Shown in pieces: positions 1 through 34,434 of a DNA stretch of 34,434 bases (position 1 is its first letter; each line of letters starts with the position of its first letter). The notes under the pieces were generated by a model that had not been told where the DNA came from, did not search any database, and saw only the letters and a list, made by a program, of their open reading frames with translations. A program made the translations under genes and the position numbers. The DNA is from a virus, in IMG/VR virus record IMGVR_UViG_3300027969_004187, positions 1 through 34,434 of that record; one strand, given 5' to 3'.

Positions 1-1
1 A

Positions 2-136
2 TCTGCTATTAACAAAAACAAAAATCTGGAGTATTTCTATGCCAGCGAATTATCTGACGATTGGCAAAAAGGGCAAACAGCGTATAACACGCTTCCTAAA
101 TATTGGAAGAAACTCGTTGAATATTTTAGTAAATAA
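2..136 (+). CDS. 3' end of an unidentified protein (partial)
   Basis: An open frame enters from the left edge and ends with TAA at 134-136, giving 44 C-terminal residues rich in Lys, Tyr and Trp (it ends ...WKKLVEYFSK). The rest of the gene lies outside the window, so I cannot name it. It is followed after 4 bases by a convergent gene. Base use is slightly less AT-rich than in the glycan locus. It could be the end of a tail or baseplate protein, because the neighbour at 141-641 looks virion-like, but nothing in these 44 residues shows this. Confidence 0.5.
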   Translation, partial: SAINKNKNLEYFYASELSDDWQKGQTAYNTLPKYWKKLVEYFSK

Positions 137-140
137 CTTA

Positions 141-641
141 TTACTCTAAGCTACTAGGCGGTGATATATTATATGTATCACCGCTTATCCATTGTATATC
201 AATGGAAGAATTACTTACAATATTTCTATAGTTATTATAGCTATAAGCATCGATGCCAGCATTTGTAGCTATTAATACTGTACCAGCACCATTTCTTATC
301 ACTGTACATTTGAATCCTTGTTTAAGATTAGCAGGTATACTTATAACTATGTTAGCGCTATTATTAGCTACAATAACTTTATTATGATATGTATCTGAAA
401 GTGAAATATCACTTGATATATAAGCCACACTAGGAGTAACTAAAGTCTGCACATCAGACTGAAGAGTATTAAACGTAGACTTAAAAGTCGTATTATCGAG
501 AGTTATTAAAAAATCTTGGAAATCAATAATACTAGTACCTACATCAGTCTCCACAATTAAAAAATCTCCATTATTTACGTCACTAATAATAGGTAACTCT
601 TTTATGTTGACATAAAGATTATTTTTTGTTGTACTCGCCAT
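141..641 (-). CDS. Small virion-like (tail fibre-type) protein
   Basis: A 166-residue protein. Residues ~10-60 (IKELPIISDVNNGDFLIVET then IIDFQDF) resemble the short N-terminal segment found in many T4-like structural and fibre proteins, where an 'is defined / is needed' type sentence of alternating beta strands precedes a fibre part. Residues ~70-166 look like a small beta-sandwich of the fibre-tip kind (a GAGTVLIATNAG segment and a final WISGDTYNIS strand). No signal peptide or membrane segment is seen. The gene is on the minus strand, divergent from the glycan locus. Its upstream sequence (ATTAAATA, 6 bases, ATG) resembles that of the late gene gp21, so late expression is likely. The exact role (fibre, whisker or decoration) is not determined. 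Confidence 0.5.
   Translation of the reverse strand: MASTTKNNLYVNIKELPIISDVNNGDFLIVETDVGTSIIDFQDFLITLDNTTFKSTFNTLQSDVQTLVTPSVAYISSDISLSDTYHNKVIVANNSANIVISIPANLKQGFKCTVIRNGAGTVLIATNAGIDAYSYNNYRNIVSNSSIDIQWISGDTYNISPPSSLE
158..184. repeat. Inverted repeat inside the 3' end of the 141-641 gene
   Basis: GCGGTGATA at 158-166 and TATCACCGC at 176-184 form a 9-bp hairpin with a 9-base loop. It lies in the last codons of the minus-strand gene. The same GCGGTGAT/ATCACCGC stem occurs in the terminator at 33091-33115. Without a U-tract here, terminator function is uncertain. Confidence 0.5.
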
Positions 642-697
642 ATATTTTATTTAATTATATAGATTGATTTATACAATTTATAATATAAATTTAACGT

Positions 698-1531
698 ATG
701 AAGATTGGTGTAGGTATTATCACTTGTAATAGACAAGACTACTTAACTAATTTATTAACGTCAATTCATCCTTGTAAAGACATTAATGAATTAGTAATTG
801 TTAATGACGGCTCACATATTGATGATATTAATTTTAATAAACCATATTCATATATCCTAAATGATAATAATCTTGGAATAGCTAAATCTAAGAATAAAGC
901 TATGAAACATTTATTAGATACAGGATGTGATTATATTTTTATTATTGAAGATGATACAGTTATTAAAGATACAGATATTTTTAATGCCTACATTACTGCT
1001 TCAAAAGTGACAGGTATACAGCATTTTAATTTCGGTCCTGGTACACCTTTTAACCGAAAGCAAAAGATAACTAATTTTGATTTAAATAATAGACATTTAT
1101 TAGATAATGAATCAACTCCTAATCCGAAAATAACTATAGATTATAGTTTATTAAAAATTGATCTGTATGAACATATCGCAGGCGTATTTAGTTTTTTTAC
1201 AAAGGAAATTTTACAGAATGTTGGATTAAATGATGAACGATTTTATAATGCCTGGGAGCATGTAGAACATACATATAGAATTATTAAAGCGAACGGTCAC
1301 CCTCCGTTTTGGTGGTTTGCTGATATTCATAATAGTGTAAAGTATTTAGAAGTACCATCAGAAGCTATTACTAATAGCTCAACATCAAATAATAAAGAAG
1401 AGTGGTATAAAAATATTCATAAGGGTAGAGAACTATATAAAGAAATTCATAATTTTTATCCTAACATGACACCACATACATCAAAAAATGATGTATTAAT
1501 TAGCCTCAAACAAATAAAACAAATATGTTAA
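698..1531 (+). CDS. Family 2 (GT-A) glycosyltransferase
   Basis: A 277-residue enzyme that would transfer a sugar from a nucleotide donor. The N-terminus has the GT2 pattern: a first strand GVGIITCNR at residues 4-12, NDGS at 36-39 for nucleotide binding, NNLGIAKSKNKAM at 57-69, and the metal-binding acidic motif EDDT at 84-87. Tyr/Trp-rich C-terminal residues (WEHVEHTYR at about 188-196) would form the acceptor side. It has no membrane anchor. It is the first gene of the long + strand carbohydrate locus, and its end overlaps the next start by 7 bases (ATG inside ATGTTAA). No Shine-Dalgarno sequence is seen upstream. The family call is firm; sugar and acceptor cannot be read from the sequence. 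Confidence 0.85.
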   Translation: MKIGVGIITCNRQDYLTNLLTSIHPCKDINELVIVNDGSHIDDINFNKPYSYILNDNNLGIAKSKNKAMKHLLDTGCDYIFIIEDDTVIKDTDIFNAYITASKVTGIQHFNFGPGTPFNRKQKITNFDLNNRHLLDNESTPNPKITIDYSLLKIDLYEHIAGVFSFFTKEILQNVGLNDERFYNAWEHVEHTYRIIKANGHPPFWWFADIHNSVKYLEVPSEAITNSSTSNNKEEWYKNIHKGRELYKEIHNFYPNMTPHTSKNDVLISLKQIKQIC

Positions 1532-2178
1532 ACACTCTATCAGAATTAGCAGACAAATATGCAACAGATAAACGAGATTCAGATCATGGATATGTTACAT
1601 TTTATGATAAACATTTTAATTCATTAAGACATCTATCACTCAATATATGTGAAATTGGTATTCTTAATCACCCTGATAAAAAGAATCGTCCATATGAAGG
1701 TGCATCACTATTAATGTGGAAGGATTATTTTTATAAGTCTGGTATTCACGGTATTGATATAAATGATCATAAGCATCTCGAACAAGATAGAATCCGCATC
1801 TATATTGCAGATCAAGGTAACCGAGAAAAATTACAACAACTATTTAAATCTGCTTTATTAGATATTATTATTGAAGATGGTAGTCACTATATGCACCATC
1901 AACAAATAAGCCTTGGTTGTCTGTTTAAGAACTTAAAACCAGGTGGTATATTTGTTATTGAAGATTTACATACATCACATTTAGATATGGTACCTAATTT
2001 TAGACAAACAACTACGGATACAAACACTCTTGAGATGTTAAAAGATTTTAATATTACAGGTAAGATTGTAAGTAATTACATGACGCAAGAAGAGCAGGAT
2101 TATTTAAATGACAATATATCTAAATGTATTATAGAAGAAGGGCGTATGTCTGAGATAGCATTTATATATAAAAAATAA
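1525..2178 (+). CDS. MycE-like SAM-dependent sugar methyltransferase
   Basis: A 217-residue class I methyltransferase. The pattern matches the macrolide-sugar O-methyltransferase group (MycE/OleY type): EIG at residues 43-45 as the SAM-binding strand, EDGSH at 117-121, a HQQ helix at 125-127, LKPGG at 137-141 and IEDLHTSH at 145-152. In that family the Asp/Glu residues of the last two motifs bind a metal and the His acts in catalysis. It therefore probably O-methylates a sugar of the glycan built by the neighbouring transferases. The start overlaps the preceding gene by 7 bases and the next gene starts 1 base after the stop, so the genes are likely co-transcribed. The acceptor sugar is unknown. 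Confidence 0.8.
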   Translation: MLNTLSELADKYATDKRDSDHGYVTFYDKHFNSLRHLSLNICEIGILNHPDKKNRPYEGASLLMWKDYFYKSGIHGIDINDHKHLEQDRIRIYIADQGNREKLQQLFKSALLDIIIEDGSHYMHHQQISLGCLFKNLKPGGIFVIEDLHTSHLDMVPNFRQTTTDTNTLEMLKDFNITGKIVSNYMTQEEQDYLNDNISKCIIEEGRMSEIAFIYKK

Positions 2179-2179
2179 A

Positions 2180-3595
2180 ATGGATAGCTTAACACTAATA
2201 ACATGCTCTTATAATACACCAGATGTAACATTAACAATGTTAAAATCTTGGATGTCAGTCCATAACAAAACGCAGAGACTGATTGTATGTGATAACTCGA
2301 CTAATGATGATACAAAAAAATTATTAGATGAACATCATATTCCCTATGTAAGCAGACCAGGTATGTCTCATGGTGATGGTGTAAATGAGGCGTTAAAATT
2401 ATGTAAAACAAAATATGCTTTACTTGTAGATACAGACGTTATATTCTTAAAAGATCATAGTAAAATTTTTAATCAGTTTAAAAATTTAAAATTAGCTATT
2501 ATGGGTAAAGTTGAAGGAGACCGTGGAGGTAAATCGATTTATAATCGTATAAATCCTTGGCATTGTTTTATTGATGTTGATCAGATTAGAGAAAATAATA
2601 TTACTTTTTTTGATCAAAAAAGAATGCAAGAAAGTTTTAATACTTCTAAAATATATGATATTGGATCTACGTTTTTACAAGATATTAAAGAATATAAACT
2701 AAAAATAGGTGATATAGATTTATCAAATACGTATTACATACACTTAGAAGGTATGAGTTGGTATAAAAATAAGTATGATGGAACTCAGCCAGATACTGGT
2801 ATTGATTTTGGCGGAACTCATAACAATATAGGTTATGTAAATGCACATAAACAAAAATATCAGAATTTTAAAAACGTAGAGCAGCAATATAAAGATACAA
2901 AAATATCTAATAAGTTTATTTATGAAGAACCAAAACTATTAATAAAATTTCCTACAAGAGGTCGAGTAGAGAAATTCTTTAATACATTAGATTCGTATTA
3001 TAAATTATTGTCTGGTAAAAATAATGTAAAGTTTCTTATTACATGTGATATTGACGACTTAACAATGAATAATGACATTGTTAAGAATAGATTTAAAGCA
3101 TATACAAACTTAGAAGTTATATACGGTAATAGTAAATCTAAAATAGAGGCTATTAACGCTGATGTTGAGCATCAGGATTTTCAAATAGTTTTATTAGCTT
3201 CAGATGATATGATACCTATTGTAGCTGGATATGATTCAATTATCATAGAAAATATGTGTATTTATTTTCCTGATTTTGACGGTGTACTTTGGTTCAATGA
3301 TGGTGTGCAGAGGAATAGACTTAATACACTTTGCATTTTAGGTAAAACATATTATAATAGATTTAATTATATATATAATCCTGAATATAAGTCTCTATGG
3401 TGTGATTTGGAGTTTACATTAGTAGGTAATATACTAGGTAAACAAAAATACTTTGATAACATTATTATAAAACATGAACATCATTCTGTAACTAATAATG
3501 AAATTGATGAGACATATATACAAAATGAGGTTTATGAAAGTGAGGATAAACAAACATTTATAGCAAGAAAAAACAAACAATTTAATATTATATAA
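2180..3595 (+). CDS. Two-domain glycosyltransferase (two GT-A modules)
   Basis: A 471-residue protein that appears to hold two GT-A folds. Residues 1 to ~230 are a GT2-type module: LTLITCSYN at 4-12, VCDNS at 36-40, and the acidic DTD at 84-86 in LLVDTDVIFL. Residues ~251-471 start again with a typical first strand (LLIKFPTRGR at 253-262), carry a second acidic motif SDDM at 341-344, and a later segment with WCDLEFTLVGN. Such fusions usually add two sugars in sequence or make a repeating disaccharide; here that is inference. No membrane segment is present. It starts 1 base after the methyltransferase stop. Confidence 0.75.
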   Translation: MDSLTLITCSYNTPDVTLTMLKSWMSVHNKTQRLIVCDNSTNDDTKKLLDEHHIPYVSRPGMSHGDGVNEALKLCKTKYALLVDTDVIFLKDHSKIFNQFKNLKLAIMGKVEGDRGGKSIYNRINPWHCFIDVDQIRENNITFFDQKRMQESFNTSKIYDIGSTFLQDIKEYKLKIGDIDLSNTYYIHLEGMSWYKNKYDGTQPDTGIDFGGTHNNIGYVNAHKQKYQNFKNVEQQYKDTKISNKFIYEEPKLLIKFPTRGRVEKFFNTLDSYYKLLSGKNNVKFLITCDIDDLTMNNDIVKNRFKAYTNLEVIYGNSKSKIEAINADVEHQDFQIVLLASDDMIPIVAGYDSIIIENMCIYFPDFDGVLWFNDGVQRNRLNTLCILGKTYYNRFNYIYNPEYKSLWCDLEFTLVGNILGKQKYFDNIIIKHEHHSVTNNEIDETYIQNEVYESEDKQTFIARKNKQFNII

Positions 3596-3598
3596 GTA

Positions 3599-4291
3599 AT
3601 GAAAATTAAAGCATATACACTATTTACAGATTCACATAAGAAATTTTTAACTGATTATTTATTACCGACTTTTCCATATCGTGAAGAAATAGAATTAACT
3701 ATATTACATCGACCACAACACTGTAGAACAGCTAGCTTTGAAACAGAAGGCTGGCACGATACAATGCGTGATAAAGTAAATTGTTTTATTGAGGGTATCC
3801 AGCAATGTAATGATAATGAAATCTTTATGTTTATTGATCCAGATATTCAATTCTTTGGAGACTTTTATGATGATATTATTAACAGTCTTAAAGATAAAGA
3901 TGCAGTCTTCCAGAATGATGTTTTCGGCGGAGTTAACACTGGGTTTTTTGCTGTAAAAAATAATAAAAAGGTTCGGTCATTCTTTAAAACAATTCTAGGT
4001 AATCTAGATTCTTTTAGTCAAGAGCAAGTTTTAGCAAATTATTTACTTAATAATAGTAGTCAATTTCCTGCAATAGCTATAGATTGGTCGTTCTTACCAG
4101 CAACATATTGGACATACGGACATATAGCTGCACAACCCGGTACACCTCCAAATCCTTTTAAAGGCAGCTGGACAACAGATGCTCCAGATTTTAATGTACC
4201 AGAAAATATTGTTATGCATCATGCTAATTGGACGGCTGGTATTAATAATAAAATTAAACTACTTAATATTGTCAGAGAAAAACTTTCATGA
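3599..4291 (+). CDS. GT77-like nucleotide-diphospho-sugar transferase
   Basis: A 230-residue soluble GT-A protein resembling the Nucleotid_trans / GT77 group. Visible features are the metal-binding DPD at 80-82 in MFIDPDIQFF, the NTGFFAVK segment at 113-120 (a family hallmark with an 'in this site a new residue' Asn-Thr-Gly-Phe pattern), a QEQ helix at 141-143, and a C-terminal HHANWT at 207-212 where a His usually completes the metal site. It overlaps the next gene by ATGA. GT77 enzymes are best known from plants and other eukaryotes and occur patchily in bacteria. Linkage and sugar are unknown. Confidence 0.7.
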   Translation: MKIKAYTLFTDSHKKFLTDYLLPTFPYREEIELTILHRPQHCRTASFETEGWHDTMRDKVNCFIEGIQQCNDNEIFMFIDPDIQFFGDFYDDIINSLKDKDAVFQNDVFGGVNTGFFAVKNNKKVRSFFKTILGNLDSFSQEQVLANYLLNNSSQFPAIAIDWSFLPATYWTYGHIAAQPGTPPNPFKGSWTTDAPDFNVPENIVMHHANWTAGINNKIKLLNIVREKLS

Positions 4292-5136
4292 GTATTAATT
4301 TTAAAAACTTAAGACCACCAGCTAATTACCCTATATATCCTCCATATCATAAAGGAGATTATCTTGAAGAATATTTTTATAAATTCTATAAGGAAAATAA
4401 AAATGAATTTGATAAAACAGGATATACATTAATTCCTATTTTTTGGACAAATGTTTATATAACGCAGACAAATATTAGACTAATACAACCTTACTTAGAT
4501 GCATTACCTGCTGGTAAATATTTTACTATATCACAGCACGATGATGCTGTTAAAGAAAGACTTCCTGAAAATACATTAAGTTTAGAAGCAGGTGGGAATG
4601 GAAAAGGTATACCCATTCCATTAATTTGTTCACCCTTAGATGAAAAATATACACAACCTGTAGATAAAGAAATTCTTTGTTCATTTATAGGTTCTATAAC
4701 ACATGATATCCGCAATAAAATACATTATAGATATTCATCAGATACAGACTTTCTTTTACGAGGTAAAAACTGGACTCCTTCAGTAAATGATAATGATTTA
4801 AATACTTATATAAATATAACTAAACGTTCAAAATTTACTTTGTGTCCTAGAGGTTATGGTGCACAAAGTTTTAGATTATATGAAGTATTACAATTAACTT
4901 CTGTACCTGTTATTGTGTATGATAAAGAATGGTTGCCCTTTAATGATATGATTGATTGGAATAGTTTTTGTGTACTAATACATGAGAATGAAATAGATAA
5001 TATTAAAGAAAAATTATTAAATATATCAGATCAAAAATATCAACAAATGATTAAAGCAGGTAAACATACATATAAAGAATATTTTACAATGGAAGGTATG
5101 TCAAATAATATTCTTAAAATGTTACAGCGGTTATAA
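4288..5136 (+). CDS. Exostosin-like (GT47-type) glycosyltransferase 1
   Basis: A 282-residue GT-B-type protein. The diagnostic segment is at 186-208: CPRGYG, then SFRLYEVLQLTSVPVI, the nucleotide-sugar-binding part of the exostosin domain (usual pattern C-x-x-G-x-G ... R-x-x-E-x-L ... IPV). Residues ~129-150 (LCSFIGSITHDIRNKI) form the usual strand-turn-helix before it. There is no N-terminal membrane anchor, unlike eukaryotic exostosins, so it acts in the cytoplasm. Its start lies in an ATGA overlap with the previous gene, and the following paralogue begins 1 base after its stop. It is one of four proteins with this motif in the locus. Confidence 0.75.
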   Translation: MSINFKNLRPPANYPIYPPYHKGDYLEEYFYKFYKENKNEFDKTGYTLIPIFWTNVYITQTNIRLIQPYLDALPAGKYFTISQHDDAVKERLPENTLSLEAGGNGKGIPIPLICSPLDEKYTQPVDKEILCSFIGSITHDIRNKIHYRYSSDTDFLLRGKNWTPSVNDNDLNTYINITKRSKFTLCPRGYGAQSFRLYEVLQLTSVPVIVYDKEWLPFNDMIDWNSFCVLIHENEIDNIKEKLLNISDQKYQQMIKAGKHTYKEYFTMEGMSNNILKMLQRL

Positions 5137-5137
5137 T

Positions 5138-6058
5138 ATGATTACAAAAATACACATACCTAACGTACTTAAACAAGATGATCTTCAATGCTTTACTGAA
5201 ATTTTTATTATTATACCTTTTATAAGTCAATCTTTATATACTAGTATAATTAAAAAAGCTAACTGGTGGAATGAAGGATTATTTACAAAGTTATTTTTTA
5301 ATAATCCTATTTTTAATAGTGCATCATTATTAGAATGTGATATAGTATGTATACCATTTAAATATTCTCCTACTGATATACGGATTAATACGATTTGTAA
5401 TGATGCACAAAAATATAATAAAAAAGTCGTAGCGTTTTATAATGATGATTCGATTGAGTCTTTTAAACTACCAGATAATCTTTATCTCTTTAGAACATCA
5501 GCTAATAAATCAAGCTTACTAATAAATGAGCGGATATTTCCTGCGTTTGTTCCAGATCACTCATCTATTAATAATATTTTAAACTCTTCAAATGTTAATA
5601 AGAGTGTAGGATTTTGTGGGCACTCAGAAGGTATAAGAGCAGATATATTAAATAAATTTTATAATATACTTGGTACAGAGAATTGCAACTTTACAATACG
5701 GCCAACATTTTACCATCATACAGGTCAAGTTAATATTAAAACAAGACGAGAATACTTGACAAGTATCTCAAACAATTTATTTACTTTGTGTATACGAGGT
5801 GCTGGCAATTTTTCATATAGATTGTATGAAGTGCTGTGTATGGGAAGAATACCTATTTTAATTGATACAGATACTGCGCTACCTTTTGAAAATATAATAG
5901 ATTGGAAACAGTATATTATTAAAATTAAAGAAAATGAAATTGATCAATTACCTTCTATAATTAATAATTGTAAGATAAAAACTATCGATATACGGAGAAT
6001 GTGGGAGGAATATTTATCACCTGAAGGGTATACTAAAAATTTTTATAGAGATATATAA
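5138..6058 (+). CDS. Exostosin-like (GT47-type) glycosyltransferase 2
   Basis: A 306-residue relative of the preceding protein. The C-terminal half shows the same signature at ~214-240: LFTLCIRGAGNFSYRLYEV followed by MGRIPILI, then a conserved LPFENIIDWKQY segment that matches LPFNDMIDWNSF of the gene at 4288. The preceding SVGFCGHSEGIRADIL (156-171) is the matching strand-turn-helix. The N-terminal half is much more diverged than the C-terminal half, which is expected if donor binding is retained and the acceptor differs. No membrane segment. A 40-base gap follows before the next gene. Confidence 0.72.
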   Translation: MITKIHIPNVLKQDDLQCFTEIFIIIPFISQSLYTSIIKKANWWNEGLFTKLFFNNPIFNSASLLECDIVCIPFKYSPTDIRINTICNDAQKYNKKVVAFYNDDSIESFKLPDNLYLFRTSANKSSLLINERIFPAFVPDHSSINNILNSSNVNKSVGFCGHSEGIRADILNKFYNILGTENCNFTIRPTFYHHTGQVNIKTRREYLTSISNNLFTLCIRGAGNFSYRLYEVLCMGRIPILIDTDTALPFENIIDWKQYIIKIKENEIDQLPSIINNCKIKTIDIRRMWEEYLSPEGYTKNFYRDI

Positions 6059-6098
6059 TATAAGATTGCATTCTATATATTAAAAATTAAATCATAAT

Positions 6099-6896
6099 AT
6101 GAGCGTTTACGTTAATCACATCTCAGGCTGTAGACATGGAAATCAGTTATGTCAGTATGTAGTTGGTAGAATTATATCTGAGAAGTTAAAATTTAAATTA
6201 TTTGGTATAGATCAAAATCATAGAGAATTTTCTATGAATGGATTCGATCTTAATTACAATCAACCAGAATTTACATCTTATGATACACCTATACAAAGAA
6301 TAGGTACAAGCAGTAATTATAATTACTCTACGACTACAGAATGGGCACATCCAGACTTTGATCTCGAAGCTATATGTAACGATACTACTCCACGTAAAAT
6401 TATTTTAGAAGGATTTTTTCAAAGACAAAAATTCTTTATACCTTACAAAGAAAAAATTAAAGAATGGTATAATTTTATTACATATGATACACCTACTGAT
6501 CATGCAGCTGTTCATATACGATTAGGTGATTTAAGATCATCAAATCATCCTGACCTACTACCTATCGAATATTATCAACAAGCATTAGATAATCTCAATT
6601 TTAATAGACTCACTATATGTACTGATACACCTACAGATAGTGAATACATTCTGCCGTTAATTAAAAAATATAATGCACAAATTTTTACAGGTGATGAACG
6701 AGAGACAATTTGTTTTCTCGCTTCACATAATAACTTAGTATTAAGTGTCGGTTCGTTTAGTTTTTGGGCAAGCTTATTTAGTGAAGGTCAAAATATTATT
6801 AATGCTATACCTACAAAAGGTAATAATCGAATCGATCCAGAAAACGGCGTTGATCTATTAATACAAAGTCCAAGCCATAAATACATAACTTTATGA
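6099..6896 (+). CDS. GT11-like alpha-1,2-fucosyltransferase
   Basis: A 265-residue protein of the GT11 type, which uses GDP-L-fucose or a related GDP sugar. Visible motifs are GNQL at 14-17 near the N-terminus (usually GNQLFQYA), LEGFFQR at 103-109 (the family's L-x-G-Y-F-Q segment), HIRLGD at 139-144 (the family's H-x-R-x-G-D GDP-binding motif) and a late SVGSFSFWASLF segment at ~216-227 matching the usual S-x-S-T-F-S-W-W region. The GDP-mannose 3,5-epimerase in the same locus would supply GDP-L-galactose, a close analogue of GDP-L-fucose, so this enzyme may use it; that is inference. Start has no Shine-Dalgarno. Overlaps the next gene by ATGA. Confidence 0.75.
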   Translation: MSVYVNHISGCRHGNQLCQYVVGRIISEKLKFKLFGIDQNHREFSMNGFDLNYNQPEFTSYDTPIQRIGTSSNYNYSTTTEWAHPDFDLEAICNDTTPRKIILEGFFQRQKFFIPYKEKIKEWYNFITYDTPTDHAAVHIRLGDLRSSNHPDLLPIEYYQQALDNLNFNRLTICTDTPTDSEYILPLIKKYNAQIFTGDERETICFLASHNNLVLSVGSFSFWASLFSEGQNIINAIPTKGNNRIDPENGVDLLIQSPSHKYITL

Positions 6897-7681
6897 AATT
6901 AATAAAAGGCACATCCAAAGGATTTTTTGGAGTTGCAAATGATACTGCAAGACACATTTCACAGTGCATACAAAATAACGAAGAGTGGTTTATCGACTGG
7001 GGAGATGAAACTCTATATCATGATTCTACTTACGGGGATAACGTTTGGGAATATTATTTTAAACAACCATTTAAGAAGAACACACCGTATCAAGTAGTAC
7101 AAGACTATACCGAATTAGTATTATTAAAAGATAGTAGTTTTAGATCTACAATGAATTATATCTATACTAATTATTTTATTCTTAACGAGGATACAGAAAG
7201 TAAAATATTTAATAATTATAAATTATTTGAAGAAAATAAAGTATTAGGAGTTCATATAAGACGTACAGATAAATTTTTAGTAGGAATGTATGGTACTACA
7301 TATAGACATACACCTGTTGATTTAGAATTATTTAAAGCGGAAATAGATATGGTAGTAAATGACTACGATTATATATACCTCGCAACAGATTGTACAGATA
7401 CTGTTAAATATATAAAAGACCTATATGGTAAAAAAGTAATATGTAATATTAATGCAATACGAGGTAATAATACAACCAGTATTCATAATAACTTTAAAAA
7501 TCTATCTGGCTATATAAAAGGCCTTAATGTACTTACAGATGTAATTTATTTGTCAAAATGCAAACATTTAATAAGATCATCATCTAATGTATCTATAACA
7601 TCTCTCTATCTCAATTTAGATTTGACTTGGCTTAATGTTAACGAAAAATATCATAACGACTCTGAACAAGAAATTCTATGA
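6893..7681 (+). CDS. GT23/NodZ-like fucosyltransferase-fold protein
   Basis: A 262-residue protein with the GDP-binding motif HIRRTDK at 121-127 in VLGVHIRRTDK, the signature of the alpha-1,6-/O-fucosyltransferase superfamily (FUT8, NodZ, POFUT). After it come YIYLATDCTD (~155-165) and an RSSSNVSITSLYL segment (~225-238), matching the superfamily's later S/T-D and 'SS..S..A..L' motifs. It directly follows a GT11-like gene by ATGA overlap, so two GDP-sugar transferases with a shared mechanism sit together. No membrane anchor. Donor could be GDP-L-fucose or GDP-L-galactose; not decided by sequence. Confidence 0.65.
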   Translation: MKLIKGTSKGFFGVANDTARHISQCIQNNEEWFIDWGDETLYHDSTYGDNVWEYYFKQPFKKNTPYQVVQDYTELVLLKDSSFRSTMNYIYTNYFILNEDTESKIFNNYKLFEENKVLGVHIRRTDKFLVGMYGTTYRHTPVDLELFKAEIDMVVNDYDYIYLATDCTDTVKYIKDLYGKKVICNINAIRGNNTTSIHNNFKNLSGYIKGLNVLTDVIYLSKCKHLIRSSSNVSITSLYLNLDLTWLNVNEKYHNDSEQEIL

Positions 7682-8445
7682 AAACTAATTGGCCTACTTT
7701 TAACGAATCGATGAAGTTATCTTTAGAGTATAATAATTCTAGAACTCAACAGAGTAAATGGGATTTATTAATTAATAGATATAACATAATAAAAGAGACA
7801 ATATCCGTACAACCTAAAATACCAAAAATTATACATCAAATTTGGTTAGGTGGTAATATGCCTCCTAGAGAACAAGAACTATGTGAGCAAGTTAAAAACT
7901 TTGCGCAAGATAATGGTTGGGAGTATTTTTTATGGTCAGATAAAGATATTAATAAATTAAGTGATTTTAAAAATATAAATGAGTGTAATAATACACCGAA
8001 TAATGGGCAAAAATCAGATATTTTAAGATCTCAAATTTTATATGAACGTGGCGGTATATATCTAGATACAGATTTTATATTGTTAAAAATGTTCGATAAT
8101 TTATTAGATTTAGATTTTTTTTGCGGGGTAGCGTATGATGGTTATCCGAGTTTATTTAACGGTCTTATAGGATCTACTCCAGGTAATAAAGTAGCAGCAG
8201 ATATGTTAAATTTAGATATGCAGGTAGGTTATAGTGACGGTATGGATGTTATTAATACAACTGGACCTTATTTATTAACAAGAAAAGTCTTTAAACATAT
8301 TGAAGAGTTTAATAATATGTTAGTTTTACCTGTATCTTTCTTTTACCCCTTTCCTAATACTGACATTAATAAGCAACCTGATTATAAAGTATATATTCAA
8401 CCTGAAACAATCGCCTGTCATTTATGGGCAGGATCTTGGATGTAA
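7678..8445 (+). CDS. GT32-type glycosyltransferase (DXD sugar-binding region)
   Basis: A 255-residue GT-A enzyme of the Gly_transf_sug / GT32 family. The family pattern is clear: IPKIIHQIWLGG at 48-59, SDILRSQILYERGGIYLDTD at 113-132 with the DXD at 130-132 that binds metal and the nucleotide sugar, and a later HLWAGSW end typical of the family's C-terminal His-x-x-x-x-S-W. Related enzymes add mannose, galactose or glucose to surface glycans. The start lies in an ATGA overlap with the preceding gene, and the next starts 6 bases after the stop. No membrane segment. Confidence 0.85.
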   Translation: MKTNWPTFNESMKLSLEYNNSRTQQSKWDLLINRYNIIKETISVQPKIPKIIHQIWLGGNMPPREQELCEQVKNFAQDNGWEYFLWSDKDINKLSDFKNINECNNTPNNGQKSDILRSQILYERGGIYLDTDFILLKMFDNLLDLDFFCGVAYDGYPSLFNGLIGSTPGNKVAADMLNLDMQVGYSDGMDVINTTGPYLLTRKVFKHIEEFNNMLVLPVSFFYPFPNTDINKQPDYKVYIQPETIACHLWAGSWM

Positions 8446-8451
8446 AATATT

Positions 8452-9321
8452 ATGAATATAGATAATTTTATTACAGGAGAGAGATTTCAAGCATTAGCAG
8501 ATGTTTCTATTATACCTGAAGGTGAAGCTGTAGGGGAAAGTAACTGTGATTTTGTAGTTAAACAGCAGATAAATAATAATTACAATACATTTTATTACAA
8601 CAATTATACAGCGACATTACCTGATTATGTTCAAAACGCACGAATAATATTTGTAAATACATGGACTTTAGATAAGTTTTTTAATACTATTTTTCCTTTA
8701 TTAAAAAATAAATATATTTTTATATCGCATAACTCTGATTCTGCTTTCACTTCTACTTATGCTCATTATTTAGATAGTGGTAAAGTATTAAAATGGTATA
8801 GTCAAAATATAGCATGTAATCACACAAAATTATTTGCTATACCTATAGGTATCGCAAATCAACAATATTCACACGGTAATTTAGGTTTATTAAAACAAAT
8901 AATTGATACTTCACATAGTAAAGAATATCTAGCATATAAAAACTTCGATATATATACTAATTTTCAAATAAGAAGTCATATAGATCATATAACTACACAA
9001 AATGGTATACCTATGAATAATAGAGTAGATCAACCTAGTTATCTAACTAATTTAGCTAAATGTATTTTTTGTATAAGCCCACCTGGGAATGGAGTCGATT
9101 GTCACAGAGTTTGGGAATGCTTATATTTAAAAACAATACCGATTATAAAATACAACGATAGCTTTATACAATTTAAACATCTACCTATATTATTTATAGA
9201 TGATTGGAGTACTGTGACAGCAGAATTTCTCAATAAGGCATCAGTTAATTTTCAAGCAAACTGGAAAAGTAACTTAACAGAGTTAAATATGTTAGACTGG
9301 AAAGATAAAATTTATGATTAA
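8452..9321 (+). CDS. Exostosin-like (GT47-type) glycosyltransferase 3
   Basis: A 289-residue protein. It carries the exostosin-type signature at 207-232: CISPPGNGVDCHRVWECLYL then KTIPII, with Pro-Gly-Asn-Gly replacing Arg-Gly-x-Gly. Residues 86-100 (NKYIFISHNSDSAF) and 120-140 (IACNHTKLFAIPIGI) match the usual order of strands in this group, in which a protein-bound nucleotide sugar is held between two Rossmann halves. Soluble. Overlaps the next gene by 8 bases. It is a diverged member of the four-protein set; family confidence is good, reaction unknown. Confidence 0.68.
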   Translation: MNIDNFITGERFQALADVSIIPEGEAVGESNCDFVVKQQINNNYNTFYYNNYTATLPDYVQNARIIFVNTWTLDKFFNTIFPLLKNKYIFISHNSDSAFTSTYAHYLDSGKVLKWYSQNIACNHTKLFAIPIGIANQQYSHGNLGLLKQIIDTSHSKEYLAYKNFDIYTNFQIRSHIDHITTQNGIPMNNRVDQPSYLTNLAKCIFCISPPGNGVDCHRVWECLYLKTIPIIKYNDSFIQFKHLPILFIDDWSTVTAEFLNKASVNFQANWKSNLTELNMLDWKDKIYD

Positions 9322-10081
9322 CAAAATATGTACTGTGCTTATAACAAATGATGCTTATTTTAATAGATTGATACAAACACTTAATAATATATTATCTTAC
9401 GACTATCAAGGTGATATATGTATTGTTATAGGTGATGATTTATTAAACTCAGATAAATTGAATCACTTTCTATTAAAATTAAGTAATATTACTATAAAAC
9501 ATTTTCCTGATATTACGTTTACTGAGGAATTTAATAATAAATTTTATTCATTAAACCGTGAGGAATTCTGGTCACAAAAAAAATTCCAATATCATAAATT
9601 AAATCTTTTTGATACTTTCTTTAAACAGTGGGATTATATATTTTATATAGATTCAGGAGCTAAGATATACAGCTCTATAATGCCTATTATTAACGCCAAA
9701 AAGAAAGATAAATTTTTAGCACATTCAGATGCATATCCAGGATATGCATGGAATCTTAAAGTACAATTTATAGAAGAAGAACCTATATTTAACGACTTAT
9801 CTAAAAAATATAATTTTGATATAAATTATCCACAAACAACAATTATGTTATATGATACATCTATTATAGACTCTAATACATTTACTGATTTAGTAGAGCT
9901 TGCTGAAGAGTGTAAGATTTCAAAGACAAATGATCAAGGTATAATTGCTCTATATTTTACTAATATTAAACCTCTTTGGGAGCAAATCCAGCTAGAGGAC
10001 AAACATACTTGGTTTTATGATTTTGAGCTAAGACCAACTAAGTTAAATAAACCACACATAATGTTAAAACGAGGTATATGA
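9314..10081 (+). CDS. Probable GT-A glycosyltransferase, family not certain
   Basis: A 255-residue soluble protein. It starts with a GT-A-like strand (KICTVLITND at 4-13), has a Lys/Leu helix and then YIFYIDSGAKI at 108-118, where DSGAK takes the place of a DXD motif, and an NDQGII segment at ~205-210 that often follows in GT8- and GT77-related proteins. The C-terminal HTWFYDFELRP could carry the metal-binding His. Only one Asp remains of the DXD, so metal dependence is uncertain. It sits inside the glycosyltransferase run and overlaps both neighbours (8 bases before, ATGA after), which supports the role more than the sequence alone. Confidence 0.55.
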   Translation: MINKICTVLITNDAYFNRLIQTLNNILSYDYQGDICIVIGDDLLNSDKLNHFLLKLSNITIKHFPDITFTEEFNNKFYSLNREEFWSQKKFQYHKLNLFDTFFKQWDYIFYIDSGAKIYSSIMPIINAKKKDKFLAHSDAYPGYAWNLKVQFIEEEPIFNDLSKKYNFDINYPQTTIMLYDTSIIDSNTFTDLVELAEECKISKTNDQGIIALYFTNIKPLWEQIQLEDKHTWFYDFELRPTKLNKPHIMLKRGI

Positions 10082-10929
10082 ATAATCAAACGTATATGAA
10101 TCAACGAGTAGGTATAATTTGTGATTTAAACTGGGTAAAATCACCGTCTATGTCTAATTACTATCATGCTTTATGTAATATTTTTGATAATGTTAAACTA
10201 GTAAATAGTGTAGAAGATCTTAATGATATAGAGTTGTTGTTTATAGGTAATGATCATTTTGTAACACATAAATTAATATGGCATAACGATATTTTTATCA
10301 ATATTTGTAATGAAAAAAATATTAAAGTATGCGTGTATACAGCAGAAAATATACATCACAAAATATATCCACATAATGTTGAAACACAACGTAAGTTAGA
10401 ACGGTTTGATAATTTGTATCAACGCGTAATAGATCCAGATGATGCTATCATTTTAAATAAAAAAGTAGCAAGATGTATGTATTCAAAATATTATAAAGAT
10501 AATATTCTAATACCTGAACAAAAATTAAATAAATGCGTTTTTATTGGATTCATGTATGACCATCGTCGGAGTTTAATAGACGAACTCAGACAGACAATAG
10601 ATATTGATGTTGTAGAACCTATTGAGTACTGGCAGGAATATATGCAGACTTTAGCAAAATATCGATTTGTATTGTCACCTAACTCGTATGTAGCGAATTG
10701 CTTTCATTTAAAATTTTATGAAGCGTTATTAGTAGACTCTATTCCTATACATCAAGTATATGATAACACATTAGAATATTACCCTATTGAAGCGAATTAC
10801 CAAGATGCGTTATTTTTTAAAACAGCAAACGAGGTACCAGATTTAATTAAAAATTGTAGCTTAGAAAAAAGTTATAATAAGCCTTGGCTAGAGGAGGAAT
10901 TGCTTGATTTTTTTAAAGATTGTAATTAA
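10078..10929 (+). CDS. Exostosin-like (GT-B) glycosyltransferase 4
   Basis: A 283-residue protein resembling the exostosin/GT10-like GT-B group. The segment 194-225 (KYRFVLSPNSYVANCFHLKFYEALLVDSIPI) has the expected order of a nucleotide-sugar site: a strand, a loop with Ser-Pro-Asn, a Lys-Phe-Tyr-Glu-Ala helix and an Ile-Pro strand. Residues 152-166 (KCVFIGFMYDHRRSL) are the matching strand-turn-helix seen in the other three members. The first ATG lies in an ATGA overlap; a second ATG 6 codons later is also possible. It ends the first tight gene run; a 33-base gap follows. Sugar unknown. Confidence 0.6.
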   Translation: MNNQTYMNQRVGIICDLNWVKSPSMSNYYHALCNIFDNVKLVNSVEDLNDIELLFIGNDHFVTHKLIWHNDIFINICNEKNIKVCVYTAENIHHKIYPHNVETQRKLERFDNLYQRVIDPDDAIILNKKVARCMYSKYYKDNILIPEQKLNKCVFIGFMYDHRRSLIDELRQTIDIDVVEPIEYWQEYMQTLAKYRFVLSPNSYVANCFHLKFYEALLVDSIPIHQVYDNTLEYYPIEANYQDALFFKTANEVPDLIKNCSLEKSYNKPWLEEELLDFFKDCN

Positions 10930-10962
10930 GTAAAGATATACTACTATTTATATTAAGCTCCT

Positions 10963-11718
10963 ATGAAAGAACTAATCGAACAAATTGTTAAATTATCTAA
11001 CACAAGTAAAGAGGGTCATATAGCTAGTTCTTTATCTATATTAGATATTTTATATATTCTGTATAAAGATTTTATAACTAATACAGTAGAAAAAAATTTA
11101 GGTAATCGCTTTATATTAAGTAAAGGTCACGCCTCATTAGCTTATTATGTAATATTAAATGTATTTAATCTTCTAGAGGAACCATTAGAAAATTTTTGTA
11201 AATTTGATAGCTTAATAGGCGGACACCCCAGTGATAAGATTAATGCTGTAGACGCTTCAACTGGTTCGCTAGGTCACGGATTACCAATAGCTATAGGAAT
11301 GGCAATGGGGTATAAAATATTAAAAAATTCTAACCATATTTATTGTTTAATTGGTGATGGTGAAATGAATGAAGGTACTATTTGGGAATCATTACTATTA
11401 GCATCAAATCATAATTTAAATAATTTAACCTGTATTTTAGATTATAATCATTCAAATGATAGAGCTTTAAAGCTTGATAATATTTCTAATAAAATAAATG
11501 CTTTTAATTGGAATTGCATTGAAATAGATGGACACAATCAAGATCAAATAAAAAGCAGTCTAAGTATAAAGCATGACAATAAACCCACCTTCATTATTGC
11601 AAACACGATAAAAGGTAAAGGTATATCATGTATGGAAAATAGTCCAGAATGGCATCATAAATTTCCTAATAATATAGAATTACAACAGATCTTAACAGAA
11701 CTATATGTGTACAAATAA
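10963..11718 (+). CDS. Transketolase, N-terminal (thiamine-diphosphate-binding) subunit
   Basis: A 251-residue protein equal to the first domain of transketolase. Motifs: SKGHASLAYY at 53-62, GGHPS at 86-90, GSLGHGLPIAIGMA at 101-114, and the thiamine-diphosphate motif GDGEMNEG at 131-138 closing with Asn in LDYNHSND about 30 residues later. Its partner domain is the separate gene at 11761, so the two should form a split enzyme as in archaea and some bacteria. Transketolases move a two-carbon ketol unit between sugars. In this sugar-nucleotide setting it may make a special ketose or a branched sugar; that is inference. A 7-bp hairpin, GTGTACA/TGTACAC at 11707-11725, spans the stop codon. Confidence 0.9.
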   Translation: MKELIEQIVKLSNTSKEGHIASSLSILDILYILYKDFITNTVEKNLGNRFILSKGHASLAYYVILNVFNLLEEPLENFCKFDSLIGGHPSDKINAVDASTGSLGHGLPIAIGMAMGYKILKNSNHIYCLIGDGEMNEGTIWESLLLASNHNLNNLTCILDYNHSNDRALKLDNISNKINAFNWNCIEIDGHNQDQIKSSLSIKHDNKPTFIIANTIKGKGISCMENSPEWHHKFPNNIELQQILTELYVYK

Positions 11719-11760
11719 TGTACACTGTAATATACACGGAGATGCAATTTTTTTACGATT

Positions 11761-12639
11761 ATGAGAAAGCAATTTATTCAAACATTAAAAACTATTCTAT
11801 ATACTAATGAGAAAACTGTTTTACTCTTAGGTGATATAGGCGTATTTGGATTTCGAGACGAACTTAAAAATATTTCAAATAGAGCCTATAATATTGGTAT
11901 ACTAGAACAAAGTACAATAAGCGTCGCTGCTGGTATGGCAAAAACCGGTCTTATACCTTTTGTACATACAATTGCTCCTTTTTTAGTTGAAAGATCTTTT
12001 GAACAACTAAAGATAGATTTTGGTTATCAAAATTTAAATGGTAATTTTATAAGCGTAGGCGCTTCATACGATTATGCAGCTCTAGGATGTACTCATCACT
12101 GTCCTGGTGATGTTGGGATTTTAACTAACATACCAAATATGCAAATCGTAACGCCAGGAACCTCGCAAGAATTCGACAAACTGTTAATATCTAGTTACAA
12201 TAACGACTCTCCTACGTACTATAGACTAAGTGAAACAGAAAATACAAATACTCAAAACGTTGAATTCGGTAAAGGTGTTGTTATAAAGCAGGGTAAAGAG
12301 GCTACTATTATTTGTTTTGGTACAATGTTAGATAATGTTTATAAAGCTTGTGAAGATCTTGATGTTACTATATTATATTATACTACTATTTTACCTTTTG
12401 ATGTTAACTTACTCAAAGAATATAGTAATGAAAAAATTATTATTTGTGAACCTTTCTATGAAGGTAGCGTAAATCATATTATTACTAAAGCGCTTCAATA
12501 TGAAAAATATACTATTTTTAACATTGGTATACCGAGACAGTTTTTAACAAACTATGGAATTAAACAGCAACACGATGTACACTTAGGTCTTGATTTTAAA
12601 GGTATAGCATCTAAAATTAAATTATGCATAAACTCATAG
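11761..12639 (+). CDS. Transketolase, C-terminal (pyrimidine-binding) subunit
   Basis: A 292-residue protein equal to the middle and C-terminal domains of transketolase. NIGILEQ at 44-50 holds Glu49, the residue that activates thiamine diphosphate, followed by STISVAAGMAKTGLIPFVHTI, a typical family stretch. Later segments (FISVGASYDYAALGCTHHCPGDVGIL, then a C-terminal FNIGIPRQF) match the expected domains. With the 10963 product it gives a complete but short enzyme (about 543 residues together, against about 660 for a fused bacterial transketolase). It overlaps the next gene by 16 bases, tying it to the sugar epimerase that follows. Confidence 0.9.
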   Translation: MRKQFIQTLKTILYTNEKTVLLLGDIGVFGFRDELKNISNRAYNIGILEQSTISVAAGMAKTGLIPFVHTIAPFLVERSFEQLKIDFGYQNLNGNFISVGASYDYAALGCTHHCPGDVGILTNIPNMQIVTPGTSQEFDKLLISSYNNDSPTYYRLSETENTNTQNVEFGKGVVIKQGKEATIICFGTMLDNVYKACEDLDVTILYYTTILPFDVNLLKEYSNEKIIICEPFYEGSVNHIITKALQYEKYTIFNIGIPRQFLTNYGIKQQHDVHLGLDFKGIASKIKLCINS

Positions 12640-13649
12640 AGACTGAAGTACAAAGTATAATCGACACTATCGACTTTACACCTCTTAAAAATAAAAGCGT
12701 ACTTATTACAGGCGCTTCTGGTATAATAGGTTTATATTTAGCTGCATCACTTAAACGCGTTCGTAAAGAACTTAATATTAGTATTTCCGTTTGGACATAT
12801 AGTAATATACCCACATACTTACAACCTATTTTTGAAGAGTGTAAAATAATTTGCGGAGATATTACAGATATAAAAAACTTTATAAACCTACCTAAATATG
12901 ATTGTATAATTCATGCTGCAGGGTACGGTCAGCCTTTAAAGTTTGTTAGAGATAAAATTAAAACAATTAAAATAAATACAGAAGCTACTATCAATTTATT
13001 AAATCTTCTTACCGATGGTGGTAAGTTTTTGTTTATAAGTTCTAGCGAGATATATAACGGCATTGAACAAACTAACATTGATGAGGATATGATGGGTAAT
13101 ACAAATACCAATCATTTTAGATCATGTTATATTGAGAGTAAAAAGTGTGGTGAATCTATTTGTCATGCATACGTTGATACAAATTATAATGTTAAAATAG
13201 CTCGTTTATCATTAGCGTATGGTCCGGGGACACGGTTAGATGATGAGAGAGTTTTAAATAATTTTGTTAAAAAAGGATTGACGGAAAAAAATATTGCGCT
13301 TCTTGATCATGGCGAAGCTATCCGTACATACTGTTATATAACTGATGCGGTAGAAATGTTATGGAATATTTGCTTGTATGGTAAATATGTTGTTTATAAT
13401 GTAGGAGGAATTTCTAAAACTTCAATTTACGATTTAGCTGCAACTATTGGCAAGAATGTTTCGAAAAATATAATTCTACCTGAACGGCAGCAACCCCTTT
13501 ATGGTAATCCTAAAATAGTTAATGTAAGCTGTTCGCGATATACACTTGAATTTAATAAACATAACTTTGTACCGCTTATTATAGGTGTCGATAATACAAT
13601 TAAATGGTATAAAAATTTACTTAATTACTCAACAATAAAAAGTGATTGA
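12624..13649 (+). CDS. SDR-family nucleotide-sugar epimerase/dehydratase
   Basis: A 341-residue extended short-chain dehydrogenase/reductase. TGASGIIG at 29-36 is the NAD-binding glycine motif, HAAGYGQP at ~96-103 the cofactor strand, SSS at 138-140 and Tyr168-x-x-x-Lys172 (YIESK) the catalytic triad, and ARLSLAYGPG a typical product-side loop. The overall order is closest to UDP-glucuronate decarboxylase and dTDP-glucose 4,6-dehydratase types. It lies between the transketolase pair and a methyltransferase, which suggests a pathway where a 4-keto sugar is made and then modified; the exact reaction is not readable. Confidence 0.82.
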   Translation: MHKLIETEVQSIIDTIDFTPLKNKSVLITGASGIIGLYLAASLKRVRKELNISISVWTYSNIPTYLQPIFEECKIICGDITDIKNFINLPKYDCIIHAAGYGQPLKFVRDKIKTIKINTEATINLLNLLTDGGKFLFISSSEIYNGIEQTNIDEDMMGNTNTNHFRSCYIESKKCGESICHAYVDTNYNVKIARLSLAYGPGTRLDDERVLNNFVKKGLTEKNIALLDHGEAIRTYCYITDAVEMLWNICLYGKYVVYNVGGISKTSIYDLAATIGKNVSKNIILPERQQPLYGNPKIVNVSCSRYTLEFNKHNFVPLIIGVDNTIKWYKNLLNYSTIKSD

Positions 13650-13679
13650 GTTTTATATAACACTAATTAAGTACAATAA

Positions 13680-14591
13680 ATGAAAGTTACAATTGAGCAA
13701 ATAGAAGATATCTTAGGCTTTAAATTTGAGCCTACGGATACAGCACAATACGAGCAATTTAATCTAAGTTATGAAAACTTAACTAGTAAAGAATATGAAG
13801 AATATCTAATCAATGTTATTAATATTTTAACAGAAGAAATAGTATATTCCGGTGAACATCGTATTGCAGATTGGGAAAAAGGTTGGGGAGAGAATCTTAA
13901 TAACTTTATCAAGACAAAAGATATTTTTGAACTGGTACCTAAATATCATAGTAAGAAAAGTTTGGTACGATGGCAGCAAGAAATTATTAAACCACATGAT
14001 AAGAAATTCGATTATCTTATACACACCATATTCGTAGATAGTATTATTAAACACTATTTAAAGGATCTAGATAATGTTTTTGAATTTGGTTGTGGTCCTG
14101 CATATCACCTTGTAAGACTTTCAGGTCAATTACCAGCAATTAAATTTTATGGTTTAGATTGGGCTAAAGCTTCGCAGGAACTCATACTCGCAATTAATAA
14201 TAAATTAGATAAAGATATTACAGGCTTTAATTTTAATTTCTTTAAACCTGATAATACTATTGATATACCTGCCAATAGCGGAATTTACACTATTGCAGCC
14301 CTTGAGCAAGTAGGCGACAACTTTAAACCTTTTGTTGATTTCTTACTTAAAAAAAATCCTGCTTTATGCGTTCATCTAGAACCTATTGATGAGTTACTGG
14401 ATAATACTAATCTTATTGATAATTTATCAATACGTTATTTCCGTAAAAGAAATTATCTCAAAGGCTTTTTACCGTACCTCGAAAAACTAGAACGAGAAGG
14501 GGTAATAGAAATTGTTAAGAAGCAAAGAATTTTTTCTGGTAGTTATTTTATCGAAGGACATTCTCTAATCGTTTGGAAGAAAAAACAATAA
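13680..14591 (+). CDS. Class I SAM-dependent methyltransferase
   Basis: A 303-residue protein. The SAM-binding motif is VFEFGCGPAYH at 133-143, followed by FYGLDW at 156-161 with the acidic end of strand 2. Residues 1-130 are a mostly helical N-terminal domain that I do not recognise. The C-terminal part ends with an HSLIVWKK strand. Because the gene stands between an SDR sugar dehydratase and an RmlC epimerase, a C- or O-methyltransferase acting on a nucleotide sugar is the likely role, but it is far shorter than known NDP-hexose C-methyltransferases (~410 residues) and lacks an obvious zinc-binding Cys cluster. Confidence 0.7.
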   Translation: MKVTIEQIEDILGFKFEPTDTAQYEQFNLSYENLTSKEYEEYLINVINILTEEIVYSGEHRIADWEKGWGENLNNFIKTKDIFELVPKYHSKKSLVRWQQEIIKPHDKKFDYLIHTIFVDSIIKHYLKDLDNVFEFGCGPAYHLVRLSGQLPAIKFYGLDWAKASQELILAINNKLDKDITGFNFNFFKPDNTIDIPANSGIYTIAALEQVGDNFKPFVDFLLKKNPALCVHLEPIDELLDNTNLIDNLSIRYFRKRNYLKGFLPYLEKLEREGVIEIVKKQRIFSGSYFIEGHSLIVWKKKQ

Positions 14592-14592
14592 T

Positions 14593-15159
14593 ATGAATCT
14601 TACATTCAGCTCTACAGATTTACTTGACGTTATACTCATACACTCATCATCCTTTGAAGATACAAGAGGGTGGTTGAGAGAGACATATAATAAAAATGAA
14701 TTTTATAAAAACGGTATAAAAGAAAATTTTATACAAGAAAAAAATTCATTTTCAAAACCAAACGTGTTACGTGGACTACACCTTCAAAAAGAACCTAAAG
14801 GTCAAGGTAAGCTAGTAAGATGTACATCAGGGAGTATATTCGATGTTGTTGTCGATGTACGCGTTAATTCAGCTACTTACGGTAAGTGGATAGGAGTAGA
14901 ACTTACAGATAGCAACGGTTATCAACTTTATATACCACCTGGTTTTGCGCATGGATTTGTTGTTACTAGTAGTACAGGCGCTATGTTTAATTATCATATT
15001 ACACATAATGACTTTAGTAAAGAGCATGACGGTGGTATATATTTTAATGATAAAACAATAGGTATAAATTGGCCTGTAGATGTAGATCAAATGATCATTT
15101 CAGAAAAAGATAAAGCCTTACCTACTTTAACCGAATTTTTTCAGTATGAAAATAGATAA
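14593..15159 (+). CDS. rmlC: RmlC-like dTDP-4-dehydro-sugar 3,5-epimerase
   Basis: A 188-residue cupin that epimerises 4-keto nucleotide sugars at C3 and/or C5. Motif positions agree almost exactly with Salmonella RmlC: FEDTRGW at 21-27, RGLH with the base His63, GKLVRC with Lys73, PPGFAHGF at 115-122, and Tyr134 standing for the acid Tyr133. Asp173 in SEKDKA matches Asp170. The usual second tyrosine pair (Tyr138/139) is replaced by an Asn-Asp-Phe stretch with a one-residue insertion, and Lys134 by His, so substrate use may differ. Starts 1 base after the methyltransferase stop and overlaps the next gene by 14 bases. No RmlA, RmlB or RmlD is in the window. Confidence 0.88.
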   Translation: MNLTFSSTDLLDVILIHSSSFEDTRGWLRETYNKNEFYKNGIKENFIQEKNSFSKPNVLRGLHLQKEPKGQGKLVRCTSGSIFDVVVDVRVNSATYGKWIGVELTDSNGYQLYIPPGFAHGFVVTSSTGAMFNYHITHNDFSKEHDGGIYFNDKTIGINWPVDVDQMIISEKDKALPTLTEFFQYENR

Positions 15160-15817
15160 AATTTTTATTATACATCATCCCTCTCTTACAGATAGGAAAC
15201 AATATATGGAGGGAGTAATACCAAAGTTTAATATTCCGTATGAATATGTATGCGATTTTACACAAGCTTCAAAAGAGATTTATGATTCAAAATATATAGA
15301 TATCTCTGAAAATAACAGAGCTATTAAAAACTCTCAAATATTAATAGGTGATAAAATAGGTGCTGATGCAGCGCTTACACATAATAGTTTAAAAGCATGT
15401 TCTCTAGAACATTATTCAATAATATCTAATTTTGCGAAAAGTAAGTATAATAACATTTTAATATTACAGGATGATATTATCTTTGATGACAACTTTCCTG
15501 GCTTTGACGCCTACCTTAATGAGTTGCCGGATAATTATGATGTATTATATTTAAGTGGAGTATGTGGTATAAAATTACAATATCAGACAGAAAAAATTCT
15601 CGATCTACAACCATTGCGTATTAGTAATGGAGGTGGTGCATATATTGTATCAAAAAAAGCAGCTAAGATTATTAGTGAGAATGCTCTTCCTCTTTTTTGT
15701 AACTGGGATTGGGAGATATGTTGTATGCAAATGTTTTTTGAAATGGATGTCTATTGGACTACTAATATTCTTTTATATGATGGATCAGAAATAGGTAGAT
15801 ATAAAAGATGTTATTGA
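15146..15817 (+). CDS. GT25-family glycosyltransferase
   Basis: A 223-residue protein of the LPS-biosynthesis GT25 family. KIFIIHHPSLTDRKQ at 5-19 is the family's opening strand with the Arg after it, ALTHNSLKA at 76-84 is a variant of the usual G-C-x-x-S-H motif, and LQDDIIFDD at 107-115 is the acidic EDD-type motif. A GGGAYIVSKKAAKII segment near 166-180 is typical. Related enzymes add galactose or glucose to lipooligosaccharide cores, and relatives in giant viruses glycosylate collagen-like proteins. It ends the glycosyltransferase set and overlaps RmlC by 14 bases. Confidence 0.8.
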   Translation: MKIDKIFIIHHPSLTDRKQYMEGVIPKFNIPYEYVCDFTQASKEIYDSKYIDISENNRAIKNSQILIGDKIGADAALTHNSLKACSLEHYSIISNFAKSKYNNILILQDDIIFDDNFPGFDAYLNELPDNYDVLYLSGVCGIKLQYQTEKILDLQPLRISNGGGAYIVSKKAAKIISENALPLFCNWDWEICCMQMFFEMDVYWTTNILLYDGSEIGRYKRCY

Positions 15818-15849
15818 TTTTTTATAAAAAGTATATACATATATAATAT

Positions 15850-16830
15850 ATGAAAACAGCGTTAGTATTAGGAGCAGGAGGATTTATTGGTAATCATTTA
15901 GTTAATCGACTTAAAGCAGAAGGATATTGGGTACGTGGTGTAGATTTAAAATATCCTGAGTATCAAGAAAAATCTAATGCAGACAGTTTTATAGTAGGTG
16001 ATCTTAAAGAAATTAACTTTATAAATAGCATATTTTATAATCCGTTTCAAAAAAACTTATCAGATAACGGCTTTGATGAAGTATATCAATTAGCAGCTGA
16101 TATGGGTGGAGCAGGATATATTTTCTCTGGAGAAAATGATGCAAATGTAATGCATAATTCTGCTATTATTAATCTTAATGTTGCTGATGCAGCAGTAAGA
16201 TATAGAGTACAGAAGCTCTTTTATTCTTCATCTGCCTGTATGTATCCAGAACACAATCAACTGGATCCAAACAATCCCGACTGTTCAGAAGAATCTGCTT
16301 ATCCAGCGAATCCAGATAGTGAGTATGGATGGGAAAAACTCTTTAGTGAAAGATTATTTTTAGCATATAAACGTAACTATAACTTAAATGTTCGTATAGC
16401 GAGATTTCATAATATTTTTGGACCACTTGGAACCTGGAAAGGTGGTAAAGAAAAAGCACCAGCAGCTATCTGCAGAAAAGTTATTGAAGCTACAAATGAA
16501 ATTGAAATTTGGGGTGACGGTAAACAAACACGCTCTTTCTTATATATTGATGAATGCATTAACGGTATTAGACGTCTAATGGAATCTGAATTTAGCGGAC
16601 CTGTTAATATTGGTTCAGAAGAAATGGTAACAATTAACGATCTAGTTGATATGGCATGTAGTTTTGAGAATAAAACTTTACAACGTAATTATAATACTAA
16701 TGCACCGGTCGGAGTAAGAGGACGTAACTCATGTAATAAAAAAATTCAGCAAGAATTAAACTGGGCACCTAATTATCAGTTAATTAAAGGTCTTGAAAGT
16801 TTATATTTTTGGATAAAAACACAGCTTTAA
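15850..16830 (+). CDS. gme: GDP-mannose 3,5-epimerase
   Basis: A 326-residue extended SDR enzyme that converts GDP-D-mannose to GDP-L-galactose (with GDP-L-gulose as by-product). It matches plant GME along its whole length: GAGGFIG at 8-14, AADMGGAGY at 82-90, SSSACMYPE with the catalytic Cys130, EYGWEK with Tyr159 and Lys163, RFHNIFGPLGTWKGGKEKAPAA with Lys202, QTRSFLYIDEC, VNIGSEEMV and GVRGRNS. All catalytic residues known from the plant enzyme are kept. It probably feeds the GDP-sugar-type transferases at 6099 and 6893. A 32-base gap lies before it, a 36-base gap after. The gene symbol is the plant one. Confidence 0.9.
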   Translation: MKTALVLGAGGFIGNHLVNRLKAEGYWVRGVDLKYPEYQEKSNADSFIVGDLKEINFINSIFYNPFQKNLSDNGFDEVYQLAADMGGAGYIFSGENDANVMHNSAIINLNVADAAVRYRVQKLFYSSSACMYPEHNQLDPNNPDCSEESAYPANPDSEYGWEKLFSERLFLAYKRNYNLNVRIARFHNIFGPLGTWKGGKEKAPAAICRKVIEATNEIEIWGDGKQTRSFLYIDECINGIRRLMESEFSGPVNIGSEEMVTINDLVDMACSFENKTLQRNYNTNAPVGVRGRNSCNKKIQQELNWAPNYQLIKGLESLYFWIKTQL

Positions 16831-16833
16831 TAA

Positions 16834-16861
16834 TTGAAAAATAATCGAACTAGTATATAAT
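16834..16861 (+). promoter_or_regulatory. Sigma-70-like promoter before the DUF366-like gene
   Basis: TTGAAA at 16834-16839 and TATAAT at 16856-16861 with a 16-base spacer. The -10 box ends only 5 bases before the ATG at 16867, so a transcript would start at about the start codon. It separates the glycan locus from the replication-type block. Confidence 0.5.
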
Positions 16862-16866
16862 TAGTT

Positions 16867-17439
16867 ATGATTATTAAACAAGCGCTATACGATGGTAAAT
16901 TTATTCATGAAAGATTTGCATATAGATATTATAATAAAGAAGTATCTCCATATGGTAATATTGTAGCTTTTAGAGCGCCCATGCATGTAACAGATGCACT
17001 AATTGATCTTGAAGACTCTTTGAGTCAAGACTTTATTTATAGTGATGATGCAATTAACTTCTGTTGGGAAATTCCTAATCTAGATCCTTTTGGTGCTGTA
17101 GCTTTTCAAAGATTATTTAATACTTTACTTGGTAATATTTTTTACGATTATATTTCACCTTTTGGTAAAATGAAGGGCGATGATATTATGGTTAAAGTAC
17201 CTATCGATCCATATAATTTTGATAACAAAAAAGCAAGCGTCTCTATTACATATTCTAAAAATAATACTGCAATTGGTCATACTGGTATTAACGTTAGAGC
17301 AGGAGATAAAGCACCTGCTTTCGCTTACTCGTCAAATCTAACAGATGAGGAGTGTGAGAGTTTTATGCAAGAAGTCATAAAAATGTTTAATGATACTGTT
17401 GCTGATATTTTTGTTGCTACGACTAAAGTTATTGTATGA
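16867..17439 (+). CDS. DUF366-like protein
   Basis: A 190-residue protein that I match from memory to DUF366, a family of unknown function best known in archaea. The agreeing pattern is FIHERFAYRYY at 13-23, IVAFRAPMHV with a following LIDLEDSL (the family's 'D-L-E-D' motif), an IYS..AINFCWEIP segment (family: MLHFIVE) and QRLF. The protein is rich in conserved acidic residues, but no catalytic motif is known. It overlaps the clamp-loader gene by ATGA, so it is probably expressed with replication genes. A database profile search would be needed to confirm the family. Confidence 0.5.
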   Translation: MIIKQALYDGKFIHERFAYRYYNKEVSPYGNIVAFRAPMHVTDALIDLEDSLSQDFIYSDDAINFCWEIPNLDPFGAVAFQRLFNTLLGNIFYDYISPFGKMKGDDIMVKVPIDPYNFDNKKASVSITYSKNNTAIGHTGINVRAGDKAPAFAYSSNLTDEECESFMQEVIKMFNDTVADIFVATTKVIV

Positions 17440-17819
17440 ATATTTTTGATTTGATTCGATTTTTATTCTTTAAAGTTAAGAATAGTCCTAAAGAAGTAAC
17501 TGAAGAGATGTCACAATGCTTTATGCCCTATATGATTAATAGATGGCTCAGCTTTTACGATAGATCTCAAGCTGTACTAGTAAACGAGACTCTTAATAAG
17601 TTTAGTAATGTATTAGGCGACAAGTCTAAAATGTATAAGTTATATGATAATATCATTCCTAGATTATCATACAAAAAAATTAATTATGTTAAAAAAATTA
17701 AACAAGATAAAGATAAAGAAAACGAAATAGAAAATATCGGAATGATTGCTTCAAATAAGAATATATCAGAAAGAGAAGTTAAACAATACGTTGAGTTCTA
17801 TAATATATACTGTAAATAA
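17436..17819 (+). CDS. 62: Clamp-loader small subunit, T4 gp62-like
   Basis: A 127-residue protein resembling the small subunit of the phage clamp loader. With the gp44 ATPase this subunit opens the sliding clamp and loads it at primer ends. The recognisable part is residues ~26-50: CFMPYMINRWLSFY, where phage members have 'F-M-x-Y-M-x-N-R-x-L-S', followed by an Asn/Glu/Leu helix. It is shorter than T4 gp62 (187 residues), and no gp44 gene is next to it in the window, unlike in T4. The start is in an ATGA overlap and the co-chaperonin gene begins 4 bases after its stop. Confidence 0.68.
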   Translation: MNIFDLIRFLFFKVKNSPKEVTEEMSQCFMPYMINRWLSFYDRSQAVLVNETLNKFSNVLGDKSKMYKLYDNIIPRLSYKKINYVKKIKQDKDKENEIENIGMIASNKNISEREVKQYVEFYNIYCK

Positions 17820-17823
17820 AAAT

Positions 17824-18243
17824 ATGCCTGCTAACATTGATCAACTACTTACTACAAGAAGTCTTATTGACTTATCCTCTCATTCATCTGGTGACTTTGG
17901 TCTAGATGATTATGAGCTATCTATGATTTTAGACGATATTCTATTAGTAGAATATGTTGATATTTCATCTGATGGAGATAATATTGTACGGAATGGTATT
18001 TATATTCCCACAAATGCTGTTACTCAAGCATGGAGAAAAGCTAGAGTTATTCTCGTTGGTCCCAATTCTAAACACGTTAAGAAAGATGATATTGTAATCT
18101 TTCCTAATACTCTAGGTGTTGCTGTCGCTAATATTGATATTGAAGGTTATGGTAAAATTAAGAAAGGCATTTTCCTTAATGAGAGCAGAATATTTGGTAT
18201 CTGTAAATTAAAAAATGAAAGTCCAGTACTCGAGTCTGAATAG
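17824..18243 (+). CDS. 31: GroES-like co-chaperonin, T4 gp31-like
   Basis: A 139-residue protein of the GroES fold. T4 gp31 replaces host GroES so that GroEL can fold the major capsid protein. Visible pattern: DDILLVEYVD (first strand of the barrel), NGIYIPTNAVTQAWRKARVILVG (the mobile-loop region and following strand), VKKDDIVIFPNTLGV, and FLNESRIFGIC at the end, as in the family's last strand. An ~35-residue N-terminal extension before the fold is longer than in GroES. I chose the ATG at 17824, just after the gp62 stop, not an ATG within gp62 at 17746 that would add 26 unlike residues. Overlaps the next gene by 29 bases. Confidence 0.8.
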   Translation: MPANIDQLLTTRSLIDLSSHSSGDFGLDDYELSMILDDILLVEYVDISSDGDNIVRNGIYIPTNAVTQAWRKARVILVGPNSKHVKKDDIVIFPNTLGVAVANIDIEGYGKIKKGIFLNESRIFGICKLKNESPVLESE

Positions 18244-18592
18244 TGATTTATTGAACAATGTATGTGAGGTAAAGTTTTTAAAAAGAACTAGTCCTCCAGG
18301 TCGTCCAGAATATAGACGAATGATATGTACAAAAAGCTATGAATTACTCTCTTCTGTAAACGGTAAAATTTCTTTAAACTTTAGAGAAGCTACTCACCAG
18401 AAAGCAATAAATGAATCAGTAAAAAATATGCTAGTTGTATGGGACATACTAATGCAAGATTACAGAATAATTAGTCTTGATGATTGCGATTTAGTTAAAA
18501 AGATTCCTGCAGATGAATCATTTTGGGAATACTTTAATACAAATATTTACCCAATGACAACAGAGCAAAAAGTAAATTTTATGAAATCATAA
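18215..18592 (+). CDS. WYL_2-like Sm/SH3 beta-barrel protein
   Basis: A 125-residue protein resembling the WYL_2 (DUF2693) group common in T4-like phages. The shared pattern is FLKRTSPPGRPEYRRMICT (21-39), a SVNGKISLNF strand, MLVVWDILMQDYRIISLDDCDLV (the Sm-like barrel strands) and a C-terminal FWEYFN then MTTEQKVNFM. The function of the group is not known; an RNA- or DNA-binding role is often proposed because of the fold. The ATG at 18215 lies inside the co-chaperonin gene (29-base overlap), so they are translated together. Confidence 0.6.
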   Translation: MKVQYSSLNSDLLNNVCEVKFLKRTSPPGRPEYRRMICTKSYELLSSVNGKISLNFREATHQKAINESVKNMLVVWDILMQDYRIISLDDCDLVKKIPADESFWEYFNTNIYPMTTEQKVNFMKS

Positions 18593-18605
18593 GAGCATAT
18601 AAGTA

Positions 18606-18660
18606 TAACTTCATATGTAGTATTTTAACCTAAGCGGTGTAATTAATACATATGAAGTTA
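18606..18660 (+). repeat. 14-bp perfect inverted repeat covering a start codon
   Basis: TAACTTCATATGTA at 18606-18619 pairs perfectly with TACATATGAAGTTA at 18647-18660, with a 27-base loop. The right arm contains the ATG (18652-18654) of the next gene. In mRNA the hairpin would hide the start codon, so it may be a translational switch; as DNA it could also be an operator. Confidence 0.75.
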
Positions 18661-18993
18661 GAAGCTTATAGTGATTTTTTCAAAAATTTATTGTTACACG
18701 ATGTTATTATAAAGTATAACAACAAAATTTTAAAAACAGGTAAAATAAAAAATTTCGATATAAAACAGTTTTATATAAAACTTTATATCGAAAATATAAA
18801 AGGTAAAATAAAGATCTTAGAACTGCCTTATCCTTTTGATATTACTCAAACAAAACAAAAAACAATACTTAATTACCGAATAGCAACTTTTTGTGGTGGT
18901 AATAATGAAATGTTCTTCCGTATTAAATTACTACAAAAAAGTGTAAGTAAACTTTATGATAATTTATTGGAAATAATACCAATAAAGAAATGA
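18652..18993 (+). CDS. Unrecognised 113-residue protein
   Basis: A basic protein rich in Lys and Ile whose predicted strands (ILKTGKIKNF, FYIKLYIEN, KIKILELPYPF) suggest a small beta barrel similar in size to the preceding WYL_2-like protein; I do not recognise a family. A CGG segment is at ~82-84. The start codon lies in the right arm of a 14-bp inverted repeat, and 100 bases further a 12-bp inverted repeat (18753-18793) encloses a 14-base palindrome, so the gene is unusually structured at the nucleic-acid level. There is a 59-base gap before it and a 20-base gap before the helicase. It may be a small regulatory protein; this is a guess. Confidence 0.5.
   Translation: MKLEAYSDFFKNLLLHDVIIKYNNKILKTGKIKNFDIKQFYIKLYIENIKGKIKILELPYPFDITQTKQKTILNYRIATFCGGNNEMFFRIKLLQKSVSKLYDNLLEIIPIKK
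18753..18793. repeat. 12-bp inverted repeat with a palindrome in its loop
   Basis: TTTCGATATAAA at 18753-18764 and TTTATATCGAAA at 18782-18793 are perfect reverse complements. The 17-base loop contains a perfect 14-base palindrome, GTTTTATATAAAAC, at 18768-18781. All lies inside the coding frame of the 113-residue protein. Confidence 0.7.
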
Positions 18994-19013
18994 ACTACTC
19001 TATAATATAATAT

Positions 19014-20669
19014 ATGTCAACAACCTTACTTGAAAGTTTCCCTAACAATTATAAAGCTAATCAATCTCAAGTAACATTACTTAATAGTATAGATAAAGCA
19101 TTTAAAGATGGTTATAAGTTTGTTGTATGTTGTGCACCTACAGGTTCAGGTAAATCATTTATCTCAAAAACATTAAGTAATATATCTATTGAACCATCTG
19201 ATAAGTTTAAACAACTTATTGATAATTATGATGCATATAAAATAAAACATACCGGAGGTTATACATATGCAGACGATTGTGAAGAAGAGAAAGCTTTTGG
19301 TACATTTGCATTAACGATTACAAAAACTCTTCAAGATCAATACAAAGATCTATTCAAAGAAATAAGCGTACTAAAAGGCAAATCTAACTATCAATGTGAA
19401 GTAGATACGAAGTATACTACAGAAATTGCTCCGTGTCTTTTTCATAAGAGTATTAAAGACGACTGCTGGGAAAAGAATAAATGCCCGTACTATAATGCAC
19501 GTAATACAGCATTAAAATCGACTTTTGCAACGTTGAATTATACTATGTTTTTTGCATTACCGAGTCATGTAAAACGTAAAGAATATATTGTATGTGATGA
19601 AGCATCTGAGTTAGAAGATCAAATTGTTAAGCAATTCACATGCACTGTAAGCTTTGATACTTTACGAAAGAGTGATATTACGATACCTCCGTTTGAGGGT
19701 GATAACTATGATAAAGCTTTTAAATGGGTAAATAACGTATTAATTAAAGTAACAAATAAAGTTGAAGCTTTACAAGATTTACTAGTTAATAAAGCATCTA
19801 CTAATAAACCTAAAGTAAAAGCTACTGTAGGTGAAGAAAATAAAAAGTTAGAACTTATTATGCTTCGAGGGTTACAATCAAAACTAACAGCTCTACAAAA
19901 TAACTGGAATGAATGTGAATATCTATTTGAGACAGATACAAAATCAATTTCGTTTATTCCACTTAAAGTAGATAAGCTAGCTACTAACTTATTTGATTAT
20001 GCTGATAAAGTTGTTCTTATGTCAGCTACTATTATCGATCATAAGAATTATTGCAAGTCCTTAGGTATTACTGATTATAAGTATATAGAAGTTGAATCAT
20101 CCTTTGATGCTAAAAATGCTCCTATTTACGCGCAATCAAAAGTCAAACTAAGTTTTAATAATTTAAAGCAAGAATTACCTAAGATTGCTAAGCAAATTAT
20201 TGAGATATGTAATCATCATAAAAATGATAAGGGTGTAATTCATACGCATACTAATAGTATAACATCTTACTTACATCTTACGATGAAAGATAGTAGATAC
20301 TTGTTTAGAGAGCCTGGTATCAATAACGAAAATTTACTCGAACAACATTATAATACAGAAGAACCTACAGTATTGATTTCACCATCGATGGGATATGGAG
20401 TGGATCTAAAAGATGATCTTGCGAGATTTCAAATCATTATTAAAGCACCTTACTTACCTATGAAGGAGAAGAGAGTTGAAAGGCTGATGAAAATAGATAA
20501 GGATTGGTATATAAATAAAATGTTAGGTTCGATGATACAAGCATGTGGTAGAGGTATTAGGTCTAGTAAAGATCATTGTGTTACTTATATATTAGATGGA
20601 GCGATTATTGATAGTGTAATTAAAAATAAGAGCAAACTACCAAAGTATTTCTTAGATCGATTCGTATAA
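19014..20669 (+). CDS. XPD/DinG-type Fe-S superfamily 2 DNA helicase
   Basis: A 551-residue helicase that would unwind DNA using ATP. Walker A is APTGSGKS at 41-48, the Walker B is CDEAS at 194-198 (DEAS in place of DEAH), LMSATII is motif III-like, HTHTN the strand before motif IV, SMGYGVDL motif V and QACGRGIRS motif VI. Between motifs I and II are four cysteines, Cys128, Cys141, Cys151 and Cys157, with the spacing of the iron-sulfur cluster of XPD, FancJ and DinG. Such enzymes act in repair and in clearing blocked forks. T4 itself has no member of this group. No Shine-Dalgarno; ATG follows repeated TATAAT-like sequence. Followed by a late-promoter-like octamer at its stop. Confidence 0.88.
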   Translation: MSTTLLESFPNNYKANQSQVTLLNSIDKAFKDGYKFVVCCAPTGSGKSFISKTLSNISIEPSDKFKQLIDNYDAYKIKHTGGYTYADDCEEEKAFGTFALTITKTLQDQYKDLFKEISVLKGKSNYQCEVDTKYTTEIAPCLFHKSIKDDCWEKNKCPYYNARNTALKSTFATLNYTMFFALPSHVKRKEYIVCDEASELEDQIVKQFTCTVSFDTLRKSDITIPPFEGDNYDKAFKWVNNVLIKVTNKVEALQDLLVNKASTNKPKVKATVGEENKKLELIMLRGLQSKLTALQNNWNECEYLFETDTKSISFIPLKVDKLATNLFDYADKVVLMSATIIDHKNYCKSLGITDYKYIEVESSFDAKNAPIYAQSKVKLSFNNLKQELPKIAKQIIEICNHHKNDKGVIHTHTNSITSYLHLTMKDSRYLFREPGINNENLLEQHYNTEEPTVLISPSMGYGVDLKDDLARFQIIIKAPYLPMKEKRVERLMKIDKDWYINKMLGSMIQACGRGIRSSKDHCVTYILDGAIIDSVIKNKSKLPKYFLDRFV

Positions 20670-20672
20670 ATA
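20665..20672 (+). promoter_or_regulatory. T4-type late promoter octamer before gp15
   Basis: TATAAATA, identical to the T4 late consensus, overlaps the end of the helicase gene. The start codon of the gp15-like gene is 48 bases downstream, so this is the only late promoter here with a normal leader. Confidence 0.6.
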
Positions 20673-20720
20673 AATATAATATAGAGCATCATTACAGGTG
20701 CAATATTAGAATTATTAACT

Positions 20721-21803
20721 ATGAAAAATTATACATACAACTGGAATGTCAAAGACATAGTTACACAATTCCTAGCTGCATTTGATGATACGATTATTAA
20801 AAGATATAATCAGAATAGAGAGCCTACTGAAGTTATTGAAGTGCGATATGTACTTGCTCCAAAACAGAGAGTGATGTATGACATTGTTAATAAAGCTCAA
20901 AACTTAACACTACCAGTTGTTGCTTTAAATGTAACGAGCATTTCTCGAGATGAAAAAAGAGTCTTTAATAAACTCGATTACTTATATAATGCTTCAACTG
21001 AAAAAAATAGCACTGCGGTTAAAATGCCGGTACCTATTAATATAACAGTTAGTATGTCTATACTAACGCGTTATATGGAAGATATGGATCAAATTATATC
21101 TAATTTCTTACCATATAATAATCCATATATTATATTAGCATGGAAAGAACCGACTGAAACAACAGATGTTATCGAGATACGATCAGAGGTTCTTTGGGAC
21201 GGTAACATTACAATGTCATCACCAGTAGATTCTACATTTAGCGATAAATTTAGAATTACAGCAGATACTACATTCACTATTAAGGGGTGGATCTTTAAAG
21301 ATAAAAACGAAATTTCAGCGCCAATATACTATATTGATACTAATTATAGAATTCCAGATAGTGAATTATATCTATCCTATAATTCTCTATCTGGCACTAC
21401 TGTAGTAGAAACACAAAGTATATCAGCATACCCCACGATTACAGAAGTATTATATAATACAGTTGGAAAACAATTTCCTATGCTTTCAAGCTATAAAATA
21501 GTTAATAAAAATATTAATAGCTTTATATTAAATGGAGATAATTATCAATATACCAGCTATGTATTATTAAGTTCAAATAAATTAACTTTAGTACCTAGCA
21601 CAACATCCGTAGCTACTGCAAAAATGGGAGCAGTCTCAGGATATATATTACCATTAAGTAGTTATAATATATTAAATAACAATACAATATTACTCAATTT
21701 ACCAACATTATCTGGTTCTGGAAATCTAGACGTTGTGATTACAAATCCAGCTGGTTATGCTTCAATAAATAAAAGCTTAGGTTTTTCTTTAATAGTAAAT
21801 TGA
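20721..21803 (+). CDS. 15: Tail-sheath stabiliser / tail terminator, T4 gp15-like, with extra C-terminal domain
   Basis: A 360-residue protein. Residues ~1-195 match T4 gp15, the ring at the top of the tail that closes the sheath and tube and joins the neck: NITVSMSILTRYMEDMDQIISNFLPY at 107-132 corresponds to the gp15 segment 'L-S-I-F-T-R-Y-E-D-D-M-F-Q-I', and FRITADTTFTIKGWIFKD at 177-194 to its 'W-S-L-T-F-E-V-N-G-W-M-Y'. T4 gp15 has 272 residues; here the region ~235-360 is an extra beta-rich domain (PTITEVLYNT ... SGNLDVVITNPAGYAS) with the look of an IPT/TIG immunoglobulin-like fold. It precedes the portal gene. Confidence 0.8.
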   Translation: MKNYTYNWNVKDIVTQFLAAFDDTIIKRYNQNREPTEVIEVRYVLAPKQRVMYDIVNKAQNLTLPVVALNVTSISRDEKRVFNKLDYLYNASTEKNSTAVKMPVPINITVSMSILTRYMEDMDQIISNFLPYNNPYIILAWKEPTETTDVIEIRSEVLWDGNITMSSPVDSTFSDKFRITADTTFTIKGWIFKDKNEISAPIYYIDTNYRIPDSELYLSYNSLSGTTVVETQSISAYPTITEVLYNTVGKQFPMLSSYKIVNKNINSFILNGDNYQYTSYVLLSSNKLTLVPSTTSVATAKMGAVSGYILPLSSYNILNNNTILLNLPTLSGSGNLDVVITNPAGYASINKSLGFSLIVN

Positions 21804-21818
21804 TTACTTAATAGTATA

Positions 21819-21826
21819 GATAAATA
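21819..21826 (+). promoter_or_regulatory. Late-promoter-like octamer before the portal gene
   Basis: GATAAATA, one mismatch to TATAAATA, ending 7 bases before the ATG at 21834. Confidence 0.45.
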
Positions 21827-21833
21827 ATTAATA

Positions 21834-23645
21834 ATGTCAGATACATCTACTACTTCTAATTCTAATAAGTCATATACTCAAAATGATGGTAGATCTTCTA
21901 CGTTTGGTAGAAATTTAACTAATTTTATTCAGAATAAATTACCCTACTCGAATATATCGCAAGATAATGACGCTTTAAATCCAAAATATAAATACTTTAA
22001 AAAGCTACAGATGAACAGATCTGAAGCTCTTATAAGAAATTCAGTATCGTCAGTAACTTCAAATAATTCACTTATAGGTGAGTTTAGTAAAGATACATCT
22101 TTTGGAGATGTAATGTATGCAAATATACAGCAGGATAAAGGTGCAAGAATAAGAGACTATAGAGTAATTGCTGCTGCTGCTGAAGTAGTAGATGCGTTAG
22201 ATGAAATATGTGATGAAACGATTAATGTAGATGAAAACTCTAATATAGTTAATTTATCTATTAAGGCTCATGATTTAACAGTTAGAGAAAGAGAGATTAT
22301 AGATGATGAATTTGAGAAATATATTGAATATTTTGATCTTAAAAATAGAGGTTGGCAATTTTTTAGACAATTATTAATAGAAGGTGAATTATTTTTTGAG
22401 CTTATAATACATCAAGATTATTTAAAAGAGGGTATCTTAGGAGTTATTAATTTACCTTGTGAATTAATTGACCCAGTATACACTAATTTACAAAATATGC
22501 TAATTAAGGGGTATGTTTATAGAAAACCTGTATACAGTCCTAACACTCCTAATAAGATTGAAAGAGTTGATTTTGTTCCTATGGAGGAAAATCAAATTAT
22601 ATATACTAATTCAGGTGTGTTTAATGAGTCTAAGACCTTTGTTATACCGTTTTTAGAAAATGCTCGACGACCTTATAGACAACTTTCTTTAATTGAAGAC
22701 TCTATTGTTATATACAGACTTGTTCGTGCACCGGAGCGGTTAGTATTTAACGTTGATACTGGTAATATGCCCCCACCAAAGGCTGAAGCATATATGCGCA
22801 AGTTGATTCAAAACTACTGGTCTAAGAAGACTTTTGATATGGATCAAAACGATGTGGTTAAGAAATTTAATCCACAATCAATGCTCGATGCTTTTTGGTT
22901 TGCAAAAAGACAAGGATCTGAAGGTACATCTGTTACTCAATTACCTGGTGGCGCTAATCTTGGAGAATTAGCTGACTTAATGTACTTTGTTAAAAAGCTA
23001 TATCGCTCTCTTAAAGTACCTTCTTCGAGACTAGATCCAGAAGACTCGTTTAAAGATGGTACAGAGATATTAAGAGAAGAATTAAAATTCGCTAAGTTTG
23101 TTATTAGGCAGCAGCAAAGATTTGCAGCAAGCCTTAAGAAAGGCTTTATGATTCATCTCAAGTTAAAGGGATTGTGGGAACAGTATGATTTAGACCAAAA
23201 TAATTTAGAGGTTGAGTTTAATGTACCTACTAACTTTTACGAAATGCGTGAAAGTCAAAGACTAGAGCTTAAACAGAAAACTTACTCTAACTTTGCAACA
23301 GATGAATTTATATCAGCAACATTTGCACAAAAAAAATATCTTGGCTGGAAAGATCATGACATTCTTGCAAATAGAGAATTCTTACGTAAAGATGCAGAAT
23401 TCCAATGGGAGTTAGCGCAAATCTCTGCATCAGGACCTGCTTGGAAAGAAGTTATGGTAGCTGGTGATCTTGGTGCCGGTGAAGGAGCTGAACCAGGTAT
23501 GCCAGGGGGCGCTGGAGCAACACCTGGCATGCCGCCTGACTTTGGAGGTGGTCCTGCAGATACATCTGGAGCTGGTGCCGGAGCAGGAACAGTACCTGAA
23601 GCTCCTCCTGAGCCTGCAGAAACTTCTGAAGCTCCTACAGCTTGA
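21834..23645 (+). CDS. 20: Portal vertex protein, T4 gp20-like
   Basis: A 603-residue portal protein: twelve copies form the channel at the head vertex through which DNA is packaged. The core matches T4 gp20 in order and length (T4: 524 residues): an AAEVVDALDEICDE segment at ~120-133, LKNRGWQFFRQLLIEGELFFELI at ~171-193, YRLVRAPERLVFNVDTGNMPP near 292-312 and the SSRLDPED ... FVIRQQQRFA helix region near 397-440, all typical of the family. The last ~65 residues are a low-complexity tail rich in Gly, Pro, Ala and Glu that T4 does not have. Ends with TGA 26 bases before the neck gene. Many Ser/Asn residues at the N-terminus. Confidence 0.92.
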   Translation: MSDTSTTSNSNKSYTQNDGRSSTFGRNLTNFIQNKLPYSNISQDNDALNPKYKYFKKLQMNRSEALIRNSVSSVTSNNSLIGEFSKDTSFGDVMYANIQQDKGARIRDYRVIAAAAEVVDALDEICDETINVDENSNIVNLSIKAHDLTVREREIIDDEFEKYIEYFDLKNRGWQFFRQLLIEGELFFELIIHQDYLKEGILGVINLPCELIDPVYTNLQNMLIKGYVYRKPVYSPNTPNKIERVDFVPMEENQIIYTNSGVFNESKTFVIPFLENARRPYRQLSLIEDSIVIYRLVRAPERLVFNVDTGNMPPPKAEAYMRKLIQNYWSKKTFDMDQNDVVKKFNPQSMLDAFWFAKRQGSEGTSVTQLPGGANLGELADLMYFVKKLYRSLKVPSSRLDPEDSFKDGTEILREELKFAKFVIRQQQRFAASLKKGFMIHLKLKGLWEQYDLDQNNLEVEFNVPTNFYEMRESQRLELKQKTYSNFATDEFISATFAQKKYLGWKDHDILANREFLRKDAEFQWELAQISASGPAWKEVMVAGDLGAGEGAEPGMPGGAGATPGMPPDFGGGPADTSGAGAGAGTVPEAPPEPAETSEAPTA

Positions 23646-23658
23646 TATTGATGTGAGC

Positions 23659-23666
23659 TATAAATA
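23659..23666 (+). promoter_or_regulatory. T4-type late promoter octamer before the neck gene
   Basis: TATAAATA, exact consensus, ending 5 bases before the ATG at 23672. T4 late transcripts start about 6 bases after the octamer, which would place the start at the A of ATG. Confidence 0.65.
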
Positions 23667-23671
23667 CTTAC

Positions 23672-24817
23672 ATGGCATTAGTATGTGAAGTAAAACCTGT
23701 ATCTGCTTTCTTATCTACGAATTTAAGTAATAAGATTGAATCGTTTCAGCAGTTAGGTGATAGAATAAAGAGATCTTTAGGCTGGCCCTTAATCTCTCTC
23801 GAAATACATCAAGATCAACTATTTGAGAATATTCAAATAGCTATTGAAATGTTCTCTAAGTACGCTGGGTATACTCAAGAGTTTTTAATTTTTGATTCGC
23901 AGTTATACGAAAAAAATAAAGGTATTCGTCTCGATCATTTATTTACAATCTCAAACTCATCTTATACTCAAGCACAAAAACTAGCACAGTCTCCTCCTAG
24001 TCCGAGTATGGGATTTACAGCTGAAACTCCTAGCGCTGTATATGTTATAACCACTGAAGTACCTACATCAGTTTTTGCATCATCTTCTTCTTTATCAAGT
24101 GTATTTACCATTAATATGGATGCGTTTGATATTATAGATCAAACTATATATAGCAGTATTACAAGTTTTAATACAAGTTTATCTTCTTATTTTACACCGA
24201 CTAAGCAGAGAGTATTAACCAAACAAAGTGAACCAACAACAGTAACCACATATAATAATGCTTTTGATTATGATATAATGGATTATAGGAAAGTTATTGA
24301 TGTGACTGAATTTGAAGAAGGTTCATCTAATGGAGTTAATACTCTATTTACACTTGAGCAAACACTCGCGCAACAAACTTATTTTAGTTATGCTTTAGGT
24401 AATTTTGGATTCGATTTAGTATCGTGGTATACTGTTAAGGAGTTTATTGATACACGTGAAAAAATGCTAGCGACAAGAAAAGATATTAGCTTTAATCCAC
24501 GTACTCAATATATGCAAATGTATCCGCAACCTAATGTAAGTCGTTTTTATGGTGTTATAACCTGTTATGTAGAGCGACCTATTAGAGATTTAATTAAAGA
24601 GCAATGGGTATATAAATATGCATCTGCTCTATGCAAGATAGTAATTGGAAGAGTTCGAGGTAAGTTCACAGGAGTGTCATTACTCGGTGGTGGCTCTCTT
24701 AACACTGACTTATTAGCCGAAGGTATAGGTGAAAGAGACGCACTCGAAAAAATGTTATTAGAAGGAGCTTCTCCAGGAGCGGGAGACGCGGATCCAACGC
24801 TATTTTTCGTAGGATGA
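23672..24817 (+). CDS. 13: Neck protein, T4 gp13-like
   Basis: A 381-residue protein that resembles gp13 of T4-like marine phages. The matching segments are the N-terminal helix with SLGWPLISLEIHQDQLFENIQIAIEMFSKY (gp13: 'L-G-x-P-V ... V-x-x-x-Q-x-x-x-x-x-D-D-A-I-x-x-F') and the C-terminal FYGVITCYVERPIRDLIKEQWVYKYASALCKIVIGRVRGKFTGVSLLGGGSLN, where family members have 'E-A-Y ... W-x-D-P-W-L-Q-R-Y-A-T-A-L-I-K-R-Q-W-G-x-N-L-x-K-Y ... L-P-G-G'. It would form a ring joining portal and tail. The middle (~100-210) is Ser/Thr-rich and extra, making it longer than T4 gp13 (309). Overlaps gp4 by ATGA. Confidence 0.75.
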   Translation: MALVCEVKPVSAFLSTNLSNKIESFQQLGDRIKRSLGWPLISLEIHQDQLFENIQIAIEMFSKYAGYTQEFLIFDSQLYEKNKGIRLDHLFTISNSSYTQAQKLAQSPPSPSMGFTAETPSAVYVITTEVPTSVFASSSSLSSVFTINMDAFDIIDQTIYSSITSFNTSLSSYFTPTKQRVLTKQSEPTTVTTYNNAFDYDIMDYRKVIDVTEFEEGSSNGVNTLFTLEQTLAQQTYFSYALGNFGFDLVSWYTVKEFIDTREKMLATRKDISFNPRTQYMQMYPQPNVSRFYGVITCYVERPIRDLIKEQWVYKYASALCKIVIGRVRGKFTGVSLLGGGSLNTDLLAEGIGERDALEKMLLEGASPGAGDADPTLFFVG

Positions 24818-25263
24818 ATAATATACCTAATAATCCAAAGTACAAGCAAGGCATTTACAAGCCTAAATATCCTAATAAATTAATAGGATCTAAGGCTATA
24901 TATCGCTCTGGTCTAGAATTAAAATTCTTTAGATTTTGTGACTTTAATCCTAATATAATTCAATGGGGAAGTGAAAACGTAATAATACCATACATAAGCC
25001 CTGTAGACGGTAAAATGCATCGATATTATGTCGATAATTATGTTGCGATTCGTGAAGGTACGGTGATAAAGAAATATCTTATAGAAATAAAACCTTTTAA
25101 ACAGACATTACCCCCTACTACTAAGTACAGAAAAAAACAACACTTAGTATATGATCAAGCTCAATATATAGTAAATCAAGCAAAGTGGGAGAGTGCTAAT
25201 GAGTATTGTAAGAAGAATAAACTTAATTTTCTTATATTAACAGAGAAAGAGTTAAAAAATTAA
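24814..25263 (+). CDS. 4: Head completion protein, T4 gp4-like
   Basis: A 149-residue protein matching T4 gp4 (also called gp50/65), which finishes filled heads before tails are joined. The family pattern is KYKQGIYKPKYPNKLIGSKAIYRSGLELKFFRFCDFNPNIIQWGSENVIIPYISPVDGK in the first half, then HRYYVDNY with the Asp of a nuclease-like centre, and YLIEIKPFKQT with a Glu-x-Lys. The D...ExK layout looks like a PD-(D/E)XK nuclease core, as noted for this family. ATGA overlap with the neck gene shows coupled translation. The homing endonuclease gene converges on it 5 bases after its stop. Confidence 0.85.
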   Translation: MNNIPNNPKYKQGIYKPKYPNKLIGSKAIYRSGLELKFFRFCDFNPNIIQWGSENVIIPYISPVDGKMHRYYVDNYVAIREGTVIKKYLIEIKPFKQTLPPTTKYRKKQHLVYDQAQYIVNQAKWESANEYCKKNKLNFLILTEKELKN

Positions 25264-25268
25264 ATAAA

Positions 25269-26939
25269 CTAGACGGTGTACTCAAATACACAGTGCCCAC
25301 AATCCCAAACTCTAAAGTAATTGTTGTCTCGCATATTTTCATACTCTGTTTTATTTTCATCATAGTTTTCTAATTTGTTTTTTAGTAAATGTTTTGCAAA
25401 ATTATAGCGGTGGTGTAACTTATATGCTTTAGTATTAAAATACCAATATGAGGGAGCAGAATCACGTAAATGCTTAAACCCATTTATATTATATACATGA
25501 CCTCGACTATATCGTTTATCTGCATATGTCTTAATAGTAGTAATATTGTGTTGTTTGCTATAGAATTTAATAAGTTTAGAGAATCCTCCTACTACATTTA
25601 CTCCTGATTTTACGCAGTATCTTAAAAGTTCATGATCTACTGAACCGGTAATTTTTCGTGTACCAAATGTCATAATAGATAACAACTCATCATTATAATA
25701 TAATCCAATACATATCGAAGCTCTATCATTGCCTTGCATATGATATGTGTCTAAGAACATTTTCTTTTCTACATTAGATACATATTTAATAATCGTTTTT
25801 CTACCATGTACCTTACGTGTATTGAGATTTAATTTATTTTCTAAGATTGACTTAATAATCGAAAACTTTGTATCAATTTCAGTATCATAAAAATGTAAGA
25901 GTGTAATACCTTGCTCAAAGCAAGTAGCTGTTTTATTTAAATGATAATCTTTTGAATATTTACCATTATCTCGATCACGGTGCCAGTATAATCCATTTAC
26001 TTCTATTGCGATATTTTGTTTAGGCAAGAAAATATCTATCTCAAACATACCCTTAGCACCTTTAATTTTTTTATGTTTCTGATATTCTATGTTATATTTA
26101 TCTAATAAATTAGTAATTTTTAACTCTTGTTGTGAGCCTCTATAAACGCGGCAGCTATCACATATATCTTGTGAGGTTCGAGATTGCTCAGGAGATGCAT
26201 AAAAATCACCGTGTAAGTTACAATTTATAAGTATCGGAGAATAACATCCATTATACTCTGACTTAATAGTATAATTAGGCCATTTATCTTTAAACGTATT
26301 AAAAAACATAGTACTATTCTTTTTTAATAAATCTTGCTTCATGCATTTTTTACAATGATATCCACGTAAAAATTCTTTTGGCGTAATACTATATATACCG
26401 TGTTGTTTACAAGTAATATTAACAGCTTCAGTATTACAAGTATATACTATATTATCATATAGATATCTATCATTATAGATCTCACGAGCTTTCATAATAA
26501 AATCTTGATTATTACTTCGGCTTTTATTAGAGAGTTTCTCAAACAAACAATGTTTACATTTAGTTCGATTTGTATATATATCGTATGGCTTTTGCTTAAA
26601 TTCGTAGTTATGCTTCTTACATATAACTGTTATAGGTGTACGTGAATTTATATAATCAGCTTCATAAAATAGTAAATTTAAGCGATCAGTATCAGAAACT
26701 TTATTAACAAATTCTGTGTATGATAGGGTTGTAGATTTAGCACCTAGTTGAGTACCACATTTAGGACAACCACTCTTCCTTAAATGATTATCTGCTAGTA
26801 CAAAAAAATCTCCATGATGTACGCAAGTTACTATTATTTTATCTCTTGTTGTAGTGTATAGAGTTTTTGAATAGTTATATTGATTATTATGCTTTACATT
26901 ACATCTTGCAACAAATTCTTCTTGGGTAAGTCTAGCCAT
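25269..26939 (-). CDS. Free-standing homing endonuclease with four zinc ribbons
   Basis: A 556-residue mobile nuclease. Residues ~1-265 hold four repeats of a zinc-ribbon unit: C-x-x-H-G-type knuckles (TCVHHGDF, ICKKHNYEF, TCKQHGIYS, NCNLHGDFY) each followed by C-x-x-C (GCPKCG, CKHC, CKKC, CDSC), which bind DNA. Residues ~266-350 carry a Vsr/EDxHD-like nuclease core: FEIDIFLPKQNIAIEVNGLYWHRD then YHLNKTATCFEQGITLLHFYD. Residues ~370-540 form a domain common in phage nucleases (HMQGNDRA, LYYNDELLSIMTFG, ELLRYC, VVGGFSKL, TYADKRYS). It sits on the opposite strand between gp4 and gp21, 5 bases from the gp4 stop, a typical place for such elements. Confidence 0.8.
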   Translation of the reverse strand: MARLTQEEFVARCNVKHNNQYNYSKTLYTTTRDKIIVTCVHHGDFFVLADNHLRKSGCPKCGTQLGAKSTTLSYTEFVNKVSDTDRLNLLFYEADYINSRTPITVICKKHNYEFKQKPYDIYTNRTKCKHCLFEKLSNKSRSNNQDFIMKAREIYNDRYLYDNIVYTCNTEAVNITCKQHGIYSITPKEFLRGYHCKKCMKQDLLKKNSTMFFNTFKDKWPNYTIKSEYNGCYSPILINCNLHGDFYASPEQSRTSQDICDSCRVYRGSQQELKITNLLDKYNIEYQKHKKIKGAKGMFEIDIFLPKQNIAIEVNGLYWHRDRDNGKYSKDYHLNKTATCFEQGITLLHFYDTEIDTKFSIIKSILENKLNLNTRKVHGRKTIIKYVSNVEKKMFLDTYHMQGNDRASICIGLYYNDELLSIMTFGTRKITGSVDHELLRYCVKSGVNVVGGFSKLIKFYSKQHNITTIKTYADKRYSRGHVYNINGFKHLRDSAPSYWYFNTKAYKLHHRYNFAKHLLKNKLENYDENKTEYENMRDNNYFRVWDCGHCVFEYTV

Positions 26940-27059
26940 ATATAGTAATTATATACTATAGACAGTCATTTACGACTTTATAGTTAAATTATTTTTTTAG
27001 TGTATCTACAATAATGAATAAAACCTTTATAAAATTATAAAATGATATAAATAAAATAT
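26940..27059. other. Divergent intergenic region between the homing endonuclease and gp21
   Basis: 120 bases of AT-rich sequence that must hold promoters for both directions. The right end holds the TATAAATA octamer at 27046-27053 for gp21. I see no strong hairpin or small gene. Confidence 0.5.
27046..27053 (+). promoter_or_regulatory. T4-type late promoter octamer before gp21
   Basis: TATAAATA, exact consensus, ending 6 bases before the ATG at 27060. The following AAATATATG is also shared with the upstream region of the minus-strand gene at 141-641. Confidence 0.65.
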
Positions 27060-27725
27060 ATGCCCTTAAAACTTAACCTTCTTGTTGAAAAACCTGCCTT
27101 AGAAGACAATTTTGAATACATTTTAGAAGAAACTAATAGAAAAACACCATCAACTTTATATATAAAAGGTCCATATATGATGGCAGAAGGAGTTAATAAG
27201 AATAAGAGACTGTATCCCATAGACGAGCTAAGAGGTGAAGTAAAGAGATATAATGAGGAGATGATAACACCAGGACGCGCGATGGGCGAGCTTAATCACC
27301 CTGCATCTGCTGATGTTGATCTTGAAAGAGCATGTCATATTGTTACAGAACTATATGAACAAGACAATGTATTTTTCGGTAAGTCAAAAGTACTAACTAC
27401 ACCCTGTGGTCAAATAGTAAGATCTTTAATTAACGATGGTGTAAAAGTAGGTATGTCTTCGCGTGCGTTAGGTACCTTAGAAGAATCAAGAGGACATAAT
27501 GTTGTACGTAACATGAGACTTGTTGCTGTAGATTGTGTCGCTGATCCATCTTTTCCTAAAGCATTTGTTAATGGTATACTTGAATCTAAGCAATGGGTAT
27601 TAGCTGATAGCGGTAAATATGAAGAAGCATATGCTAAATTTGAAAAGAGCGTAGGTAAATTACCTACGAAAGATGTTGATGCATATCTTAGAGAGCAAAT
27701 TTTAAAATTTATTAGTAATTTTTAA
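27060..27725 (+). CDS. 21: Prohead core serine protease, T4 gp21-like
   Basis: A 221-residue protease that matures the prohead by cutting scaffold and capsid proteins (T4 gp21: 212 residues). The catalytic His is His80 in AMGELNHPAS, the Ser is in VGMSSRALG (133-134), and the surrounding GVNKNKRLYP (44-53) and DCVADPSFPKAF segments are family hallmarks of the assemblin-like fold. It starts 6 bases after a late promoter octamer, and the core gene follows after 42 bases. The zone before it (homing endonuclease) shows it was separated from gp20, to which it is close in T4. Confidence 0.92.
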   Translation: MPLKLNLLVEKPALEDNFEYILEETNRKTPSTLYIKGPYMMAEGVNKNKRLYPIDELRGEVKRYNEEMITPGRAMGELNHPASADVDLERACHIVTELYEQDNVFFGKSKVLTTPCGQIVRSLINDGVKVGMSSRALGTLEESRGHNVVRNMRLVAVDCVADPSFPKAFVNGILESKQWVLADSGKYEEAYAKFEKSVGKLPTKDVDAYLREQILKFISNF

Positions 27726-27754
27726 GAAGCATAGAGTATAAAACGATAATAAAG

Positions 27755-27762
27755 TATAAATA
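27755..27762 (+). promoter_or_regulatory. T4-type late promoter octamer before the core protein
   Basis: TATAAATA, exact consensus, ending 5 bases before the ATG at 27768. Confidence 0.65.
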
Positions 27763-27767
27763 AATAT

Positions 27768-28082
27768 ATGGCTAAACTTAAAAAAAACAAAAAACCTGCT
27801 AAGGTGATTGCCAAAAAGAAAATGGTGGTAAAAGGCAAGGCTAAAATAAATCCGAAAGCTGATCTTAACAAAGATTCAAAGATTTCAAAGTATGAAGGTA
27901 AACGAGCAGCTGCTATAGAAAAAGGTAAAAAGAAAGCCTTAAAAGAATCAGTTGATATAGCTAACTTTATTTACGCGCTTTCAACAAAAAATTATGCTCA
28001 AGCTAATAAATATTTAGTACAGGCCGTCGAGAGTAAGATTTCTAATAGAATCGATCAAGCCATTAACACCCCTTTATTCTAG
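27768..28082 (+). CDS. 68: Prohead core protein, gp68-like, with EF-hand-like loop
   Basis: A 104-residue, strongly basic protein. Residues 1-30 are Lys/Ala-rich. Residues 32-43 (DLNKDSKISKYE) fit the calcium-binding EF-hand loop: ligands Asp32, Asn34, Asp36, Lys38 backbone, Ser40 and Glu43, with Ile39 at the hydrophobic position. The C-terminus (FIYALSTKNYAQANKYLVQAVESKISNRI) resembles the prohead core protein gp68 of T4-like phages, whose members end with a short helical pair around 'N-Y-A-x-A-N-K-Y-L'. It lies between gp21 and gp22, where core proteins are expected. The gp68 call rests on position and this C-terminal similarity. Confidence 0.6.
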   Translation: MAKLKKNKKPAKVIAKKKMVVKGKAKINPKADLNKDSKISKYEGKRAAAIEKGKKKALKESVDIANFIYALSTKNYAQANKYLVQAVESKISNRIDQAINTPLF

Positions 28083-28083
28083 T

Positions 28084-28932
28084 ATGAAAATAACAAACAT
28101 GTTAACAGATGATGTAAAGCAGATTCTTAGTGAAGAATCTATTAGTGCAATTCAAGATGCTTTTCAAAGTAAGACAGATCTTCTTATTGAAGCTGCTTTA
28201 GTTGAACAAGATAGTCTTTATGCTGAAAAGCTAGAGCAATTAATAACTGCTATTGATGTTGATCATACTAAGAAGCTAAAAAAAGTAATAGAAGCTGTTG
28301 ATCTCTCTAATGCTAAAAAGCTTTTAAATGTTGTTAATAGATATGAAACAGAAATTAATACTAAAGCAAAAGATTTTAAAGACAATATTATTGAATCTGT
28401 TTCTAGTTATTTAGAAGAGTATATTGATGAAGCTATTCCAGCAGAAGCCATTTTAGAAGCTACAAAGAATCGTACAGCAGCTACTGTTCTCCAGAACTTA
28501 AGGAAAGTACTCGCTGTTGACTCAGCTCTTATGAGTGAATCTGTTAAAGGTGCTGTAGTAGATGGTAAGAATCAAATTACTGAATTGACTACTAAAGTAG
28601 CGAAACTGGAAGCTGAAAATACTATTATAAAGGAAAATTATAATAAAGCCAAAGCCAATGCAATACTCGAAAGTAAAACAAGCCATCTTACAGCTAAAAA
28701 GAAAGATTATCTTAAGAGAGTCTTAGGAGATAAGAGTCCTAAATTTATTGAAGAAAACTTTGATTATACTTTAAGGTTATTTGAAAGAAAAGATCAAGAA
28801 AGACTAAATATGATAAAGGAAGAAGCATTTGACAATCGTAAGGTTAAAGCAGATGCTCCTCAAGAAATACAACAAGAGTCAACATCACGATATAAAAACC
28901 CGTATGTTGATGAACTACAACGCTTTAAATAA
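28084..28932 (+). CDS. 22: Prohead scaffold (core) protein, T4 gp22-like
   Basis: A 282-residue, Lys/Glu-rich, almost wholly helical protein, the internal scaffold on which the capsid assembles and which gp21 then degrades. Recognisable parts are LEAENTIIKENYNKAKANAILESKTSHL with the coiled coil, and DYLKRVLGDKSPKFIEENFDYTLRLFERK, which matches the conserved C-terminal 'F-I-x-E-N-F-x-x-x-x-x-L-F' of gp22. Ends RYKNPYVDELQRFK. Short L-x-E/I-x-E sites that the protease could cut occur often. Begins 1 base after the core gene stop, ahead of gp23, the standard T4 order. Confidence 0.88.
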   Translation: MKITNMLTDDVKQILSEESISAIQDAFQSKTDLLIEAALVEQDSLYAEKLEQLITAIDVDHTKKLKKVIEAVDLSNAKKLLNVVNRYETEINTKAKDFKDNIIESVSSYLEEYIDEAIPAEAILEATKNRTAATVLQNLRKVLAVDSALMSESVKGAVVDGKNQITELTTKVAKLEAENTIIKENYNKAKANAILESKTSHLTAKKKDYLKRVLGDKSPKFIEENFDYTLRLFERKDQERLNMIKEEAFDNRKVKADAPQEIQQESTSRYKNPYVDELQRFK

Positions 28933-29036
28933 CAATTTATCCGGAATTATGAGGTGGCAACACCTGAGTAACATGAAGTAAGAAAAATAATTCTCATTTC
29001 ATGAGGTCGAAAAGAAAGGAAATAATAAATAAACAT
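28933..29036 (+). promoter_or_regulatory. Leader region of the capsid gene with a GCAA-loop hairpin
   Basis: 104 bases between gp22 and gp23. AGGTG at 28952-28956 and CACCT at 28961-28965 form a stem capped by GCAA (28957-28960), a GNRA tetraloop. An AATAAATA octamer at 29024-29031 ends 5 bases before the ATG at 29037. A purine-rich AAAGAAAGGAAA at about 29010-29022 could aid translation. Confidence 0.5.
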
Positions 29037-30491
29037 ATGAATAAACCTCAAACATTTATAGATAAAAATAAAGCTGCACGCTTGCTCGAAAAGTGGGCGC
29101 CAGTACTTGATTTTAAATCTGATTCTATTAAGGAAATTAAAGACGAGCATACCCGTTGGAGTACAGCAGTACTTCTTGAGAACCAAGAGCAATATTGCTT
29201 TGAGCAATCTTCTGGTGGTGCTGGTGGTGCTTTTGGTACTAATGCAGGAGGTCAATATAGTCCTCCTGGTTCTATCTCTAGTACAGACAGTTATGCCGCT
29301 GGTGATTCTCGTCTACCTAAGATCCTTATTCCAATGATTCGTCGTACGTTCCCTGAACTCATCTCGAATGAAATCGTCGGTGTCCAACCTATGTCTGGTC
29401 CAGTCGGTCTTGCTTTTGCCTTGCGCTATAAGTATGACAATACCGGGCTTGCTTCTGGTGGTGTTGATGGTGGTGCTTCTGCTCCTGGAACTCGTTACAA
29501 CCAACCTCTATCTTACGGTTCAGGTCAAGGTACAAACGAATTAGGTTACCAGCATCTTGATACTCGCTTCACTGGTGTGTCTTCTACAGCTCTTTCAGGC
29601 AATGCTGCCTGGACATTTGCTGCTCAAGATAACGGTGTTGCTGAAATTCTTAAGAACTTCGAAATTCAGAACAACATTCCACAGGTTAACGTAACCTTCG
29701 AAAAGACAGCTGTTGAAGCTGGTACTCGTCGGTTAGGTGCTCGTTGGTCCGTTGAACTCGAACAAGATCTTAAGAACATGAACGGTATCGATATCGATTC
29801 TGAAATTACAAACGCTATGTCGTATGAAATTCAGGCCGAAATTGACCGTGAAATGATCATGCGGATGATTCAAACTGCCCTTAACGCTCCTGCTGGTGTA
29901 GGCTATTCCTTCTGGAATCCTGCTTCTGCTGATGCTCGTTGGTTAGTTGAACGTAACAGAGACTTCTATCAACGTATCGTTATTGAAGCTAACAGAATTG
30001 CAACGCGTAATCGTCGTGGCTCTGCTAACTTCATTGTTGCAACTCCTCGTGTCTGTGCTATACTTGAAATGCTCCCTGAATTCCAGTGGGTACCTGTTCA
30101 AGGCGATGTAAACACACAGCCAGTCGGTATTGCGAAGATCGGTGCTATTGGTGGACGATTCAGCGTATATCGTGATACTCGTACCGAAGTTCAGAACTCA
30201 ACCTATTATGGTGATGTCGGCTACTCTGCCGGTCGTACTCAAGGAATTGAGTATGCCCTACTTGGCTATAAGGGTCCTGAATTCTACGATACTGGTATTA
30301 TCTACTGCCCTTATATTCCGATTATGGTACAGAGAACCATTGGTCCTAATGACTTTGCTCCTCGTGTTGGCTTGCTTACACGTTATGGCGTAGTCGATAA
30401 CATTTTTGGTGCTAACCTCTACTACCACGTCGTAATTATTCAAGGTCTTGGTCAGGCGTTTACGCCAGCCAACCAGTCGGTCTACTTCTGA
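29037..30491 (+). CDS. 23: Major capsid protein, T4 gp23-like
   Basis: The main shell protein, 484 residues from the ATG at 29037. It follows the gp23 pattern: N-terminal LLEKWAPVLDF (T4: 'L-L-N-K-W-K-P-L-L-E'), LPKILIPMIRRTFPELISNEIVGVQPMSGPVGLAFALRYKY, WSVELEQDLKNMNGIDIDSEITNAMSYEIQAEIDREMI, FIVATPRVCAILE and a C-terminal HVVIIQGLGQAF. Cleavage by gp21 probably occurs near residue 52, in LLENQEQYCFEQ. An in-frame ATG at 29001 would add 12 residues unlike any gp23 start and lies before the octamer, so I did not use it. C-ending codons are visibly more frequent than in neighbours, as expected for very high expression. Confidence 0.95.
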   Translation: MNKPQTFIDKNKAARLLEKWAPVLDFKSDSIKEIKDEHTRWSTAVLLENQEQYCFEQSSGGAGGAFGTNAGGQYSPPGSISSTDSYAAGDSRLPKILIPMIRRTFPELISNEIVGVQPMSGPVGLAFALRYKYDNTGLASGGVDGGASAPGTRYNQPLSYGSGQGTNELGYQHLDTRFTGVSSTALSGNAAWTFAAQDNGVAEILKNFEIQNNIPQVNVTFEKTAVEAGTRRLGARWSVELEQDLKNMNGIDIDSEITNAMSYEIQAEIDREMIMRMIQTALNAPAGVGYSFWNPASADARWLVERNRDFYQRIVIEANRIATRNRRGSANFIVATPRVCAILEMLPEFQWVPVQGDVNTQPVGIAKIGAIGGRFSVYRDTRTEVQNSTYYGDVGYSAGRTQGIEYALLGYKGPEFYDTGIIYCPYIPIMVQRTIGPNDFAPRVGLLTRYGVVDNIFGANLYYHVVIIQGLGQAFTPANQSVYF

Positions 30492-30529
30492 TAGTTGATA
30501 ATCAACGAGTTATAAGAATCAATAATAAT

Positions 30530-30561
30530 AAACCCACGGGAGATTGCTCTCCCGTGGGTTT
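30530..30561 (+). terminator. Strong terminator hairpin after gp23
   Basis: AAACCCACGGGAGA at 30530-30543 and TCTCCCGTGGGTTT at 30548-30561 form a 14-bp perfect stem with a TTGC loop, followed by CCTTATATATA. It would end the capsid transcript. Its GC-rich stem contrasts with the AT-rich surroundings. Confidence 0.85.
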
Positions 30562-30605
30562 CCTTATATATATTAAAATAATGTTAGAGCAATTTTGAAT
30601 AAATA

Positions 30606-30614
30606 TGATATAAT
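30606..30614 (+). promoter_or_regulatory. Extended -10 promoter before the HNH gene
   Basis: TGATATAAT at 30606-30614 has the extended -10 form TGnTATAAT without a good -35 box. Transcription would start near 30621, 20 bases before the ATG at 30641, just after the gp23 terminator. Confidence 0.4.
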
Positions 30615-30640
30615 ATAGTTGGTTGGTATTAAGTATACAT

Positions 30641-31408
30641 ATGAAGACTTATCGTAAAAATAAAACATTCACTGATGAACAAAAACAAGAAATTATTTCA
30701 TATGCTCTAGAACACGGTATTTGGTCAGTAAAAAAACAGTTTAACGTTTGGCCAGAGACCGTAAGATATTGGATAGATCCTGACTTACGTGAAGTTAAAA
30801 AACAACAAAGCAAAATTAAATATAATACACTAGGTAAGACACCTGAACAAATACAACACGAAAAAGAATATCGAGAGTATCGAGCAGCAAAAGGTATAAC
30901 TCGTAAAAAAAGAAAGGAGTGGTATAATAGCTTAACACCTGAACAAAGGCAGTCACGTAATATAGCTATTAAACAGCACCGTCTCGATAATATAGAGCAC
31001 TATACATTACTAGCAGCAGAGCGTTATAAAAAACAACTGAATGCTGGAGAATATAGAAAAAGATATAATGAAGATCCACTGTATAAGTTAAGATGTAATA
31101 TACGAGAGCATGTTAGAGTTGCTGTTAAATATGCACAAGTCTCAAAGACTCACTCTTCTATTCTATATTTAGGTTGTACTATAGAAGAGTTTAAACAACA
31201 TATTGAGAAACAATTTGTTGAAGGTATGACATGGGATAATCATTCAAGAGGTGAGTATTGTTGGCATTTAGATCATATTAAACCGCTCGCAAAACTAATT
31301 GATATAAATGACGATAATACGCTACGTGAAATATGTCATTATACTAATTATCAACCGCTTTGGGAAAAAGATAATCTCTCTAAACAAGATAAATATGACA
31401 ATAAATAA
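30641..31408 (+). CDS. HNH endonuclease with an N-terminal HTH-type DNA-binding module
   Basis: A 255-residue protein. Residues ~1-50 (TYRKNKTFTDEQKQEIISYALEHGI...VRYWIDPDLR) look like a helix-turn-helix of the transposase type, ~70-115 a basic segment with KEYREYRAAKGITRKKRKEWY, and ~175-250 an HNH nuclease: CTIEEFKQHIEKQF, WHLDHIKPLA with the metal-binding His at 212, and HYTNYQPLWEKDNLSKQDK, the last motif of many phage HNH enzymes. A TTG 6 codons upstream is possible but ATG is better. The first ~115 residues are very similar to those of the next gene, a methyltransferase, and the two overlap by 14 bases. Confidence 0.8.
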   Translation: MKTYRKNKTFTDEQKQEIISYALEHGIWSVKKQFNVWPETVRYWIDPDLREVKKQQSKIKYNTLGKTPEQIQHEKEYREYRAAKGITRKKRKEWYNSLTPEQRQSRNIAIKQHRLDNIEHYTLLAAERYKKQLNAGEYRKRYNEDPLYKLRCNIREHVRVAVKYAQVSKTHSSILYLGCTIEEFKQHIEKQFVEGMTWDNHSRGEYCWHLDHIKPLAKLIDINDDNTLREICHYTNYQPLWEKDNLSKQDKYDNK

Positions 31409-32612
31409 CAGTATACAAACATATCGTAAACAGCAAACATTCACTGATGAGCAAAAACAAAAAATTATTTCATATGCTTTAGAACATGGTATATCGTCTG
31501 TTAAGGCAAAGTTTAACGTATGGCCTGACACTGTAAGATATTGGATTGATCCTAGTAAAATTAGAGCTAAAGCAAAAGCAAGACATAAAGAATTGACAGT
31601 AGAGCAAAAGCAATACAACAAAGAATATCGAGAATATCGAGCAGCAAAAGGTATAACTCATAAAAAATGGAAAGAGTGGTATAATAATTTAACACCTGAA
31701 CGTAGACTAGAACATAATAACTACATGAAACAGCATCGTTTAGAAAAGAAAAATAGTAATAAAATACCGCAAAGTAATAATTTAAACACAGAAGAATTAC
31801 AATATGTATATACCCTACAAGAATGTTTAAAAGAGTTTAAAAACATTACACGCAATACAGGCAACTATAGCGCTGCTCCAGCTAATAATAGAATAGTATT
31901 GACCAATCAACAACATTTTTATCATATTGAACGCGAACTTTTTAAAAATCCTGTAATACAAGAAAAACTTATATTAAATAGGCAAAAATATCTATTTAAA
32001 GATACGTTTAATCATAAAGAATTATTGCGTGGGTTTAAAATATCAGGTATACATATTGGGTATTCACATTTTTCACCTCTTTGGATTAAAAAATTTATTG
32101 AAGATACTAATGTAACAACAATATATGATCCATGTGGAGGGTGGGGACATAGATTTATTGGCGCTGCAGCTTGTAATATAAATTATATCTATAATGATAT
32201 TTGGACAGAGTCATGTAGTGGTATTAAAAAAATCGCTAATACAATACACTATACCGATAAGCTAACCATATATAATCAAGATTGTACTAATTTTACACCG
32301 CAAGAAAATTATGATTGTGTTTTTACATGTCCTCCATACCATAATGTAGAAATTTATAATACCGGTAAATATAGTAGTCTTGACGAGTATAAGTCTTTTA
32401 TTGTTAATCTTATAAAAAAATCCATCAAGCCTTCTGTTAAATATATTGGTATTGTTATTAATAATACATATAAGCAAATAATTTGTGAAGCTATTCCTGA
32501 TACATTTAAATTGATACAAGAACAGATCCTAGGTTCAACAAACGCTATATCACACTTCAATAAAAATACATCTACAAAGCAAGAAATACTATTAATATAT
32601 CAACAATCATAA
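31395..32612 (+). CDS. DNA methyltransferase with the same N-terminal DNA-binding module as the HNH nuclease
   Basis: A 405-residue protein. Residues ~9-115 repeat the module of the preceding nuclease (TYRK..TFTDEQKQ.IISYALEHGI.SVK..FNVWP.TVRYWIDP, then KEYREYRAAKGIT.KK.KEWYN.LTPE). The C-terminal part is an amino-methyltransferase: motif I DPCGGWGHR at 245-253 binds SAM and motif IV TCPPY at 311-315 is the catalytic loop, a variant of (D/N/S)PP(Y/F). It is like the small phage enzymes with 'D-P-x-x-G-W-G'. The target (adenine N6 or cytosine N4) is not decided. The ATG at 31395 gives a 14-base overlap with the nuclease gene and leaves only this module before the catalytic domain. Confidence 0.82.
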   Translation: MTINNSIQTYRKQQTFTDEQKQKIISYALEHGISSVKAKFNVWPDTVRYWIDPSKIRAKAKARHKELTVEQKQYNKEYREYRAAKGITHKKWKEWYNNLTPERRLEHNNYMKQHRLEKKNSNKIPQSNNLNTEELQYVYTLQECLKEFKNITRNTGNYSAAPANNRIVLTNQQHFYHIERELFKNPVIQEKLILNRQKYLFKDTFNHKELLRGFKISGIHIGYSHFSPLWIKKFIEDTNVTTIYDPCGGWGHRFIGAAACNINYIYNDIWTESCSGIKKIANTIHYTDKLTIYNQDCTNFTPQENYDCVFTCPPYHNVEIYNTGKYSSLDEYKSFIVNLIKKSIKPSVKYIGIVINNTYKQIICEAIPDTFKLIQEQILGSTNAISHFNKNTSTKQEILLIYQQS

Positions 32613-32639
32613 TAAAGTATTATATTTTGTACAAAAAGA

Positions 32640-32647
32640 CATAAATA
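32640..32647 (+). promoter_or_regulatory. Late-promoter-like octamer before the 139-residue gene
   Basis: CATAAATA, one mismatch to TATAAATA, ending 5 bases before the ATG at 32653, the same spacing as in gp13, the core gene and gp23. Confidence 0.5.
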
Positions 32648-32652
32648 ATAGT

Positions 32653-33072
32653 ATGGCATTTATTTCATATAACAATCAAGCTCTTTCCGCTTTTGGGCAA
32701 ACACCTGCTAATCTTAGTTGGTCTGTATCTGGTACTGGTTTACCTAAAACTGTTGAACTCCTTACTGTTGGAACAGGTCCTCTTAATGTAGCTTCTTTAA
32801 GTGCTAAGCAGGTAAGAGGTATATTATTTAATTCTTTAACCAACCCTGCATCTGGTACTGGCATCTTCACGACAACACTATCTGCATTTAATGGTACTAC
32901 TTTTAGAGTTGATAGAGCATATCAAGGAGTTACCTTAAGTGTGTTATATACAGACAACACGTCTACGCTGTTTGTTTGTCAAACAGGTACTACTGTTCAG
33001 TCTTTAACTGCAAACGGTTTTGACAGTGTCTCTCCGCAGGCTAGACGTCTTGCATTGCTAGGAATGCTCTAA
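32653..33072 (+). CDS. Small virion-like protein, unidentified
   Basis: A 139-residue protein, rich in Ser, Thr, Gly and Leu with few charged residues, that looks like a compact beta-sandwich (strands around LSWSVSGTGL, TVELLTVGTG, GIFTTTLSAF, TLSVLYTDN and TLFVCQTG). This composition is typical of head decoration or tail accessory proteins, and the late-type octamer at the usual spacing supports late expression. I do not recognise the family. It is the last gene before the composition change and ends in a terminator. No signal peptide. Confidence 0.55.
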   Translation: MAFISYNNQALSAFGQTPANLSWSVSGTGLPKTVELLTVGTGPLNVASLSAKQVRGILFNSLTNPASGTGIFTTTLSAFNGTTFRVDRAYQGVTLSVLYTDNTSTLFVCQTGTTVQSLTANGFDSVSPQARRLALLGML

Positions 33073-33085
33073 GAAATTTACAAAC

Positions 33086-33121
33086 AAAAAGCGGTGATGT
33101 TTTTAGCATCACCGCTTTTTT
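33086..33121 (+). terminator. Terminator hairpin after the 139-residue gene
   Basis: GCGGTGATG at 33091-33099 pairs with CATCACCGC at 33107-33115, extended by A and T runs on both sides (AAAAA 33086-33090, TTTTTT after). Rho-independent type; because of the A-tract it could work in both directions. Confidence 0.85.
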
Positions 33122-33276
33122 AATAATTTTTAATCTAAAGGAGTAAATATAACAATTTAAAGGATATACAATCCTTTGGTCTAGGGTTCAAGTCTCTGCG
33201 GGACCACTTCATTATCAACGGTTTACGGATGGAATTAAGATCAGGAGTTGCAAAATGGGGTCGCAAATCGCCCAAA
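33122..33276. other. Gene-free junction between AT-rich and GC-rich DNA
   Basis: About 150 bases without a supported gene. The left part is AT-rich like the phage, the middle holds the tRNA-half sequence and the right part from about 33210 is mixed in composition. I see no integrase-type repeats or promoter. An open frame on the minus strand across the tRNA is an artefact (the RDLNPRP peptide typical of antisense tRNA). Confidence 0.6.
33160..33206 (+). other. tRNA 3'-half-like sequence (possible att core)
   Basis: A 5-bp anticodon-type stem (33160-33164 with 33172-33176) with a 7-base loop, a 5-base variable part, a T-arm at 33182-33198 with the standard loop TTCAAGT, and an acceptor-type strand CGGGACC (33199-33205) with A as discriminator. 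The 5' acceptor strand (GGTCCCG) and a D-arm with GG are absent upstream, and the loop has A instead of T at position 33. It is not a working tRNA. Phage integrases often use tRNA 3' halves, so it may be an att core. Confidence 0.55.
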
Positions 33277-34434
33277 TTATTTACGGCGAGTGAAAACTGC
33301 CGTGCTGTATTTCTTGATCGTAATAGCTCCAGCGTCGGATACAAATTGAGCCATCTGGAGAGTGATCAGTCCTTCTGTTGCCCCGTTTTCAATAACCCCT
33401 TGAATGCGCAGTTGGTGCGTGCCGGCATAGCCCATGGACCCTTGCACCAGGACCGGGAACGCAGCGGCATCCTGTGCTTCGTTAAGATTGTTCTGGACCG
33501 TGTTGAAAATAACAACGGTGGCTGCGCCCACTGCCCCGGATGGGGCAACAAGGTTAAATTTAAGCCCGCTCGCTGTTCCGGCCAAGGTAAACCTTACCGT
33601 AAAATCAAACAAGTAAGTGGCATTGGCCGCGACTCGGAAAGTGAGACCGGTATCCACCAATGTGGTCGATGAAGTCACTGCCTGATCTGCCGCCAGTGTG
33701 ACGCAACTGGCAACATTCCGGCGCGGGGAATCCCACGCGATGGCGGACGATGCCGGGATGATGCCGTCAGAGTCAGGATTACTGATATTAGGCACCACAA
33801 AACTGTCCCCATAATCCATGTTAGTCCAGACGGCCCATCCGTCCCGCTCCACCGTGATCGTGTCGAACTCAAAAACCTGCCCTGCGGAATCCGCATCGTT
33901 GACCAAGGCGATGCTGAAAGTTGAGGAACGACGGGCAACTACCCGTGCAGTATAGGTCAATTCCGTGCTGGTGGGGGTGATTACCAAAGCTTCCCCAATA
34001 TTGGTATCTTGTGAGGTATCAGAGACGTTATGCCCAAATCCGATGTAAAGCGGGACCGATGTGCCGCTGGCGCACCGGGCTTTGATGGTGATGCGGTAGG
34101 CCCGCCCTCTCACTGCCCCGCCTTTGGCAGCGATATTTTTCCCGCTACTGGCCTTCGCGGTGAGCCTTAGCTTGCCCGGTGCAGTGGTGCCATTGACTTC
34201 CCCGTGTGCCCAGGAATTGGCACTGCCTGCCGTCGGCGTGACCGTTCCGCCGCCGGATTCGGTATAAGCCACTCCATCCTGCGTCCAGTCATTCCAGGTA
34301 AAACCGGAGTAGGCATTACAGTCCTGGTCGCGGTTATTGATTATGCTGCCCCAGACGACGCTGCCAAGTTGAGGGGATGAAGGGAGATTGAAACCAAAAA
34401 TATCATCTGCCAAATATTCCAGCACGCCCAACCC
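33277..34434 (-). CDS. Phage tail-type structural protein, 5' end missing
   Basis: At least 385 codons, open to the right edge, ending with TAA at 33279-33277. The N-terminal part in view (~35-190) has a jelly-roll look like carbohydrate-binding modules: GGTVTPTAGSANSWAHGEV, then LRLTAKAS, RAYRITIKARCASGT and TELTYTARVVA. The C-terminal ~130 residues (ADQAVTSSTTLVDTGLTFRVAANATYLFDF, then APSGAVGA and YAGTHQLRIQG) form a beta domain widely found at the ends of phage tail and fibre proteins. It is much richer in GC than the other genes here and uses GC-ending codons, so it comes from another genome, whether by integration, transfer or assembly error. Confidence 0.7.
   Translation of the reverse strand, partial: GLGVLEYLADDIFGFNLPSSPQLGSVVWGSIINNRDQDCNAYSGFTWNDWTQDGVAYTESGGGTVTPTAGSANSWAHGEVNGTTAPGKLRLTAKASSGKNIAAKGGAVRGRAYRITIKARCASGTSVPLYIGFGHNVSDTSQDTNIGEALVITPTSTELTYTARVVARRSSTFSIALVNDADSAGQVFEFDTITVERDGWAVWTNMDYGDSFVVPNISNPDSDGIIPASSAIAWDSPRRNVASCVTLAADQAVTSSTTLVDTGLTFRVAANATYLFDFTVRFTLAGTASGLKFNLVAPSGAVGAATVVIFNTVQNNLNEAQDAAAFPVLVQGSMGYAGTHQLRIQGVIENGATEGLITLQMAQFVSDAGAITIKKYSTAVFTRRK

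Follow-up and report, generated by a model that had tools for sequence, protein, structure and literature searches.

Genes for the two halves of a split, thiamine diphosphate (ThDP)-dependent enzyme of the transketolase type (TKN and TKC) and for an extended SDR (SDR1) stand together in phages and in many bacterial phyla, and the conservation of this trio shows that it is no chance grouping. As the trio recurs in phages and bacteria amid keto-sugar genes, the three proteins probably build a sugar with a two-carbon branch that goes into a surface glycan, a reading drawn from sequence comparison.

The window, that is, the whole stretch of DNA analysed, corresponds to one virus record in IMG/VR, a fragment 34434 bases long (Table 1). 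TKN, TKC and SDR1 are all intact in its ORF list. The first-pass annotation had described a split transketolase with GDG...N and catalytic Glu motifs ahead of an SDR, and the three ORFs, their Pfam matches and the alignment with E. coli TktA bear this out. TKN matched Transketolase_N (111 bits, E 6.6e-32), and TKC, the other chain, matched Transket_pyr (68 bits) and Transketolase_C (28 bits), all above cut-off. The motifs of the pair align with TktA D155, N185 and E411, and TKN keeps His26, His66, His100 and His261 together with D155 and N185 (TktA numbering, used throughout). The 16-base overlap reported earlier was found between TKC and SDR1 and is probably a translational coupling. The proposed glycan-locus setting also stands, with glycosyltransferase-like genes upstream and the RmlC-type and SDR2 genes downstream; the Pfam scan gave no match for the last two genes of the upstream run (9314 and 10078). 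When the window was compared with its closest relative (L053), pN/pS values of 0.17 (TKN), 0.25 (TKC) and 0.28 (SDR) were obtained, which are rough since synonymous sites are near saturation. All three genes evolve under constraint.

Table 1. Features of the glycan locus in the window
Feature	Coordinates	Strand	Description	Details
Glycosyltransferase-like gene run	698..10929	+	upstream of the trio	Pfam: GT2, Nucleotid_trans, GT47, GT11, Gly_transf_sug, others
TKN	10963..11718	+	N-terminal, ThDP diphosphate-binding half of split transketolase-type enzyme	251 aa
TKC	11761..12639	+	pyrimidine-binding/C-terminal half	292 aa; catalytic Glu49; H461G, D469L, R520E (TktA numbering)
TKC/SDR1 shared stretch	12624..12639	+		16 bases
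SDR1	12624..13649	+	extended SDR	341 aa; proposed branch-ketone reductase
MT5	13680..14591	+	SAM-methyltransferase-like protein	adjoins trio in relatives too; alternates with ColD there
RmlC-type	14593..15159	+	nucleotide-4-keto-sugar 3,5-epimerase	NCBIfam TIGR01221, 208.7 bits (cut-off 155.75)
SDR2	15850..16830	+	GDP-mannose 3,5-epimerase homologue	phmmer vs PDB 2c59, E 3e-91, 309 bits

Across the family, the ThDP/Mg site and the catalytic Glu of canonical transketolases are retained (D155 and N185 in 68/68, E411 in 73/73, H473 in 72/73 members). DXP synthase was rejected because N185 and H261 are present in 66/66 members, in place of the Glu 185 and Phe 261 of E. coli Dxs; the dxs model scored TKC above the transketolase model (93 against 61 bits), but far below its cut-off. 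Enzymes of the YerE-like decarboxylase superfamily are single chains with TPP_enzyme domains, whereas here there are two chains with transketolase domains, and TPP_enzyme_C reached only 25 bits on TKN. A pair of the AviB1/AviB2 alpha-keto acid dehydrogenase type was likewise rejected, as E1_dh scored 25 bits on TKN compared to 111 bits for Transketolase_N. The best PDB match of TKC is the split transketolase of Carboxydothermus hydrogenoformans (6yaj), which has two chains and an identical domain split.

The sugar-phosphate/acceptor pocket of canonical transketolases (H461, D469, R520 and R91) is replaced in the family. In a residue table, which was accompanied by a profile-profile alignment, H461G, D469L and R520E/D were each found in 72/73 members. 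R91 is gone in 67/67, with C, G, A, S or T in its place (Cys in the window). All four residues were kept in 21/21 housekeeping transketolase controls, and 6yaj retains His, Asp and Arg at the first three positions. By contrast, R358, a phosphate ligand, is kept in 73/73 members. D469L also occurs in two plasmid-borne split transketolases of catabolic context that retain R520, and therefore proves nothing by itself; H461 and R520 are also lost in Streptomyces and Rhodococcus FasC relatives belonging to other pathways. S385 was left out of the evidence since its column shifts between alignments. Of the three sites engineered in an E. coli transketolase that accepts bulky unphosphorylated aldehydes, D469 and R520 make up two (PMC5073344). 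Overall, the family pocket no longer looks suited to sugar phosphates.

A search for the transketolase pair in bacterial surface-polysaccharide loci, suggested in the first-pass annotation, was positive. In Azospirillum sp. TSA2s, for example, TKN and TKC lie next to Gmd. Related loci with the TKC half numbered 83 (41 bacterial, 42 viral), after L052, L093 and L094 had been removed for low TKC scores. TKN was present in 40/41 bacterial and 42/42 viral loci, and SDR1 in 40/41 and 40/42. TKC and SDR1 overlapped in 33/41 bacterial and 37/42 viral loci, some of the bacterial overlaps being inflated by upstream-start choice. Neighbouring genes were counted in 76 dereplicated loci, from which the near-identical viral loci L056, L057, L058, L063, L064, L066 and L088 had been taken out. 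Gmd and/or His-type ColD lay within 10 kb in 40/76 of these and in 0/20 housekeeping-transketolase loci of the same genomes (Fisher p 4e-6, with loci treated as independent despite kinship); the remaining 36/76 had neither gene within that distance. The neighbour counts are lower bounds because just 56/76 loci have 5 kb on both flanks of TKC. In viral records, the Gmd/ColD searches covered 34 of 44 viral loci, leaving out near copies, L090, L093 and L094. These 34 and the window made up the 35 records in which NTP_transferase was counted; only 3/35 had it, and on this account the trio seems to act on an already activated sugar.

ColD is a GDP-4-keto-6-deoxymannose 3-dehydratase (2gms) in which His replaces the PLP lysine. 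For the two neighbouring DegT proteins compared, one from a phage and one bacterial, the best match was solved ColD (E 4e-64 and 1e-69); both have this His, and the HH motif carrying this His was found in 33/34 loci with a ColD call above 440 bits; the remaining one (L041, a long ORF) had no match to the motif. ColD is a feature of relatives of the window locus. In the window itself, no Gmd was found among the scanned ORFs and no ColD-type DegT in the 34-kb fragment, and neither L053 nor L054, its two nearest relatives, has Gmd or a full ColD on its contig. The closest relatives of the window have a methyltransferase where ColD would stand and form a clade with MT5 and RmlC instead of ColD. 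MT5, found in 26/41 bacterial and 14/42 viral loci, gave no match in the Pfam scan; its AF2 model (pLDDT 93) matches methyltransferase structures (Z ~15). On a tree of 75 leaves, which includes the window but not L038 and L090, as these lack a full-length TKN or TKC, ColD and MT5 are nearly exclusive: 25 leaves have ColD only, 36 MT5 only, 3 both and 11 neither. At least 12 switches between the two are needed on this tree.

We consider it moderately likely that TKN/TKC ligates a two-carbon unit to a nucleotide keto-sugar which SDR1 then ketoreduces, as a transketolase counterpart of YerE in yersiniose synthesis. TKN and TKC together would make a transketolase-superfamily ThDP enzyme that has given up pentose-phosphate chemistry. 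Hydroxypyruvate, or some other ketose without a phosphate, is a possible donor of the hydroxyacetyl (glycolaldehyde) group, which the enzyme would attach at the keto carbon of a sugar bound to a nucleotide. Where Gmd and ColD are present, as in L057 and L080, the acceptor would be GDP-4-keto-3,6-dideoxymannose, and the ligation product an eight-carbon sugar branched at C-4 with a tertiary alcohol, for which apulose-4-phosphate transketolase is a precedent. SDR1 with NADPH would subsequently convert the branch ketone into a 1,2-dihydroxyethyl branch, and phage glycosyltransferases would place the branched sugar in a surface glycan. The window phage, whose clade has MT5 and RmlC, may use an acceptor of its own. 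The earlier proposal, that two carbons pass to a keto sugar and so yield a branched one, gains support from the conserved co-location with Gmd/ColD, the altered pocket and an SDR relative that reduces a hydroxyacetyl ketone. This support is partial, as neither the window nor L053 and L054 shows Gmd or a full ColD and the exact acceptor is presumptive. More tentatively, and with rather less than even confidence, the family could be a natural transketolase class with a swapped phosphate pocket for GDP-linked keto-sugars and a dedicated reductase. In that case the surface glycans of phages, of Patescibacteria and Verrucomicrobia and of further groups would contain octoses branched at C-4 by a 1,2-dihydroxyethyl group, with C-3 varied by the exchange of ColD and MT5.

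SDR1 matches Epimerase (extended SDR, 124 bits, Pfam), and has an N-terminal helix ahead of the Rossmann fold, an S-x-S-E motif and YxxxK. Its closest PDB relative by profile is HS5.17 of C. jejuni, the CDP-6-D-fructose reductase (8v4g/8v4h; 151 bits for 8v4g), which converts HOCH2-CO- to HOCH2-CHOH- on CDP-6-D-fructose. The AF2 model of SDR1 (pLDDT 95) has the HS5.17-like fold including the N-terminal helix (8v4h, Z 37.1, rmsd 2.3, 319 residues aligned from residue 1). The two proteins also share an Arg pair and the Tyr/Lys, although identity is ~24%, HS5.17 acts on an open-chain CDP-ketose and it has Met/Glu where SDR1 has Ser/Glu. SDR1 resembles a reductase of a hydroxyacetyl ketone on a CDP-sugar. 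However, human UDP-xylose synthase (UXS) follows closely in the profile search (141 bits), its structure 2b69 ties with 8v4h (Z 36.8), and the STSE and YxEGKR motifs are shared with it, so SDR1 may not be a simple reductase. It could instead act first, in a UXS-like or dehydratase-like manner: SDR1 would form the keto acceptor, a nucleotide-linked pentose or hexose with its ketone at C-4, TKN/TKC would extend this by two carbons, and another enzyme would reduce the branch. Such an order would supply an acceptor where Gmd and ColD are absent, as in the window, and a decarboxylase, EvdS6 of the everninomicin pathway, is reportedly tied to a C-4 branched sugar. We regard this order as unlikely. 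SDR1 is still kept in loci where Gmd and ColD already make the ketone, the Ser/Glu pair is also found in RMD, a reductase, and the end of strand 2 has no D/E in 56/56 members of the SDR1 family, which suggests the use of NADP(H) and not the recycled NAD+ of UXS.

Since transketolase reactions are reversible, ligation followed by reduction was also weighed against the splitting of two carbons from a keto-sugar that is longer or branched, or the synthesis of an unusual free ketose or chain-extended sugar with activation as a later step. In a tree, the sister clade contains catabolic-looking split transketolases adjoining sugar kinases, in keeping with such chemistry. The scarcity of NTP_transferase in the viral records, and the supply of an activated keto-sugar by Gmd and ColD in many loci, make it highly improbable. 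Least probable is an ordinary auxiliary metabolic gene boosting pentose-phosphate metabolism during infection and lying near glycan genes by chance: pentose-phosphate genes are known in phages, and the transketolase fold and ThDP site are intact here, but this was rejected since the pocket is replaced in nearly all scored members, the linkage with SDR and sugar genes is held across phyla, and a separate, additional TK_N was counted in 38/42 bacterial genomes (exceptions G003, G008, G012 and G031). A heptose route, with the transketolase serving sedoheptulose-7-phosphate, was considered as a further candidate.

Ligation of a two-carbon unit by a ThDP enzyme is known from yersiniose synthesis, where YerE attaches the unit at C-4 of a 4-keto-3,6-dideoxy sugar linked to a nucleotide, for use in a surface polysaccharide (PMC12247030; PMC4753412). 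YerE is of the decarboxylase superfamily, with pyruvate as donor and CDP-4-keto-3,6-dideoxyglucose as substrate; the pathway proposed here would differ in using a split transketolase, GDP and not CDP where Gmd is present, and probably a hydroxyacetyl and not an acetyl branch. Split-gene transketolases of the miharamycin and amipurimycin pathways in Streptomyces have been proposed to move a hydroxyacetyl unit to a keto sugar, with an oxidoreductase involved; the 13 sequences of this type are all from Streptomycetes, and none is characterised in vitro (PMC12247030). Those lie in antibiotic clusters, whereas the trio is found among surface-glycan genes, both in phages and across many phyla of bacteria. 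According to a review of the field, no transketolase for which a ketone acceptor is proposed has been characterised in vitro (PMC12247030). Among the PMC titles and abstract openings listed, none besides that review places a split transketolase in a locus for O-antigen, capsule or phage glycan, a weak negative as most subscription journals lie outside this set. If the proposed pathway is correct, there is a transketolase route to branched surface-glycan sugars in phages as well as bacteria, and the family offers many natural enzymes to choose from, as candidates with a clear residue signature. Phages may encode a pathway to a sugar so far undescribed in glycans, which would bear on superinfection exclusion and glycan variety.

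Plasmid-borne relatives from Streptomyces group close to the family in the tree, and the annotated one is outside any sugar cluster. Among INPHARED phage records, TKC matches reached only ~29% identity over ~85% (best 10 of 23 records). These matches sit in unannotated records, many of which, we would guess, may be bacterial contamination.

The first-pass annotation had described a split transketolase (TK) followed by an SDR gene with a 16-base overlap, and this was borne out in the source record, an IMG/VR virus fragment of 34434 bases. The three plus-strand genes, TKN, TKC and SDR1, are intact as described and the last two share 16 bases. A series of glycosyltransferase-like genes (Pfam) lies 5′ of the trio, and a methyltransferase-like gene (MT5), RmlC (above the NCBIfam cut-off), a GT25 gene (Pfam) and a GDP-mannose 3,5-epimerase homologue lie 3′ of it. 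The epimerase homologue sits in a phage glycan locus, which has a DUF366 protein at its end. We favour, with moderate confidence, the reading that the trio encodes a transketolase-type C2 ligase and its ketoreductase, the product being a branched nucleotide sugar. TKN and TKC together would join a C2 unit to a nucleotide sugar, and the ketoreductase SDR1 would be paired with this ligase in making the branched product. The exact identity of the sugar is held with less confidence than the general C2-ligase reading.

Positions of genes and regions discussed, in the window or in the related locus named
Feature	Location	Positions	Match
TKN (N-terminal half of split TK)	window	10963-11718	Pfam Transketolase_N
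TKC (pyrimidine-binding/C-terminal half)	window	11761-12639	Pfam Transket_pyr + Transketolase_C
SDR1	window	12624-13649	Pfam: extended SDR
MT5	window	13680-14591	
GDP-mannose 3,5-epimerase homologue	window	15850-16830	2c59 (Arabidopsis enzyme), E 3e-91, 309 bits
DUF366 protein	window	16867-17439	E 2.3e-22
Overlapping ORFs	window	30623-31408; 31308-32612	
High-G+C end	window	33250-34434	
FasC	L157 (R. fascians pFiD188)	7001-7891	
TK	L153 (S. clavuligerus plasmid)	9992-10897	
Divergent TKN/TKC pair	L156 (Desulfobaculum bizertense plasmid)	9142-10819	

The cassette is real and common to many genomes. In an initial scan of viral contigs, TKN matched at 10 loci (56-78% identity); scans based on the TKC alignment identified 42 bacterial loci (GTDB genomes) and 44 viral ones. 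The bacterial record titles include Patescibacteria, Verrucomicrobia, Desulfobacterota, Omnitrophota, Pelagibacter, Methylophilaceae, actinobacteria and Clostridia, among others. Three low-scoring loci were removed, and 83 (41 bacterial, 42 viral) were counted. TKN was present at 40/41 bacterial and all 42 viral loci, and SDR1 at 40/41 and 40/42; of the two viral loci that lack a complete SDR1, one is on a contig that stops inside TKC (L090) and the other carries a degraded fragment (L071). SDR1 lies immediately 3′ of TKC at 36/41 bacterial and 41/42 viral loci, the viral count including the degraded fragment, and overlaps TKC at 33/41 and 37/42.

The sugar-phosphate/acceptor pocket of E. coli TktA is altered almost throughout the family. 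In 72 of 73 TKC members H461 is replaced by Gly and D469 by Leu (a gap in one in each case), and R520 by Glu or Asp (Ser in one). Arg at position 91 was found in none of 68 TKN members (C 41, G 12, A 10, S 3, T 1, one gap). In contrast, housekeeping TKs of the same genomes kept all four residues in 21/21 (17 fused, 4 split). Profile-profile alignment gave the same H461, D469 and R520 columns; the S385 column is uncertain. The catalytic Glu, the ThDP residues and the active-site histidines are kept, His66 being Gln in 4/68. For E. coli TK, PMC5073344 describes a D469-R91 salt bridge, phosphate binding by S385, and a variant, S385Y/D469T/R520Q, that accepts aromatic aldehydes and in which phospho-sugars are impeded. 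The positions of the salt-bridge partners fall here on two separate chains. Loss of both partners, with an acid replacing R520, fits an acceptor other than a sugar phosphate.

Part of this signature also occurs in other contexts. In two plasmid split TKs beside sugar kinases (Rhizobium TH2 and a Listeria record), sister to the family in the tree, D469 is likewise replaced by Leu and R91 is missing, but S385 and R520 are kept. In Streptomyces plasmid TKs and FasC of Rhodococcus fascians, placed within or near the family, H461 and R520 are also lost; the annotated surroundings of the S. clavuligerus TK and FasC are without sugar-nucleotide genes. The phosphate pocket is lost in FasC as in the glycan family, and likewise in the S. 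clavuligerus TK, which adjoins an NRPS-like gene; the reactions of these two may be unusual too. The Azospirillum TKC retains Asp at 469 in the alignment used, but its residues at 461 and 520 are Gly and Asp. A divergent pair within a glycosyltransferase locus (L156) carries Asn/Gln/Gln where TktA has His26/66/100, and is therefore possibly altered or inactive. Since pocket changes are seen in other contexts, the signature indicates "not a pentose-phosphate enzyme"; "branches a sugar" does not follow from it alone. The former would thus be read from the pocket, and sugar branching from the neighbour genes.

Gmd (a GDP-keto-sugar gene) and/or ColD (a DegT-type 3-dehydratase) lie within 10 kb at 40/76 dereplicated loci, compared with 0/20 housekeeping-TK loci of the same bacterial genomes; within 10 kb these 20 are without Gmd, ColD, SDR1 and MT5. 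The order in one phage group is RmlC-like, TKN, (methyltransferase), TKC, SDR1, DegT, Gmd. ColD is the best solved match of the DegT proteins from a phage (L004, E 4e-64) and a bacterium (L023, E 1.4e-69), and His replaces the PLP lysine in 33/34 high-scoring DegT/ColD members. TIGR01472 (Gmd) is matched with E < 1e-100 in 20/34 viral records; most Gmd-bearing phages score about 376-413 bits, nearly reaching the cut-off of 415, which five viral records exceed. NTP_transferase was detected in 3/35 viral records. An O-antigen/teichoic-type ABC export gene adjoins the cassette in some bacteria (L023). The annotated isolate Azospirillum sp. TSA2s carries consecutively Gmd, an oxidoreductase, a CoA-transferase-like gene, TKN, TKC, a methyltransferase and GT61, none of the annotated genes directly 3′ of TKC being an SDR.

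MT5-like genes, which have no Pfam match, are near the trio at 40/83 loci and alternate with ColD. The two are rarely together at one locus: among 75 tree leaves, 25 have ColD only, 36 MT5 only, 3 both and 11 neither. At least 12 ColD/MT5 changes are needed to place the 61 exclusive leaves on the TKN+TKC tree, whereas 500 shuffles averaged 19.6 and never gave fewer than 14; the state thus tracks the tree in part, yet has switched often. The window, of the MT5 kind, falls inside a phage clade (support 1.00). MT5 may act on the position that ColD deoxygenates.

The best PDB match of the SDR1 profile is HS5.17 (8v4g, 151 bits), the C. jejuni CDP-6-D-fructose reductase, followed by human UDP-xylose synthase (UXS, 141 bits). 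According to PMC10918830, HS5.17 acts on CDP-6-D-fructose, reducing its HOCH2-CO- ketone, and carries an N-terminal helix that is unusual; the SDR1 model (pLDDT 95) has a helix at 2-15 preceding the fold. By structure the two are tied (Z 37.1 over 319 residues for 8v4h, 36.8 for UXS), and Foldseek ranks UXS first. Together with the UXS-like motifs within SDR1, this leaves some room for a UXS-like or dehydratase-like SDR1 that makes the keto acceptor ahead of TKN/TKC, which we consider unlikely. The non-dehydrating GDP-4-keto-6-deoxymannose reductase has Ser/Glu at the key position (PMC10918830), and in SDR1 Ser141 and Glu142 are each present in 55/56 members. Asp or Glu ends strand 2 in 0/56, from which NADP(H) use is predicted. 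A ketoreductase partner for the C2 ligase remains our preferred reading of SDR1.

Split transketolases have been proposed for miharamycin and amipurimycin, with 13 candidates, none characterised in vitro (PMC12247030, section 2.3). Those candidates are from Streptomycetes throughout, whereas the present family spans phages and many bacterial groups. The same paper attributes LPS sugar branching to YerE-like enzymes (YerE being the ThDP enzyme of yersiniose branching), and PMC4753412 gives yersiniose ketoreduction as uncharacterised as of 2016. Searches of the open PMC library found no report of such a transketolase in phage or surface-glycan loci.

Elsewhere in the window, two overlapping ORFs have N-terminal parts that are alike when the translations are compared by eye, one with an HNH-like and the other with a methyltransferase-like end. 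The last stretch has a G+C of 0.55, against 0.27-0.39 in the rest of the window, and contains a long minus-strand ORF still open at the window end; it may be a chimeric assembly end.
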